A stretch of DNA of 64,000 nt from the NCBI RefSeq assembly GCF_007005445.1, contig NZ_CP041387.1, positions 3,435,001 through 3,499,000 on the forward strand, given 5' to 3'. The notes below the pieces were generated by a model, which saw only the letters and a program-made list of their open reading frames with translations, ran no database searches and had not been told where the DNA came from. Position numbers and translations under genes: made by a program. Source of the stretch: Rhodopseudomonas palustris. Lineage in GTDB: Bacteria; Pseudomonadota; Alphaproteobacteria; Rhizobiales; Xanthobacteraceae. Each line of letters begins with the position of its first letter. Position 1 is the first letter of the stretch. Below are positions 1-64,000 of the stretch, piece by piece.

Positions 1-581
1 TCGAGCCCGCCCGGCGTGTCGAGCCGCGCTTTCAGCAGATGCAGCGCATCGACGATCGTATTCCCGGTCAGGTGAATAGTCGCCTCGGCGATGCCTTCGC
101 GGCGCAGCGCCTGAAAGGCGCGCTCGGTCGGCGCAAAATGCAGCTCGGCGAGCGAGGCGACTATGCGGCGGTTGATCTCCTCGGGAAACGGGTTGTAGCG
201 ATCGCCGGAGCGAAGGCCGGCCTCGACATGAGCGACGGGGAGCCGCGCATAGTAGGCTGCCAGCGCCGCCGCAAACGCCGTTGTGGTGTCGCCCTGCACC
301 ACCACGCGGTCGGGCTTTGCCTGCGCAATCGCAGCCGACAACGCCGTCAGCAGCGCGGCGGTCAGGCCCGGCAGCGTCTGGTTGGGCTGCATGACTCCGA
401 GGTCGAGGTCGGTGACGAGGTCGAAGCTCGCCAGCGCCTGATCCAGCATCTCGCGGTGCTGGCCGGTCGAGCAGACGATGGTCGAAAAAGCCCCCGGCCG
501 CCGGTTCAGTTCGGCCACCACCGGCGCCAGCTTGATGCATTCCGGCCGGGTGCCGAACACCACCATGACGCGTTCAGGCAT
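1..581 (-). CDS. wecB: UDP-N-acetylglucosamine 2-epimerase, non-hydrolysing (3' part missing)
   Basis: Converts UDP-GlcNAc to UDP-ManNAc in the cytoplasm, a precursor step for surface polysaccharides. About 193 residues are visible before the window edge. They begin MPERVMVVFGTRPE, the usual family N-terminus (VVFGTRPE, then IKLAPV), followed by STGQHREML, QGDTTT, and HVEAGLRSGD with NPFPEE, all hallmark segments of the epimerase active site. The ATG at 581 lies inside the end of the deacetylase gene (8-base overlap), so it is translated from the same minus-strand mRNA as the rfbB-rfbD operon. The C-terminal half is not in the window. Confidence 0.9.
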   Translation of the reverse strand, partial: MPERVMVVFGTRPECIKLAPVVAELNRRPGAFSTIVCSTGQHREMLDQALASFDLVTDLDLGVMQPNQTLPGLTAALLTALSAAIAQAKPDRVVVQGDTTTAFAAALAAYYARLPVAHVEAGLRSGDRYNPFPEEINRRIVASLAELHFAPTERAFQALRREGIAEATIHLTGNTIVDALHLLKARLDTPGGL

Positions 582-2145
582 GGTCGGCCGCCGCCTCGAT
601 GCGTCCACGCCAGCCGACCGACAGCGGCAGGCCGGCAGCACTGCCCTGAGACACCGCGAAGGCGTCCCGCGTGGAATCGTAGTCGATCAGCGTCGTCGAT
701 TTGGCGCGCATGAAGTCGAGGCAGGTCTCCTCGTTGACGAACAGGGTCGCCTCGCCGGCGCATTCGGCGGCGATGAAATCGAGATAGGCGGCGTGGATCG
801 CGACCCGGTCGGCTTCGCTGGCCCAGCCATAGGCGTAGCGCGGCGAGAACGGGTGATCGAGATAGCCGAAGAACTGGCCGAACGCCTTGGCCTGCCGGAA
901 CGCCTGCTTGTAGATCCGGGTCGGATCGTCGCCGGCGAGCAGGCAGTCGCCGTGCAGCATGCAGGCCTGGCTGTGCGAGACGAAGCCGGCGGGGCCGAAC
1001 GGCGCCGCGCCGCCGCGCGCCATCAGATATTCCGGATCGTTGGCGATGATGCCGCCGACGAAGCCGTCATAGCCGGCGCGCGCCAGCGCAGCCGGCACAT
1101 AGGTCGGGTTCTGGTGAAACGGCGACACCGCATAGCGCACATTCAGCCCGCGCACCCGGCTCTCCAGCCACGCCTTGGAGTCACGGGCCTCGCGCTCGGC
1201 GGCCTCGGCGGAGCCGCCCCAGTTCGGCGCATGCGTCACCGAATGCGACAGGATCGAGCCGCCGGCCTGATCGAGATCCGCCAGCAGAGCCAGATGCTCG
1301 GCGGTGTCCGGCTGATCGGTCTTGATCGCCACCGACAGCGGCAGGCCGCGGCCGCGATACAGTTCGAACAGCGGCCGCGACGAGGCGATGTCCTCGTCGC
1401 AGTCGAGCCGCATCGTCAGCGCCGCGGTGACGCCGTGTGGGATGTCGCGCAGATACGGCCGGCACGGCAGCTCCGCCGCGCGATGATCGGCGACGAAGCG
1501 CTCGACGATCGCCCAATCGGCGCCGTCGACCGGACCCACCGGCCGCGCGAACCACAGCACGGATGCGTGCGGCAGGTCGCGCAGCGTGACCACCGCGCCG
1601 GCGGACGCGTCCGGCCCGATCCGCAGTTCGCCGACTACGCCGGCATCGACCGGCCGCGCGGCCACGGCGATCGACCAGACCTCGTCGCAGATGCCGATGC
1701 GGCCGTAGCCGAGATTGTTCCATTCGTTGGTGAAGTCGAACCGGCACAGCGAGCGCTGCCGCAGCGGCGATGCGGCGCCGAGCCCCTGATCGGCATAGAC
1801 GATCCTCGCGGCACTCTCGGTCAGCCCATAGGTCGGCGCCGGATCGCAGGCCGCGGACGCAGCGGCAGGCTCGTCGAGGGGGGTGACCGTGATGCCGGCG
1901 AGACCGGCGATGCGCGGACCGATGGTGCCGAGGAGCACCAGCTTCACCGGCCGTCGCAGCAGCGGCTCGATCCAGTCCGCATCCTGCTCCCGCGGCGCGA
2001 CCACCACGACCACCGCTTGCGCGCGAGATGCTGCGGCGATCTCGTCGAGCAGTCGGACCTGGCCCGGCGTGAACGAACGCTCGAAGGCGCGGAGCACGAC
2101 CTCGCGCGCGGCAGCGTCGTCCGATCGATCGATGATGGCGATCAT
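574..2145 (-). CDS. Polysaccharide deacetylase family (NodB-fold) protein
   Basis: 523 residues. The C-terminal half carries a NodB-homology domain: RLDCDED at 246-252 is the Asp-Asp metal/base motif and HSVTH at 301-305 is the metal-binding His pair. This supports a metal-dependent de-N-acetylase acting on a sugar or polysaccharide. The first 200 or so residues are not recognised and may be an accessory domain. There is no clear signal peptide, so the site of action is uncertain. It sits between the PaaK-like gene (13 bases upstream) and wecB (overlapping), which suggests that it modifies an amino sugar of the same glycan. The substrate cannot be read from the sequence. Confidence 0.75.
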   Translation of the reverse strand: MIAIIDRSDDAAAREVVLRAFERSFTPGQVRLLDEIAAASRAQAVVVVVAPREQDADWIEPLLRRPVKLVLLGTIGPRIAGLAGITVTPLDEPAAASAACDPAPTYGLTESAARIVYADQGLGAASPLRQRSLCRFDFTNEWNNLGYGRIGICDEVWSIAVAARPVDAGVVGELRIGPDASAGAVVTLRDLPHASVLWFARPVGPVDGADWAIVERFVADHRAAELPCRPYLRDIPHGVTAALTMRLDCDEDIASSRPLFELYRGRGLPLSVAIKTDQPDTAEHLALLADLDQAGGSILSHSVTHAPNWGGSAEAAEREARDSKAWLESRVRGLNVRYAVSPFHQNPTYVPAALARAGYDGFVGGIIANDPEYLMARGGAAPFGPAGFVSHSQACMLHGDCLLAGDDPTRIYKQAFRQAKAFGQFFGYLDHPFSPRYAYGWASEADRVAIHAAYLDFIAAECAGEATLFVNEETCLDFMRAKSTTLIDYDSTRDAFAVSQGSAAGLPLSVGWRGRIEAAADHA

Positions 2146-2158
2146 GCGCGCGTCGCCG

Positions 2159-3526
2159 CTATACGGCCGCTTCCGGCACGAAGTGCCGGAACTTGCCGCG
2201 CCAGCCCTGCAGCTTCAGCTCGCTCGGCGCGATGAACTCGATGCCGGTGGCATCGCCCCACCAGCCGCTGAGCCGGCCGCGGATGCCTTCGACGTCGGCG
2301 CCGTCTTCGGGCACGATGCGGAATACCGGCTTGCCGTCACGCATCACGATCTGGAACTCCTTGATGCCGCCGACGCGGTCGAGCACGTCCTGGACGTAGT
2401 GGGTGGGCAACTGGCGGCCGGCGATCTGGATGACGTCGTGCACCCGGCCCATCAGTTCGTGAATGAAGAAACCGTCGGCGGTCTCGCTCAGCACCGCGAG
2501 ATCGCCGGTACGATAGCGGATCAGCGGCATCAACCGGTTCTTCAGCGTGGTGATCATCAATTCGCCGCGGCTGGCGCCGGGCACGTCCTCAAGCTCGGCA
2601 CCGCCTTCGACCGGCGTCACTTCAGGCCAGCACAAGGGATCGAACACATCGAGCGCAGAGCGATCCGGGTCGGTCTGGTACGCGACCACGCCGGCTTCGG
2701 CGAGGCCGTAGCGATCGATCACCTGGCAGCGGAGCGCGCGCGCGATGGTCTCACGCTGCTTCTTCTCGAGTAGCTCGCCAGAGGATTCGAAGATGCTGAA
2801 CGCCTTGCCGCCGCCGTGCCGCGCCTCCACGTGCAGCGCGAGCTGATAGATCGTCGACGGATGGCCGTGGACCAGATGCGGCCGGATCGACCGGATCTTC
2901 TGCCAGATTGTTTCGAGCTCGTCCGGCTCGAAGGTCGAGAAGAAGATGTTGTAGCGGTTCATCGCGAAGCACTTGAAGTCTTCGCGCAGCTTCGCCTTCC
3001 ATGGAATCGCGTCCGGAAACTTGCTGGCGAAATGCAGCTCCGAGCGCATGTGGTGATTGCCGATACGGGCGCGGGCGTAGCGCACCACAGCGGAGGTCCA
3101 GTCGGCGCCGTCCTGATCGTAGTAGATGTGCGCCGACGGACCGGTCGAGCCGCCGGTCTTGGCGTCGAACTTCTTGAAACCCGCGTGGTCGCTGCGCAAC
3201 AGCCGCTCGCCCTCCGACCGAATGATGTCCTTGGTCAGATGCGGAATATCCATCCAGTATTTCGGATCGCGCAGGAGATTCTCGGGATCGAAGCGGATGT
3301 TGGAGAACAGGTCGCGATAATACGGAACGTTGGCGGCGGCGAACCGCACCATGTCGACCGCCTCCGCCCACGAGTGGGCGCGCCGCTGCGCGAACGGCAG
3401 CGCCATTTCCGCCGCAAACAGCCGCCGCTTCGACCTGATATCACGCCCCTCGAGACGCTCAGCGATCGGGTAGGCGACCAGACCGGCAGCCAGCCCCTTC
3501 ATGCCGTTCACGACTAGACGAAGCAT
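2159..3526 (-). CDS. PaaK/CapK-like adenylate-forming enzyme of polysaccharide biosynthesis
   Basis: 455 residues, related to phenylacetate-CoA ligase and the CapK proteins found in capsule and exopolysaccharide loci. TGGSTG at 124-129 is the phosphate-binding loop of the ANL superfamily, and a later YGLAEAG segment matches the second adenylation motif. The chosen ATG (MLRLVVNG) has a GGGG run about 8 bases upstream. The frame stays open for 44 more residues, but that extension is arginine- and cysteine-rich and does not resemble the family. The family probably activates an acid for transfer onto a sugar or cell-wall polymer; its substrate is not established here. It is the fourth gene of the rfbB-to-wecB operon. 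Confidence 0.75.
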   Translation of the reverse strand: MLRLVVNGMKGLAAGLVAYPIAERLEGRDIRSKRRLFAAEMALPFAQRRAHSWAEAVDMVRFAAANVPYYRDLFSNIRFDPENLLRDPKYWMDIPHLTKDIIRSEGERLLRSDHAGFKKFDAKTGGSTGPSAHIYYDQDGADWTSAVVRYARARIGNHHMRSELHFASKFPDAIPWKAKLREDFKCFAMNRYNIFFSTFEPDELETIWQKIRSIRPHLVHGHPSTIYQLALHVEARHGGGKAFSIFESSGELLEKKQRETIARALRCQVIDRYGLAEAGVVAYQTDPDRSALDVFDPLCWPEVTPVEGGAELEDVPGASRGELMITTLKNRLMPLIRYRTGDLAVLSETADGFFIHELMGRVHDVIQIAGRQLPTHYVQDVLDRVGGIKEFQIVMRDGKPVFRIVPEDGADVEGIRGRLSGWWGDATGIEFIAPSELKLQGWRGKFRHFVPEAAV

Positions 3527-3675
3527 CTCGACCCCATTTCGCGTCTTGCGACCGAACATCAAGCAGGCGGGAACGTGCGCGCCCCGTCGAACCCAACAAC
3601 CGAAATGGCCGGTGCGACCGCAACGCTGCTGATTACACCCGATGGAGAGGCGAGGCAATCAAGCGCCCCGCTCCG

Positions 3676-4650
3676 CTAGGTGACGACTACCCGGCGATAG
3701 ACATCGACCAGCGTTGCGGTCACCGCTGACCAGGAAAAATTGTTCAGAATATGAGACTGCAGTTCGCTCCCCGGCCCGGCTGCCAGGGCCGCATCAATGC
3801 CGCGCCGGATATCGGCCGGATCGTCGTGGCGGACATATTGCGCATAAGCGCCGAAATAATCGCGGGTCGATCCCTCCGAGGTGACGACCAGCGGCGCGCC
3901 GACGGCGGCGGCCTCGAGCGCGGCCAAGCCCGGTGTCTCCAAGGTCGACGGCAGTACGAACGCCGAACACGCCGCGTAGGCCGACGCCAGCAGCGGATCG
4001 CCGTGATCGAGCGGACCAAGATAGCGCAGCCGGTCGCCGCCCTCCGACAGCATCTGCCTGCCGTAGTCCGGTTCCCGTACATGCCCGATCACCACCACGG
4101 GCAACTCGTGCCCCACCATGGCACGCAACAGGCCGAGCTGATTCTTGCGCGCCTCGACATTGCCGACATTCAGCACGAACGGCCCGTCGATCCCGAAACG
4201 CTCGCGGAACAGCGCCGGATCGTGCGGCCCCGCGAAGCGCGGCTCGACGCCGTTCATCACCGCGGTGAAGCGTTCGCGCGGCAACGAGAACACCCGCGCT
4301 AGCGTATCCGATTCAGTATTCGAGTTGGTGATCACGAGATCGGCGAGCGAGAGCTGCGCGCGGATCTCGTCCATCGGATAGCGATGCGCAGTCTCCTCGG
4401 TGATCCAAAGCGACGAAGTGATCACCAGCGGCATGCCCCGGCTCTTGGCATAGCCACAAAACTGGATTGAACCGCCGAGACAGCCGAAAAAATGCACCAA
4501 CGACGCCTGGTCGAAGGCGGGCTTCCAGATGTCGTGCAGCACCACCTCGACGCCGAGCGCCGGAAGATGCTCGGCGTATTTGAGGAGCTGGATTTCGCCG
4601 CCACCCGGCGTTGCGAAGGCCCAGGGATAGGTATTGAACAGAACCCGCAT
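3676..4650 (-). CDS. Glycosyltransferase family 4
   Basis: 324 residues with a GT-B fold. The N-terminus MRVLFNTYPWAFATPGGGE is the acceptor-side Rossmann segment with a glycine-rich loop. The C-terminal half has the donor-binding region (PFVLNVGNVEARKNQ, then ETPGLAALEAAAVGAP with the E-x7-E-type signature). It probably transfers a nucleotide-activated sugar onto a lipid-linked intermediate on the cytoplasmic side. It lies 43 bases after rfbD, so rhamnose is a plausible donor, but that is inference. It is a clear paralogue of the gene at 11120-12097: both share TYPxAF, GGGE and the same following layout. Confidence 0.85.
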   Translation of the reverse strand: MRVLFNTYPWAFATPGGGEIQLLKYAEHLPALGVEVVLHDIWKPAFDQASLVHFFGCLGGSIQFCGYAKSRGMPLVITSSLWITEETAHRYPMDEIRAQLSLADLVITNSNTESDTLARVFSLPRERFTAVMNGVEPRFAGPHDPALFRERFGIDGPFVLNVGNVEARKNQLGLLRAMVGHELPVVVIGHVREPDYGRQMLSEGGDRLRYLGPLDHGDPLLASAYAACSAFVLPSTLETPGLAALEAAAVGAPLVVTSEGSTRDYFGAYAQYVRHDDPADIRRGIDAALAAGPGSELQSHILNNFSWSAVTATLVDVYRRVVVT

Positions 4651-4693
4651 CGGCCGGCACTCCCATCGACTGATCGCACGCGAGCCCGCGCAA

Positions 4694-5569
4694 TCAGTCG
4701 GCGATTCTCTCGAGACAGACTTTTAGCCGATCGCCCCACGGCTTCGGCGCGATGCCGAAAGCGTCGTTCAGCCGGCCGCACGACAGTTGCGAGTTGGCGG
4801 GCCGTTTCGCCGGGGTCGGATACTCCGCGGTGGTGATCGGAACGACGGACCGTGGGACGCGGCGACCGGCGCGGGCGGCCTCGGCGAAGATCGCCTGCGC
4901 GAAGCCGAACCAGCTCACGGCCCCGCTGCCGGCATAGTGAAATACCCCCGCGTGCCGGGCGCCTGCTCCCAACTGTGCCACGATCGCCAGACAGGTCTCG
5001 GCAATGTCGGCCGCATAGGTCGGATTGCCGACCTGATCATCGACGACGCGCACCTCGTCGCGCTCGCGACCGAGCCGCAGCATGGTGCGGACGAAATTCT
5101 GCCCCTGCTCGTAATACACCCAGGCGGTGCGCAGCACGACCGCCTGCGGATGCTGCTGCATCACGAGGCGCTCGCCTTCCGCCTTCGAGGCGCCATAGGC
5201 GCCGAGCGGCGCCAATGGATCGCGCTCGCCATAGGGACCATGCGCAGTGCCGTCGAATACGTAATCGGTGGACAGATGCACGAACGGCAGGCCACGTCCG
5301 GCGCAAACCTTGGCCATCAGGCCCGGCGCTTGCGCGTTCAGGGCAAACGCCGCATCGCGGTCGGTCTCGGCCTTGTCGACCGCCGTATAGGCTGCTGCGT
5401 TGACAATCGCAGTGGCGCCGATCCGGGTCACGGCATCGACCAGCGCCGTCTCGTCGAGCACGTCGATATCGGCGCGGCCGAGAGCCTGCAGCGCCACGCC
5501 GCGCGCGGCCGCCTCGCGTGCCAGCGCGGTGGCGACCTGACCGCTGCGGCCGAATACCAGCACCGTCAT
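4694..5569 (-). CDS. rfbD: dTDP-4-dehydrorhamnose reductase
   Basis: Last step of dTDP-L-rhamnose synthesis, NAD(P)H-dependent reduction of dTDP-4-keto-L-rhamnose. 291 residues from the ATG at 5569 (MTVLVFGRSGQ); a GTG three codons earlier is possible. Visible features are the VFGRSGQVA nucleotide-binding loop, NAAAYTAVDKAE, STDYVFDG and the catalytic YGASK, all typical of RmlD. The ending ANSQLSCGRL is also typical. It follows rfbB by 42 bases in the same orientation. No dTDP-glucose synthase (rfbA) is visible, so it must be supplied from elsewhere. Confidence 0.95.
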   Translation of the reverse strand: MTVLVFGRSGQVATALAREAAARGVALQALGRADIDVLDETALVDAVTRIGATAIVNAAAYTAVDKAETDRDAAFALNAQAPGLMAKVCAGRGLPFVHLSTDYVFDGTAHGPYGERDPLAPLGAYGASKAEGERLVMQQHPQAVVLRTAWVYYEQGQNFVRTMLRLGRERDEVRVVDDQVGNPTYAADIAETCLAIVAQLGAGARHAGVFHYAGSGAVSWFGFAQAIFAEAARAGRRVPRSVVPITTAEYPTPAKRPANSQLSCGRLNDAFGIAPKPWGDRLKVCLERIAD

Positions 5570-5611
5570 CGGGTGCACCGCTTGAAGACAATCGGCATCG
5601 CCTGCGACCGC

Positions 5612-6643
5612 TCAGGCCGCGCCGTGCAACAGCGGCTTCCACCACCATTCATTGGTAAGATACCAGTCGACGGTCGCCTCGATGCCGGAGTCGAAATCAT
5701 GTTCGGCTTTCCACCCCAGTTCGGTTTCGATCTTGGTCGCATCGATCGCATAGCGGAAATCATGGCCGGCACGATCGACCACGAACTCGATCAGCGACGC
5801 GTATCCGCCGGCCGGCGCATCGGACGTTTTGGCATCGAGCAGGGTACAGATGCGCTTGACCAGATCGATGTTCCGACGCTCGTTGCGGCCGCCGATGTTG
5901 TACTGCTCGCCGAGCCGGCCGCGGCTGACGACGAGCCAAAGCGCCTGCGCGTGATCCTCGACATACAGCCAATCGCGAATATTGAGGCCCTGCCCGAAAA
6001 CCGGCAGCGACTGCCGCGCGAGCGCGCGGGTGATGGTGCGGCCGACCAGCTTTTCCGGATACTGATACGGCCCGTAATTGTTCGAGCAGTTCGAGATCAA
6101 CGCCGGAAAACCGTAGGTGTGAAACCAGGCCCGGACCAGATGATCGGATGCCGCCTTCGAGGCAGAATAGGGGGAATTCGGCGCGTAGGGCGTCGTTTCG
6201 ACGAAGTAGCCAGTGTCCCCCAGCGTGCCGTAGACCTCGTCGGTCGAGACGTGCAGAAACCGGAACTGGTCGCGCGCTTCGCCGCTCAGTTCGTCGCGAT
6301 AGGCGCGTGCAGCTTCCAGCAGCCGAAAGGTGCCTACGATATTGGTATCGATGAAATCTCCGGCGCCGCGGATCGAACGGTCGACATGGGACTCGGCGGC
6401 CAGATGCATGACATGCGTCGGCCTGGCATCGCGCAGCAGCGCGCTCACCAGTTCACGATCGCCGATGTCGCCCTGAACGAAGCGATAGCGCGGATTGTCT
6501 TCGATGGTTTTCAGCGACTGGAGATTGCCGGCATAAGTGAGCTTGTCGAGATTGACCACCTGTGCGTCGGTGCGCTCGATCAGATATCGGCAGACCGCAG
6601 ACCCGATAAACCCGGCGCCACCCGTCACGAAAACCGTCGTCAT
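5612..6643 (-). CDS. rfbB: dTDP-glucose 4,6-dehydratase
   Basis: Converts dTDP-glucose to dTDP-4-keto-6-deoxyglucose with tightly bound NAD+. 343 residues, full family length. Visible features are TGGAGFIGS at the N-terminus, [17 protein letters not shown] and the catalytic YSASK. It is the first gene of a six-gene minus-strand operon (rfbB, rfbD, glycosyltransferase, PaaK-like, deacetylase, wecB). It is transcribed divergently from the glycosyltransferase gene near 6866, with an AT-rich stretch in between that probably holds the promoters. Confidence 0.96.
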
Positions 6644-6835
6644 TCAGCGTCCACCCGCACCTGCTTCGCTCTCGCACGCTCCGGCGCGCCGTCGAAAACA
6701 ATCAAAAAATCAATAAATTGAACGCGCCGAAGGAACCGTCCTTCGACATTTTCACTGCTGGCGTTCTAGTTGGAAACGGGATTCGCTTCAAGCCGGCGAG
6801 CCATCGTCCGGTCCACCGGCCGCCAAACGGTTGCA
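6644..6835. promoter_or_regulatory. Divergent intergenic region with an AT-rich core
   Basis: Spacer between rfbB (minus) and a glycosyltransferase (plus). Positions 6696-6722 are strikingly AT-rich (poly-A tracts, aaaatcaataaattg) in otherwise GC-rich DNA, which is the likely place for divergent promoters. No convincing -35/-10 pair was fixed. Confidence 0.35.
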
Positions 6836-6865
6836 ATGCCGGGGTCGGCATGTGATCTGTTGCCG

Positions 6866-8023
6866 ATGCAAGTCACCACATCACAGTCAGGCGCAACTCC
6901 GCAGCGCGTTTTCGTCATCGCGCGTGACATCCAACGCAACGATGCGGTCGGAAACTTCTGTGAGCAGGTCGGCATGCTGCTTCGGCGCAACGGTTTCGAC
7001 GCTGTTCTGGCGGCGGATAACTGCCATCCGGACGACCGCGCGCGGATCCGGCCGATGCCGGCGGCGCTGGCGGAGATCGCGCCGGAAGACATCGTGATCT
7101 TTCAGTTCTCGACCGAGGATCCGGCCTTCCCGGCGGTCGCCGCGCTGCCCAACCCGAAGATCGTCTTCTATCAGAACATTACGCCCGAGCGGTTCTTTCG
7201 CGGGACCGACGACCGCACCGCCGATCTGGTGAAACAGGGACTGGCGCAGCGCGGATTGTGCAGCCGGTTCGACGTCGTGATGGCGAATTCGCGCGCGACG
7301 GCGGCAGCGCTGGTCGAAGGCCTGCCCGCGGACCAGGCAGCCGGGATCGACCTCGCGCAGATCGTCCCCTGCCCGCCGGTGATCGGCGTCGCGCGCTGGG
7401 ACAGCATCGCCACGGCCGATGCGCCCGCCGGCTCCGACGAGCGCCTGGTGCTGTTCGTCGGACGGCTGGTTCCGCACAAGGGCATCGAGGATCTGATCGC
7501 GGGATTCGCACGCCTCGCAAGCACGGACGAGCACGTCCGCCTCGCTATCGTCGGCGGCCCCTCGCAATCGGACTACGCACAGGGACTGAAGCACGGCGTT
7601 GCCGAACTCGAGCACGGCATCGCGAGCCGCATCACCTTCCATCACGACATTAGCGAAGACGATTTGAAGCGGCTGTATCAGCAGGCCGCGGTGTGCGCTT
7701 CGATGAGCCGGCACGAAGGCTTCGGCGTTCCGCTGCTCGACGCGATGTTCTTCGGCAAGCCGCTGGTGATCCGCGCCGAACCCGGAATGATCGAAACGGC
7801 GGGCGATGCGGCGATTGTCGTCGCCGAACCGACACCGGAGGCGACGGCGGCCGCGCTGGGCGCTGCGCTGAACGACGAGCAGGTCCGCGCGAACCTCGCA
7901 GGCGGGCGCGCCAGGCAGCTCGAGGAGCTGCGTTCGGCCGCCGACGGTCGCCGGATCATCAATGCGATAGCGGAGGCGCGGAAGCGCTGGCGTGCGCGCA
8001 CCGGGTCGAAAGACGGCCGCTGA
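6866..8023 (+). CDS. Glycosyltransferase family 4
   Basis: About 385 residues, GT-B fold. The core starts at RVFVIARDIQRND. The C-terminal donor domain has LVLFVGRLVPHKGIEDLI and the E-x7-E signature in HEGFGVPLLDAM, both classic for GT4 retaining enzymes. The start is uncertain: ATG at 6836 and 6866 and TTG at 6770 are all in frame, and none has a strong ribosome site. The residues before about 6900 show no family resemblance. It probably adds one sugar of the repeat unit; donor and acceptor are unknown. It converges with the 883-residue glycosyltransferase gene. Confidence 0.85.
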   Translation: MQVTTSQSGATPQRVFVIARDIQRNDAVGNFCEQVGMLLRRNGFDAVLAADNCHPDDRARIRPMPAALAEIAPEDIVIFQFSTEDPAFPAVAALPNPKIVFYQNITPERFFRGTDDRTADLVKQGLAQRGLCSRFDVVMANSRATAAALVEGLPADQAAGIDLAQIVPCPPVIGVARWDSIATADAPAGSDERLVLFVGRLVPHKGIEDLIAGFARLASTDEHVRLAIVGGPSQSDYAQGLKHGVAELEHGIASRITFHHDISEDDLKRLYQQAAVCASMSRHEGFGVPLLDAMFFGKPLVIRAEPGMIETAGDAAIVVAEPTPEATAAALGAALNDEQVRANLAGGRARQLEELRSAADGRRIINAIAEARKRWRARTGSKDGR

Positions 8024-8172
8024 GTTCTTTCGAGCGGCCCGACCGTTTTCGCGGCGACCGTTTGTCAATCGTCGCACGACGCTCTGCGCCGATGCCGCCG
8101 CCAGCTTGTTTGGGTGACAATCGAGAATCTGGTGAGCTTACATTTTGTGGCCAGGCGAAGCGGCGCCCGAGT

Positions 8173-10824
8173 CTATTTCCGGCTGAGAATTTCGTCGATG
8201 CGGCGTGCATAGCGCCGGCCGCACGCCTGCAGGCTGTAATTATCGAGCATGTTCTGTCGCGCGCGCTCCACCTTGGCGGCCGCAATGTTCGGATCGTCGA
8301 ACAGCGCCTTCATGTGCGCGGCCGCGATTTCGGTCGATGGCTCGAACCACTCCTGGTCGTTCCAGAAGATGTACTGATCTTCGAGCACCGGGATGACGTG
8401 CCCATCAACGATGAAGGCGGTGTCCTCGGTGCAGAAGTCGCGATTGCCGCTGTAGTTCGACGCGATCACCGGCGTCCGCAGCAGCATCGCCTCGGCCATG
8501 ATGCGGCCGAACCCTTCGGAGCGGTGCAACGAGACCAGCGCATCGGCGGACTCGATCAGTTGCATCACCCGGGCCCGATCCCAGGTCTCGTAGATCAGAT
8601 TGATCCGGGGATCTTCCGCCGCAAACATCTTCAGCGCGAGCAGGATCGGGTTGCGGTCGGCATTCATCGCCTTGATGGTCAGACCGACATCGTGGCGCTC
8701 GCCCTTCGGGAACGCCTGCTGAAACGCCCGTATGGTGCCGAGCGGGTTCTTTCGTGCGAAATACGAAAACCCGTCGAACACGAAGACGAAGTTGAAGCGG
8801 TCGCGCGGAAGCTCCGGAACAGCGTCACGCCCAGGCAGCGTCGAGGCGTCGACCGTCACCGGGAGCGGCATGTGAATGACGGGCTTCGAGGTCACCGGTA
8901 ACAGGCTGTCGACGATGAAGCGGGTCGAGGACCAGATTTCATCGACGATCAGGTGTGGCAGCGAGACCCGTCGCGGCCAGCGCGGCAGTTCCCAAGGCCA
9001 GTAGCCGATCACATGGTCCGCGGCGAATCCTCCGAGCCCCTCGAACTGCTGCTCGGCCAGCATGTCGAAGGCCGAGAATGCGAAAATCCGGATTTGCGCG
9101 TCCTGAAGATCGGGCCGAATATAGGGCTCGAACTTCTCGGCCGCCTTATTCGGGCCCGGAAGCCACCTCCTGGTATGAAACAGGCTGAGACTCAGCGAGG
9201 TTTCCTGCTGCAGACTCTCGAACACAGTTCGCGCGTCTTCGCCCTGGCCGCTTTCCGCACGCGGAAAGCCGACGATTTCAACCTCGACCCGCTGACGCCC
9301 GGCTGTGGCTGCTCTCGACTCGATCCCGGGGTGCACGCGCAGGTTTTGCGCCTTGTATCCGACCCGGTAGATGTACTGGCGTTGCTCGCTCCACCACCAG
9401 GACACGTGCCCCGACGACGATTGCGGGAGCGGCTCGTCCGACTGGATCTGCCGGGCGATCCTGCACAGCTCTTCATCAAGCTCCTTCACCTCACCCCGGT
9501 GGATGCGGAAGGTCTCTTCGAACCCGGTCAGGCGCCCCGACGACCACAGCCCCAACAGGCTTTCGAAGAAGTTCAGCCTCCCGGCAGACGAAGACAGGTC
9601 ATAGCCTAACGCAGGCTGCTCATCGCGCAGCCGTAGAAGCGCATTGGTGATCGGAACGTCGACATCCTGCACATAGGCCAGCGTCGGCGCGAACAGATAT
9701 TCCCGCTCGAGAATCGCGAACGCGACATGTTCGACGCGGCCGCCCTTGTCCCACCAGGACAGAAAAGCCGACCGGCCGTGCGGTGTCGCCAGATCGAAGG
9801 CTTCGCCCAGCCGGGGCTCAGTTCGGTGGAGCCGGGCGAGATATCCCGGGATCTCTGCCGGCGCCGCGCCCGACAGCGCTCCGAAATTCGCCTCGAACCA
9901 GAACGCTCGAACTATCCGCACGAGATGAAGCTTCGCGCCGAGCAAGCCAGGGCGCGCCGCCAAATTTCGCGCGGCCCGCAACCACCAGCCGAACACCGTG
10001 GCGTCGGGCAGCCCCTCGTCGTCTTCGATCAGGACCAGTTCCGAACGGATGCCGATGGCCGCCTGCGCGATAGCCGGATGCAGGGTCTTCTCACCGCAAT
10101 AGGTCGTCCCGGAACCAAGCTCGGTCGGCCGCAGCCAGCCCAGGAATATCCGCAATGCCAGACGATATTCCAGCAAACCGGATCTGAGGAACCAGGAGAC
10201 GAAATTGAGATACCCTTCGTCTGTTCCGACATCGAAGGTTGCCCGCAGTTCGGCGCGGGCATCGTAAATCAAGCCGAGCAGCCGCAACGGCGGGAGCGCC
10301 CCATCCTGCGGCCATTCCGGAATAACCGATGTTGCGTAGGCGGCGATGCGTTCGAACAATCCCGGAGCAAGCGCGGGATGAGTTTCCAGGATACGCTCGA
10401 TATTCGCGATCCAGTACTGGAAATGCTCGGGACGTTTCCGGCTCAGCGCCAGCGAGGCCGGCAAGGCGACCCGGAAACGTTCGGCTGTGAATTCGCGTTC
10501 GCAGACGAAGAACTGCACGAGCCAGTCGTAAGGGAGACGATCCTCATTTGCGATGTCCTGATCGATGCAGAAAGGACCGCGGTCGAGCAGATAGGCGGCG
10601 GTCAACGCATCCACTTCGGTCGAACTCGACTCGATTGCGGTCAACCACCAGGCGAGCAGGACATCGGCGTCCGCAGCCGAACGCATCGGCACTCTTTGAT
10701 GAAAATCCGGCCCCGCCGACTGCCACTTCAGCAACAGAGATTTAGGAAGCCCGAACCCCAGAGAGCAATCCGGATACGCGCTATCGGGCCGCGACAGCTC
10801 TTCCGACAGTTGGTCGACATTCAT
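8173..10824 (-). CDS. Large glycosyltransferase, GT4 domain with a repeat-bearing N-terminal half
   Basis: 883 residues, more than twice the usual GT4 size. The last 240 or so residues form a GT4 donor domain (FVFDGFSYFARKNPLG, then SEGFGRIMAEAML with E-x7-E). The N-terminal 450 residues are not a recognised enzyme. They contain a recurring motif (Asp-hydrophobic, then Gly-Arg/Tyr, Phe, Ser/Glu, aromatic) at about 198-216, 344-362 and 409-430, with related Trp-rich segments near 50-60 and 275-282. These look like helical repeats that could bind glycan or partners. Similar multi-domain transferases occur in O-antigen and exopolysaccharide loci. Transcribed alone, convergent with the preceding gene. 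Confidence 0.8.
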   Translation of the reverse strand: MNVDQLSEELSRPDSAYPDCSLGFGLPKSLLLKWQSAGPDFHQRVPMRSAADADVLLAWWLTAIESSSTEVDALTAAYLLDRGPFCIDQDIANEDRLPYDWLVQFFVCEREFTAERFRVALPASLALSRKRPEHFQYWIANIERILETHPALAPGLFERIAAYATSVIPEWPQDGALPPLRLLGLIYDARAELRATFDVGTDEGYLNFVSWFLRSGLLEYRLALRIFLGWLRPTELGSGTTYCGEKTLHPAIAQAAIGIRSELVLIEDDEGLPDATVFGWWLRAARNLAARPGLLGAKLHLVRIVRAFWFEANFGALSGAAPAEIPGYLARLHRTEPRLGEAFDLATPHGRSAFLSWWDKGGRVEHVAFAILEREYLFAPTLAYVQDVDVPITNALLRLRDEQPALGYDLSSSAGRLNFFESLLGLWSSGRLTGFEETFRIHRGEVKELDEELCRIARQIQSDEPLPQSSSGHVSWWWSEQRQYIYRVGYKAQNLRVHPGIESRAATAGRQRVEVEIVGFPRAESGQGEDARTVFESLQQETSLSLSLFHTRRWLPGPNKAAEKFEPYIRPDLQDAQIRIFAFSAFDMLAEQQFEGLGGFAADHVIGYWPWELPRWPRRVSLPHLIVDEIWSSTRFIVDSLLPVTSKPVIHMPLPVTVDASTLPGRDAVPELPRDRFNFVFVFDGFSYFARKNPLGTIRAFQQAFPKGERHDVGLTIKAMNADRNPILLALKMFAAEDPRINLIYETWDRARVMQLIESADALVSLHRSEGFGRIMAEAMLLRTPVIASNYSGNRDFCTEDTAFIVDGHVIPVLEDQYIFWNDQEWFEPSTEIAAAHMKALFDDPNIAAAKVERARQNMLDNYSLQACGRRYARRIDEILSRK

Positions 10825-11119
10825 CGGGTTGATCCGAAAGCATCAGCGCTTCATTGCTAAAGACGTTCAGCGTATTTGGCAAACCGGCGATGTGCGATCT
10901 GAGGTGACGTCGCACCGGTCTGCCGCGTGCGCGCGGCGTCGGATCGGGCCGGGGCCCCGATTCGCATCCACTATGGATCATCCATATGGAAAAATGAAAC
11001 TTTTCGCTCCGATCGGGACGAGGACCGAGCTTTCCAAGCACCGATTGCGGTTGCTCCCGCAGGTCGAAATCCGTATGACGGGCCCTCCACATCGCCAGTG
11101 CCCCACGAGGATACCCCGG

Positions 11120-12097
11120 ATGAGCGACCCACGGGTATTGATCACCACTTATCCCGAGGCGTTTCTGCACCGCGGCGGCGGTGAGTTCGAAATCGTCGAG
11201 CTTGCCAACAATCTCCGTCTGCTCGGCTTCAGGGTCGATCTCTACGGTCCGAATTCGCAGCCGATCTCGTTCTACGACACGGTCCTGCATTTCTCGGTCG
11301 TCGAATCCGGAATGAACCTGTTTCGGGCGCTCAAGAGTTCCGCAAAGCGCATCGTGCTGGTCCCCAACCTGTGGTGGATCGGGCAACCGAGCGACCACGA
11401 CAGGGCGAATGCCGAAGAGTTTTTCCGCCTCGCCGACCAGATCGTCTTCAAATCGACGGCGGAGCGCGACAACGTCAGCCGCTATGCAGGGTTTCCGGAT
11501 TACAAGGCCGTGCTCTGTCCATGGGGCGTCGACCGTTGCTACGCCGAGCCCGCCGACCCAGGGTTGTTCAAATCGCATCATCAACTCGATCGATACATCC
11601 TGTGGCTGGGCATCATCGAGGAGCGCAAGAATCAGTTGACGGCCATTCATGCGCTGCGTGACAGCAAGGTGCCGCTCGTGCTGGTCGGAGACTATCGCGA
11701 CCGGCATTATTACGAGGCCTGCCGGCGCAGCGCTCCGTCGCACTTCAGATTCATCCCGCACATCCAGCCGAAATCCGAAATGCTGCGATCGGCGTTGCAG
11801 AATTGCGACGTCTATCTCGAGGCTTCGCTCGAGCCGGCTGGAATGTCGGCGATGGAAGCCTATCTGGCCGGTCGGCCGATCGTGGTGTCGGAGGGAGACT
11901 GGACCACGGAGCATTTCGGCGACGAGGTGATCGCGATCGATCCGAAGTCCGAGGAAGCGATTGCGGAGGGCGTCAGGCGGGCGTTGAGCGGGAACTCACC
12001 ATCGGCCCGCACGCGCCGCATCAATCTACGGAATTTGCTTCCGGAGAACCTGGAGCCTCTCGGTCGAGTGCTCGCCGGCGGCCGGGGGCGCTCATGA
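11120..12097 (+). CDS. Glycosyltransferase family 4
   Basis: 325 residues from the ATG at 11120 (MSDPRVLITTYPEAFLHRGGGE). The frame is open further upstream, but those residues are low-complexity and unlike the family. The donor domain is visible as YILWLGIIEERKNQ and the E-x7-E-type segment SLEPAGMSAMEAYL. It is a paralogue of the gene at 3676-4650, with matching TYPxAF and GGGE segments and the same length. It is followed 49 bases later by the sugar-phosphate cyclase gene on the same strand, so the two may be co-expressed. Confidence 0.82.
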   Translation: MSDPRVLITTYPEAFLHRGGGEFEIVELANNLRLLGFRVDLYGPNSQPISFYDTVLHFSVVESGMNLFRALKSSAKRIVLVPNLWWIGQPSDHDRANAEEFFRLADQIVFKSTAERDNVSRYAGFPDYKAVLCPWGVDRCYAEPADPGLFKSHHQLDRYILWLGIIEERKNQLTAIHALRDSKVPLVLVGDYRDRHYYEACRRSAPSHFRFIPHIQPKSEMLRSALQNCDVYLEASLEPAGMSAMEAYLAGRPIVVSEGDWTTEHFGDEVIAIDPKSEEAIAEGVRRALSGNSPSARTRRINLRNLLPENLEPLGRVLAGGRGRS

Positions 12098-12146
12098 ACC
12101 TCCCGCATCGCCGCCCACGAGCGTCCTCTCAATCCAGCTCGAGTCG

Positions 12147-13307
12147 ATGAAAATGGAACATCCGCCTTCCGACGTTTCGCTCGCATCGAGCTTCCGTGCG
12201 GACAATCACATGAACACCCGGGTTCTGGTGGCACAAAACGGCCTCTGGAATCTCGATAGTCTCGGCGTTCTCGACAATGTGCGGAAGGACTCCAAGCACC
12301 TTCTGATTACCGACAAGAACGTCGAAAAGCTCTATCTACGTCCGGTTCTGGAAAGCATCGAACGGAGCGGGCGCCTCGTCCGGACGATCGTCGTGCCGCC
12401 GGAAGAATCGTCGAAGAGCTTCGAGGTGTATGCACGCCTGGTACAAACCGCGCTCGACTACGGCATCGACAAGTACTCCGTGATCTTCAGCCTGGGCGGA
12501 GGATTGGTGAACAATCTCGCAGGCTTTCTCGCCTCGACCTTGTATCGCGGAATCGGACTGATCCATCTGCCGACGAGCCTGCTCGCCCAGGTCGACGCCG
12601 CGATCGATTTCAAGCAGGCTCTCAACTTCAGTCACGGCAAGAACCTGATCGGCAGCTTCTATCCCGCGTCCAACGTGCTGATCGATCCGATCGCGTTGCG
12701 GACGCTGAACCCGCGCCTGATCCGGTGCGGGCTCGCGGAATCGATGAAGCACGCGCTGTGCCAGGACAGCGACTTCCTCAACTACATCATGTCCCACCAC
12801 AATCATCTGAGCGAACTCGACTTCTTGACGGAGACGGTGGTTCGTTCGGTGAAGCTCAAGCTCGAAATGATGGCGCCGAGCCTGCATTCCGATCGCGAAG
12901 AGGTGGTCAAGCAGTACGGACATGCGGTCGGGCATGCGGTCGAACACCTCTCGGGAGGCGAAATCTACCACGGCGAAGCGATCTCGATCGGAATGTGCGT
13001 TTCGGCGGAGATCGGACGGCTGCTGGGCGTCACCGACGAAGAGACCGTCGACATTCACTACCGTTCGCTGGCGATGCTCGGCCTGCCGACCACGGTCCCG
13101 TACGAATTCTCGCTCGGCGACATCTGGGAAAAGGTTCGCTACGACAAGCACTTCTTCCGGGACCGCGCCTATGTCGGGCTGCTGCGGACGGTCGGAGTTC
13201 CGAGCAACAGCGGCGAGGACGGACTGCACGGGCACTGGGTGTCGCGTGAGGTGCTGTTCGAAGCGATCGAAGTCAATCGACGCGCGGGCCTGCGATCCGC
13301 CTACTAG
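12147..13307 (+). CDS. Sugar-phosphate cyclase (2-deoxy-scyllo-inosose synthase-like / dehydroquinate synthase superfamily)
   Basis: 386 residues. The superfamily folds a sugar phosphate into a carbocycle using NAD+ and a divalent metal. Visible are the NAD loop GGG at 117-119, RGIGLIHLPT, the substrate-binding K156 in FKQALN, GKNLIGSFYP, the metal ligand E198 in GLAES with K201, H259 and H263 in the YGHAVGH helix, and metal ligand H275 in YHGE. The KQALN...GKN...YP pattern matches aminoglycoside 2-deoxy-scyllo-inosose synthases rather than dehydroquinate synthase, which has GGKTAVN and YQP there. The residue three before H259 is Gln256; dehydroquinate synthases have Asn there and inosose synthases have Glu. 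This may therefore be a separate subgroup with its own product. Its place in a glycan locus suggests a cyclitol or carbocyclic sugar. The alternative is a second, divergent AroB. Confidence 0.75.
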   Translation: MKMEHPPSDVSLASSFRADNHMNTRVLVAQNGLWNLDSLGVLDNVRKDSKHLLITDKNVEKLYLRPVLESIERSGRLVRTIVVPPEESSKSFEVYARLVQTALDYGIDKYSVIFSLGGGLVNNLAGFLASTLYRGIGLIHLPTSLLAQVDAAIDFKQALNFSHGKNLIGSFYPASNVLIDPIALRTLNPRLIRCGLAESMKHALCQDSDFLNYIMSHHNHLSELDFLTETVVRSVKLKLEMMAPSLHSDREEVVKQYGHAVGHAVEHLSGGEIYHGEAISIGMCVSAEIGRLLGVTDEETVDIHYRSLAMLGLPTTVPYEFSLGDIWEKVRYDKHFFRDRAYVGLLRTVGVPSNSGEDGLHGHWVSREVLFEAIEVNRRAGLRSAY

Positions 13308-13574
13308 ACGCCCTAGCGCCTCGGCTTCATAGGGCCCGCACGGCACGTCAACTGCCGTCCGTCACAACGGGCGCTACTTTACGTCAGCACTGTGACGGTC
13401 ACGCGCCGACGTAACCGCATTGGCCGGAGCCCCCCTGAATCCGCACCCGTTTTTTGGACTTGATATTAGAACTAATTAAAGGACAGATGGACCATTGATT
13501 CCGGCTGTGATAAGCACTGCGTTGAAATTCATTCTCCCCTCGACGGCCCTTCAGCCGCATTGAATTGGTCAGAA
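13308..13574 (+). promoter_or_regulatory. Spacer with an AT-rich promoter-like patch
   Basis: The 267-base gap ahead of the tandem GT2 gene has a locally low-GC segment at about 13449-13482 (tttttggacttgatattag and aactaattaaa) in GC-rich surroundings. This suggests a promoter for the 13575-18599 gene run. No exact -35/-10 spacing fits well. I see no gene in it. Confidence 0.3.
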
Positions 13575-15233
13575 ATGTCCACCGCGAAGACAACCGCTCG
13601 TCACGACGCATCTGACCCGTACATCTGTTTGATCAGCATTCTGGTACCCGTCTACAACACGCCACCGGACGTCCTCGACGCGACGATCCAGTCGGTGCTC
13701 GCGCAGACCTTTTCCGACTGGGAACTTTGTATTTGCGACGACTGCTCGACGGACCCGCAAACCCTGTCTGTGCTCGACAGCTACAAGGGCACCGACCGAC
13801 GGATCAAGATCGTGCGGGCTCCGACAAATCTCAACATTTCCCGCGCGACGAATCTCTGCGCCGAGATAGCGACCGGCGAGTTCGTCGGATTCCTCGATCA
13901 TGACGACGTCCTGGAGCCTGACGCGCTCGCGGAAGTCGCGGCCGTGCTTCAGCGCGACGCGGACGTTGACGTGCTCTACACCGACGAAGACAAGCTAGAA
14001 CCCGACGGCAGCCTGACCGAGCCCTACTTCAAGCCCGACTGGTCGCCCGAGCATCTGACTTCGGTGATGTATGTGCTGCATTTCACCGTCGTCCGGAAGA
14101 GCCTGTTCTTCGACGTCGGGATGTTGCGGCACGAATTCGCCGGTGCGCAGGACTACGATCTCGCGCTTCGGGTGTGCGGTCGTGCCCGCAAGATCGTGCA
14201 TATTCCGAAGATTCTGTATCACTGGCGCAAGATCCCCGGTTCGGCCGCAGCTGCGGTCGACGCCAAGCCGGCCGCGCTGATCAACGCGCGGGCGGCGCTG
14301 CTGGACTATGCGCGGCAGCGCGATCCCGAAGCCACCGTCGACCTCGGCCAACTGCACGGACTGTTTCGTCTCAACTGGAGCGCGGGACGCCGACCCGATC
14401 CGGTGACATTGCTGATCCTGACGGATTCGCGGCGTCGCGACGTTCCTGGCCGCGGCGACATTCTGATGGTCGATCACTTCATCGACAGCATCTTCGAAAA
14501 ATCCACCTTCCGCGCATTCAAGATCGTGGTGGTCGACAACGGCAATCTGCCCGCCGATATCCGCGCCAAGTTCGAGAAGCTGGGCGTACGTGTCCACTCC
14601 TACGCATTCGAGCCGCCGTTCAACTTCTCCAACAAGGCCAATTTCTCGATCGACAAGGTCGAGACCGAGGACGTCATCATTCTGAACGACGATCTCGAAG
14701 TGATCAGCCCGGATTGGATCGAGGCGCTGCTCGGCTTCTCACGCCAGCCCGAGATCGGTGCGGTGGGCTGCCGTCTGCGCTTCGCCGACGATCGGATCCA
14801 GCACGCCGGGATCGCGCTCGGATTGACCTCGCCCTGTGGTCATATCTTCTACAACCGTCCCGCCGACGCGCCGGGCTATCTCGGCTTCACTCATCTGGTC
14901 AGAAACTACTCTGCCGTGACGGGCGCGGTGCTTGCGACCACGATGTCCAAGCTGCGCGAGGTCGGCGGTTTCGACGAGAATCTGAGAATCGACTACAACG
15001 ATATCGATCTGTGCCTTCGACTCGGCGAGAAGGGATACCGTATCGTCTATACGCCCCATGCCGAGCTCTACCATTTCGAGCGAAGTTCTTCGGCCAGAAA
15101 CGCGCCGGATGACAGCGACACCGCCAATTTCGTTGCGAGGTGGAAGGGGGTGCTACAGCGGGATCCCCACATGAATCCGAATTTCGTTGGCGATCGCGAA
15201 AAGCTCTCCGACAACCTCGATCTGATCTTCTAG
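13575..15233 (+). CDS. Tandem-domain glycosyltransferase family 2
   Basis: 552 residues from the ATG at 13575; a TTG five codons earlier is also possible. Two GT-A modules are visible. The first (about residues 15-260) has SILVPVYNTP, CDDCSTD, the DHDD metal/nucleotide motif and TDEDK. The second (about 275-530) starts around TLLILTDSRR and has VVVDNG, ILNDDLEV and DYNDIDLCLR. Such twin GT2 proteins commonly act as bifunctional transferases, often rhamnosyltransferases, in O-antigen or exopolysaccharide assembly. It heads a four-gene plus-strand run ending at 18599. Confidence 0.88.
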   Translation: MSTAKTTARHDASDPYICLISILVPVYNTPPDVLDATIQSVLAQTFSDWELCICDDCSTDPQTLSVLDSYKGTDRRIKIVRAPTNLNISRATNLCAEIATGEFVGFLDHDDVLEPDALAEVAAVLQRDADVDVLYTDEDKLEPDGSLTEPYFKPDWSPEHLTSVMYVLHFTVVRKSLFFDVGMLRHEFAGAQDYDLALRVCGRARKIVHIPKILYHWRKIPGSAAAAVDAKPAALINARAALLDYARQRDPEATVDLGQLHGLFRLNWSAGRRPDPVTLLILTDSRRRDVPGRGDILMVDHFIDSIFEKSTFRAFKIVVVDNGNLPADIRAKFEKLGVRVHSYAFEPPFNFSNKANFSIDKVETEDVIILNDDLEVISPDWIEALLGFSRQPEIGAVGCRLRFADDRIQHAGIALGLTSPCGHIFYNRPADAPGYLGFTHLVRNYSAVTGAVLATTMSKLREVGGFDENLRIDYNDIDLCLRLGEKGYRIVYTPHAELYHFERSSSARNAPDDSDTANFVARWKGVLQRDPHMNPNFVGDREKLSDNLDLIF

Positions 15234-15255
15234 CTGCGTTTCAGAGTGGAAAGAG

Positions 15256-16905
15256 ATGCCTGAGACGGATATCGCCGCTTCCGACCAAGCCGAAATCGCC
15301 AAGGTCGCGGAGCGCTGGAGCGATCACACCCGAAATTGTGCAGAAGGCAGCGACGAGCGGTCGGCGATCGCGCGTTCCGGTCTGTTCGACGGCGAGTTCT
15401 ATCTTGCAGCCTACTCCGACGTGAAGGCGGCCGGCATCGATCCGCTTCAGCACTATGTCGAGTATGGCGCGCGCGAGATGCGCGCACCCAACCCATGGTT
15501 CGATCCGAACTACTATCGCTCCCAGTTTGTCGACTTCCCCCGCTCGACGAATCCCCTGCTCCACTACGCGCAGGAGGGAGAGCGCCTCGGTTTCAAGCCC
15601 CATCCGAAGTTCGACCCGCGACGCTACCAGACGCTCTATCCGGTGGTCTCGGGGGCGAAGGTTCCGCCGCTCTGGCATTTTCTGAACTTCGGCTCGATGG
15701 ATCACATGGAGGCGCGGCGCTACACGCCGCCGCGCCGCATCGATCCGGTGAAGCCGGCGCTGCGCAAATGGACACGCCCGACCTCCGTTCCATTGGGAGT
15801 GAATTTCGTCTCGCCGCTGTCCCGGATTTCCGGGCTCGGCGTCAGCGCACGCGGTTTCGTCGACGCCCTGCAGACGGCCGATATCCCTGTTCATCTGATC
15901 GAATGGACCGAGGGTTTCGAACATCAGGAGACTGTCGACAGCGGCCTGAAGGGCGTCGCTGAGCTTCAGCCGATCAACCTAATTCATATGAACGCCGACA
16001 TCTTCCATCTGGTGTCGAACGGGCTGAGACAGACGGGCGTTCTCAGCCCCGACCGCTACAATATCGGGATCTGGTATTGGGAGCTCGCCGCATTCCGTCA
16101 CGAGTGGATGCCGTGGGTCGCGCTGCTCGACGAGATCTGGTGCGCATCGTCGTTCAATGCCCGCTCCGTCGATGTCGTCTCGGCGCGACCGGTGAATCTG
16201 CTCAGGCCTGCGGTGGTTCCGCCGGTGGCGCCCGGCCAATTCTCCCGATCGCATTTCGGGCTGAACGAAGACAGCCTGGTGTTCTTCTACAATTGCGATC
16301 TGTCGAGCCGAATCGATCGCAAGAATCCGGAGGCGCTCGCGCGCGCCTTCCGTGAGGAGTTCGGCGACGATCCGCGCTATCAGCTCGTGCTGAAAATCGG
16401 CATGGCCGACCGCCATCCCAACTCCACGCGTCGGGTGGCGAGTGCCACCGGCGGTGCGACCAACATCCTCCTGATGGACCGCACGCTGACAGACCCGGAA
16501 CTGGCCGACCTGCTGCATCACACGTTCGCTTACGTTTCGCCGCATCGCTCCGAGGGGCTCGGACTGACGATCATCGAGGCGATGCTGAGCGGCTGCCCGG
16601 TGATCGCCACGCCTTACGGCGGGGCGGCTGATTTTGTCGTCGATGGCGTCGCGAGGCCGCTGGCCCACCGGCTGACCGAGATCGAGGTCACCGACGAACC
16701 CTACCGACGCGGCTGCGTTTGGGCCGATCCGATCGTGGCCGACATCCGCCGCGCGATGCGCGAGCTGGCCGATGCTCCCGACGCCGCCCGTGCGCTCGGT
16801 CAGCGGGGGAAGGCGCACGCCGAGGCGCTGTTTTCGCGCGAAGCCACGTCGCGGGCGGTCCGCACCCGGCTGGACGAGATCTGGCGAACGCACACCGCCG
16901 GCTGA
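15256..16905 (+). CDS. Glycosyltransferase family 4 with three N-terminal FD-Y repeats
   Basis: 549 residues. Residues 42-72, 80-108 and 117-146 are three copies of a 30-residue repeat: F-D, three residues, Y, a variable stretch, then P-L/L-x-H-Y/F-x-x-x-G. This repeat is known from large bacterial glycosyltransferases and probably mediates binding. The rest is a GT4 enzyme (NFVSPLSRISGLGVSARGF, GIWYWELAAF, and HRSEGLGLTIIEAML with the E-x7-E signature). The GGAAAGAG run before the ATG serves as ribosome site, 22 bases after the tandem GT2 gene, so the two are probably co-transcribed. Confidence 0.87.
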   Translation: MPETDIAASDQAEIAKVAERWSDHTRNCAEGSDERSAIARSGLFDGEFYLAAYSDVKAAGIDPLQHYVEYGAREMRAPNPWFDPNYYRSQFVDFPRSTNPLLHYAQEGERLGFKPHPKFDPRRYQTLYPVVSGAKVPPLWHFLNFGSMDHMEARRYTPPRRIDPVKPALRKWTRPTSVPLGVNFVSPLSRISGLGVSARGFVDALQTADIPVHLIEWTEGFEHQETVDSGLKGVAELQPINLIHMNADIFHLVSNGLRQTGVLSPDRYNIGIWYWELAAFRHEWMPWVALLDEIWCASSFNARSVDVVSARPVNLLRPAVVPPVAPGQFSRSHFGLNEDSLVFFYNCDLSSRIDRKNPEALARAFREEFGDDPRYQLVLKIGMADRHPNSTRRVASATGGATNILLMDRTLTDPELADLLHHTFAYVSPHRSEGLGLTIIEAMLSGCPVIATPYGGAADFVVDGVARPLAHRLTEIEVTDEPYRRGCVWADPIVADIRRAMRELADAPDAARALGQRGKAHAEALFSREATSRAVRTRLDEIWRTHTAG

Positions 16906-17033
16906 CGATCTCACCTGGTGGATCGCTCCCCGCACCGGATACCGTCTGGATCGCGGGCGCAATCGACGATTGCCGCAGGATCGATTGCCTCATATATTTT
17001 CAGCATCATCCAACTGAGATAGCTGGGAAATCT

Positions 17034-17786
17034 TTGACCGGACGGATTCTCATCACGGGCGCAGGGCGAGGCATCGGGTTCGCGATCGCGCAGGTGCTGG
17101 CCCGGGACGGTTTTTCACTGGCGCTGGTGACGAAAACCGAGGCCTCGGCTTCGAAACTGCGCGCAGAGCGCTTCGTCGCGGAAGCGGACGCTGTCGTCGT
17201 CGCATTCGATCTTGCCGATCCCACGGCTTTGGGCACGTTCGTCGCGGAATGGCGGGAGCCGCTTTGGGGCGTTGTCCACAATGCCGGCATCTGCGAAACG
17301 GCGGGCATTGCCGACTCTGACCGCGACCCCTGGCGGGACGTGCTCGCCGTCAATCTTGAGGCGCCCTACCGACTGACCCGCGGACTGTTACCGCGGATTT
17401 CGCGGCCCGGCCGAATCGTCACCATCGGGTCGCAGCTTTCGGTCGAGGGCCGCGCCGGCTACGGCGCCTATTGCGCCTCGAAATTCGGCCTGATCGGACT
17501 CACCAAGTGCTGGGCCAAGGAGCTCGGCCGCGACGGCGTCACCGTCAACGCCGTATGTCCGGGCTGGGTCGACACCGAAATGACCAACAGCGACATCGAT
17601 CGCCTCGCCGCCGAGCAGGGACGCGATGCGGCAGCGTTCAAGGCCGAGATCGCCGATCCGCTCGAACTGAAGCGCTTCAACAGTCCCGAAGAGGTCGCCG
17701 AACTGGTGGGGTTTCTGATGTCGGAGAAGTCCTCCGGTATCACCGGCCGGGCCTGGCTGATGCAGACGGTGTGGAATCAGCAATAG
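17034..17786 (+). CDS. Short-chain dehydrogenase/reductase
   Basis: 250 residues starting at TTG (MTGRILITGAGRGIG), with GGGAAA just upstream; no in-frame ATG lies close to the fold start. TGAGRGIG at 8-15 binds NAD(P), HNAG at 82-85, the catalytic Ser is about 133, and Y146 and K150 form YxxxK. C-terminal PGWVDTEM is typical. It resembles 3-oxoacyl-ACP reductases in sequence, but its setting between a GT4 gene and a DUF5672 gene suggests reduction of a sugar, cyclitol ketone or acyl precursor. It is a candidate partner of the cyclase at 12147, which is inference only. The next gene starts on the base after its stop. Confidence 0.8.
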   Translation: MTGRILITGAGRGIGFAIAQVLARDGFSLALVTKTEASASKLRAERFVAEADAVVVAFDLADPTALGTFVAEWREPLWGVVHNAGICETAGIADSDRDPWRDVLAVNLEAPYRLTRGLLPRISRPGRIVTIGSQLSVEGRAGYGAYCASKFGLIGLTKCWAKELGRDGVTVNAVCPGWVDTEMTNSDIDRLAAEQGRDAAAFKAEIADPLELKRFNSPEEVAELVGFLMSEKSSGITGRAWLMQTVWNQQ

Positions 17787-18599
17787 ATGCCGGCCGTCAC
17801 TCCAGTCGTCGTCGTTCCCGTATACAAAGAGAACAACGAGCCCGAAGCGCGAACCTCCCTTCGACATCTGAGACGCTTTCTCGGCCGTTATCGGCTGGTG
17901 CTGGCAAAACCTGCACATCTCGACTGGTCGGTCGAAGGGCTGGACAACGAAGTATTTCCCGATGAGAACTTTCAATCCCTCCACGGGTACAATCGTCTGC
18001 TGCTTTCACCGTCGTTCTATCGCCGCTTCGCCCAACACAGTCACATCCTGATCTACCAGCTCGACGCACTGGCGTTTCGCGACGAGCTGACCGAATGGTG
18101 CGAGAGCGACTACGACTATATCGGCGCAAGCTGGTACCCTCATCTGATCGAGAAATACATCGGCGAACCGTGGCCATTCGCCAAGATCGGAGCGGGCAAT
18201 GGCGGTTTCAGTCTGCGCCGCGTATCCGCCTTCATGTCCCATCTGGAGAACCGACGGCCGACGTTGCGTCACGCGCTCGACCGGCTGCTGGAAGGCGATC
18301 TCGACGCAGCAAACCGTCTCTTGCGCTACCGCAAGCATTTGACGCCGTCGAACTACGTCCAGCACAAGATGCTGGCTGAAGACGTGTATTGGGGTGTTTT
18401 CGCGCCGCTGATCGACCCGTCATTCCGGGTCGCGCCGGTCGAAGTCGCGAACCGGTTCTCGTTCGAATACGATCCGAATTTCCTGCTGCAGCAATCCGGC
18501 GGGCGCATCCCGTTCGGGTGTCACGCCTGGTATCGCTTCCAGGATGCCCGCACGTTCTGGCAGAGCCGACTGCTGCCGCCGGACGGCAGTCCGGCCTGA
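17787..18599 (+). CDS. DUF5672 family protein, putative glycan-modifying enzyme
   Basis: 270 residues. VVVVPVYKENNE at the start, then YQLDALAFRDELTEWC, YDYIGASWY and GNGGFSLRR are hallmarks of DUF5672. The family resembles GT-A glycosyltransferases (a DxD-like QLDALAF region and the GNGGFSLR segment) and occurs in polysaccharide loci, but I know of no established reaction. The ATG abuts the stop of the dehydrogenase gene (tagATG), so translational coupling is likely. It ends the plus-strand run, convergent with the CDP-sugar operon 6 bases away. Confidence 0.78.
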   Translation: MPAVTPVVVVPVYKENNEPEARTSLRHLRRFLGRYRLVLAKPAHLDWSVEGLDNEVFPDENFQSLHGYNRLLLSPSFYRRFAQHSHILIYQLDALAFRDELTEWCESDYDYIGASWYPHLIEKYIGEPWPFAKIGAGNGGFSLRRVSAFMSHLENRRPTLRHALDRLLEGDLDAANRLLRYRKHLTPSNYVQHKMLAEDVYWGVFAPLIDPSFRVAPVEVANRFSFEYDPNFLLQQSGGRIPFGCHAWYRFQDARTFWQSRLLPPDGSPA

Positions 18600-18605
18600 C
18601 CGCCG

Positions 18606-19517
18606 TCAGCCACGCTGCTCGGCCCACCATTCATAAGTCGACGTCAGACCGCTCAGCAGATCATGCGCCGGACGCCAGCCGGTGGAGCGGAGCTGCGTCG
18701 AATCGCCGACCAGCAGCGGCGGATCTCCGGCGCGATCGGGGCGAGCACCGAGTTGCACCAGGTCCGGGCGGCCGCTGATCTCGCCGAGCTTCGTGACGAT
18801 CTCGGCGAGTCGCACGGGAACGCCGGACGACAGATTCACAGCGCCCTGCAACGAGGCGTGCAGCAAGGCGATCGCTGCATCGGCGAGATCGTCGATATGC
18901 ATGAAATCCCGCCAGGCCGAGCCGGAGGAAAACGCCGCGGGCTCCCCGCAGGCGAGTTGCCTGCACGCATAGGGGATCAACCGGCCGGCGTTTTCGAAGG
19001 GCCCATAGCCGAAGAACACCCGGCCGGTGGCGGCCGAGCACCCCGCTTTGGCCGCGGCGGTCTGAAGCACGTCGTGAAACGACTTCTTGGCTACGCCATA
19101 CAACGTCGATGGCCGCTCCGGCGTGACACCTTCGACCATATATCCGTGCGACCAGTCGTATTCGGCGGCGGTGCCGATCTGGACGAAACGCTGGCCGCCC
19201 GCGGCCAGAAAGGCCTGGAGCAGATCGCAGCTCGCCGCCAGCCAGCGCAGGTTGGCAGGGCTCTCCCAGTAATCGTTGTGAGCGGTGATCCAGGCGGCGT
19301 GGATCAGATGGGTGGGCCGCACCGTCGCGACCAGCGCCCCCGCTGCGCCAGGGGCAGTGAGGTCGAGGCCGTGCCAGTTCGTCCGAGTGGTCGGCGGCAG
19401 CTCCCCACCGCCCGGTGAATGAGTCGCATGAATCTCGGTGACGGCCGCATCGGCCTCGAGACGGGTCAGCAGGTGCCGCCCGATGAACCCCCGTGCTCCC
19501 GTCACCAGCACACGCAT
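18606..19517 (-). CDS. NAD-dependent epimerase/dehydratase, probable reductase of a branched CDP-deoxysugar
   Basis: 303 residues from the ATG at 19517 (MRVLVTGARGFIGRH). Extended SDR fold with GARGFIG, GTAAEYDWS and the catalytic YGVAK. It is the last gene of the minus-strand operon rfbG-rfbF-methyltransferase-rfbC. In analogous deoxysugar pathways the final step is a 4-ketoreduction after C-methylation and epimerisation, so that is the likely role. The stop lies 6 bases from the convergent DUF5672 gene. Confidence 0.8.
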   Translation of the reverse strand: MRVLVTGARGFIGRHLLTRLEADAAVTEIHATHSPGGGELPPTTRTNWHGLDLTAPGAAGALVATVRPTHLIHAAWITAHNDYWESPANLRWLAASCDLLQAFLAAGGQRFVQIGTAAEYDWSHGYMVEGVTPERPSTLYGVAKKSFHDVLQTAAAKAGCSAATGRVFFGYGPFENAGRLIPYACRQLACGEPAAFSSGSAWRDFMHIDDLADAAIALLHASLQGAVNLSSGVPVRLAEIVTKLGEISGRPDLVQLGARPDRAGDPPLLVGDSTQLRSTGWRPAHDLLSGLTSTYEWWAEQRG

Positions 19518-19534
19518 GTCGAGCCTTCGTCCTG

Positions 19535-20080
19535 TTACGGCGTCAGCGCCAGATCGCCCAGGCCAGGCAGAACCGCGTCGCGCGCGCTGATCACCTCCGG
19601 CGGGTGCGGCCAGACGATCCCGACCTGCGCATCGTTCCAGTTCAAGCCGCGGGCAAGATCGGCCTGGTAAGGCTGTGCGATCTGATACGCCACCATGGCC
19701 TCGTCGCTCAGCGTCAGAAAGCCGTGGGCGAAACCCTGCGGGATGTACAGCGCCAGATGATTGTCCGCGGTCAGTTCCTGGCCGAACCATTGCCCGAACG
19801 TCTTCGATCCGGGGCGGATATCGACCGCAACGTCATAGATCGCGCCCTGCACGACGCGGACCAGCTTGTCCTCCATCCGCGGCGCCGCCTGGAAATGCAT
19901 CCCACGCAGCGTATGGCGGCGCTGGTTGAAGGAAAAGCTGCACTGATCGATCTCCGGATTGAGGCCTCGCTCGCGGAACGTCGTGGCGCAGAAGGTGCGC
20001 ATGAAGAATCCGCGCTCGTCGCGAAACGGCTCGGGCTCGATCACGAAGCAGCCGTCGAGCGGAGTCGGGACGATCTTCAT
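19535..20080 (-). CDS. rfbC: dTDP-4-dehydrorhamnose 3,5-epimerase family (first copy)
   Basis: 181 residues, cupin-fold epimerase of RmlC size. FRDERGFFMRTF, QRRHTLRGMHFQ with the catalytic His, and VDIRPGSKTFGQW are family motifs. The ATG overlaps the methyltransferase stop (ATGA, 20077-20080), so it is translationally coupled. Placement within a CDP-hexose operon suggests that it acts on the CDP-4-keto sugar after C-methylation, as a 3- or 5-epimerase, rather than on dTDP-rhamnose. A second copy lies at 23507. Confidence 0.85.
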   Translation of the reverse strand: MKIVPTPLDGCFVIEPEPFRDERGFFMRTFCATTFRERGLNPEIDQCSFSFNQRRHTLRGMHFQAAPRMEDKLVRVVQGAIYDVAVDIRPGSKTFGQWFGQELTADNHLALYIPQGFAHGFLTLSDEAMVAYQIAQPYQADLARGLNWNDAQVGIVWPHPPEVISARDAVLPGLGDLALTP

Positions 20081-21336
20081 GCGCGGACCGCGTCGACGAT
20101 CTTCGGCGTCGGGATCGGGATGATGAACTTGCCGCCCCAGTCGGCGATCGCCGCCATCTGCGCGGTGATTTCCTTCTCCAGATTCCACGGTAGAATCACC
20201 AGGTAGTCCGGCTTGGCCTCGGTGATCGCCTGCGGCGCCAGGATCGGCAAACGCGTGCCGGGCAGGAACATGCCCTGCTTGTGCGGCGACATGTCGACGG
20301 TGAAGTCGATCATGTCGGCGCCGACGCCGCAGTAGTTCAGCAGCGTGTTGCCTTTCGCCGGCGCGCCGTAGGCGGCGATGGTCTTGCCTTGGCGCTTGAG
20401 GTCGATCAGCAGCGAGAGGAAGGCCCGCTTGGTTTCGCGGACCTTCTCGGCGAACGCCAGATACGGCGCGTCGGTGTCGAGGCCGAGCCGTCGCTCGAGC
20501 TCGCGGACCTCCGCCAGACCGGGACCGTCGATGTGGCCGGCGTCCTTGCGGCAGGCGAACAGCCGCAGTGATCCACCGTGGGTCGGCAGTTGCTGGACGT
20601 CGAACACGCGCAGACCCTGCGCCGCGAAGATGCGCTCGCAAGCCAGCAGCGACAGATACGAGAAGTGCTCGTGATAGATCGTGTCGAACTGATTGAGCGC
20701 GAGCATGTTGGCGACATGCGGGAATTCGAAGGTGGCGACGCCCTCGGCGGCGAGCAGGATCGAGAAGCCTTTGACGAAATCGTTGATGTCCGGAACGTGG
20801 GCCAGCACGTTGTTGGCGGCGGTCAGCCGTGCGCGCTTGCCGCTCGCGACCAGTTCCTGCGCGGTCGCCGCGCCGAAGAACTTCACAATGGTCGGAATAC
20901 CGCGCTCTTCCTGCGCAACCTTGGCGACCGACGCGCTCGGCTCGATCCCGAGCACCGGGACGCCGGCCTTGTCGAAGTACTGCAGCAGATAGCCGTCGTT
21001 GCTGGCGATCTCGACGACGAGATCGGACGGGCCGATGGCGAAACGCCGCCGCATGTCCTCGGTATAGCGTTCGGCGTGGGCGAGCCACGACGTCGAATAC
21101 GAGGAGAAATACGCGTAGTCCTCACGGAACAGGTCGTCCGAGCGGAAGAAGTTCTGCAATTGCACCAGCCGGCACGATTCGCAGACGAACGTGCGCAGCG
21201 GATAGAACGGCTCCGGACCATCGACCCTGGATGCGGTCAGGTAGTCGTTGGAGATCGGCGTGCTGCCGAGATCCGCGACCAGAATCCGGAGCGGAGTCCC
21301 GCAATGTCTGCAAACGTGGCTTGCCGTATCAGTCAT
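20077..21336 (-). CDS. SAM-dependent C-methyltransferase of a 4-keto-6-deoxysugar
   Basis: 419 residues. The N-terminal zinc site is CRHC (9-12) with CESC (52-55). The SAM-binding core starts at EIASNDGYLL (about 109), and YHEHFSY (221-227) contains the catalytic-type His of the sugar 3-C-methyltransferases (TylCIII/TcaB9 family). A C-terminal Rossmann-like domain follows. The start ATG has AAGG about 10 bases upstream. The family adds a methyl group at C-3 of a TDP- or CDP-linked 4-keto-6-deoxyhexose, and rfbF and rfbG directly upstream provide CDP-4-keto-6-deoxyglucose. The product is therefore probably a 3-C-methyl branched sugar (inference). Confidence 0.85.
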   Translation of the reverse strand: MTDTASHVCRHCGTPLRILVADLGSTPISNDYLTASRVDGPEPFYPLRTFVCESCRLVQLQNFFRSDDLFREDYAYFSSYSTSWLAHAERYTEDMRRRFAIGPSDLVVEIASNDGYLLQYFDKAGVPVLGIEPSASVAKVAQEERGIPTIVKFFGAATAQELVASGKRARLTAANNVLAHVPDINDFVKGFSILLAAEGVATFEFPHVANMLALNQFDTIYHEHFSYLSLLACERIFAAQGLRVFDVQQLPTHGGSLRLFACRKDAGHIDGPGLAEVRELERRLGLDTDAPYLAFAEKVRETKRAFLSLLIDLKRQGKTIAAYGAPAKGNTLLNYCGVGADMIDFTVDMSPHKQGMFLPGTRLPILAPQAITEAKPDYLVILPWNLEKEITAQMAAIADWGGKFIIPIPTPKIVDAVRA

Positions 21337-21383
21337 GAACAAAATACCTTGGGGTGTGCCGCCGGATCGAACTCGGCCGGCTG

Positions 21384-22166
21384 CTACCAGATCTTCCACG
21401 GGGCCTTGGACGAGGTCCAGAGCTGCTCGAGATATTGCTTGTCGCGCAGCGTATCCATCGGATGCCAGAATCCGTGGTGCTTGTAGGCGCTGAGCTGACC
21501 GTCGCGCGCCAACCCTTCGAGCGGCTCGCGCTCCCAGATCGTGGCGTCGCCGTCGATGTACTTGAACACTTCGGGAGACAGCACGAAGAACCCGCCATTG
21601 ATCCAGCCGAGCTCACCGTCGGGCTTTTCCTGGAAGCTGGTGACACCGTCGTTGTCGTCGAAATTGAGGGCGCCAAATCGGCCCGGCGGGCTGACCGCGG
21701 TGATGGTCGCGAGCTTGCCATGGGAACGATGGAAGCTGAGCAATGCCGTAATGTCGACGTCGGCGACGCCATCGCCATAGGTCATACAGAAAGGAGCATT
21801 GCCGACATAGTCACCGACACGTTTGATGCGACCGCCGGTCATCGTCTCCGAACCCGTGTCCACCAACGTGATAGTCCAGTCTTCAGCGCGCTTTTTCTGA
21901 TATATGATCGAGTTGTCGGCAAAATTGAATGTGACGTCCGATTGATGCAGAAAGTAATTCGAGAAATACTCCTTGATCAGGTACCCCTTGTAGCCAAGGC
22001 ACACGACGAACTCTTTGATACCGTGTGCATGGAATATCTTCATAATGTGCCACAGGATTGGCAGGCCGCCGATTTCGACCAGCGGCTTTGGTCGCACAGA
22101 GGTCTCCTCTGCGATCCTAGTCCCCATGCCCCCCGCCAGAATGACGGCTTTGTTCACCACGTTCAT
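21384..22166 (-). CDS. rfbF: Glucose-1-phosphate cytidylyltransferase
   Basis: Makes CDP-glucose from CTP and glucose-1-phosphate. 260 residues, typical length. KAVILAGGMGTRIAEET at the N-terminus is the nucleotide-binding signature, with RPKPLVEIGG and MTYGDGVAD typical of RfbF. Second gene of the CDP-sugar operon, 91 bases after rfbG. The DNA at 21,840-22,250 is visibly less GC-rich than the neighbourhood (gatatatgatcgag, gaaaatactcc), consistent with acquisition by transfer. Confidence 0.93.
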   Translation of the reverse strand: MNVVNKAVILAGGMGTRIAEETSVRPKPLVEIGGLPILWHIMKIFHAHGIKEFVVCLGYKGYLIKEYFSNYFLHQSDVTFNFADNSIIYQKKRAEDWTITLVDTGSETMTGGRIKRVGDYVGNAPFCMTYGDGVADVDITALLSFHRSHGKLATITAVSPPGRFGALNFDDNDGVTSFQEKPDGELGWINGGFFVLSPEVFKYIDGDATIWEREPLEGLARDGQLSAYKHHGFWHPMDTLRDKQYLEQLWTSSKAPWKIW

Positions 22167-22257
22167 CAGGTTCAGCGCCCCTACGCAACAAAGGCAAGCC
22201 CGTGCCTCTAAGTTTCGACCGAATTAATCATAGCTCCAAATCGTCGAAAACAAGGGA

Positions 22258-23316
22258 TCAGGCGCCACAGTAGCGACCGATCTGCTCCATTGTGATCTTC
22301 GACGCGATCTTCGGATCTGCATAGAACTCGCGATACCACTCCGCAGTCGCGCGCAGTGTCTCAGCCAGCGCCCAGCGCGGCCGCCAGTCCAGCCTTTGGC
22401 GTGCCTTGGTGCTGTCGAGCACGAGCAATTCGGCCTCATGCTGCACCGCCTTGCCATAGACGATGTTGGCAGCCTTCCATTCCGAAGCAAGGGTATCCAG
22501 AAGAGTACGCACCGGCACACAATCTGCGACGTCCGGCCCCAAATTCCAAGCTTCGCCACTCCCGGACTTGCCACTGGTCATGCGATCCAACAAAGCAAGA
22601 TAGCCGTCCACGAGGCAAAGGACGTGCTGCCAAGGGCGTGTAGCGGAAGGATTTCGGACTTCAAGCGGCGTATCGGCGATTGCCGCTCGGACATAGTCCG
22701 GGACCAGGCGATTCTCCGACCAGTCCCCGCCTCCGATGATGTTACCACCCCTCGCACATTCGATCGCCATCGCGCGCCCCCACGATGGAAGTGAAGCGCG
22801 ATAGCTTGCGATCGCTATCTCGGCTGCCGACTTCGACGCGCTATAGGGATCCGCTCCGCCGATTCGATCATTCTCTCGATAGGGATGAATCCAGTTGCGG
22901 TTTTCATAGACCTTATCGGTCGTGATACACAAAACACCCGCGACACAATCGTTGCGCCTTGCTGCTTCGAGAACGTGAACCGTGCCAAGCACATTAGTCC
23001 GGTAAGTCTCGACCGGATGCGAATACGAAGCAAGTACGAGCGGTTGAGCTGCAAGGTGAAGGATTAGCTTGGGGCGACACGCCTCAACACAGGCAAGTAC
23101 GGTATCGAGATCGCCAATATCGCCTATCGTATGGCTGACCAGAATGGCTTCCGCATCGGTCGCGTCGAAAAGATTTGGCTTGGTAGTCGGGGAAAGAGCA
23201 AGCCCGTGGACGCGCGCGCCGAGCCGATGGAGCCAATGACAAGCCCAAGTCCCGGTAAACCCCGTGTGTCCGGTTACGAGAATGTCGAGCCCGGCGAGGT
23301 TTCGATAAGTGCTCAC
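22258..23316 (-). CDS. rfbG: CDP-glucose 4,6-dehydratase
   Basis: Converts CDP-glucose to CDP-4-keto-6-deoxyglucose. 352 residues. The GTG start at 23316 is set by a strong GGGGAGGAA ribosome site 8 bases upstream; the longer open frame lacks one. Visible features are VTGHTGFTGTW, LAAQPLV, TTDKVYEN and the catalytic YSASK. First gene of the operon, divergent from the rfbC-like gene at 23507 across a 190-base spacer that must hold both promoters. It has lower GC than the flanking genes. Confidence 0.93.
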   Translation of the reverse strand: MSTYRNLAGLDILVTGHTGFTGTWACHWLHRLGARVHGLALSPTTKPNLFDATDAEAILVSHTIGDIGDLDTVLACVEACRPKLILHLAAQPLVLASYSHPVETYRTNVLGTVHVLEAARRNDCVAGVLCITTDKVYENRNWIHPYRENDRIGGADPYSASKSAAEIAIASYRASLPSWGRAMAIECARGGNIIGGGDWSENRLVPDYVRAAIADTPLEVRNPSATRPWQHVLCLVDGYLALLDRMTSGKSGSGEAWNLGPDVADCVPVRTLLDTLASEWKAANIVYGKAVQHEAELLVLDSTKARQRLDWRPRWALAETLRATAEWYREFYADPKIASKITMEQIGRYCGA

Positions 23317-23506
23317 GGGCGATTCCTCCCCACGGTACCCAATCCACAATTCCGCCCGCGTAGCATGTTGCCGACCAGATAGCCACTGGCACAAGCTGAG
23401 GGCGCCTTGCCAATCAATGCCGTTTGCGCATAAGACGGACATTGTTTTTCATGGTGAGAATCGTCCTAGGTCAACCATCAAAGCGCCGATTTTCGAGGCT
23501 TTATTC

Positions 23507-24061
23507 ATGCAAATTCGCGAACTCGACATCCCCGGCGTCAAATTGCTGTCGCCGAGACGATTCTCGGATGATCGCGGCTGGTTCTCGGAAAGCTACAATC
23601 AGAAGACGCTCGCTCAGTTCGATATTCATTGGCAGTTCGTTCAGGACAATCATTCCTACTCGAAGCATGCCGGCACGATCCGCGGGTTTCATTTTCAGGC
23701 GCCGCCGCATGCCCAGGACAAGCTGGTCCGCTGCGTCCGTGGCAGCATCGTCGACATCGCGGTGGACCTGCGCGCCGGCTCGCCGACCTATGCGAAATGG
23801 GTCGCGGCGGAACTGTCCGCCGAGAACGGCGAACAACTGTTCGTTCCGGTCGGATTCGCGCATGCTTTCATCACGCTCCAGCCCGATACCGAAGTGCTCT
23901 ACAAAGTGACCAGCTTTTATGCGCCGGAATCCGACGGCGGCGTTCGATGGGACGATCCTACCATCGGGTTTCCGTGGAAACTGCCCCCGGGCGCCCCGCA
24001 TCTGTCGGCCAAGGATGCCAAGCTGCCGCGACTGCAAGACATCGAAACGCCGTTTCGGTGA
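23507..24061 (+). CDS. rfbC: dTDP-4-dehydrorhamnose 3,5-epimerase (second copy)
   Basis: 184 residues from the ATG at 23507 (MQIRELDIPGVKLLSPRR). FSDDRGWFSES, HAGTIRGFHFQ with the catalytic His, and VDLRAGSPTYAKW are RmlC motifs. It resembles the 19535 copy only in these core motifs. This free-standing copy is the better candidate for the true dTDP-L-rhamnose pathway enzyme, completing rfbB and rfbD some 17 kb away, although the division of labour cannot be proved from sequence. Confidence 0.88.
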   Translation: MQIRELDIPGVKLLSPRRFSDDRGWFSESYNQKTLAQFDIHWQFVQDNHSYSKHAGTIRGFHFQAPPHAQDKLVRCVRGSIVDIAVDLRAGSPTYAKWVAAELSAENGEQLFVPVGFAHAFITLQPDTEVLYKVTSFYAPESDGGVRWDDPTIGFPWKLPPGAPHLSAKDAKLPRLQDIETPFR

Positions 24062-24201
24062 TCGCGCCGGAACGTAGTTGGCCGGCGCCGGGCTTCGATC
24101 CGGACCGGTCCGCAACGCCCGGCCCGGCTCATCTCTTGACTTTCCGGGCCGGTCTGACTTCTAACCGTGCCCAGGCGCCCGAAATCCCGGGTCTTTTCTG
24201 A

Positions 24202-25200
<999 letters not shown>

Positions 25201-25205
25201 CGCCG

Positions 25206-26177
25206 ATGAGCTCGTCGACGCCTGCGCGGCTGTTGGTCACCGGCGCCACGGGGTTCGTCGGTCATCATCTGGTCGACACATTGGGCGCGCGTCTGCCGGA
25301 GAGCGAGATCCTGCTCGCCGATCGTCAGACTTCGTCGCTCCACGCCGGTTCACGGCGTCGCTTCGTGCGTCTCGACGTCAGCGACGCCGATGAGGTCGAC
25401 CGGCTGATCCGGACCGAGCAGCCCACCCATATCGTTCACCTCGCCGCCGTGGCTGCGGTAACCGCCGCGAATTCCGATCAACGGCTCGCCTGGGCGATCA
25501 ATTTCGGCGGAACGCAGAATCTCGCGCTCGCGGTGTCCGCATTCGCGCCGGATTGCCGGCTGCTCTATTGCAGCAGCGCTGAAGTCTATGGTGCCAGCTT
25601 CAAGTCTGGCCGGCCGCTCGATGAAAGCGCCTTGCTCGATCCGGTCAATCCGTATGGCGCAGCGAAAGCGGCCGCCGACATCATGTTGGGCCAGATGGCG
25701 CGCAGCGGACTACGGGTGCTGCGGCTTCGTCCGTTCAATCACACCGGCCCCGGCCAGACCCCGCAATTCGCCATTCCGGCTTTCGCCTCGCAGATCGCCA
25801 GGATCGAACGCGGCGAGCAGGAGCCGGTGATCAGCGTCGGCGACCTGTCGAGCCAGCGCGATTTCCTCGATGTACGGGACGTGGTCGACGCCTATCTCCG
25901 AGCGTTGCTGCGATTCGACGACCTGCCGAACGGCGCGGCAATCAATATCGCCTCCGGCGTCGCCCGGCCGCTGCAGGAAGCGCTCGACAGCCTTCTGTCG
26001 CTGACGTCGTCGAAGATCGAGGTGACGGTGGATCCGCAACGGCTGCGGCCGAACGATACGCCGGTCGCTTTCGGCAACGCCGCGCGAGCAGCCGAGTGGC
26101 TCGATTGGCGCCCGGCCCACGACTGGCCAGACACCATCGCCTCGGTTCTCGAGTACTGGCGTGGACAGACTGGCTGA
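25206..26177 (+). CDS. rmd: GDP-4-keto-6-deoxy-D-mannose reductase
   Basis: 323 residues, extended SDR. VTGATGFVGHH binds the cofactor, HLAAVAAV and CSSAEVYG follow, and YGAAK is the catalytic YxxxK. Coupled to gmd, it is best read as the 4-reductase giving GDP-D-rhamnose; a GDP-fucose synthase (WcaG) would be larger in its C-terminal part and has different motifs. D-rhamnose is common in alphaproteobacterial and pseudomonad O-antigens. Confidence 0.82.
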   Translation: MSSSTPARLLVTGATGFVGHHLVDTLGARLPESEILLADRQTSSLHAGSRRRFVRLDVSDADEVDRLIRTEQPTHIVHLAAVAAVTAANSDQRLAWAINFGGTQNLALAVSAFAPDCRLLYCSSAEVYGASFKSGRPLDESALLDPVNPYGAAKAAADIMLGQMARSGLRVLRLRPFNHTGPGQTPQFAIPAFASQIARIERGEQEPVISVGDLSSQRDFLDVRDVVDAYLRALLRFDDLPNGAAINIASGVARPLQEALDSLLSLTSSKIEVTVDPQRLRPNDTPVAFGNAARAAEWLDWRPAHDWPDTIASVLEYWRGQTG

Positions 26178-26420
26178 AAGGGAAACGCGATGCACGGTTC
26201 AGGCAAGTGCCGCATCATCGATCGCCCCGGCGGCAGTCCGGCCACAGCCACTGGGGTATGAGGATTCAGTATTGACACGTCCCTGCCGGCGCGCAACCGG
26301 CCGGGTAACACGACCATCCCGTCCTGCCGATGCCACCCCGATCCGGGGCACCTCGTCTGCAAGCCGGCTGTTCTTGCCACTGCCCCGATGCCGAGGCTAA
26401 CCTTGATCAACGAGGACTCG

Positions 26421-27833
26421 ATGGACAACCGTATCATTCCCCTGATCATGTGCGGCGGCGCGGGGACGCGGCTTTGGCCTGCGTCGCGGGAGGTGCGTCC
26501 GAAGCAGTTCCTGCCGCTGTTCGGCAAGCGCTCGACGTTTCAGGAGACGCTGCTGCGGGTATCCGATCCTGCGCTGTTCGGTCGGCCGATCGTGATGACC
26601 AATACGGGCTATCGCTTCATCGTCCTGGAGCAGCTCAGCGAGCTGGGCATCGAGGCCGATATCCTGCTGGAGCCGGCGCGCCGGGATTCCGGCCCGGCGA
26701 TCGCCGCCGGTGCGGTCCTGGCCGATCAGCGCGATGCGAATGCCGTGGTTCTGGCGCTGGCGGCGGATCATGTGGTCCGCGATACGCGCAGCTTTGTCGA
26801 GGCCTGCCGCGCCGGCAAGGTCGCCGCCGACGAGGGCTTCATCGTGACCTTCGGGGTGAAGCCGGAACGGCCCGCGAGCGACTACGGCTATATTCGCCCG
26901 GGTGACCGGATCACCGACGGCGTGTTCAAGGTCGGGACATTCGTCGAGAAGCCCGACGCGGCGACGGCCGCGACCTATGTCGAGCAAGGCTATCTGTGGA
27001 ACAGCGGCAACTTCATGTTCCGCGCGGCCTCGCTGCTGGAGGAGTACCGGCAGCATGATCCCGACAGCATCGCCAGCATTACCGAGGCGGTGACGGGCGC
27101 CGGCCGCGATCTCGGCTTTGTGACGCTCGCGCCGGAGGCGTTCGGCCGGGCCAGGGCGATCTCGGTCGACTACGCGGTGATGGAAAAGACCGCACGCGCC
27201 GCCGTGGTGCCGGTCGATTGCGGCTGGTCCGATGTCGGCTCGTGGCACGCGGTGTGGGAGCTGTCCGACAAGGACGACCACGGCAATGCCGCGCAGGGCA
27301 TGGCGGTGTTCGAGGACAGCCGCAATTGCAACGTGACCTCGGACAAGGCGCTGGTGGCGCTGGAGGGCGTCGACGATCTGGTGGTGGTGGCGACCACGGA
27401 CGCGATCCTGGTGTCGCGCCAGAAGGATGCCAACGGCCTGAAGCGCCTGGTCGCCAAACTCAAGACGGTGGCGCCGGAAGTGACCCAGCAGCATCTGCGG
27501 GTGCATCGTCCCTGGGGCAGCTACCAGTCGCTCGACACCGGCGACCGGCATCAGGTCAAGCGCATCGTGGTGAAGGCCGGCGGCCGGCTGTCGCTGCAGA
27601 AGCATCACCACCGTTCCGAGCACTGGATCGTGGTGCGCGGCACGGCGCTGGTCACGGTCAACGATCTGGTCAAGAACGTTCACGAGAACGAGTCGATCTA
27701 CATCCCGATCGGGGCGACCCATCGGCTCGAGAACCCGGGCAAGATCCCGCTGGAGCTGATCGAGGTCCAGACCGGCAGCTATCTCGGAGAAGACGACATC
27801 ATTCGCATCGAGGACGACTACCGGAGGGCCTGA
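26421..27833 (+). CDS. manC: Mannose-1-phosphate guanylyltransferase / mannose-6-phosphate isomerase
   Basis: Bifunctional type II enzyme feeding GDP-mannose to gmd. 470 residues from the ATG at 26421, which has GAGG 5 bases upstream; an ATG at 26388 has none. The N-terminal pyrophosphorylase carries IMCGGAGTRLWPASR and RPKQFLPL. The C-terminal cupin isomerase carries LSLQKHHHRSEHW and GATHRLENPG. A 243-base spacer separates it from rmd; manB follows 68 bases later. Confidence 0.95.
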   Translation: MDNRIIPLIMCGGAGTRLWPASREVRPKQFLPLFGKRSTFQETLLRVSDPALFGRPIVMTNTGYRFIVLEQLSELGIEADILLEPARRDSGPAIAAGAVLADQRDANAVVLALAADHVVRDTRSFVEACRAGKVAADEGFIVTFGVKPERPASDYGYIRPGDRITDGVFKVGTFVEKPDAATAATYVEQGYLWNSGNFMFRAASLLEEYRQHDPDSIASITEAVTGAGRDLGFVTLAPEAFGRARAISVDYAVMEKTARAAVVPVDCGWSDVGSWHAVWELSDKDDHGNAAQGMAVFEDSRNCNVTSDKALVALEGVDDLVVVATTDAILVSRQKDANGLKRLVAKLKTVAPEVTQQHLRVHRPWGSYQSLDTGDRHQVKRIVVKAGGRLSLQKHHHRSEHWIVVRGTALVTVNDLVKNVHENESIYIPIGATHRLENPGKIPLELIEVQTGSYLGEDDIIRIEDDYRRA

Positions 27834-27901
27834 CGGCCGGCGTCGCGCGGGCTTTCCGCAAACCCGCATCCCTGTTCTATCGTTGTGTGAGTTGTCCGCC
27901 G

Positions 27902-29398
27902 ATGTTTCCGACGCCGCAGCCGCTTCTGACGGCCAATACCTACGCCTACGAATCCGAGCCGATGGTCAAGCCCACCGGCTTCCGCGAATACGACGCGCGC
28001 TGGCTGTTCGGCCAGGAGATCAACCTGATGGGCGTTCAGGCGCTCGGCATGGGGCTCGGCACGCTGATCGCCGAGCTCGGCCGGCCGCAGGAGATCGTCA
28101 CCGGGCACGACTTCCGCGGCTATTCGGCGTCGATCAAATACGCGCTGATCGCCGGGCTGATGGCGTCGGGCTGCAAGGTGCACGACATCGGGCTGGCGGT
28201 GACGCCGATGGCGTATTACGCGCAGTTCGATCTCGACGTGCCGTGCGTCGCGATGGTCACCGCCTCGCACAACGACAACGGCTGGACCGGCGTCAAGATG
28301 GGCGCCAACCGGCCGCTGACCTTCGGCCCCGACGAGATGAACCGGCTGAAGCAGATCGTGCTCGGCGCGGCGTTCAAGACCGGCAGCGGCTCCTACGTCT
28401 TTCACCCGAACTATCCGGCGCGCTACATCGCCGACCTGACCAAACACGCCAGGCTGAAGCGCAAGCTCAAGGTGGTGGTCGCCTGCGGCAACGGCACCGC
28501 CGGCGCGTTCGCGCCGCAGGTGATGGAAGCGATCGGCTGCGAGGTGATCCCGCTCGACACCGAACTCGACCACACCTTCCCGAAGTACAATCCGAACCCC
28601 GAAGACATGGAGATGCTGCACGCGATCCGCGACGCGGTGCTGCAGCACAACGCCGATCTCGGCCTCGGCTTCGACGGCGACGGCGACCGCTGCGGCGTGG
28701 TCGACGACACCGGCGAGGAGATCTTCGCCGACAAGGTCGGGGTGATGCTGGCGCGCGACATGTCGGCGATCCACCCCAACGCGCGCTTCGTGGTCGACGT
28801 CAAATCCACCGGCCTGTTCGCCACCGATCCGGTGCTGCAACGGCAGGGCGCCAGGACCGAATATTGGAAGACCGGCCACTCCTACATGAAGCGCCGCACC
28901 AACGAGAGCAACGCGCTCGCCGGCTTCGAAAAATCCGGCCACTTCTTCTTCAACGCGCCGCTCGGCCGCGGCTATGACGACGGCCTCGTCTCGGCGATCG
29001 CGATCTGCGAGATGCTGGACCGCGCGCCGGGCAAGTCGATGTCGCAGCTCAAGGACGCGCTGCCGAAGACCTGGTCGTCGCCGACGATGTCGCCGCATTG
29101 CGCCGACGAGGTGAAGTATCGGGTGATCGACGAGGTCGTGAAGCACTTCGAAGCCGCACAGGCGAACGGCGATCTCGTCGCCGGGCAGAAGATCCGCGAT
29201 CTCGTCACCGTCAACGGCGTCCGGGTCACCTGCGCCGATGGAAGCTGGGGGCTGGTGCGGGCATCCTCGAACAAGCCCGAGCTGGTGGTGGTGGTCGAAA
29301 GCCCGGTGTCCGAGCAGCGGATGCACGACATGTTCGAAGCCGTGAACCTCGTGCTGCGCCAGCATCCCGAAGTCGGCGCGTACAATCAGACGATCTGA
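27902..29398 (+). CDS. manB: Phosphomannomutase/phosphoglucomutase
   Basis: Interconverts hexose-6- and hexose-1-phosphates, supplying mannose-1-phosphate (and possibly glucose-1-phosphate for rfbF). 498 residues. FREYDARW at the N-terminus, the phosphoserine loop TASHNDNGW, the metal-binding DGDGDRCG and the sugar-binding GFEKSGH region are the four conserved sites of the alpha-D-phosphohexomutase family. The start at 27902 was chosen because earlier residues are compositionally foreign. It closes the GDP-sugar block. Confidence 0.94.
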   Translation: MFPTPQPLLTANTYAYESEPMVKPTGFREYDARWLFGQEINLMGVQALGMGLGTLIAELGRPQEIVTGHDFRGYSASIKYALIAGLMASGCKVHDIGLAVTPMAYYAQFDLDVPCVAMVTASHNDNGWTGVKMGANRPLTFGPDEMNRLKQIVLGAAFKTGSGSYVFHPNYPARYIADLTKHARLKRKLKVVVACGNGTAGAFAPQVMEAIGCEVIPLDTELDHTFPKYNPNPEDMEMLHAIRDAVLQHNADLGLGFDGDGDRCGVVDDTGEEIFADKVGVMLARDMSAIHPNARFVVDVKSTGLFATDPVLQRQGARTEYWKTGHSYMKRRTNESNALAGFEKSGHFFFNAPLGRGYDDGLVSAIAICEMLDRAPGKSMSQLKDALPKTWSSPTMSPHCADEVKYRVIDEVVKHFEAAQANGDLVAGQKIRDLVTVNGVRVTCADGSWGLVRASSNKPELVVVVESPVSEQRMHDMFEAVNLVLRQHPEVGAYNQTI

Positions 29399-29422
29399 CG
29401 ATCTCGGCTGCGAACCGGCGTT

Positions 29423-29881
29423 TTGATTTGGCGACCGATATCGACTACAGGGTGCGAACACCTGCAGCCTGAGCCGCCTGGAAGCGCTCTGGATTCAGCG
29501 GACGGAGACCGGCCCATTCGACGTCTTGGCTACATCTTGCGTTTCGCAACAGCCATCGCGGCGGGCTTCGCCCTTACCGGCTGCTCGTCGATTCTCGATG
29601 CGTTGCCGGATGGTGGCGACAAGGCGCCGAAAGCCACTGTGACGGCGGTCGATCTCAAGCGGGTCGGGGAAGAAACCAAGCTGCCGCAGCCCTGGGAGAT
29701 CGCAGGGCCGATCGAGGCCGATCCGGTCACGGTGACGCCGTGGATCGTCTGCCTGCGCAGCAAGGCGCCGGACCAGACGCGGCAGACCTACGCGCTGTTC
29801 TACAAGGCCGGCAAGCTCGAAACTTATCGGTTCGCGGCGATCGTCGACCGCTGCGACGAGCAGAGTTTCAGAGCGTTCTAG
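29423..29881 (+). CDS. Putative lipoprotein of unknown function
   Basis: Up to 152 residues from the ATG at 29423, but the real start may be the TTG at 29537 (LRFATAIAAGFALTGCSS), because a short basic-hydrophobic signal ending in the lipobox LTGC should be near the N-terminus. The mature part after the Cys has about 95 residues with two further Cys residues (IVCLRSK, DRCDEQ) that could form a disulphide. No known domain recognised. Probably anchored in the periplasm. Confidence 0.6.
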   Translation: MIWRPISTTGCEHLQPEPPGSALDSADGDRPIRRLGYILRFATAIAAGFALTGCSSILDALPDGGDKAPKATVTAVDLKRVGEETKLPQPWEIAGPIEADPVTVTPWIVCLRSKAPDQTRQTYALFYKAGKLETYRFAAIVDRCDEQSFRAF

Positions 29882-29994
29882 ATCGCGATCGAACCAGCGC
29901 TCGTCAAACCGGGATCGGCCGAACCCGGACTTGCAACCTTGTTTGGACGCGTCTGTTCGCCGAAGTCGGCACCAACTCGCTTAAAATCGCGGGA

Positions 29995-30240
29995 TCACGA
30001 AGCGCGGCGCTCGAGCGGATACTCCTCGCTCTCGTACAGCGTCCGGATGCCCTTGTGGTCGAAGCGGGCCTCGTCGACCTGCAGATAGGCGCCATTCAGA
30101 CAATCGGCCGGCAGCTCCTCCATCGCATAGCGCACCGCTTCCGCCGCACGGCTAAAGCGGCGATAGGCGACACCGGTGCGGCGCTTCTTGCGGATCGCTG
30201 CGGGAAACAGTTCTGCGGACGTGTCGTAGCTGAACGCCAT
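29995..30240 (-). CDS. Small conserved-looking hypothetical protein
   Basis: 81 residues from the ATG at 30240, set by GGAGG 10 bases upstream; the longer frame adds residues without a ribosome site. The protein is basic (PAAIRKKRRTGVAYRRFSRAAEAVRYAMEELP) with no signal or membrane segment. No family recognised. It lies downstream of the msr operon on the same strand, separated from it by a terminator. Confidence 0.6.
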   Translation of the reverse strand: MAFSYDTSAELFPAAIRKKRRTGVAYRRFSRAAEAVRYAMEELPADCLNGAYLQVDEARFDHKGIRTLYESEEYPLERRAS

Positions 30241-30416
30241 GGCGAAATAGCCTCCTCGAGATGGGGATACGCCACACGGGGACACGATCATGATCGGCGC
30301 CGGCGGCTTCAATTCCGATCCTCCCTATATAGGCACGATGCACGGATTTGCGACCCGCCGCCCTCGGCTGCAAAGCTATCCGAATGAATCTGCTGATATT
30401 TTTGATTCCAAAGATG

Positions 30417-30446
30417 CGAAAAGCGGGTCCCAAAGGGCACCCGCTT
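30417..30446 (-). terminator. Rho-independent terminator of the msrA-msrB operon
   Basis: Inverted repeat AAGCGGGT (30421-30428) with ACCCGCTT (30439-30446), extended by an inner CCC/GGG pair. Read on the minus strand, the hairpin is followed by TTTT. It lies 34 bases beyond the msrB stop. Confidence 0.65.
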
Positions 30447-30479
30447 CTGCTCATGATCCTGACGGACGGAATGGATCAG

Positions 30480-30893
30480 CTATTTCGGCTGGAGCTTGAG
30501 CGCCGCCGAGTTGATGCAGTAGCGCAGACCGGTCGGCCCAGGGCCGTCGGGAAATACATGACCGAGATGGCCGCTGCAGCGCGAGCACAGCACCTCGGTG
30601 CGGATCATGCCGTGGCTGACGTCACGTTCTTCGTCGATCGCCTCGGCCTGCGCCGGCGTCGTGAAGCTCGGCCAGCCGCAGCCGGAATCGAACTTGGCAT
30701 CGGACTCGAACAGCGTCTGACCGCAGCCGGCGCACACATAGGTGCCGGGCCGGGTCTCGTATTCATACTCGCCGGTGTACGGCCGCTCGGTCGCCTTCTC
30801 GCGCAGCACGGCGTACTGCATCGGCGTCAGTTCCTTGCGCCACTCGGCCTCACTCTTCTCGATCTTGCCGGGAGAGGTCTTGGTGTCGGACAT
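30480..30893 (-). CDS. msrB: Peptide-methionine (R)-S-oxide reductase
   Basis: Repairs methionine-R-sulphoxide, with thioredoxin as usual reductant. 137 residues. The zinc-binding pairs are CAGC and [14 protein letters not shown] is conserved, and RYCINSAAL holds the catalytic Cys. AGGAGG lies 5 bases before the ATG. It follows msrA by 30 bases in one operon. It has no signal peptide, so it is cytoplasmic, unlike its partner. Confidence 0.95.
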
Positions 30894-30923
30894 CGTTCCT
30901 CCTGAAATCGTCGGGCCCCGCCT

Positions 30924-31634
30924 TCAGTTGGTGGCCTTGACGCTGCTCACCAGCGTCGGCTTGTCGAGATACTCCGTCGGAAACAGCTTCTTCAGGGCCT
31001 CGATCTTGGGCAGGTCGTTGTAGACAATATAGGGCTGATTGGGGTGCAGCGTCAGGTAGTCTTGGTGATAGGTCTCCGCCGCATAGAAGCCGTCGAGCGG
31101 ACCGACCTTGGTGGCGATCGGCGAGCCGAACACTTTGGCGGCGTCGAGCTGCGCGATATAGGCCTCGGCGACCTTCTTCTGCTCGTCGCTGGTGGCGAAG
31201 ATCGCCGACCGATACTGCGGCCCGACATCCGGGCCCTGGCGGTCGAGCTGGGTCGGATCGTGCGCGACAGAGAAGTAGATCTGCAGCAGTTTGCCGTAGG
31301 AGATACGCTTCGGGTCGTATTTGATCTCGACCGCCTCGGCGTGGCTGGTGGTCCCGGTCGACACCAGCGGATAGCTTGCAGTCGCCTTGCTGCCGCCCGC
31401 ATACCCGGACAACGCGTTCACCACGCCGGCCGTATGCTGGAACACGCCCTGCACGCCCCAGAAACAACCGCCGGCGAATACAGCGGTCTGAATCCCGCCG
31501 GCCTCTTTGGCATCGAGCTGCGGCGGCGGAATCACCACCGGCTCTTCGGCGGCCCGAGACGGTCCGAGCGTGGACCACGCCAGCGCCCCCACGACGGCGG
31601 CGCAGAGAGCAAGACGATCAAATGAAGTGCGCAT
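30924..31634 (-). CDS. msrA: Peptide-methionine (S)-S-oxide reductase, exported
   Basis: Repairs methionine-S-sulphoxide. 236 residues from the ATG at 31634, which has AGGACAG upstream. An N-terminal signal peptide (about residues 1-29, ending PSRAAEE) points to the periplasm. The catalytic motif GGCFWG has its nucleophile at C57; later segments ALSGYAGG and HDPTQLDRQGPD are typical. It heads the msrA-msrB operon. The split of an exported MsrA with a cytoplasmic-looking MsrB is unusual and worth noting. Confidence 0.93.
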   Translation of the reverse strand: MRTSFDRLALCAAVVGALAWSTLGPSRAAEEPVVIPPPQLDAKEAGGIQTAVFAGGCFWGVQGVFQHTAGVVNALSGYAGGSKATASYPLVSTGTTSHAEAVEIKYDPKRISYGKLLQIYFSVAHDPTQLDRQGPDVGPQYRSAIFATSDEQKKVAEAYIAQLDAAKVFGSPIATKVGPLDGFYAAETYHQDYLTLHPNQPYIVYNDLPKIEALKKLFPTEYLDKPTLVSSVKATN

Positions 31635-31943
31635 GAGCTGTCCTCGCGAGGTTGAAGCCGAGGCCGTTGTCCTGGCTGTTGCGCTCAAGATACGGGGCTC
31701 GCGCCGGGCTGTTACGCAGGCGCAGACACGAGTTCGTGACTGTCACCTCTTGTCAGGAGCGAGTCCGCAACGTCGCGAGCGCAAGACAGCCCGGTATTTT
31801 TGCACCGCGCCGGGCCGCACGCCACCACCGCATGCCGATCGACGCGGCCCAATCCTGAACGACAAGGCCGGAAGGCCGTATTGCATTAAGGATAGCCGCT
31901 CTCCGGGCTGGATCACCCCTTCGTGAAGTGCCAAGATGCGCGT

Positions 31944-32018
31944 GGCCCGGTGGCGGAAGATTAACGCGGGAGCGGTGCAACGCTCCTTTTCCTGGTTCAA
32001 GTCCAGGCTGGGCCTCCA
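31944..32018 (+). tRNA. tRNA-Cys(GCA)-like gene, degenerate or atypical
   Basis: A 75-base cloverleaf can be drawn. Acceptor stem GGCCCGG (31944-31950) pairs with CTGGGCC (32008-32014), followed by U73 and an encoded CCA; U73 is the main cysteine identity element. T arm CCTGG-TTCAAGT-CCAGG is perfect. The anticodon region GGTGCAAC contains T33 then GCA, but GGAGCG/CGCTCC makes a 6-base-pair stem with a 6-base loop. The D arm has only three pairs, with loop GAAGATTAA lacking the G18-G19 pair. It is either a diverged tRNA-Cys, a pseudogene or a tRNA-like regulatory RNA. Confidence 0.55.
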
Positions 32019-32130
32019 GATCTTGCCGAAATTGCCGGTTGACGGGCGACTCGAAGGCCTTTCGCCGCCCGGGAAACTGGTCTAAGACACCTCCCGCGCG
32101 CCTGGGACGGCCCGGCGCTTGAAGACCTGA

Positions 32131-32158
32131 GGGACGCGCGGCTGCGCGCCCTTTTTTT
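32131..32158 (+). terminator. Rho-independent terminator between the tRNA-like gene and carB
   Basis: GGGaCGCGC and GCGCGCCC form a GC-rich stem with a GGCT-type loop, directly followed by seven T residues. It ends 35 bases before the carB ATG, so it ends the tRNA-like transcript and could also act as an attenuator for carB if transcription reads through. Confidence 0.8.
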
Positions 32159-32193
32159 GTGCCCGCGATTTCCGCCCGCGTCAGCGAGATTTG

Positions 32194-35523
<3,330 letters not shown>

Positions 35524-35745
35524 TCGTCGTCCGGCCCTGCGCGGCCGGCTATCGACTACAGGCCGCAAGGCTGGGAACCCGCCCGCATTGGAAATGTTCT
35601 CTCCGGCGTTTGCCGGAAAGCTCTAGGGCCGATTTGAACCGACTTCGGCGGCCGCAGAGGCGCGGCGCCGCCGTAAACAGCCGACGACGTTGCGGGCGAG
35701 CAGGGTTCGGCGATCCGCAACGTATTCTTGAAGGATGAAGACACG

Positions 35746-36222
35746 ATGGTCGAAAAGATACCGATGACTGCGAGCGGGTACGCCGCACTTTCGGACGAGT
35801 TGAAGCATCGCCAGTCGGTGGATCGTCCGCGCATCATCGAGCACATCGCCGAAGCGCGCTCCCATGGCGACCTCTCGGAAAACGCCGAGTACCACGCCGC
35901 CAAGGAAGAGCAGTCCCACAACGAAGGCCGGATCAACGAACTCGAGGACAAGCTGGCGCGCGCGGACATCATCGACGTCAGCAAGCTGTCTGGCGACACT
36001 GTCAAGTTCGGCGCGACCGTCACCCTGATCGACGAGGACACCGAGAAGAAGGCGGTGTGGCAGATCGTCGGTGAGGCCGAAGCCGACGCCAAGAAGGGCA
36101 AGATCTCGATCACCTCGCCGCTGGCGCGGGCGCTGATCGGCAAGAAAGCCGGCTCCTCGGTCGAGGTCGTCGCCCCCGGCGGCGCAAAGGCCTACGAGAT
36201 CGAAAAGGTCGAATGGCGCTGA
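35746..36222 (+). CDS. greA: Transcription elongation factor GreA
   Basis: Stimulates RNA cleavage by backtracked RNA polymerase. 158 residues from the ATG at 35746, which has GAAGGA 10 bases upstream; an ATG six codons earlier overlaps that ribosome site. The N-terminal coiled coil carries the acidic tip ([16 protein letters not shown]), and the C-terminal globular domain has [17 protein letters not shown] strong terminator follows 28 bases after the stop. Confidence 0.97.
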
Positions 36223-36249
36223 CAGGGCGCCTCGTCGAATGGAATGAAA

Positions 36250-36278
36250 AGCCGCGGGGTCGCCGCGGCTTTTTGTTG
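36250..36278 (+). terminator. Rho-independent terminator of greA
   Basis: Perfect 8-base stem AGCCGCGG (36250-36257) and CCGCGGCT (36263-36270), loop GGTCG, followed by TTTTT with one G interruption. Confidence 0.9.
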
Positions 36279-36475
36279 CCTGGAGCTTTTTTCCGATTTT
36301 GATGGGATCCGCACCCGGAGCTTGAGCTGTTTGGTCGACCTCGCGTGAACGCGCTCGTGTAACGGTTCTCACGGCGAATTCAGTCGCTGAATTTCCGCTC
36401 TTGCGGCAAAGTTCCGGAGGGTCGGCAACGTTTTTGCCCGGCCGCGACTGCCTGACCCTCGAGATCGGATCGTTC

Positions 36476-36886
36476 ATGAATCAGTCGTTTGCGCGCTGGC
36501 AACCGCTCGCCTTGAGCCTGCTCCGCTTCATCACCGGCTTGCTGCTGTTTCAGTACGGCGTTGCCAAACTGTTCAAGTACCCCCCGGTGCCGATGTTCGC
36601 CAAGGTCGAGCTGTTCTCGCTGCACGGCGCGGCCGGAAGCCTGGAATTGATTCTCGGCGCGCTGCTGATGCTCGGCCTTTTCACCCGCCCGGTGGCGTTC
36701 ATCCTGTCGGGCGAGATGGCGTTCGCTTATTTCCTCGGCCACGTCTTCAAGGGTGCGACACCGGTGTGGCTCCCGCTGCTCAATGGAGGCACCCTGGCGA
36801 TCGCACTGTGTTTTGCCTGCCTGTATCTGGCGACGGCGGGCGGCGGCCCGGTCAGCCTCGACCGCGTGCTGCGGCGCGATCGCTGA
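36476..36886 (+). CDS. DoxX family membrane protein
   Basis: 136 residues from the ATG at 36476. Four hydrophobic segments are visible, including LLRFITGLLLFQYGVAKLF, LELILGALLMLGLF and LAIALCFACLYLATAG. The first carries the RFxxGxxFxxxGxxKL pattern typical of DoxX. Members are inner-membrane proteins of poorly defined, often redox- or sulphur-related, function. It stands alone between greA and the convergent Lrp gene. Confidence 0.82.
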   Translation: MNQSFARWQPLALSLLRFITGLLLFQYGVAKLFKYPPVPMFAKVELFSLHGAAGSLELILGALLMLGLFTRPVAFILSGEMAFAYFLGHVFKGATPVWLPLLNGGTLAIALCFACLYLATAGGGPVSLDRVLRRDR

Positions 36887-36901
36887 TGCGGTGCGGCGAC
36901 G

Positions 36902-37384
36902 TCAGGGCGTCGCCGCTTTCAGCTCCAGCGGCACTGCCGCGGCGTATTTCGAATTGCGCAGCACCAGCGAGGTGCGGACGTTGCGGACGTGCGGCGCCGC
37001 CGTGAGATGGGCGACGAAATTTTGAAACGTCGCCATATCGGGCGCGACGCATTTCAGGATGAAGTCGACCTCACCCGATAGCATCCAGCACTCGCGAACC
37101 AACGGCTCGTTGCGGACGAATTCCTCGAAGCCGCGCAGGTCGGCCTCTGCCTGGCTCGACAGGTGCACCGAGGCGAACACCGTCACGTCGAAACCGAGAT
37201 GGGCCGGATCGAGCAGGCCGCGATAGCCGAGGATGTAGCCCTCCTCCTCCAGCGTCCGCACCCGCCGCAGACAGGGCGGCGGCGAGATGCCGACCCGTTT
37301 GGCCAATTCGACATTGGTGATTCGGCCGTCGTCCTGGATTTCCTGCAGGATCTTGAGATCGATCTGGTCGAGGCTCTTGGTCAC
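36902..37384 (-). CDS. Lrp/AsnC family transcriptional regulator
   Basis: 160 residues. The N-terminal winged helix (LDQIDLKILQEIQDDGRITNVELAKRVG, then PPCLRRVRTLEEEG) is the AsnC-type DNA-binding domain. The C-terminal part is the RAM ligand-binding domain (FDVTVFASVHL, VRECWMLSGEVDFIL). It is divergent from trxB across 256 bases, so it may regulate itself and trxB. The effector is not predictable; Lrp-type regulators usually sense amino acids. Confidence 0.92.
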   Translation of the reverse strand: MTKSLDQIDLKILQEIQDDGRITNVELAKRVGISPPPCLRRVRTLEEEGYILGYRGLLDPAHLGFDVTVFASVHLSSQAEADLRGFEEFVRNEPLVRECWMLSGEVDFILKCVAPDMATFQNFVAHLTAAPHVRNVRTSLVLRNSKYAAAVPLELKAATP

Positions 37385-37640
37385 GCTGGCGCTATTCCCG
37401 CAAGGCGGATTCGGCTTACAAACAGCCTCTCTTAGCGCACCCCGCGGAATTTGGGTAATTTTATTTCGCGATGCTCACAACTCGTTTTCCAATCTTGGTG
37501 GGAAATCCTGCACGGAGGTATTGCAAATCTTGCATAGCTCACCAAATAACATAGACTTCTGTCTGATCTTCCGCCCATCGGCGATGCCCCAGCCAGGCCA
37601 ATTCCTGCGTCGCGCCGCCCTCAGTTTCGGGGACTGATTC

Positions 37641-38606
37641 ATGTCGAGTCCGGTTCAAGCCAAGGTCGTCATCATCGGATCAGGGCCGGCTGGCTACACC
37701 GCCGCGATCTACGCCTCCCGCGCGATGCTGGAGCCGATCCTGATCCAGGGCATGCAGCCCGGCGGCCAGCTCACCATCACCACCGATGTCGAGAATTACC
37801 CAGGCTTCGCCGATGTGATCCAAGGCCCGTGGCTGATGGAGCAGATGGAGAAGCAGGCGCTCCATGTCGGCACCCAGATCAAGACCGACCTTGTGGTCCA
37901 TCTGGATCTCAGCCAGCGGCCGTTCCGACTGACTTGCGACAGTGGCGACGTCTATCTCGCCGATACCCTGATTCTCGCCACCGGCGCCCAGGCTCGCTGG
38001 CTCGGCATACCGTCCGAGCAGACCTACAAGGGCTTCGGCGTTTCGGCCTGCGCGACGTGTGACGGCTTCTTCTATCGCGGCAAGGATGTCGTGGTGGTCG
38101 GCGGCGGCAACACCGCGGTCGAGGAAGCGCTGTTCCTGACCAACTTCGCCGCCAGCGTCACGGTCGTGCACCGGCGCGACCATTTCCGGGCCGAGCGAAT
38201 CCTGCAGGACCGGCTGTTCAAGCATCCGAAGATCAACGTGATCTGGGACGTCGCGGTAGAGGAAATCTGCGGCGCCGAGAACCCGACCAAGGTCACCCAC
38301 GTCCGGCTGAAGAACGTCAGGAGCGGTGCGACTAGCGAGATCAAGGCCGACGGCGTGTTCATCGCGATCGGCCACGCCCCGGCGACCGAACTGTTCAAGG
38401 ACCAGGTCAAGCTGAAACCGTCGGGCTATGTCGAGGTGGCGGCGAATTCGACCGCAACCTCGGTGCCCGGCGTGTTCGCCGCCGGGGACGTCGCGGACGA
38501 GACCTACCGGCAGGCGGTCACCGCCGCCGGAATGGGCTGCATGGCGGCTCTCGAAGCCGAACGCTTCCTGGCGCTGCGCGCCGGCGACCGCCAGGCGGCG
38601 GAGTGA
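37641..38606 (+). CDS. trxB: Thioredoxin-disulphide reductase
   Basis: NADPH-dependent FAD enzyme that recycles thioredoxin, which among other things feeds MsrA/MsrB. 321 residues. FAD loop GSGPAGYTAAIYASRA, redox-active CATC at 137-140, NADPH loop GGGNTAVEEALFL and the C-terminal FAD segment GVFAAGDVADETYRQAVTAAG are all present. The LysR regulator gene starts 7 bases downstream, so they may share a transcript. Confidence 0.97.
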   Translation: MSSPVQAKVVIIGSGPAGYTAAIYASRAMLEPILIQGMQPGGQLTITTDVENYPGFADVIQGPWLMEQMEKQALHVGTQIKTDLVVHLDLSQRPFRLTCDSGDVYLADTLILATGAQARWLGIPSEQTYKGFGVSACATCDGFFYRGKDVVVVGGGNTAVEEALFLTNFAASVTVVHRRDHFRAERILQDRLFKHPKINVIWDVAVEEICGAENPTKVTHVRLKNVRSGATSEIKADGVFIAIGHAPATELFKDQVKLKPSGYVEVAANSTATSVPGVFAAGDVADETYRQAVTAAGMGCMAALEAERFLALRAGDRQAAE

Positions 38607-38613
38607 GTTTTTG

Positions 38614-39537
38614 ATGGCGCGATACCGTGACGGGTTCACCGATATGGACTGGGACAAGCTGAAGGTCTTCCACGCCGCTGCCGAAGCGGGAAGTTTCACC
38701 CATGCCGGCGAGCAGCTCGGGCTGTCGCAGTCCGCGGTGTCGCGGCAGGTCAGCGCGCTGGAGCAGGAGCTCTCGGTCTCGCTGTTCCACCGGCATGCCC
38801 GCGGCCTGATCCTCACCGAACAGGGCGACCTGCTGTTCCGCACGGCGCACGACGTGTTCATGCAGTTGCAGGCCGCACGCGCCAAACTCACCGACAGCCG
38901 CGAGCGGCCGAGCGGCGACCTGAAGGTCACCACCACACCGGGCCTCGGCATTCACTGGCTGGTGCCGCGGCTCGGCGAATTCACCGCGCTGTATCCGGAA
39001 ATCCGGATTTCGCTGATCGTGACCGACGAAGAGCTCGACCTGTCGATGCGGGAAGCAGACGTCGCGATCCGCACCCGCAAGCCGACCCAGCCCGACCTGA
39101 TCCAGCGCAAGCTGTTCTCGATCGGCTTTCACGCCTACTGCTCGCCGGAATACATCAAGAATTTCGGCACGCCGCGAACGCTGGAAGAGCTCGACGATCA
39201 TCGGCTGATCATGCTCAGCGACAGTCAGGTGCCGCCGCATCTTCAGAACCGGAGCTGGCTGATCGAGGCAGGCCGCAACGGCGTTGGTCCGCGCGAGCCT
39301 TACTTCAAGGTCAACAATATCCTCGGACTGGTGCGTGCCTGCCAGCAGGGCCTCGGCATCGCCGCGCTGCCGGACTATTTGATCGAGGACACCAACCGTC
39401 TGGTGCAGTTGTTCGGCGAAGAGGACTCGATCCAGCTCGATACCTACTTCGTTTATCCGGAGGAGCTGAAGACGGTGGCGCGCGTGCAGGTGTTCCGCGA
39501 TTTCGTCGTCAACAAGGCGCAGCGCTGGCCGGGCTGA
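38614..39537 (+). CDS. LysR family transcriptional regulator
   Basis: 307 residues from the ATG at 38614; GGAG lies about 11 bases upstream. The N-terminal helix-turn-helix is WDKLKVFHAAAEAGSFTHAGEQLGLSQSAVSRQVSALE. The C-terminal substrate-binding fold starts around GDLKVTTTPGLG. Directly downstream of trxB on the same strand, so linked expression is possible. The target genes and coinducer cannot be inferred. Confidence 0.93.
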   Translation: MARYRDGFTDMDWDKLKVFHAAAEAGSFTHAGEQLGLSQSAVSRQVSALEQELSVSLFHRHARGLILTEQGDLLFRTAHDVFMQLQAARAKLTDSRERPSGDLKVTTTPGLGIHWLVPRLGEFTALYPEIRISLIVTDEELDLSMREADVAIRTRKPTQPDLIQRKLFSIGFHAYCSPEYIKNFGTPRTLEELDDHRLIMLSDSQVPPHLQNRSWLIEAGRNGVGPREPYFKVNNILGLVRACQQGLGIAALPDYLIEDTNRLVQLFGEEDSIQLDTYFVYPEELKTVARVQVFRDFVVNKAQRWPG

Positions 39538-39556
39538 TTTGCCGCTCCCGGTGGCT

Positions 39557-39599
39557 TCGCATGTCTGACATGCGAGGCCCCCGCTTGCTGCGCCACCGG
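39557..39599. repeat. Nested inverted repeat after the LysR gene
   Basis: A perfect 9-base palindrome TCGCATGTC-T-GACATGCGA (39557-39575) sits inside a wider pair CCGGTGGC (39548-39555) and GCCACCGG (39592-39599). It may be a palindromic repeat element or an operator/processing site. It lacks a T run, so it is not a standard terminator. Confidence 0.55.
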
Positions 39600-39725
39600 A
39601 TCGCGGATCAAATCAGATCCATGCTGAGGGGCCGCGCTACAAACAGTCCCCCTCCTCCAGTAACGCGGCGGCTCAGTGATCCCTCTTGGAAGGTGATTGT
39701 GTCGGCCTATCAGGCCAAGACCTTT

Positions 39726-39756
39726 AGCCGGGCTCCGCGTGAGCCCGGTTTTTTTC
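39726..39756 (+). terminator. Strong Rho-independent terminator 190 bases past the LysR gene
   Basis: Perfect 8-base stem CCGGGCTC (39728-39735) and GAGCCCGG (39741-39748), loop CGCGT, then seven T residues. The 39538-39725 gap before it holds no gene. It contains short stems such as GGCC-tatca-GGCC, so either a long 3' UTR or a small RNA ends here. Confidence 0.88.
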
Positions 39757-39879
39757 TGACCGAGGGGCGAGCAATCGACGCTCTGGAGCCGATCGCCCCA
39801 CATCCAATCAGAACGAAACGCGCGGCGAGACCGCGCGTGAGGTTGACGATCGGCGCACGCGTCGAAACGCGCGTCTGCT

Positions 39880-40554
39880 CTACGCCGCCTGCTTGTGCAT
39901 GCCGGAGTTCCCGGCGCCTCGGATCGCCTTGACCGAGCGTTCGATCGCCGCCCACAGCCGGCTGATCTCGTAGGCCGCCCGACCTTCGGCGGCGTATTCG
40001 CGCGCGCCCTGCCCTTCACCGAGCGCCATCAGCAGATCGGCGCGATTGGTGATTTGCCCGCCCCACACCGGCGCGCGGAATTTGGCCAGCGCATCGCGCG
40101 CGATGGTGACGATGCGGCTCTCGACCTCGTCGCGCAGCGCCGGAGCGCCGTTGAGCACGACCGCATAGGGCTTGCGATGCGACCGGCAGGTCTGGATGGT
40201 GTCCTGCACCGCGTTGACGTCGAACACGCCGGGCCGCGCCGGGATGATCACCATGGTGGCGTTGCGGATCGCGTCGTCGACGACCGCAGACAGATTTGGC
40301 GGCGTGTCGACGAAAACCCACTCGACGCCATCACGCTTGGCAGCAGCGACGATGTCGCTTACCGACCGCGTCGCGGTGCGCAGTGGCGGCTCGTTAGTTC
40401 CGCGAAGCTTGTGCCACAACGTCAGCGAGCCTTGCGGATCGGCATCGATCAGCAGGCATGGACGCGATGATTTGTGAACCTGCGCTGCCAAGTGAGCGGT
40501 GAGCGTACTCTTGCCCGACCCGCCTTTACGCGAAGCAAAAACGATTACGTTCAT
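39880..40554 (-). CDS. ParA-family ATPase, orphan
   Basis: 224 residues from the ATG at 40554, fixed by GGGAGG 7 bases upstream. The deviant Walker A motif KGGSGKST (10-17), DADPQGS and FVDTPPNL place it in the ParA/MinD superfamily. No parB gene and no parS-like repeat is seen beside it, so it is probably not the chromosome-partition ParA. Orphan ParAs often position protein complexes at poles or on the nucleoid. The cargo is unknown. Confidence 0.85.
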   Translation of the reverse strand: MNVIVFASRKGGSGKSTLTAHLAAQVHKSSRPCLLIDADPQGSLTLWHKLRGTNEPPLRTATRSVSDIVAAAKRDGVEWVFVDTPPNLSAVVDDAIRNATMVIIPARPGVFDVNAVQDTIQTCRSHRKPYAVVLNGAPALRDEVESRIVTIARDALAKFRAPVWGGQITNRADLLMALGEGQGAREYAAEGRAAYEISRLWAAIERSVKAIRGAGNSGMHKQAA

Positions 40555-40776
40555 CCGCTGGCCTCCCGATTGACCTTGCTGGCGAAGGTGAATCAGCTCG
40601 TTGATTCGTGGAAGATAAAATTGCAAGCAATCATCGCTGCTTCGCCAAATTACGCCAGCAACGTGTTTTTGAGGCACACGGCGCCCTCTGCGTGCGCTGC
40701 ACCGTGGCCGCAAATTGAGTCGCCAAGACGGTTTTTGAGTCGCCCGTCGAACGCGCCGATCGTTGATACGAAGGAA

Positions 40777-41151
40777 CTATGCGGCGGGCTTGACCGAGGA
40801 GTCGGCTGCGGCGTCCGGGCGCGGGTCGAACGGCGTGAGATCGACGCCGCGGGCCCGCTGCCGCTCGAGCCATTTGCGCTCGATCCAGTTCAGCGTGCGC
40901 GCGGTCGGTTTTTCCAGCGCCGGCACATCCTGTGCGACCAGCACCATGCCGAGCGGCAGCATCCAAAGACCCAGCACGGGCAGGAAACTGAGGACACCGC
41001 CGCCGATCAGTGCGACGCCGAGCGGCAGCCTGACGTATCGCGACGACGGCTTGCGGAGCCAGCCGACAAAATGCGCCGGGCGCGGCGGGAGTTTGGACTC
41101 GAACCACGCCAGATGGCGTTCGAGCTCGGCGCGATGATCAGTGACGTTCAC
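40777..41151 (-). CDS. Small membrane protein of unknown function
   Basis: 124 residues from a GTG start at 41151, chosen because AGGAGG lies 5 bases before it; the upstream open frame has no ribosome site and is low-complexity. The middle carries two hydrophobic stretches (LPLGVALIGGGVLSFLP and LGLWMLPLGMVLVAQDVP) that look like a membrane hairpin, with basic flanks on either side. Not assigned to a family with confidence. Confidence 0.7.
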   Translation of the reverse strand: MNVTDHRAELERHLAWFESKLPPRPAHFVGWLRKPSSRYVRLPLGVALIGGGVLSFLPVLGLWMLPLGMVLVAQDVPALEKPTARTLNWIERKWLERQRARGVDLTPFDPRPDAAADSSVKPAA

Positions 41152-41246
41152 GAGATCCTCCTCAAGGCGCGAGATATGCGCGTCGATTTCGACACCAACG
41201 CGGCAAGCTGTCGCGCGGATCCACGAAACCCGAGAGGAGACAAAGA

Positions 41247-41570
41247 TTAACGCTGCGCCCGCTGCTGCGGCTTGCGGTGGGACTGCGGCTTGGACCGCGC
41301 CGCTTTGCCGGAGCGCATCGCCACCGGCGTCGCTCCGAAATGAGCACGACATCCCGCGGTGAGCTGGGCCTTGTTCCGAATCATGCAGACGGTGATCCGG
41401 TCGACATCGGGAACGAACGCGCCGCAAAGGCGCATCGCGTCGCCAGTACAGGCCTGCTGCTGCTCGGCCGTATAGGCGAGTGCACCGGTCGCCAATAGCG
41501 ACACACCAAGACTGACCGCTACGAAAACCGCATGACGGCGACCGCCTGAGATCGAATGGATCGAGATCAT
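41247..41570 (-). CDS. Small exported cysteine-containing protein
   Basis: 107 residues from the ATG at 41570, with AGAGGGG upstream. Residues 1-32 are a signal peptide (GGRRHAVFVAVSLGVSLLATGALAY). The mature part has four Cys residues (QQACTGDAMRLCGAF, ITVCMI, LTAGCRAHF), resembling small periplasmic cysteine-rich proteins of rhizobia, and a very basic tail. Function unknown. Confidence 0.75.
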   Translation of the reverse strand: MISIHSISGGRRHAVFVAVSLGVSLLATGALAYTAEQQQACTGDAMRLCGAFVPDVDRITVCMIRNKAQLTAGCRAHFGATPVAMRSGKAARSKPQSHRKPQQRAQR

Positions 41571-41828
41571 GGAAGCCCCTCTATGCTGGCGTTTCCCCGC
41601 TGCCGCCCGATTCTTGCTCTTTTGCGTCGACCGAGTGTGAGGGAGCCGCGATGGATTCGCAAGCAGCAGGCGAACCGCAATAAGAAGAACGAAATGGGAA
41701 GGCGACCTGTAGGACCGTGACCGCAGGACCGTAACCGCACCGGTCTCGCTTCCGGCCCGCAGTACGACTGGCCTGCCGGCCAGCGTTGGCGGGCGGAAAC
41801 GGCTCCGAAGAGGGAAATATTCAAGGGG

Positions 41829-41905
41829 TGGTACAGTTGGGTGGGCTCGAACCACCGACCTCCTGTTCCACAGACAGGCGCTCTAACCAACTGAGCTACA
41901 ACTGC
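41829..41905 (-). tRNA. tRNA-His(GTG)
   Basis: A full 77-base cloverleaf on the minus strand. Acceptor GCAGTTG pairs with CAACTGT, D arm GCTC...GAGC, anticodon stem CCTGT/ACAGG with loop CTGTGGA (anticodon GTG), T arm GGTGG-TTCGAGC-CCACC, and encoded CCA. There is no extra G at position -1; G1 faces U72 and the discriminator is A73. This is the alphaproteobacterial tRNA-His type, which differs from the usual G-1:C73 form. Confidence 0.95.
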
Positions 41906-42027
41906 ATCCGGCGCGGCCGAGGTGGCCTGCGAACGGGCGGAAACTAGGTGCAACGCCGCGCTTTGGCAAGGCCGTGATCGACCGCAAGACCAATGTCGGG
42001 GGTGCTGTCGACAACAACCTGCCGACG

Positions 42028-42053
42028 ACAAAGCCCGGGCACACGGCCCGGGC
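42028..42053 (-). terminator. Probable terminator of the downstream phasin gene
   Basis: Perfect inverted repeat GCCCGGGC (42033-42040) and GCCCGGGC (42046-42053), with a 5-base loop. Read on the minus strand it is followed by TTTG, a weak T run. It lies 28 bases beyond the phasin stop. Confidence 0.5.
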
Positions 42054-42080
42054 CCTGAAAACATTGAAAACCGTGCTGAA

Positions 42081-42512
42081 TCAGGCGGCCGGCTTGAAGA
42101 TCTTGGACGCGTTGGCCTTGATCGGCTCGACCGTGTCGGCGGCGACCTTCTGGGTCAGCTCGGTCAGTTCCTTGGTCTGCGCGGTCAACGTCTCGATCTG
42201 GCTCTTGGCGTGGGAGGTCCACAATTCCATCATGTCCGGCAGGGTCTTGGCGCCCATCAGGCTGTGCGCGAAATCGAAGCTGGCGCTGGTGTTGGTCTTC
42301 ACGAAGTCGAACAGCTTGGCGGAATAATCGGTCGCGCCCTTGCTGGCGGTGGTGAACACCGCCTCGATCGTGCCGTTCTGGGTCTCGGCGACATCCTTCA
42401 GCTTGGCATAGCTCTCACGGGCCTGCGACACGCCCTTTTCTGCGAAGGCGCGGACCTGTTCGGGGAGCTGGAACGGCATCACGGTGGAAAACGGATCGCT
42501 CGAGTCGGCCAT
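42081..42512 (-). CDS. Phasin family protein
   Basis: 143 residues, mostly amphipathic helix. It shows the phasin pattern around FQLPEQVRAFAEKGVSQARESYAKL, FAHSLMGAKTLPDMMELWTSHAKSQIETL and QTKELTELTQKVAADTVEP. Phasins coat polyhydroxybutyrate granules and set granule number and size. The KIFKPAA tail is typical. A TGCA-rich palindrome that looks like a PhaR operator overlaps its probable promoter. The second phasin gene lies upstream. Confidence 0.88.
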   Translation of the reverse strand: MADSSDPFSTVMPFQLPEQVRAFAEKGVSQARESYAKLKDVAETQNGTIEAVFTTASKGATDYSAKLFDFVKTNTSASFDFAHSLMGAKTLPDMMELWTSHAKSQIETLTAQTKELTELTQKVAADTVEPIKANASKIFKPAA

Positions 42513-42622
42513 AAGGGCATCCTTCGCTGGTGGGGATATCGAAGTGACCCGCGCGAGCGGCCTGCGCAGTCTTCAGGCTGGACGCCGAGCCAGGGGGACG
42601 ACCAAGGTCATCCAATTGCCAC

Positions 42623-42668
42623 AAGATATCACAAAAATTGTGCAATGCAACATAAAATTGCATTGCAC
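42623..42668 (-). promoter_or_regulatory. PhaR-like operator overlapping a probable promoter
   Basis: Perfect 11-base inverted repeat GTGCAATGCAA (42640-42650) and TTGCATTGCAC (42658-42668) with a 7-base AT-rich spacer. On the minus strand, TTGCAT (42650-42645), a 16-base spacer and TATCTT (42628-42623) form a good -35/-10 pair 110 bases before the phasin ATG. TGCA-rich palindromes are bound by PhaR, the repressor that leaves the DNA when polyhydroxybutyrate accumulates. The binding assignment is inference. Confidence 0.6.
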
Positions 42669-42754
42669 TGCCGCATTCTGCATCTGCCGCAGCACTAAGG
42701 GTTAGGCTGGGGCCCCGGCTGAAATTCGCGAGATTCTGGTGAAGGGCCCCGGAT

Positions 42755-43138
42755 CTAGTTCTTCGGCTTGGCGACGTCCTGCGCCGCTTTGGTGACGACC
42801 TGACCGAATTCGCTGGCCTGTTCGGCGAACGCCTTCATCTGCGCCTGGACATATTCGGTGTGCAGCCGCATCACCTCGCCGAGATCCTTGGCGTGGACGA
42901 GCTGCTGGGCGTAGTCCAGCGCAGCGTGAACGTTGCGCTCGGCAAAACCGACGGCGCGGCCGGTGATCTCCTTGGCGTTGGCCCGGGCGGCGGCCCCGCG
43001 ATCCTCGATGGTGGCGGCGGTCTGCTGGGCGCTGGTCAGCATGTGCTCGAACGCCTTGCGGGCCTGATCGAACCCGGCCTCTGCCATCGAGCGCATTTCC
43101 TGGGGAATCTCGAACCGGTCACGCTGCTCCTGATCCAT
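42755..43138 (-). CDS. Phasin family protein (second copy)
   Basis: 127 residues from the ATG at 43138, fixed by GGAAGGAG 6 bases upstream. RFEIPQEMRSMAEAGFDQARKAFEHM at the start and YAQQLVHAKDLGEVMRLHTEYVQAQMKAF in the middle match the granule-associated phasin helix. It is diverged from the copy at 42081, with different ends. It is transcribed in the same direction 242 bases upstream of that copy and probably from its own promoter, divergent from the large kinase gene. Confidence 0.85.
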   Translation of the reverse strand: MDQEQRDRFEIPQEMRSMAEAGFDQARKAFEHMLTSAQQTAATIEDRGAAARANAKEITGRAVGFAERNVHAALDYAQQLVHAKDLGEVMRLHTEYVQAQMKAFAEQASEFGQVVTKAAQDVAKPKN

Positions 43139-43476
43139 CGTCAGCTCCTTCCGCCTGTTACGCCGATGCCCGACTGCAACCGCTGCCGGCATCCGGGACC
43201 TTAGCGACCAATCGCATCGCCGGTGTGACCGGCGGATGTCGACTAGCGCATCGTGACCGATCGTCCTGGTTTTGCAACCTTCCAACGCCGTCGAGGCTTT
43301 CCAGGTCCCGGGGCAGCGGCCGAATTAAGGTTATTCGCGCTTAAGACGGGATAGGCCGGTCTCGATCGTGGACCTAACGACGGCCGCTGGCGATAATGAA
43401 TTGTTAAGGTTCACAGGCCCCGCACCCTATCCGGCCACAGGCGCACCGCAGCCGAACCGCGGCGTTACGAGTAGCG
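43139..43476. other. Divergent spacer between phasin and kinase genes, no gene seen
   Basis: 338 bases. There is a moderately AT-rich patch near 43,324-43,350 (attaaggttattcgcgctt) and another near 43,390-43,412 (gataatgaattgttaagg), which could serve the kinase promoter. No open frame with a ribosome site and no clear operator is seen. Confidence 0.4.
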
Positions 43477-46400
43477 ATGAGCAACTGGGACTTTCAATTG
43501 CGAGGGGTCGACGATCCCCGGCTCGCGGTGCACGCGACCCGGACGCTGCCGGCGTGGCTGTGGTCGATCGACGGCAGCCGGGTACTGTGGGCGAACCCGG
43601 TCGCGGCCCGGCTGTTCGGCGCCGCCAATGCCTCGGAGCTCGCCGGCCGCAGTTTCCGGCCGGCCGATCCGCACCGCCGTCAGGTCGCCCAGCTCGCCGT
43701 CAAGCTCCCGCCGAACGGCGCCACCCGGCTGGAGCGGCTGCGCGGCTTCGGCGCCCCGCTCGGCGCCCTGGTGACCTGCGCCTGCACCCGACTCGGCTTC
43801 GCCGACGGCAGCGCCGGCGTCCTGGTCGCGGCGACCGAATCGATCGGCCGTCCGATGCCGCTGATCGACCGGCTGCGCGGCCTGGTCGAGGGGGTCGACA
43901 CCCCGATCGCTGCGTTCGCCAGCGATGGTCTGTTCGTCGGCTCCAGCGCCGCCGCGCGAACCCTGCTCGGCTTCCGCAACCTGGGCGAGGCAGGACTCGA
44001 CCAGGCCCGCGCCGACGCGCTGCGGCTCGGCCGGGCCGAGACCCCGATCGGGCTCGGCCATCTGGTGTTGCAACGGGTGGGCAGCGGCGCCGATGTCGGA
44101 CTGATCGCGCTGCTGGCGCCGGGCACGGCGACCGAGCCTGCTCCGCAACCAAAAGGCAAGTCTCCAGAGCCGCAGCATCAGACTGATTCATATCCACAGC
44201 AGGAGACCGAACACCCGGCTGCGGCTGAGACGCCGGTCGAGCCGCCCCCCCAGTCCGAGCCGACTGTCGAAGCTCCGCAGGCAACCGAAGAAGCTTCACG
44301 ACTGACGGTGGTTGTGACGGAAGCAAAAGACGAGTCCGGCGAATCGCAGCAGTCCGTGGAGTCGGAGATCATTCCAGCGCCCGCAACGGATCAGCAGCCG
44401 GCCAAAACCGAGGCGGCATCGGCTGAGCCCGACTACGAGACGTTCGCGATCCTCAGCGAAGCGCCTGCCGAATTCACGCTGCTTGGCGACGTCGCCCCCG
44501 CTGTCGAAGTGCGGCCCGCCCCGCCCGAACCGCAGGTGGACGAGGTCGACACGAACGCACCGCAATCGCAGCCGGCTGATCCTGTCGAAGAGCCCGCCGC
44601 CGAGGTGGTTCCGACCGATGAGCCTGTCGCACCCGGTCCGATCGGTGAGCCCTCACCTTACATCGAGGCCGTTGCCGACGAGCCGGCATCACCGCAGGCG
44701 GCCGAGAACGAACACCGGCCGGCCACCGAACAATCCGCAGCACCCGAGCCGGCCGCTGCTGAGCCGTCGGCAACCGAAGCTCCATCAGCCGTCGACACGA
44801 TGCCAGAACCGCCCGCGCCGCGACGGCATCCGCTGCGGTTCGTCTGGCAGATCGACCGTGACGGCCGGCTGGCGATCGCGTCGGACGAATTCCTCCGCCT
44901 GATCGGACCGCATACCGCCGCCAATCTCGGCGAACGCTGGAGCGAGGCCGCCGTCCGACTCGGACTTGATCCCGACCACCGCGTCACCGCAGCGCTCGCG
45001 ACCCGTCACACCTGGAGCGGCATCACCTTGCAATGGCCGGCCGACGGCACCGCGCTGCGGCTGCCGATCGAAATGTCCGGCCTGCCCGTGCAGGATCAGG
45101 GCGGCGCTTTCGCCGGCTATCGCGGCTTCGGCGTCTGCCGCGATCTCGCTGCGCTCGATCAGCTCGCTGCACTGCGCCGGCATGCTCCCCACGAACCGTC
45201 GCCACGGCCGCAGCCGCTGTCGGCCGATCGCACTTCGCACGACGACGCGTCAGATCAGGCCCCTGCTCTGGACCCGCTCCTGAACCCTTTGGACACGCCT
45301 GTGGATACCCCGAAAAACGTCCTGCCGTTCCGGCCCGCCAACGACACGCGCGCGCCGTCGCTGACCCCGGGCGAGAACAGCGCCTTCCACGAACTGGCGC
45401 AGCAATTGGCAGCCCGGCTCGCAAGCGAGACGCCGCCGACTTCCGAAGCGCCGTCCATCGTCGACGACGAGACCGCGCTTGAGCCAGAGATGGCGCCGAG
45501 CCAAGTACCCGACGCCCCGAGCGCCGACCGGGTTGCGCCGACGTCTTCACCGGCGAGCGGCGCCGGCGCGCGCGATCGCCTGCTGCTCGATCTGATGCCG
45601 GTCGGCGTGCTGATCTATCGGCTCGACCGGCTGCTCTATGCAAACTCCGCATTCCTGGCGCGGATGGGCTTTCCGAGCGTCGCCGCGCTCGAAGAGGCCG
45701 GAGGCCTCGATGCGCTGTATGTCGACTCCGGCGTCGGCGATTCCAGTAGCAGTTCGGAGACCGGCACGCCGATTACCATCACCGCCGCGCAAGGCGGCGA
45801 CGCGGCGCCGACAGAAGCGCGGCTGTTCACGATCGCCTGGGACGGCGATCAGGCGCTGGCGTTGATCTGCTCGGCCGCCACCGCACCAACCGCCGTGGCC
45901 GAATTGCCGTTCGCGCCGACGACTGCGATCGAGGATGCGCCCTCGGCAGTCGGTGCCGCGAATGCCGAGGAGCTCGGCGCGATTCTCGACACCACCGCCG
46001 AAGGCGTACTGATGTTCGACGAGGCCGGCCAGATCAGCGCCGCCAACCGCAGCGCGGAAGCGCTGTTCGGCTACGACGGCGACGCGCTGGTCGCGCACAA
46101 TCTGATCGAGCTGTTCGCGCCGGAAAGCCGCGCCGCCGTACTCGATTACTTGGACAGCATCAAGAGGGGCCGCGCCCAGAGCGTGCTCGACCACGGCCTC
46201 GAAGCGCTCGGCCAGGTGCGCGAAGGCGGGCTGTTTCCGCTCACCATGACGATCGGCCGGACCCGTGCCGACGGGCCGAATTTCTTCGCCGTATTCCGCG
46301 ACCTGTCGCAGGTGCAGCGTACCGAAACCGAACTGAGCCAGGCCAAGCGGCTCGCCGAACGGGCCGCCGGCGCCAAGGCAGACGTGCTGGCGCGGCTCAG

Positions 46401-47064
46401 CCACGAGATCCGCGCCCCGCTCAACGCCATCATCGGCTTTGCCGAAGTGATGATCGAGGAGCGGTTCGGCCCGCTCGGCAACGAGCGTTACGTCGACTAC
46501 ATGAAAGACATCCGCGCTTCGGGCGAACGCGTCATCGGCATCGTCGACGACCTGCTCGACCTGTCGCGGATCGAGACCGGCAAGCTCGACCTCGCCTTCG
46601 CCAGCGTCAATCTCAACGAGCTGGTCGAACAGAGCGTCGCAGTGATGCAGCCGCGGGCCAACCGCGAACGCATCATCATCCGTACCTCGCTGGCGCATCT
46701 GCTGCCGGCGGTCGTGGCCGATGCCCAGGCGCTGCGCCAGATCATCATGAACCTGATCGGTACCTCGATTCATCTGGCCAATGCCGGCGGCCAGGTGATC
46801 GTCTCGACCGCGCTCAGCGACGTCGGCGAGGTGATGCTCCGCATCCGCGACACCGGCAGCCGCCTCAACGACGACGAACTCGCAGCCGCGCTGCAACCGT
46901 TCCGCACCCCGGCGCCGAGTGACCGCACCGAAGCGGCCGGCGTCAGCCTGTCGCTGACCAAGGCGCTGGTCGAAGCCAACCGCGCCACCTTCCACATCAA
47001 GAGCGCGCCGCAATCCGGCACGCTGATCGAAGTGGTGTTCGCCCACGCACCTGCGGCGGTGTGA
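43477..47064 (+). CDS. PAS-domain sensor histidine kinase, PdhS/DivL-like, with degenerate ATP site
   Basis: 1195 residues, no membrane segment seen. Order: PAS-like N-terminus (about 1-210), acidic proline-rich linker (about 213-448), a PAS region (449-560), a second linker, PAS at about 698-800, PAS at 832-950, HisKA dimer helix with H976 in LSHEIRAPLN, then an ATPase domain (1070-1190). The H-box flanks (NAIIGFAEVMIEERFGPLGNE region) are those of cytoplasmic PdhS cell-cycle kinases. The N-box reads N1092-L-I-G-T1096 where the essential second Asn should be, and the G1 box reads D1125-T-G-S-R1129. Kinase activity is therefore doubtful; it may act as a phosphatase or scaffold in the DivK/CtrA pathway. 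Confidence 0.85.
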   Translation: MSNWDFQLRGVDDPRLAVHATRTLPAWLWSIDGSRVLWANPVAARLFGAANASELAGRSFRPADPHRRQVAQLAVKLPPNGATRLERLRGFGAPLGALVTCACTRLGFADGSAGVLVAATESIGRPMPLIDRLRGLVEGVDTPIAAFASDGLFVGSSAAARTLLGFRNLGEAGLDQARADALRLGRAETPIGLGHLVLQRVGSGADVGLIALLAPGTATEPAPQPKGKSPEPQHQTDSYPQQETEHPAAAETPVEPPPQSEPTVEAPQATEEASRLTVVVTEAKDESGESQQSVESEIIPAPATDQQPAKTEAASAEPDYETFAILSEAPAEFTLLGDVAPAVEVRPAPPEPQVDEVDTNAPQSQPADPVEEPAAEVVPTDEPVAPGPIGEPSPYIEAVADEPASPQAAENEHRPATEQSAAPEPAAAEPSATEAPSAVDTMPEPPAPRRHPLRFVWQIDRDGRLAIASDEFLRLIGPHTAANLGERWSEAAVRLGLDPDHRVTAALATRHTWSGITLQWPADGTALRLPIEMSGLPVQDQGGAFAGYRGFGVCRDLAALDQLAALRRHAPHEPSPRPQPLSADRTSHDDASDQAPALDPLLNPLDTPVDTPKNVLPFRPANDTRAPSLTPGENSAFHELAQQLAARLASETPPTSEAPSIVDDETALEPEMAPSQVPDAPSADRVAPTSSPASGAGARDRLLLDLMPVGVLIYRLDRLLYANSAFLARMGFPSVAALEEAGGLDALYVDSGVGDSSSSSETGTPITITAAQGGDAAPTEARLFTIAWDGDQALALICSAATAPTAVAELPFAPTTAIEDAPSAVGAANAEELGAILDTTAEGVLMFDEAGQISAANRSAEALFGYDGDALVAHNLIELFAPESRAAVLDYLDSIKRGRAQSVLDHGLEALGQVREGGLFPLTMTIGRTRADGPNFFAVFRDLSQVQRTETELSQAKRLAERAAGAKADVLARLSHEIRAPLNAIIGFAEVMIEERFGPLGNERYVDYMKDIRASGERVIGIVDDLLDLSRIETGKLDLAFASVNLNELVEQSVAVMQPRANRERIIIRTSLAHLLPAVVADAQALRQIIMNLIGTSIHLANAGGQVIVSTALSDVGEVMLRIRDTGSRLNDDELAAALQPFRTPAPSDRTEAAGVSLSLTKALVEANRATFHIKSAPQSGTLIEVVFAHAPAAV

Positions 47065-47352
47065 GCGGATCTGGCCTCGCGCTCGAAGCCTGAGCTCCGG
47101 GCATGAGTAGGCGTTACCACGCAAGTGATTGCGTGAGAGACCGGCCCGGGGGCCCTCCCGGCGTCCAACAGGCCGAGGGAGGCGGAGCGCCGAAAGGCGC
47201 GACCTTGGTATCAGTGGCCGCGACCGTCCTCGCCGGATCGCCGGAGAGAACCGTCGCGGAACGCGTTTCGACGCGGGATGCGACACTAGGAATATTGTCC
47301 CTTGGACACCCCCCTTGTCAAGCGCCTCCCGCGAGACCAAATTACAGGATGC
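47065..47352. other. Spacer with RNA-like hairpins, no gene seen
   Basis: Holds an inverted repeat ACGCAA-gtga-TTGCGT (47119-47134) and a GAAA-tetraloop hairpin GCGCC-GAAA-GGCGC (47187-47200) in a GC-rich stretch. The only open frame, running into the vapB operator, has no coding character. A structured RNA is possible but matches no class I recognise. Confidence 0.35.
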
Positions 47353-47377
47353 GGTAGACAAATGCTATTTCTCTACC
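47353..47377 (+). promoter_or_regulatory. Probable operator of the vapBC toxin-antitoxin genes
   Basis: Inverted repeat GGTAGA (47353-47358) and TCTACC (47372-47377), spaced by 13 bases and located 14 bases before the vapB ATG. VapB-VapC complexes autoregulate through palindromes at this position. The binding itself is inferred. Confidence 0.6.
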
Positions 47378-47390
47378 AATCGGAGATCGC

Positions 47391-47642
47391 ATGCATCTCA
47401 ACATCAAGAACGACGAAGCTCATCAGTTAGCGACAGAGCTGGCCCGCATGACCGGGGAGAGCCTCACTGCGGCGGTGACCAATGCGCTGCGCGAACAGCT
47501 CGCACGCGAGCATCGTCGCCGGCAAACCGACCAGATCGCGCAACGACTGCTGAAGATCGGGGGCCGTTACGCCGCGTTGCCTGACACCGGGCGAACTCCA
47601 GACGAGATTCTCGGCTACGATGAGAATGGATTGCCCACGTGA
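47391..47642 (+). CDS. vapB: VapB-type antitoxin
   Basis: 83 residues, ATG preceded by CGGAGA. LNIKNDEAHQLATELARMTGESLTAAVTNALREQL is the DNA-binding segment of Rv0623-like (PSK) antitoxins. The C-terminal part (GGRYAALPDTGRTPDEILGYDENGLPT) should wrap the toxin active site. The start of vapC overlaps its stop (GTGA, 47639-47642), which couples translation. An operator-like palindrome lies just upstream. Confidence 0.9.
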   Translation: MHLNIKNDEAHQLATELARMTGESLTAAVTNALREQLAREHRRRQTDQIAQRLLKIGGRYAALPDTGRTPDEILGYDENGLPT

Positions 47643-48043
47643 TCGTCATCGACACGTCGGCGATCATTGCGATCTTTCGCGAGGAGCAGGAGGCAGCCCA
47701 GTTCGCGCGGCTGATCGCCTCCGACGATCAACCGGTCCTATCCTCAGGCAATTTGCTGGAGATTGCGATCGTTCTCCGTGGACTAAAGGACGTTCAGCCG
47801 GCCAAAGCCGAACGATGGCTTGATGACTTTATCGCGGCGGCCGGCATCCGGATCGAGCCCGTGACCACCGAGCAGACCGGATACGCGCGTTCGGCGCATT
47901 TGCGGTTCGGGAAAGGGACCGGCCACAAAGCAGCTCTCAACTACGGAGATTGCTTCGCCTACGCGCTGGCCAAAGCTCTGAATGCCCCCTTGCTGTGCAA
48001 GGGCAACGACTTTCCGCTGACCGATATTCCGCTTGTCGCGTAG
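47639..48043 (+). CDS. vapC: VapC-type PIN-domain ribonuclease toxin
   Basis: 134 residues from GTG. The PIN-domain acidic residues are present: D5 in VIDTSAI, E41 in LLEIAIVL, D104 in NYGDCFAYA and D124 in KGNDF. Full family length, so probably an intact site-specific RNase (often cleaving tRNA or rRNA) neutralised by VapB. Cellular target not predictable. Confidence 0.92.
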   Translation: MIVIDTSAIIAIFREEQEAAQFARLIASDDQPVLSSGNLLEIAIVLRGLKDVQPAKAERWLDDFIAAAGIRIEPVTTEQTGYARSAHLRFGKGTGHKAALNYGDCFAYALAKALNAPLLCKGNDFPLTDIPLVA

Positions 48044-48126
48044 ATCTCTCCCTGGGCTTACCCCTTGCTCCCCGCCTGCAATCGCGATTTAGCTGGCGCG
48101 GACCGAACCCTGGCGCGAGAGCCTCG

Positions 48127-48837
48127 ATGGCGACGATCGACACTTCCCTGGTTGCGAAACTGCCGCTGTTTGCGGGGCTGAGCCCGGCGGAGCTCGACGC
48201 CGTGCTGCTTGAGGCGCGGTCGATCCGGGTTCCCAAGAACGGCCATGTGTTCGAGCAGGGCGAGGACGCCCATTCGTTCTTCGTGCTGCTGCACGGCCAC
48301 GTCCGCGCCAGCAAGGTGACGCCGGCCGGCGAGCAGATCGTGGTGCGCTACGTCGCGCCCGGGGAGACGCTGGGCGTCGCGATGGCGATCGGGCTCAACC
48401 GCTATCCGGCGACTGCCACCGCAGTCGACGATTCGATCGTGCTGGCCTGGCCGACCGCGGCCTGGCCGCGGCTGGTCGAGCAGTATCCGGCGCTCGCCAC
48501 CAACACGCTGCGCACCGTCGGCGGCCGGCTGCAGGAGACGCATTCCCGGGTGGTGGAGATGTCGACCCAGCAGGTCGAACAGCGGGTCGCGCATGCGCTG
48601 CTGCGGCTCGCCAAGCAGAGCGGCCGCAAGGTCGAGAACGGGGTGCAGATCGATTTCCCGATCAGCCGTCAGGATATCGCGCAGATGACCGGCACCACGC
48701 TGCACACCGTCAGCCGGCTGCTGTCGGGCTGGGAGCAGAAGGGCCTGATCGAAAGCGGCCGGCAGAAGATCGTCCTGCGCGAGCCGCATCAGCTCGTGGT
48801 GCTGGCCGATCAGGCGCCCGACGGCAAGACCTCCTGA
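48127..48837 (+). CDS. nnrR: Crp/Fnr family regulator, NnrR/Dnr type
   Basis: 236 residues from the ATG at 48127. Cyclic-nucleotide-like sensor domain (about 10-120), long dimer helix, then a winged helix with ISRQDIAQMTGTTLHTVSRLLSGWE. It has no cysteine, so it lacks the Fe-S cluster of FNR; NnrR/Dnr proteins instead sense nitric oxide through haem. Recognition-helix residue 193 is His where FNR has Glu (TVETISR), as seen in NnrR proteins. Its location beside nirK and the TTGT-type boxes ahead of nirK support control of nitrite reduction. Confidence 0.78.
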   Translation: MATIDTSLVAKLPLFAGLSPAELDAVLLEARSIRVPKNGHVFEQGEDAHSFFVLLHGHVRASKVTPAGEQIVVRYVAPGETLGVAMAIGLNRYPATATAVDDSIVLAWPTAAWPRLVEQYPALATNTLRTVGGRLQETHSRVVEMSTQQVEQRVAHALLRLAKQSGRKVENGVQIDFPISRQDIAQMTGTTLHTVSRLLSGWEQKGLIESGRQKIVLREPHQLVVLADQAPDGKTS

Positions 48838-49034
48838 GACTTCGCCACAGCCTCGCGCAGCGCCGCCAGGAACGACACCTCGGCAATGCCGTGCTCATGA
48901 CAGGAATCCTCGATCGTGTGAAACGTCGCGATCGGGCAGCCGACGCAGGCGAGCTTGAAATCCAGGAATACCCGGATCGTCGCCGGCCATCGGCGCATCA
49001 CGTCTTCGACTACGAAGGTGCGGTCAATCGACAT
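48810..49034 (-). CDS. DUF1858 family protein
   Basis: 74 residues from the ATG at 49034, with GGAG 7 bases upstream. FVVEDVMRRWPATIRVFLDFKLACVGCPIATFHTIEDSCHEHG carries the CVGC motif and later Cys/His residues of DUF1858, related to the N-terminus of the ScdA/YtfE iron-cluster-repair proteins. Such genes often neighbour nitrite- and NO-metabolism genes. Convergent with the regulator gene, with 28 bases of 3' overlap, and divergent from nirK, so the boxes between could control both directions. Confidence 0.82.
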   Translation of the reverse strand: MSIDRTFVVEDVMRRWPATIRVFLDFKLACVGCPIATFHTIEDSCHEHGIAEVSFLAALREAVAKSQEVLPSGA

Positions 49035-49083
49035 TATTGTCTCCGTTGACCCGAAATGCTGAGGCCCGGGGCGGCGGCGTTCT

Positions 49084-49097
49084 TTGTCGCGCGACAA
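49084..49097. promoter_or_regulatory. FNR-family operator box, perfect palindrome
   Basis: TTGTCGCGCGACAA is a perfect 14-base palindrome with FNR-box geometry (5-4-5), but with TTGTC half-sites instead of TTGAT. It lies 50 bases from the start of the DUF1858 gene and suits control of that minus-strand gene. The altered half-site fits a regulator with His in place of Glu in the recognition helix. Confidence 0.65.
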
Positions 49098-49188
49098 CGT
49101 TTCGGAGGTTCCCACACCTCGTAGTTGTCGCATCCGACGAATGACGGATGCGGGTGCCCCCGTAGTTGAAAGGTATTCATCTCCGAGC

Positions 49189-49202
49189 TTGTGCTGGGAC
49201 AA
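49189..49202 (+). promoter_or_regulatory. FNR-family operator box upstream of nirK
   Basis: TTGTGCTGGGACAA, a 14-base imperfect palindrome with outer TTGT/ACAA arms, lies 68 bases before the nirK ATG, the usual distance for activation by Dnr/NnrR-type proteins. A further partial site TTGTCGCATCCGACGA lies at 49125-49140. Confidence 0.6.
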
Positions 49203-49269
49203 ACAGCAGCGGCACGGCAGGAGCATGGTTGCGCCAGCCGACTATCAATCAGCCGCAAGGACGATGACC

Positions 49270-50382
49270 ATGATGACCCGTCGAGACACTCTGTTGGGCG
49301 CCGCCGCGACCGCTCTGCTGCTCAGCACCGTGCCGAACGTGGCGTTCGCCGCCGAGGACGAAATCTCCAAACTGCCGCGCCAGAAGATCGAGCTGGTGGC
49401 GCCGCCGTTCGTGCACGCGCATCAGCAGGCCACCAAGGACGGCCCGAAGGTCGTCGAGTTCAAGCTGGTTGTCCAGGAAAAGGAAGTGGTGATCGACGAG
49501 GACGGCACCAAATTCCAGGCGATGACATTCAACGGCTCGATGCCCGGACCGTTGATGGTGGTGCACGAGGGCGACTACGTCGAGCTGACGCTGGTCAATC
49601 CCGCCACCAACACCATGCCACACAATATCGACTTCCACGCCTCGACCGGCGCGCTCGGCGGCGGCGCGCTGACCTTGATCAATCCCGGCGAACAGGTGGT
49701 GCTGCGGTTCAAGGCCGACCGCGCCGGCACCTTCGTGTATCACTGCGCACCGGGCGGCAACATGATCCCGTGGCACGTCGTTTCCGGCATGAACGGCGCC
49801 ATGATGGTGCTGCCGCGCGACGGCCTGAAGGATCGGAACGGCAAGCCGCTGCACTACGACCGCATCTATTACATCGGTGAGCAGGACATGTACGTGCCGA
49901 AGGACGAGCACGGCAAATACAAATCCTTCGCCTCACCGGCCGAGTCCTATGTCGACACGGTCGAGGTGATGCGCAAGCTGATCCCGACCCATGTGGTATT
50001 CAACGGCAAGGTGGGCGCGCTGACCGGCAAGGACGCGATGACCGCCAAGGTCGGCGAGACCGTGTTGATCGTGCATTCGCAGGCCAACCGCGACACCCGC
50101 CCGCACATCATCGGCGGCCACGGCGATTATGTCTGGGAGACCGGCAAGTTCGCCAATCCGCCGGAGACCAATCTGGAAACCTGGTTCATCCGCGGCGGCT
50201 CGGCCGGAGCTGCGCTGTACACCTTCAAGCAGCCGGGCGTGTACGCCTACGTCAACCACAACCTGATCGAAGCGGTCGAACTCGGCGCCACCGCGCACTT
50301 CAAGGTCGACGGCAAGTGGAACGACGACCTGATGAAGCAGGTCAGCGCCCCCGGCCCGATCCCGGGCGGCCCGACCAACTAA
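49270..50382 (+). CDS. nirK: Copper-containing nitrite reductase
   Basis: Periplasmic homotrimer that reduces nitrite to nitric oxide. 370 residues from the ATG at 49270, chosen because AAGGA lies 8 bases upstream; ATGs at 49264 and 49273 are alternatives. The N-terminus has a Tat-like signal (TRRDTLLG, then a hydrophobic run to AFAAED). Type 1 copper ligands H118, C159, H169 and M174 and type 2 ligands H123, H158 and the NHNL His are present, as are catalytic D121 and the GGHGD His. nirV follows after a palindromic repeat. Confidence 0.97.
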
Positions 50383-50390
50383 CTCGCCTT

Positions 50391-50479
50391 CGTCATTGCG
50401 AGGAGGCGAAGCCGACGAAGCAATCCCGAAGCGCCACGTTGCGGGCTTTGGATTGCTTCGCCTTCGGCTCGCAATGACG
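50391..50479. repeat. Dispersed palindromic repeat between nirK and nirV
   Basis: Near-perfect long inverted repeat: CGTCATTGCGAG (50391-50402) pairs with CTCGCAATGACG (50468-50479), and cgaagcaatcc pairs with ggattgcttcg further in. This family (cattgcgag, gaagcaatcc) is common between genes in Bradyrhizobium and Rhodopseudomonas. Starting 9 bases after the nirK stop, it could stabilise the nirK mRNA end. Confidence 0.85.
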
Positions 50480-50522
50480 GAGAGCGGCTTTCGATTCGAT
50501 CGAAACGATCCGGTCCACCGCC

Positions 50523-51404
50523 ATGCTGCTCGCCTTCAAAGCCAAGATCGCCCTCGCCGCCCTCGTCGGGTTCGCCACGCCTTTGGCTGTGACGCCGCTG
50601 GTGATCGGTCAGGGCGATGCGGGGCTCGACGGCCGGCAGGCGGTGGTCGACGTCGCGCCGGGCGTGATGCGCTACCGGCTTGCGGGCGAATTCACCCGCG
50701 ACGGCCGCCAGATCGAAGCGCCGCATGTCGACCTGCGGTTCGACCGGCCGCTGTCGATCATGCTGCATCAGGTCAGCGCGGCCGACTACCAACTCTGCGT
50801 CGATGATCGCGCCTGCCATCCGGTGCCCGCCGGCACCGCGATCCGCGCCGATCGGCCCGCCGTGCAGGTGTCGTGGCAGGATGCGACGACCTATGCCGAT
50901 TGGCTGTCGCGCAAGACAGGCGCACACTACCGGCTGCCGACCGATGCCGAGTGGGCGTTTGCGGCCGGCAGCCGGTTCAGGGACGACGGGCTGGCGGCGG
51001 AAACCGAAGATCCTGCGGTGCGCTGGATCGCGCGCTACGAGCGCGAATCCGATCGCGGCGATCTGTCGACCAGCCTGCGCAGCTTCGGCGGCTTCGGCGC
51101 CAACGAACGCGGCCTGCTCGATCTGGCCGGTAACGTCTGGGAATGGACCACGACCTGCTTCGACCGCACCGCGATCGACGCCGATGGCCGGGCGCAGGCC
51201 CGGACCGCCAATTGCGGGGTGCGGGTCGCCGAAGGCCGGCACCGCGCCTACGTGTCCGATTTCATCCGCGACGCCAAGGCCGGCGGCTGCTCGGCCGGGC
51301 TACCGCCAATCCACCTCGGTTTCCGCCTTGTGCGCGAACCGGATGCGCCGCTGGCATGGCTGCGCGAACAGTTGGGCCGTGCCATGGCGTCGGTGGGCAT
51401 CTGA
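50523..51404 (+). CDS. nirV: NirV, formylglycine-generating-enzyme-like protein
   Basis: 293 residues with an N-terminal signal segment (AALVGFATPLAVTPLVIG). The FGE-sulphatase fold shows as PAVQVSWQDATTYADWLS, YRLPTDAEWAFAAGS, ERGLLDLAGNVWEWTTTC and IHLGFRLVR. NirV proteins are encoded beside nirK in many denitrifiers; they are thought to assist nitrite reductase but the reaction is unproved. Same strand as nirK, with the palindrome in between. Confidence 0.9.
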   Translation: MLLAFKAKIALAALVGFATPLAVTPLVIGQGDAGLDGRQAVVDVAPGVMRYRLAGEFTRDGRQIEAPHVDLRFDRPLSIMLHQVSAADYQLCVDDRACHPVPAGTAIRADRPAVQVSWQDATTYADWLSRKTGAHYRLPTDAEWAFAAGSRFRDDGLAAETEDPAVRWIARYERESDRGDLSTSLRSFGGFGANERGLLDLAGNVWEWTTTCFDRTAIDADGRAQARTANCGVRVAEGRHRAYVSDFIRDAKAGGCSAGLPPIHLGFRLVREPDAPLAWLREQLGRAMASVGI

Positions 51405-51554
51405 GCGCGGCCCAAGGCCGCGCACCACATTGACACGCATCAAACGGACCGGAGGCACGAGCTTCTAGCCTTGCGCATCGCGTGTCGCGCCCCGCAGGCG
51501 CCTCGACACGCGCTCCTGACTGGCCGCCCGGCCGCTGCGCGGAGTTGCGCGATC

Positions 51555-53099
51555 TTGAATGCTCCCGATCTCACCCGCCCGCCGCTGACCATCCGGCGGA
51601 TCAGCCTCGACACCGGCCGCGAGAATGTCGCGGTGATCTCCCGCCGCTCCCATGCGTTGCGTCCCGACGTGTTCCGCGGCTTCAGCCGCGTCGAGTTGCG
51701 GATCGGCGACAAAGTGCTGCTGGCGACGCTGATGATCACCGACGACGATGCGCTGATCGGCCCCGACGAACTCGGCCTGTCCGAGCCGGCGTTCCGCCGC
51801 TTCAACGAGCCGGTCGGCACCGCGGTGTCGGTGACGCCGGCGCGCTCACCGGCCAGCCTGGATGCGGTCCGCGCCAAGATCCAGGGCCACACGCTGTCGG
51901 CCACGGAGATCACCGCGATCGTCGATGACCTGGCGCACTTCCGCTACTCCGACATGGAGATCGCCGCGTTCCTGATCAGCGCCGCACGGTTCACCTCGAC
52001 CGACGAATTGCTGGCGCTGGTCGGCGCGATGGCCTCGGTCGGCACCAAGCTGGTATGGGACACCCCGATCGTCGTCGACAAGCACTGCATCGGCGGCATT
52101 CCCGGCAACCGCACCACCATGGTGGTGGTGCCGATCGTCGCTGCGCACGGGCTGATGATTCCTAAGACCTCGTCGCGCGCCATCACCTCCCCGGCCGGCA
52201 CCGCCGACACCATGGAGCTGCTGGCGCGGGTCGATCTCGACGTCGAGCAGATGAAACAAGTGGTGCACGCCTGCGGCGGCTGCCTGGTGTGGGGCGGCCA
52301 CGTCAACCTGTCGCCCGCCGACGACATCCTGATCTCGGTCGAACGTCCGCTGAGTCTCGATACACCCGAGCAGATGGTCGCCTCGATCATGTCGAAGAAG
52401 CTCGCCGCCGGCTCGACCCGGCTGCTGATCGACTTCCCGGTCGGCCCGTCGGCGAAGGTGGCGAACGCCAACGAGGCGATGCGGCTGCGCAAGCTGTTCG
52501 AATTCGTCGGCGATCATTTCGGCATCGGCGTCGAGGTGGTCACCACCGACGGTCGCCAGCCGATCGGCCGCGGCATCGGGCCGGTGCTGGAAGCCCGCGA
52601 CGTGATGGCGGTTCTGGGCAACGAGCCGGACGCGCCCGCGGACTTGCGCGAGAAGTCGCTGCGGCTCGCGGCGCATCTTTTGGAGTATGATCCGAAGTTG
52701 CGCGGAGGCGCCGGCTATGCCCGCGCCAAAGAGCTGCTCGACAGCGGCGCTGCGCTGAAGAAGATGCAGCAGATCATCGACGCGCAGGGGCCGTCGCCCT
52801 GCCGTGTCGACCTCGGCGCGCACGCCGCCGACGTGCTGGCTTCCGCCGATGGCGTGGTCAACGGGATCGACTGCCTGCGCATCAACCGCCTCGCCCGCAC
52901 CGCCGGCGCCCCGGTGGCCAAGGGTGCCGGAATCGACCTGTTCAAGAAGATCGGCGACCGCGTCGAAAAAGGCGAGCCACTGTACCGGGTGTATGCGTCC
53001 GACAGCGCCGAATTCGATCTGGCGCTGGCCGCGGCGCAGGCGGAGTCCGGCTTCTCGATCAATCATCACACCCCGGCAGACGTGGACCTGGTGTCGTGA
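51555..53099 (+). CDS. AMP phosphorylase-like / putative thymidine phosphorylase
   Basis: 514 residues from a TTG start at 51555 (GGAG about 10 bases upstream); an ATG at 51471 gives a foreign N-terminus. About 85 N-terminal residues precede the phosphorylase fold, as in archaeal AMP phosphorylases. [36 protein letters not shown] and the C-terminal domain closely follow that group rather than E. coli DeoA. It probably cleaves a nucleoside monophosphate with phosphate to base and ribose 1,5-bisphosphate. The next gene overlaps its stop (GTGA). Confidence 0.85.
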
Positions 53100-54007
53100 G
53101 CGCCGCGCTGCACTATCTGGCCTCGGCGGCCGACGACGCGATCCGGCTCGCAGCGCGGCTCGGCGTGCCGGCGCATCTGATCAGGCAGCACCGTTTTCCC
53201 GACGGCGAGTTCGCCGTCAATGTCGGCCCGGTGGCGGCGACCACCATCCTGTATCTGCCGCTCGACCAGCCCAACGATAAGCTGGTGACCATCCTGTTCG
53301 CCGCCGAAGCGCTGCGCCGCGAAGGCTGCAACCGGCTGGTGCTGCTGGCGCCGTATCTCTGCTACATGCGCCAGGACGTCGCGTTCCGCCCCGGCGATGC
53401 GATCAGCCAGAGAGCGATGGGCCGGCTGCTGGCTGGCTTGGTCGACCGCGTCATCACCGTCGACCCGCATCTGCATCGCACGCCGCGGCTCAGCGACGTC
53501 TTCCCGGGGATCACAGCCGATGAATTGTCGGCGATGCCGGCGATCGCCGCGGCGCTGCGCGGCACGCTCGATCCTGACACCGTGGTGGTCGGACCGGACT
53601 CCGAGTCGCAACAATGGGTTGATGCGCTCGCCGAACTGATCGGCACCCGATCGGCAGTGGCGCAGAAAATCCGCCATGGCGACCGATCGGTCGAAATCGC
53701 GTTCACTGATGCGAGCGCGGTGGCGGGCCGGCCGGCGCTGCTGGTCGACGACATCGTCTCGTCCGGCGGCACGCTGATCGCCTGCACGCGCGCGCTGCTC
53801 GGCGCCGGCGCAACGTCGGTCGACGCGGTGATCACCCACGCGCTGTTTCCACCGGCAATGCTGCGCGACTTCGCTTCCGCCGGAATCCGCAGCATCCGCT
53901 CCACCCACACCGTCCCGCACCCGACAAATGCGATTACGCTCGACGAACTGTTCGTCGACGCCCTGCACACCGAGATCGGCAGGACGATCAAGGAGACCCG
54001 CGCATGA
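53096..54007 (+). CDS. Ribose-phosphate pyrophosphokinase-like protein
   Basis: 303 residues from GTG. The PRPP-binding loop reads [18 protein letters not shown] and [15 protein letters not shown] resemble the catalytic flap and central regions, and the HALFPP segment matches the family. It is diverged from the housekeeping Prs. Translationally coupled at both ends (GTGA with the phosphorylase gene, ATGA with the nuclease gene), it probably couples to the phosphorylase in a nucleotide-ribose shunt. Could be an authentic PRPP synthase of the second type or act on another ribose phosphate. Confidence 0.82.
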
Positions 54008-55626
54008 GCGTCACCATCAGGTTCTGCGGCGCCGCGCGCACCGTCACCGGCTCCTGCTATCTGTTCGAGACCAAGGGCAAGCGCTTCCTGGTCGATTGCG
54101 GCCTGTTCCAGGGCCAGAAGACGCTGAAGGAACTGAACTACGGCGCGTTTCCGTTCCGCCCGTCCGATATCGACGCGGTGCTGCTGACGCATGCCCATAT
54201 CGATCACTGCGGCCTGCTGCCGAAGCTGGTGCGCGAGGGATTCAAAGGGCGGATCCTGGCGACCCGCGGCACCATTGATCTGTGCTCCTACATGCTGCCC
54301 GACGCGGGCAGCATCCAGGAGTCCGAAGTGATGATGCTGAACCGCCGCAACGCCGCGCGGGGGCGACCGGAGGTCAGCCCGATCTACACCCAGGCCGACG
54401 CAATCGCGACGCTGTCGTCGTTCTATCCGGTCGATTACCAGAGCTGGATCACCGTTGTTCCGGGCGTGCGCGCGCGGTTCTGGAACGCCGGCCACTTGCT
54501 CGGCTCGGCCTCGATCGAAATCGAGATCGACGGCGAGGGTCGCTCGTCGTCGGCGCTGCGGCTGCTCGCCTCCGGCGACATCGGCCCCGACGGCAAGCTG
54601 CTGCAACCCGACCCGGAAGCGCCGGCGCATTTCGACTACGTGCTCTGCGAGTCGACCTATGGCGACCGGACGCGCGAGCCGACTTCACCGCAACTCCGGC
54701 ACGAACGGCTCGCCGCCGAAGTCAACGCCGCCGCCGCGGCGCGCGGCGCGCTGGTGATTCCGGCGTTCGCGGTCGAGCGCACCCAGGAGCTGATCGTCGA
54801 CCTGATCGACCTGATGGAGAAGGGCAGCATCCCGAGCGCACCAGTGTTCCTGGATTCGCCGCTGGCAATCCGCGCCACCGAAGTATTCCGCCGCCACGCC
54901 GCCGATCTCGACGAAGACGTCGATGTCGAGCGGCTGCTCGCCTCGCCGCATCTGCGCTTCACCGAGACGGTGGAAGAGAGCAAATCGATCGCCAAGCTGA
55001 ACGGCTTCCACATTATCATCGCCGCCAGCGGGATGTGCGATGCCGGCCGCATCCGCCATCATCTCAAGCGCTGGCTGTGCCGCTCGACCGGCACCGTGCT
55101 GCTGGTCGGTTATCAGGCCAACGGCACGCTCGGCCGCTTCCTCGAGGAAGGCGCCAAGGCGGTTCGGATCATGGGCGAGGAAGTCCGCGTCAAAGCCAAG
55201 ATCCGCCGCATCGACGATTACTCCGGACATGCCGATGCCGGCGAACTGATACGCTGGATCACCGAGCGCCGGCCGATCGACCGCGGGCTGTTTCTCAGCC
55301 ACGGCGAAGAAACAGCGATCGCAGCGCTGGCTGAGCGACTCGGCAGTGGCGTACTGCCGGCAGCGAAGATCATTCAGCCGCTGCTCGACGACGTCTACGA
55401 ACTCGCCGCACCGGTACCGACCGTGCTCGACGGCAAACATCGCCGGCGGCTCGAGCCGGAGTCGGTCGTCAGGCTCGACTGGCACAACGAGATGTCAAAG
55501 CTGCTGCTCGATATCAACGCCAGCGTCGAAGCCGCCGCCGACGAACGCGCGCGCAGCGTGATCATTCGGCGCCTGCGCCGTGCGCTCGACGAGAACGGCA
55601 ACGGCGCACATGCGGCGCGGCGATAG
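54004..55626 (+). CDS. MBL-fold / beta-CASP ribonuclease-like protein
   Basis: 540 residues. The metallo-beta-lactamase motif HAHIDH is at 63-68, with GAARTVTGSCYL near the start. The beta-CASP insert shows as CESTYGDR, VIPAFAVERTQELI and DSPLAIRATEVF. The C-terminal motif region includes AASGMCDAGRIRHHLKRWL and DYSGHADAGELI. These are zinc-dependent RNA-processing endo/exonucleases. Coupled by ATGA to the PRPP-like gene, so a role in RNA-derived nucleotide salvage under low oxygen is plausible. Confidence 0.88.
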   Translation: MSVTIRFCGAARTVTGSCYLFETKGKRFLVDCGLFQGQKTLKELNYGAFPFRPSDIDAVLLTHAHIDHCGLLPKLVREGFKGRILATRGTIDLCSYMLPDAGSIQESEVMMLNRRNAARGRPEVSPIYTQADAIATLSSFYPVDYQSWITVVPGVRARFWNAGHLLGSASIEIEIDGEGRSSSALRLLASGDIGPDGKLLQPDPEAPAHFDYVLCESTYGDRTREPTSPQLRHERLAAEVNAAAAARGALVIPAFAVERTQELIVDLIDLMEKGSIPSAPVFLDSPLAIRATEVFRRHAADLDEDVDVERLLASPHLRFTETVEESKSIAKLNGFHIIIAASGMCDAGRIRHHLKRWLCRSTGTVLLVGYQANGTLGRFLEEGAKAVRIMGEEVRVKAKIRRIDDYSGHADAGELIRWITERRPIDRGLFLSHGEETAIAALAERLGSGVLPAAKIIQPLLDDVYELAAPVPTVLDGKHRRRLEPESVVRLDWHNEMSKLLLDINASVEAAADERARSVIIRRLRRALDENGNGAHAARR

Positions 55627-55803
55627 CCACGCCATCGCGGATCCCGGTGCCATGGTTTGAATACCATTTGTGCAAGGTTTGATTCACACTCGGCATTGGA
55701 ACACCGCTACGCCTGCGAAATACGCGATTCGATTGCAGCTATTCGAATTGCAATCCCCTATGGGCTGTGTGCTAGATTATCTCGCAGATGCACAATCCGG
55801 GGG

Positions 55804-56019
55804 ATGCTCGTGAGTGCGAACTATCATGTCGCCGAAGGCGACCAGAATGCGCTCGGTCAGTATCTGGTCGCCCGAACCGCCAGTTGCAGCGCCGACAGAC
55901 GTCCGCATCTGCAGATCGCCTGCATTCATTGCGGCACCGAATACGTCGCCGCCGAGATCAATTTCCACAACTGCAAGTGTCCGGCCTGCCAGGGCGGCAA
56001 CGGCCATCATCTGATCTGA
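55804..56019 (+). CDS. Small zinc-ribbon protein
   Basis: 71 residues from the ATG at 55804 (a GTG at 55810 is also in frame). CIHC (40-43) and CKCPAC (57-62) form a zinc-binding knuckle pair. No signal peptide. Lies alone after the three-gene operon, with a TGCAA-type inverted repeat GATTGCA/TGCAATC (55731-55755) and a TAGATT box in its upstream region. Function unknown; a metal-binding regulator or RNA/protein-binding role is possible. Confidence 0.6.
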   Translation: MLVSANYHVAEGDQNALGQYLVARTASCSADRRPHLQIACIHCGTEYVAAEINFHNCKCPACQGGNGHHLI

Positions 56020-56176
56020 CCCGTTGGCGGGAGCCCTACGCGGTCTTCCAGCCGGGGCTCGTAGCAGCCCGAGAGCTCTATTTGGAATCGCTCTAATCGC
56101 GACATTGAGCCGCTGCACCGCCCCCTTGGGCTGGGCTACTGACAGGCGTTCTCGATTTTCGTCAGGAGCCTGCCGT

Positions 56177-57187
56177 ATGAGCCGTTTGCGCGCCGCTGCC
56201 CTCGCATTTGCCGCCATTGTCGTGCCGTTTGCCGCCGGAGCCGCCGAGCAGGTGAATGTCTACACCTATCGGGAAACCAAACTGGTGCAGCCGCTGTTCG
56301 ACGCCTTCACCAAGGACACCGGGATCGCCGTCAATGTGATCTCGGCCAGTTCCGGCCTGGAGCAGCGGATCAAGGCCGAGGGCGCCGAGAGCCCGGCCGA
56401 CGTGCTGCTGACGGTCGACATCGGCCGAATCGACGATGCGGTCGCGGCCGGCATCAGCCAGCCGATCAATTCGGCGGTGATCGACGAGATCGTACCGGCC
56501 CAGTTCCGCGATCCAAACGGCCACTGGGCCGGGATCTCGATGCGGGCCCGGGTGATCTACGCCTCGAAGGACCGCGTCAAGCAGGAAACGATCACCTACG
56601 AGGAACTGGCCGATCCGAAGTGGAAGGGCAAGATCTGCATCCGCTCCGGCCAGCACATCTACAACAACGCGCTGTTCGCCGCCTATGTGGCCAAGCACGG
56701 CGAGGCCAAGGCGGAGGAATGGCTGCGCGGCCTGAAGGCCAATCTGGCGCAGAAGCCGTCGGGCGGCGACCGCGAGACCGCGCGCGACGTCGCCGCCGGC
56801 AAATGCGACCTCGGCATCGGCAATACCTACTACTGGGCATTGATGCAGAAGGACCCCGACAAGAAGGCCTGGGCCGACGCCACCCGCGTCGTGCTGCCGA
56901 CGTTCGAAGGCGGCGGCACCCACGTCAACCTGTCTGGCGTGCTGCTGACCAAGAACGCGCCGAACAAGGCCAATGCGGTGAAACTGATCGAATGGCTCGC
57001 CGGCGAGAAGGCGCAGCAGATCTACGCTGACGCCAACTACGAATACCCGATCCGCCCGGGCGTCGCGCTGAACCCGGTGATCGCCGGCTACGGCAAGCTG
57101 AAGCCCGATCCGCTGCCGATCGCCCAGATCGCCGCCAACCGCAAGGCGGCCGCGACACTGGTCGACAAGGTCGGGTTCGACAACTGA
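56177..57187 (+). CDS. Ferric-iron ABC transporter substrate-binding protein
   Basis: 336 residues, periplasmic. The N-terminus is a signal peptide (RLRAAALAFAAIVVPFAAGAAEQ). VNVYTYRETKLVQPLFDAF opens the FbpA-type type II binding fold, and YADANYEYPIRPG near the C-terminus holds the tandem Tyr residues that bind iron. GGAG precedes the ATG. The permease follows, but no ATPase of this transporter is in the window. Confidence 0.9.
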   Translation: MSRLRAAALAFAAIVVPFAAGAAEQVNVYTYRETKLVQPLFDAFTKDTGIAVNVISASSGLEQRIKAEGAESPADVLLTVDIGRIDDAVAAGISQPINSAVIDEIVPAQFRDPNGHWAGISMRARVIYASKDRVKQETITYEELADPKWKGKICIRSGQHIYNNALFAAYVAKHGEAKAEEWLRGLKANLAQKPSGGDRETARDVAAGKCDLGIGNTYYWALMQKDPDKKAWADATRVVLPTFEGGGTHVNLSGVLLTKNAPNKANAVKLIEWLAGEKAQQIYADANYEYPIRPGVALNPVIAGYGKLKPDPLPIAQIAANRKAAATLVDKVGFDN

Positions 57188-57219
57188 ACGTCATCACACC
57201 TCCACCGCAGGCAGATTTC

Positions 57220-57336
57220 CCTCATCCTGAGGAGACCGGCGAAGCCCAGAGGGCGAAGCCGGGCGTCTCGAAGGATGGAGCCAAAGATCACGTCCTCATG
57301 GTTCGAGACGGCGCTGCGCGCCTCCTCACCATGAGG
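57220..57336. repeat. Dispersed palindromic repeat overlapping the permease start
   Basis: Outer arms CCTCATCCTGAGGAG (57220-57234) and CTCCTCACCATGAGG (57322-57336), inner arms CGTCTCGAAGGATGG and CATGGTTCGAGACGG, a type common in Rhizobiales. It fills the gap between binding protein and permease and contains both candidate start codons of the permease (57298 and 57331). Confidence 0.85.
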
Positions 57337-58977
57337 ACGGCGCCCAGTGCGTCCGATACCGAACTCGTCGTCCTCGTCCTCGCTCTCCTCACCGCCCTTC
57401 TCGTCGCCGCGCCCGTGATCAGCCTGGTGCTGATCGCACTGCAGCCTGCAGGCGAGGTGTGGTCGCATCTGATCGCCTACGTGCTGCCGCGCGCCGTCGG
57501 CGACACCGCGCTCTTGATCGCCGGCGTCGGCACCCTGACGCTGCTGATCGGCACCGGCACCGCCTGGCTGGTGTCGTCGCACGATTTTCCCGGCCGCGCG
57601 GCGCTGATCTGGCTGCTGCCGCTGCCGCTTTCGGTGCCGACCTATCTGTCGGCCTACGTCTATGTCGATCTGTTCGAACCGCTCGGCTTGGTGCATCGCG
57701 CGCTGTCGGCGCTGATGCCCCCGGCCGAGGCGGTGCAGTGGCTGCCGCAGATGCGTTCGCTCCCCGGCGCGATGCTGCTGCTGGCGCTGGTGCTGTATCC
57801 TTACGTGTATCTGTCGGCCCGCGCGGTGTTTCAGGCCCAGGGCACCGACGCGATCGAAGCCGCGCGAACGCTCGGCGCCGGCCGCTTCACCATCCTGTGC
57901 CGGGTGGTACTGCCGATGGCGCGGCCTGCGCTTGCAGTCGGCGTCGCGCTCGCCGCGCTGGAGACGCTGAACGACATCGGCGCCTCGGAATATCTCGGCG
58001 TCCGCACCCTCACCGTCTCGGTGTTCACCACCTGGCTGAATCGCGGCAGCCTCGCCGGCGCCGCGCAGCTCTCGCTGGTGCTGCTCGGCTTCGCCGCGCT
58101 GTTGATCGCGATCGAGCGGATCGGCCGACGCAACGCCAGCGTCGAACTGTCGGCCGAAAGCCCGCGGCTGCGGTCGCGCACCCGGCTGGACGGCGCGAAA
58201 GGCGGCCTCGCCACCGCGGCCTGCCTGTTGCCGCCGCTGTTCGGCTTCGTGCTGCCCGCCGGCTTTCTGCTCGGCGAGAGCGTGCGCCGCAGCCTGTCGA
58301 TCGGGATCGACCCTGCGCTGTGGCGCGACGCCCTGCACACGGTGACGCTGGCCGCTCTGGCGACCGTGATCGCGCTGGCGCTCGGGCTGATCGTGGTGCT
58401 GGCCGCGCGCTGGCGGGAGGAGCGAACGACCCGCGCGGCCGTCACAGTCACCCAGCTCGGTTACGCCCTTCCGGGCCTGGTGCTGGCGCTCGGGCTGCTG
58501 ACGCCGGTGCTGGTGATCGACGGCACCATCGCCAATCTGTTCCGTGCGTTCGGCTATCCGTCGCCGGGCCTGATCCTGATGAGCACCGGGGGCGCCGTGG
58601 TGGCCGCCTATGTGATCCGCTTTCTCGCGGTGCCGACCGGACTGGTCAAGGCCGGATTCGATCGGATTCCGCGCGACTATGACGACTCCGCCCGCGCCGC
58701 CGGTGCCGGCCGTCTGATCACGCTGTGGAAGATCGACCTGCCGCTGCTGCGCCCGGCGCTGGTCGGCGCTGCGATCCTGGTGTTCGTCGACTGTCTGAAA
58801 GAGCTGCCGGCGACGCTGCTGCTGCGGCCGCTGAACGTCGAGACGCTGTCGACCTCGATCTATCAATACGCCAGCCGCGGCAGCTTCGAGGACGGCGCGC
58901 TGGCGGCCCTGATCATCGTTGCCGCCAGCATTCCGCCGGTGGTCTGGCTGACGCGGTTCTCCGACCTGCCGGAATGA
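57331..58977 (+). CDS. Ferric-iron ABC transporter permease
   Basis: About 548 residues with some twelve membrane segments, the usual two fused permease halves of FbpB/AfuB. Each half has the EAA-type loop: GTDAIEAARTLGAGRFTILCRVVLPM and DYDDSARAAGAGRLITLWKIDLPLLRPA. The start is uncertain: the ATG at 57331 and one 33 bases upstream both lie within a palindromic repeat and lack a ribosome site. The partner binding protein is upstream. No ATP-binding subunit follows before the unrelated gene at 59108. Confidence 0.88.
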   Translation: MRTAPSASDTELVVLVLALLTALLVAAPVISLVLIALQPAGEVWSHLIAYVLPRAVGDTALLIAGVGTLTLLIGTGTAWLVSSHDFPGRAALIWLLPLPLSVPTYLSAYVYVDLFEPLGLVHRALSALMPPAEAVQWLPQMRSLPGAMLLLALVLYPYVYLSARAVFQAQGTDAIEAARTLGAGRFTILCRVVLPMARPALAVGVALAALETLNDIGASEYLGVRTLTVSVFTTWLNRGSLAGAAQLSLVLLGFAALLIAIERIGRRNASVELSAESPRLRSRTRLDGAKGGLATAACLLPPLFGFVLPAGFLLGESVRRSLSIGIDPALWRDALHTVTLAALATVIALALGLIVVLAARWREERTTRAAVTVTQLGYALPGLVLALGLLTPVLVIDGTIANLFRAFGYPSPGLILMSTGGAVVAAYVIRFLAVPTGLVKAGFDRIPRDYDDSARAAGAGRLITLWKIDLPLLRPALVGAAILVFVDCLKELPATLLLRPLNVETLSTSIYQYASRGSFEDGALAALIIVAASIPPVVWLTRFSDLPE

Positions 58978-59042
58978 AACCTATCGGAAAGAGCGGAGCG
59001 CCACGCTGCCGCCGTCATCCCGGGGATCATGGCTCGGGAACC

Positions 59043-59070
59043 CCGGTGCTGCGGCGAACCGCAGCACCGG
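59043..59070. repeat. Perfect palindrome of a third repeat type
   Basis: CCGGTGCTGCGG (59043-59054) and CCGCAGCACCGG (59059-59070), 12-base arms with a CGAA loop and no T run. It lies 38 bases before the next gene. Likely a dispersed repeat element or transcript-stabilising hairpin of the permease mRNA. Confidence 0.75.
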
Positions 59071-59107
59071 CTGGCCCTGCCCCGTCCGCGACCGTATAAT
59101 TCGCCCG

Positions 59108-59746
59108 ATGAAGCAAGCTCGGATCTGTTCTGCCGCCGCCCGATGCGGCCTCGTTCTCGCCTTGTCGCTCGGCGCTGCCGCTTCGGCGTCGGCGCAGGTG
59201 GCGCCGATCCGCTACTGGATCCCCGGTGGGCCGTTCGGATTCGGCGGCGGCACCACCGAGAGCTGGCGCGCACTGAGCTGGGGCGACGTCCCTGGGTTCA
59301 CCGCCGAGACCGACGAGAACGGCGAACCGCGCAGCGGCTTCGTTGCCCGCAGCTACAGCGCCCCGGTCGGGCCGTTGACCGGCGGCTTCGGCTGGAACAG
59401 CCCGGGCGGCGCCGGCGCATTCGGCAATTTCGGCTCGCTCGCCGCAGAGGGCTCGCAATACGGTTACCGCTTCAAAGGCGTCGGCGACCTGCCGGTGACG
59501 CTGTTCGGCAGCGTCGACAGTCTGAAGTACAAGCCGGACGTGTTCACGGCGCTGACCTCGCCGGGCTTCGCCAGCAGCAACACCGCCGCCACCAGCGTCA
59601 ACGCCGGGATCGAGATCAAGCCGACCTCCAATGTCAGCCTGTCGTTCTCGGCCGGCTACACCCAGTACAACGGCACCACCGACAGCGACATCCGCTCCAA
59701 CCTGCTGCCCGGCGAATCGCCGATGTTCTCAGGCGGCCGGCGCTAG
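59108..59746 (+). CDS. Exported hypothetical protein, possibly outer-membrane
   Basis: 212 residues. Signal peptide residues 1-30 (CGLVLALSLGAAASASAQ). The mature part is rich in glycine, aromatic and alternating residues (PGGPFGFGGG, NVSLSFSAGYTQYNGT), which suggests beta-strands of an outer-membrane or surface protein. No family recognised. A tataat stretch just upstream (ccgtataattcgcccg) may be the promoter -10. The 3' end overlaps the convergent rutD stop by 18 bases. Confidence 0.65.
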   Translation: MKQARICSAAARCGLVLALSLGAAASASAQVAPIRYWIPGGPFGFGGGTTESWRALSWGDVPGFTAETDENGEPRSGFVARSYSAPVGPLTGGFGWNSPGGAGAFGNFGSLAAEGSQYGYRFKGVGDLPVTLFGSVDSLKYKPDVFTALTSPGFASSNTAATSVNAGIEIKPTSNVSLSFSAGYTQYNGTTDSDIRSNLLPGESPMFSGGRR

Positions 59747-60532
59747 GAAATCCAGCACTGCGCGGTTGAACGCATCCGCCTCGGTCACGGTGACGCCGTG
59801 GCCGCCTTCCGGCATCAGCACGAATTCAGCAGATGGCAGGCCGGCGGCGAGATGCTGCGAGCACGTCCACGGTACCAGCGTGTCGTCCTTGCTCGCCAGC
59901 ACCAGCGTCGAATGACGAATCTCGTCGAGCCGGGCCGCGACATCGAAAGCCAGCAAAGCCGCGATCCGCCGCTCGATATTGTCGGCACCCTGGAAGTGGC
60001 GAACCCCATGAGCTTCCTCTTCCGCCACCCGCGCGGCGTTCGCGACCATCCAGGCCGGAGGATACAGAAAGATCGGCTGCGCCCGAACATAGGCTTCGAC
60101 GCCGACACCGCGCAGCAGGTCTCGGCGCACGTCGAAGCAGCGCTTGGTGTGCGGATTGGGCGCGGCCCAGGCGTTGACCAGCACGAGCCGATCAAGCATC
60201 TGCGGCGCGCGCAGAGCGAATTCGAGCCCGACCAGCCCGCCGAGCGCGTGGCCCATGAAGTGACAGCGTTCGATCTGCTGCGCCTGCAACAGCGCGATCA
60301 CTTCATCGGCCATGTCGCCGATGCTGTAGCCGTCGGGCAGTGTCGCCGGATTGCGCCCGGTGCCGCGATGATCGTACAACACGACGCGATACTGCTGCGC
60401 CAGCGCTTCGATCTGTGGCAGCCAGAAAGCGCCAGCGCCGCCGAGCCCGGCCGACAGCACGATGGTCGGGGCGTCCGGCTCGGGGCGCCCGACGATCTCC
60501 GCGGCCAGCATCGAACCTTGCTGCCCGGTCAT
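59729..60532 (-). CDS. rutD: RutD, aminoacrylate hydrolase family
   Basis: Part of pyrimidine-ring degradation; thought to speed breakdown of aminoacrylate to malonic semialdehyde. 267 residues. The nucleophile elbow is GHALGG with Ala96 in place of Ser, as in RutD of E. coli. NPHTKRCFDVRRDLLRGVG and AQPIFLYPPAWM follow that protein closely. The ATG overlaps the stop of the ABC ATPase gene (ATGA, 60529-60532), so they are coupled. A second hydrolase with an intact Ser is encoded three genes away in the same operon. Confidence 0.88.
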   Translation of the reverse strand: MTGQQGSMLAAEIVGRPEPDAPTIVLSAGLGGAGAFWLPQIEALAQQYRVVLYDHRGTGRNPATLPDGYSIGDMADEVIALLQAQQIERCHFMGHALGGLVGLEFALRAPQMLDRLVLVNAWAAPNPHTKRCFDVRRDLLRGVGVEAYVRAQPIFLYPPAWMVANAARVAEEEAHGVRHFQGADNIERRIAALLAFDVAARLDEIRHSTLVLASKDDTLVPWTCSQHLAAGLPSAEFVLMPEGGHGVTVTEADAFNRAVLDFLAPAA

Positions 60533-61314
60533 GCCGCGAGATCGATGCCGAGTTCGGACCAGATCGTCTCGTACAGCGCAGTGAATTCCGGCAGCTTGCG
60601 GATCTTCAGCGGATGGCGCTGCTCCGGCGCGATGTGCACTGGATGGATCGATTTCACCCGGCCCGGGCGGCTGGTGATGACGACGATGCGGTCCGCCATG
60701 GTGATCGCCTCGCCGACGTCGTGGGTGACCAGGACGACGCTGCACTGCCGCTCGCGGATAATGCGCAACACGTCGCTTTGCAGCACCAGGCGGGTCTGGC
60801 TGTCGAGCGCCGAGAACGGCTCGTCGAGCAGGATCACGTCCGGGCTGAAGGCGAGCGTGCGCATGAACGCCACCCGCTGGCGCATGCCGCCAGACAGCTC
60901 CGACGGATAACTGTGCTCGAAACCCTTGAGGCCGTAATTTTCGATCAGCTCGTGGGCGATCGCCTCGGCCTTCTTGCGCGGCATGTTGCGGACCTGAAGC
61001 CCGACGATCACGTTATCGATCACGGTACGCCAGGGCAGCAGCAGATCCTTCTGCAGCATGTAGCCGACATGGCCGGTGGCGCTGTGGACCGGCTCGCCGT
61101 TGACCTCGACCCGGCCGCCGGTCGGTTCCAGCAGCCCGGCGATGATGTTGAACAGGGTGGTCTTACCGCAACCGGACGGGCCGACGATGGCGACGATCTC
61201 GCCACGATGGACCTGAAATCCGATATTGGCGATCGCAGTCACCGGCGCCGCATTGGCGACGTCGAAGGTCATGCCGACGTTCTCGGCGTTGAGCACGATA
61301 TGGGCGTCAGACAT
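60529..61314 (-). CDS. ABC transporter ATP-binding protein, NitT/TauT type
   Basis: 261 residues. Walker A GPSGCGKTT (45-53), signature LSGGMRQR and Walker B VILLDEPFSALD are intact; MLQKDLLLPWRTV is the Q-loop region of the nitrate/sulphonate/taurine importers. Overlaps both neighbours (8 bases upstream, 4 downstream), so it is tightly co-translated with the rut genes. With the permease at 62133 it should form an importer for a pyrimidine or related substrate; no binding protein gene is visible. Confidence 0.92.
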   Translation of the reverse strand: MSDAHIVLNAENVGMTFDVANAAPVTAIANIGFQVHRGEIVAIVGPSGCGKTTLFNIIAGLLEPTGGRVEVNGEPVHSATGHVGYMLQKDLLLPWRTVIDNVIVGLQVRNMPRKKAEAIAHELIENYGLKGFEHSYPSELSGGMRQRVAFMRTLAFSPDVILLDEPFSALDSQTRLVLQSDVLRIIRERQCSVVLVTHDVGEAITMADRIVVITSRPGRVKSIHPVHIAPEQRHPLKIRKLPEFTALYETIWSELGIDLAA

Positions 61315-62122
61315 GGGCGTAGGTTCCGATCGGATGGGCGGCCAGGAAGTCGAGCGTGAGGTTGTTGAAGGCAACCGGCTCGACGCGGGAGAAGGCGTGG
61401 CCGCCGCGCGGCACCTGGATGAGCTCGGCGCCCGCGATGCGCGCGGCAATCAGTTCCGACGAATAGGGCGGCGTCAGGATGTCGTCCTGCGCGACAAGTA
61501 CCATCGTGGGGCAGCGGATCTTGTCCAGATAGCGCAGCCCGTCGAACGCCATGATGCCGGCAGCGCGCGCATCCATGATGCTGCGCGACGGCGTCGCGGC
61601 CACGGCAACCGCGATCTCGCGGTCCAGCTCGGCCCGATGGTCGCGCACGTAGTAGGGCGGATACAGGAAAAGCGGCGTAGCGCGATGATACTCCGCTTCG
61701 CCCATGCCGCTCAGGATGCGCCGGCGCAGACTGAGGCAACTCTCCATCTGCGCGTCGAGCTCGGCCCAGGTCGCGTACAGGACCAGGCTGGCAATTCGCT
61801 CCGGCGCTTTGGCGCCGAGCACGATACCCATCGCGCCGCCGGTCGAATGGCCGACCAGATGTGCCTTGTCGATATCCAGGCGATCCATCAGCCGCAGCAA
61901 GTCGTCAGCGAGCAGCTCGACCGAATATTCCATCTCGGAGCGGGTGCTGCCACCGGTGCCGCGATGATCGTGCAGCACCACCTGATGACGCGCCGCGAAG
62001 GCGTCCACATTGGGCCCCCAGTAACCGGCGGATCCGCCGAGGCCGGCGACCAGCAGCACCGGCTCACCGGAGCCGACGACCTCGTAGCGTAGTGCAATGT
62101 CCGACAATTGAGCGATCGGCAT
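61307..62122 (-). CDS. RutD-like alpha/beta hydrolase with intact catalytic serine
   Basis: 271 residues. Nucleophile elbow GHSTGG with Ser93, oxyanion region LLVAGLGGSAGYW, HDHRGTG and the late GGHAFSR His make a complete catalytic triad, unlike the rutD copy downstream. CLSLRRRILSGMGEAEYHRATPLFLYPPYYV aligns with the RutD cap. Lies between the permease and ATPase genes, overlapping the latter. It may be the truly catalytic hydrolase of the pathway or act on a ring-opened carbamate intermediate. Confidence 0.82.
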   Translation of the reverse strand: MPIAQLSDIALRYEVVGSGEPVLLVAGLGGSAGYWGPNVDAFAARHQVVLHDHRGTGGSTRSEMEYSVELLADDLLRLMDRLDIDKAHLVGHSTGGAMGIVLGAKAPERIASLVLYATWAELDAQMESCLSLRRRILSGMGEAEYHRATPLFLYPPYYVRDHRAELDREIAVAVAATPSRSIMDARAAGIMAFDGLRYLDKIRCPTMVLVAQDDILTPPYSSELIAARIAGAELIQVPRGGHAFSRVEPVAFNNLTLDFLAAHPIGTYAHV

Positions 62123-62132
62123 CTTCAGAACC

Positions 62133-62972
62133 TCAGCGCCACTTCATCCGGCGCTCGACCCAGCCGACGAGGCCGTCGAGCAGCAGCGCCAGCAGCATCA
62201 ATGCGAGAATGCCGCCCCACACCGCGTTGAGATTGTACAACGTACCGGCGTAGTAGATCTGATAGCCAAGCCCCTGATCGGCCGAGATGTATTCGCCGAC
62301 CACCGCGCCGATCATCGCGAAGCCGATGTTGAGTCGAAACGCGGAGGCGATCCACGGCAGCGATCCGGGCGCGATCACGATACGAAACATCTGAAACCGG
62401 CTGGCGCCGAGCGCCTTGAGCATCTTCAGATAGTCGCCATCGATTTCCTGCGTGCCGGCATAGCTGGTGATCATCGCAACGATGAAAGTGATGATGGCGG
62501 CGACCGCGATCTTGGATTCGATGCCGACGCCGAACCACACCACGATCAGCGGCGCCAGCGCGATCTTCGGCAGGCCGTTGAGTGCGATCAAGAGTGGCCG
62601 TAGCACCGCGGCCGCGGTCGGTGACAGCCACAACAGCAGGCCGGCGGCCGAGCCGGCGATGCTGCCGATCAGGAATCCGAGAATCGATTCCTTGGCGGTG
62701 ACCCAGGTGTCGTTGAGCAGTGAGCCGGTGGTGAGCCCCTTGGCCAGTTCTCGCCAGATACCGGTCGGCTGGCCGTAGAGATAGACCTTGATCCACTCGG
62801 CGCGGATCGCAATCTCCCACAGCAACAGGAAGCCGCCGATCAGCAGCAATTGCAGAAAGAAGATCCTGCCCCGCGCAAGCCACGGCGCGGAGATCGAGCG
62901 TTGCGAGGCTTTGGCCGGCTTCCGATCGGCTGTCTGCTCGGGCATGCGACCCATGATCTCCGCATTGGCCAT
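62133..62972 (-). CDS. ABC transporter permease, NitT/TauT type
   Basis: 279 residues, about six membrane segments. LLLIGGFLLLWEIAIRAEW opens the typical permease, and GDYLKMLKALGASRFQMFRIVIAPGSLPWI is the EAA loop that contacts the ATPase. It follows rutC by 2 bases. With the ATPase at 60529 it forms an importer that replaces the RutG permease found in E. coli; the substrate is inferred from context only. Confidence 0.9.
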   Translation of the reverse strand: MANAEIMGRMPEQTADRKPAKASQRSISAPWLARGRIFFLQLLLIGGFLLLWEIAIRAEWIKVYLYGQPTGIWRELAKGLTTGSLLNDTWVTAKESILGFLIGSIAGSAAGLLLWLSPTAAAVLRPLLIALNGLPKIALAPLIVVWFGVGIESKIAVAAIITFIVAMITSYAGTQEIDGDYLKMLKALGASRFQMFRIVIAPGSLPWIASAFRLNIGFAMIGAVVGEYISADQGLGYQIYYAGTLYNLNAVWGGILALMLLALLLDGLVGWVERRMKWR

Positions 62973-62974
62973 GG

Positions 62975-63361
62975 TCAGGTTCCGACGTAAGCGGTGGTGG
63001 CGATCTCGACGAGGAATTCCGGGCGCACCAACGGGCTCTGGATGCAGTATCGCGCCGGCGGAGTCTCCGGGAAGTACTCCTTGTAGACGGCATTCATCGC
63101 CGCGTAGTCGGCGAGGTCCTTCAGGAAGATCTGGTTGAACACCACGTCCTTCAGCGTGCCGCCGCCGGCCTCGACCACCGACTTGATCGACTCCAGCACG
63201 AACCGGGTCTGCGCGGTGGCGTCGCCGGCGCCGACGGTCTCGCCGTTGGGACCGATCGCCAGCGTACCGGAAACATAGATGAATCCGCCGGCCTTGGTAC
63301 CGGGGCTATAGGGCGCGAGCGGCGGCGGCGAGCCCGGCGGAATGATGACTTCGAACGGCAC
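62975..63361 (-). CDS. rutC: RutC, RidA-family aminoacrylate deaminase
   Basis: 128 residues, the exact RutC length, from a GTG start at 63361 chosen by AAGGAG 5 bases upstream; another GTG two codons earlier overlaps that site. [24 protein letters not shown] and [21 protein letters not shown] are RidA motifs, and the catalytic-type Arg in VRPEFLVEI is present. It should deaminate or reduce aminoacrylate released by RutB. Follows rutB by 29 bases. Confidence 0.92.
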
Positions 63362-63390
63362 GGACACTCCTTGGTTGTCGAAGGCGAAAT

Positions 63391-64000
63391 TCAGGCGGCG
63401 ATGCTGGAAGCGAGCGCCTGGGCGACGTCGTCGACGGTCGAGCTCCAGCCGAAGAAGCTCTCGACATTGTAGATCGTCGCCTGCTGGCAGAACTCCGGCC
63501 CGGCCTGGTAGCAGGCGTCGCGCACCAGAACTGGGAAGTATTCCCTGAAGAACGCGTCGCGGATGGTCGACTCGACGCACACATTGGTGGCGACGCCGCA
63601 CACCAGCACCGTGTCGATCCTTCGGCTGCGCAACAGGCTGTCGAGTGCGGTGCCGGCGAAGCCGCTGTAGCGCGGCTTCGGCACCAACAGATCGTCGGGC
63701 TGCGGCTTCAGCTCCTGGACCAGCTCGTAGTCCCAGCCGCCGCGGGTCAGCAGCTTGCCGGCCAGTTCGGGCCGGCTGCGCATCAGCTTCAGCGAATTGC
63801 CCTTACGCTGATTGACCGAATTCGGACCGCCGGCCTCCTTCAGCGCCGGATCCCAGCCGTTCTGCAGCCACACCACCTGGATGCCGGAGCCGCGGGCGAT
63901 CGATATCAACCTGGCGATGGCGGGAATGACCTTCTGGGTCGGCGTCAGGTCGACGCCGAGATGCGAGAAGTAACCACCCGGCGAACAGTAACCGTTCTGC
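63391..64000 (-). CDS. rutB: RutB, ureidoacrylate amidohydrolase (5' part beyond the window)
   Basis: Isochorismatase-family hydrolase releasing carbamate and aminoacrylate from ureidoacrylate. Open through the window edge, so the N-terminus is missing. The visible part runs from [15 protein letters not shown]. The Lys in VPKPRYSGF and the catalytic Cys in [11 protein letters not shown] are present, and [18 protein letters not shown] and FFGWSST match RutB closely. The catalytic Asp should lie just beyond the edge. rutA probably lies upstream. Confidence 0.92.

Follow-up and report, generated by a model that had tools for sequence, protein, structure and literature searches.

Sugar-phosphate cyclases (SPCs) act through oxidation, beta-elimination of phosphate, re-reduction and an intramolecular aldol reaction. 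Those closest to the protein described here are AroB, a dehydroquinate synthase (DHQS), and the 2-deoxy-scyllo-inosose synthases (DOIS), of which BtrC (PDB 2d2x/2gru) is a solved example. An excerpt of PMC5133447 names DHQS, aminoDHQS, DDGS, DOIS, EEVS, EVS and EboD as family members and places SPCs of known role in the making of aromatic amino acids, aminoglycosides, acarbose, validamycin, cetoniacytone and sunscreen compounds (PMC5133447). Two surface sugars, bradyrhizose of Bradyrhizobium and caryose of Trinickia (formerly Pseudomonas) caryophylli, set a precedent for glycans of bacteria that contain carbon rings; the ring systems differ. In an excerpt of a 2016 report, bradyrhizose is tied to a cluster other than the present one, around a dTDP-glucose 4,6-dehydratase, and its biosynthetic genes are called unknown (PMC4743980). 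Among the matches listed in the openly licensed literature, no title or abstract start dealt with a cyclase of a surface-glycan locus, and in the same literature no paper on DOIS glutamate 243 was found.

Here we analysed a 64,000-nucleotide stretch of a Rhodopseudomonas palustris genome (the window; NZ_CP041387.1, positions 3,435,001 to 3,499,000). By sequence comparison, one of its genes belongs to a distinct clade of this known superfamily, which has a partner short-chain dehydrogenase (SDR) and lies mostly in surface-glycan loci. The reading that we hold with moderate confidence is that the cyclase would turn a carboxylate-free sugar phosphate into a keto-cyclitol, that the SDR would reduce it, and that the cyclitol would join an exported glycan. 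The features of the window, compared where indicated with the loci of nine relatives of the cyclase, are as follows:
2159–3658, minus strand: PaaK/CapK-like ligase homolog that reaches no equivalog cut-off; present in five of the nine relatives' loci
4694–6643: RmlB/RmlD-like pair, RmlD confirmed by Pfam
8173–10824, minus strand: large protein of 883 aa with a C-terminal GT4 domain (PF00534)
11120–12097, plus strand: GT4 glycosyltransferase of 325 aa, start placed from the relatives; ends 49 bp before the cyclase
12147–13307, plus strand: SPC of 386 aa, in a clade beside DOIS, with Glu252 and Gln256 as the fixed differences of the clade
13560–15233, plus strand: glycosyltransferase with two family-2 domains (PF00535); 73–95% identical in two Rhodopseudomonas loci and PARB1
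15256–16905, plus strand: GT4 glycosyltransferase (PF13692/PF00534); 62–83% identical in two Rhodopseudomonas loci and PARB1
17034–17786, plus strand: partner SDR of 250 aa, with the tetrad N107/S133/Y146/K150
17787–18599, plus strand: DUF5672 protein of 270 aa (PF18922, 3.5e-47)
19535–23442, minus strand: RmlC-like epimerase, C-methyltransferase, CDP-glucose synthase (TIGR02623) and CDP-glucose 4,6-dehydratase (TIGR02622)
24220–27833, plus strand: GDP-mannose 4,6-dehydratase (Gmd, TIGR01472), an NAD-dependent epimerase/dehydratase (below every equivalog cut-off) and ManC (TIGR01479)
32191–35523: carbamoyl-phosphate synthase large chain (carB), by Pfam

The open reading frame at 12147–13307 is real and its coordinates are correct, as the initial annotation of this DNA had them. 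It matched the Pfam cyclase domains PF01761 (1.5e-32, 112 bits, cut-off 24.2) and PF24621 (9.3e-26, 90.9 bits, cut-off 27.6), and two congeneric genomes carry orthologs 96–97% identical to it; given these E-values and orthologs, the match is not due to chance. The annotation had held that the protein is not AroB, and the host indeed carries a separate aroB: its genome, a single contig of 5.04 Mb, has two PF01761 matches, namely the window cyclase and an aroB that sits after a shikimate kinase gene (the kinase was confirmed by Pfam). Against the AroB equivalog model TIGR01357 (cut-off 305 bits), the window cyclase scored 251 bits and failed, while the host's own AroB scored 367 and passed; four further clade members that were scanned scored 266–281, and two DOIS rows likewise remained below the cut-off (263 and 247 bits). 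The model TIGR04425 (AroB-related putative sugar phosphate phospholyase, cyclizing) was matched by the cyclase, yet at 173 bits, far below its cut-off of 400. On these comparisons, the window ORF is the second SPC of the genome and not AroB.

Orthologs of the cyclase were found in 3 of 16 congeneric genomes, the host counted, and in 5 of 391 family genomes (E <= 1e-50). The phylum sample (398 genomes, E <= 1e-52) contained an ortholog only in the host genome, and the host genome alone was matched by the clade profile in the class sample (385 genomes, E <= 1e-80). A pattern scan of the genome_contigs collection yielded 58 candidate stretches, 9 of which encode relatives, a lower bound in that the scan used two narrow patterns outside which more distant members may lie. 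The relatives come from Rhodopseudomonas AAP120, a Bradyrhizobiaceae MAG (PARB1) and a Rhodoplanes MAG; from Paraburkholderia atlantica, Ralstonia sp. ASV6 and Trinickia symbiotica; and from MAGs labelled Chloroflexi, Sulfurovum and Bdellovibrionales. In all, MAGs account for five of these loci. Together with the window protein and that of genome G002, they make up 11 clade rows. The clade is rare and patchy, occurring in Alpha- and Betaproteobacteria and in the last three MAGs so labelled. A phage or plasmid origin of the cyclase was considered and rejected: none of 76 pattern matches in viral_contigs was confirmed as a clade member, and all matches in the plasmid collection (115 records, 30 of the 115 listed) and the phage collection (15 records) were below 60% identity.

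In the alignment, the clade averages 27% identity with DOIS and 28% with AroB, a ranking that is useless for deciding between the two, and therefore trees were used, on which the placement beside DOIS rests. In three trees (36, 41 and 35 rows), the 11 sequences formed a single clade (support 100/99, 100/100 and 100/99) that joined DOIS as its sister (99/97, 100/98 and 99/98), and the DOIS rows formed a clade of their own without it (100/98, 100/99 and 100/99). The DOIS rows, five in the first two trees and four in the third, comprise the solved BtrC, two annotated DOIS and two (SAT1 and NBC_00853) labelled DOIS-like from their position and neighbours. Two of the EEVS rows carry the annotation sedoheptulose 7-phosphate cyclase, whereas for the aminoDHQS row, for the EboD rows, and for DDGS (5tpr) and ValA (4p53) we used labels that are our own or that we take to be established. 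The third tree was built without six rows flagged as long in the 41-row tree, retaining BtrC, which was flagged too, and its long branches meet at the join of the clade with DOIS. In AU tests, a grouping of the clade with AroB alone was rejected (p 0.009; p 0.016 in the third tree), as was its nesting with BtrC and SAT1 (p 0.005); grouping with EEVS/DDGS/EboD was borderline (p 0.051), grouping with AroB plus aminoDHQS was not rejected (p 0.124), and DOIS with AroB gave p 0.079.

These results bear on whether the protein could be a diverged DHQS, that is, a spare AroB whose place in the locus is accidental or which makes a quinate-type decoration. The tolerated grouping with AroB plus aminoDHQS and an identity to AroB as high as that to DOIS would suit such an origin, but the clade stands apart from AroB alone in the AU test, falls short of a model that the host's own AroB passes, is steadily linked to one SDR, and has exchanged Arg264 for Glu and Asn268 for Gln in every member. 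We therefore regard a spare AroB as very improbable. AroB and the clade share PF01761/PF24621, all catalytic Lys and His residues, the metal ligands and a Lys at the K356 site; besides the two exchanges and the separate aroB, the setting also differs, as the window locus is not one of the aromatic pathway.

To compare active sites, residues were aligned and the sites given in A. nidulans DHQS numbering, with DOIS Glu243 counted on its own chain; we take these numbers, and the roles of the aligned residues as metal ligands or catalytic lysines, to be established. Analysis of the alignment revealed that the metal ligands E198, H259 and H275 of the window cyclase and its K156, K201 and K238 are kept in 11 of 11 clade members, with H263 also kept in the window protein. 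In A. nidulans numbers, all 11 keep R130, D146, K152, N162, E194, K197, K250, H271, H275, H287 and K356, the last column being unsure for the DOIS rows owing to an alignment gap. The E260 site is occupied by Ser, Ala, Asn, Asp or Glu in the clade and is acidic in every other row aligned.

Two sites set the clade apart. At the R264 site, all 11 members have Glu (Glu252 in the window), whereas the AroB rows have Arg (15/15) and the DOIS rows Gly or Ala (5/5). At the N268 site, the clade has Gln throughout (Gln256 in the window; 11/11), in contrast to Asn in AroB (15/15) and Glu in DOIS (Glu243; 5/5). The initial annotation had correctly placed E198, H259, H275, K156 and Q256, and its contrast of Asn, Glu and Gln at the last of these was borne out; it had overlooked the second invariant change, Glu252. 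It had also read FKQALN and GKNLIGSFYP, both present, as DOIS-like motifs. The first does discriminate, since KQA.N is common to the clade and all five DOIS rows while 11 AroB rows have KT[GA]I[ND]; the second does not, as GKNL[IV]G[AT]F also occurs in AroB rows.

The EEVS rows (n=3) have Ala, Lys or Arg at the R264 site, Asp at the N268 site, and Met and Pro at the K250 and H275 sites. These last two sites hold Lys and His in 11/11 clade members and 5/5 DOIS rows, and Met and Pro in EEVS (3/3) and DDGS (1/1). Taken over the K250, N268 and H275 sites, the clade thus reads Lys-Gln-His, as against Met-Asp-Pro in EEVS, Met-Ala-Pro in DDGS and His-Asp-His in EboD. The three groups share the superfamily chemistry with the clade, and the carboxylate-site Arg is lost in 6/7 of their rows; in the trees they are distant from it.

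The clade thus appears to keep the cyclase chemistry while exchanging the carboxylate-binding Arg for an acid. With Arg264, presumably the carboxylate ligand of DHQS, replaced in this way, DAHP is an unlikely substrate, and a hexose 6-phosphate is our first guess since Lys and His at the K250 and H275 sites resemble DOIS and not the sedoheptulose cyclases. Glu252 and Gln256 could also fit another substrate. One candidate is sedoheptulose 7-phosphate or another C7 sugar phosphate, cyclised to a valiolone-like C7 cyclitol that would then be reduced and activated as in pseudosugar pathways. The loss of the carboxylate-binding Arg suits any carboxylate-free sugar phosphate, and the AU test against the EEVS/DDGS/EboD grouping was only borderline; against it, the Met/Asp/Pro fingerprint of EEVS is missing from all 11 members, and the locus ORFs scanned showed no common cyclitol kinase or nucleotidyltransferase. 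We judge a C7 substrate to be quite unlikely.

A narrower reading, overlapping with the one we prefer, is that the protein is a true DOIS with Gln in place of Glu, which converts glucose 6-phosphate into 2-deoxy-scyllo-inosose, and that the SDR leads on to quercitol. The sister position in three trees, KQA.N, the shared Lys and His, and a YGH metal motif make the protein resemble DOIS. However, all five DOIS rows have Glu where all 11 clade members have Gln, Gly or Ala stands in DOIS where the clade has Glu, the DNKRGY motif of the five DOIS rows is absent from the window cyclase, nesting with BtrC and SAT1 was rejected, and the clade, unlike DOIS, lies mostly in glycan loci with an SDR partner. 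A true DOIS is therefore a possible but rather unlikely candidate, and the likeness to inosose synthases drawn in the initial annotation does not amount to an identification as one. Three parts of its interpretation stood: the protein is not AroB, the Gln marks it out, being fixed clade-wide, and a dehydrogenase belongs to it. Its further suggestion, a carbocyclic sugar built into the glycan, stays a proposal.

The dehydrogenase that the annotation had pointed to downstream is a genuine partner. Its gene begins 3.7 kb downstream of the cyclase, at 17034; the listed ORF start of 16719 is too early. Orthologs 47–92% identical occur in 8 of the 9 relatives' loci, from directly adjoining the cyclase in L050 to a distance of up to 8.7 kb in L043, and an ortholog is absent only from L044, a 10.5-kb contig. 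Among the family genomes, SDR orthologs were found in 4 of 391 (E <= 1e-80), with the best 6 SDR candidates scored in the genomes listed for the search; all four carry the cyclase, and the fifth genome with a cyclase is that of L044. Pairwise identities of cyclase and SDR correlate (r 0.92, 36 pairs), a value that partly reflects shared ancestry; support in both small gene trees is too low for co-transfer to be read from them. The protein matched PF00106/PF13561 and has the TGxxxGxG motif and the N107/S133/Y146/K150 tetrad of classical SDRs, the tetrad being invariant in 9/9; for the roles of TGxxxGxG and the Asn-Ser-Tyr-Lys tetrad we rely on what we take to be established.

Directly following the SDR is the DUF5672 protein, in which GNGGFSLR and PFGCHAW are invariant. 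It accompanies the cyclase–SDR pair in 4 of 9 loci (for example L048 10772–11569 and L050 11409–12242) and occurs in 3 of 16 congeneric genomes, exactly the three with the cyclase. A phmmer search of the PDB with this protein gave no match. The DUF5672 protein is an optional third member of the module, and we would guess that it is perhaps a glycosyltransferase.

The surroundings of the pair are those of a glycan locus. The GT4 glycosyltransferase at 11120–12097 stands immediately before the cyclase in the window and in 6 of 9 loci, at 54–92% identity, and glycosyltransferases or sugar-nucleotide genes lie within 10 kb of the cyclase in 8 of 9 relatives' loci. The 883-aa GT4 protein is 60–83% identical in two Rhodopseudomonas loci and PARB1, with a partial match of 32% in L050. 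An ABC-2 permease and an ATPase lie directly upstream of the window (L066 16692–18300); the best models for this ATPase are polysaccharide/teichoic-acid exporters, with scores below their cut-offs. ABC exporter genes occur in five loci (the window, L045, L046, L047 and L049), called by Pfam in the window flank, L045, L046 and L049, and in L047 by Pfam for the ATPase and by 78% identity to that of L045 for the permease. From the CDP-glucose synthase and dehydratase, the C-methyltransferase, the RmlC-like epimerases, Gmd, ManC and the RmlB/RmlD-like pair, 6-deoxy and perhaps C-branched sugars would be expected in the window glycan.

The cyclase and SDR could instead make a diffusible cyclitol, an osmolyte or signal, with glycan loci being merely hot spots of gene exchange. 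The copy in the Chloroflexi MAG (L048, 85–12330) is in no glycan locus that we could recognise: the genes for cyclase, DUF5672 and SDR stand near FlgK- and flagellin-type genes (by Pfam), and its other 10 ORFs of at least 200 aa, which are FlgK/flagellin-type, an MMPL protein, a sensor kinase, regulators, a phosphoesterase and a solute transporter, include no glycosyltransferase. This locus tells against a strict tie of the cyclase to polysaccharide loci, and the rare, patchy occurrence of the family (3/16 congeners) likewise agrees with a diffusible product. Glycan genes near the cyclase in 8/9 loci and the same GT4 immediately before it in the window and 6/9 loci argue the other way, and we consider a diffusible cyclitol unlikely. 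It is conceivable, as a guess, that the cyclitol of the Chloroflexi MAG enters a flagellar glycan.

Within the preferred reading, incorporation into an exported glycan, the cyclase would be a metal- and NAD-dependent SPC that probably follows the usual order of transient oxidation, beta-elimination of phosphate, re-reduction and intramolecular aldol reaction. It would act on a carboxylate-free sugar phosphate, of which a hexose 6-phosphate is the likeliest, and release a free keto-cyclitol. The SDR would then reduce the ketone to give a cyclitol of the deoxyinositol type; we guess that NADPH is the probable reductant. The cyclisation and reduction steps are proposed from the family chemistry and the pairing; we infer the substrate, product, cofactor and attachment. 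No cyclitol kinase or nucleotidyltransferase common to the loci was seen among the ORFs scanned in the relatives' loci, which makes acceptor of a glycosyl group a likelier role for the cyclitol than activated donor. The adjoining GT4 and/or the DUF5672 protein would use it as acceptor, and it would end in the glycan of the locus, presumably exported by the ABC transporter.

A bolder proposal, which we advance tentatively and rate somewhat short of even, is that the clade represents an undescribed SPC class with its own code, Glu at the carboxylate site and Gln at the product-determining site, which together with the reductase would supply a carbocyclic unit that several phyla regularly build into their exported surface glycans, and the Chloroflexi MAG perhaps into a flagellar glycan. 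If so, the cyclase would serve surface-glycan synthesis and offer a possible entry to how carbocyclic glycan units are made, together with a genetic handle on them. The glycans would then also contain a component that routine sugar analysis could overlook; in an excerpt of one LPS analysis, myo-inositol is the internal standard (PMC11841133). The invariant Glu and Gln lend themselves to testing how members of the SPC family choose substrate and product.

Kin of both known producers of carbocyclic sugars carry the clade, namely the Bradyrhizobiaceae MAG and Trinickia symbiotica. Neither Bradyrhizobium nor T. caryophylli is among the nine scan relatives, and the scanned contigs may not include the producers' genomes. 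Bradyrhizose was not supported as the product, given the other cluster implicated in the excerpt of PMC4743980, a scan without Bradyrhizobium and a cyclase in 5/391 family genomes. Caryose was set aside as a lead only: T. symbiotica has the cyclase, and T. caryophylli is not among the scan matches.

Several further observations were made on the loci. In the window, the genes at 19535–23442 suggest a CDP-linked C-methyl 6-deoxyhexose, separate from the cyclitol. The PaaK/CapK-like ligase homolog and an adjoining protein of about 520 aa (no Pfam match) form a conserved pair, 40–50% identical, at 574–3658 (minus strand) of the window and in the betaproteobacterial loci L045 (3218–6183), L046 (4179–7135) and L047 (3202–6173); the homolog occurs without its partner in L049, immediately before the cyclase, and in L050. 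With the flanking msrB/msrA and carB as reference points, the glycan cluster (window 8173–35523) appears inverted compared with the congeners L035 and L036, in both of which the gene of the 883-aa glycosyltransferase adjoins msrB.

Two plasmids carry cyclases of other kinds. On a plasmid of Streptomyces sp. NBC_00853 (L054, 7989–12629), a DOIS-like cyclase adjoins a DegT aminotransferase, a 'streptomycin biosynthesis protein' and an inosamine-phosphate amidinotransferase, a cluster that perhaps makes a guanidino-cyclitol from a DOIS-type product instead of myo-inositol. Plasmid pHS1 of the gammaproteobacterium Sodalis praecaptivus (L039, 3178–18091) has an aminocyclitol-type cluster with genes for DOIS, a DegT aminotransferase, a PIG-L deacetylase, a radical SAM protein, a glycosyltransferase and an ABC transporter.
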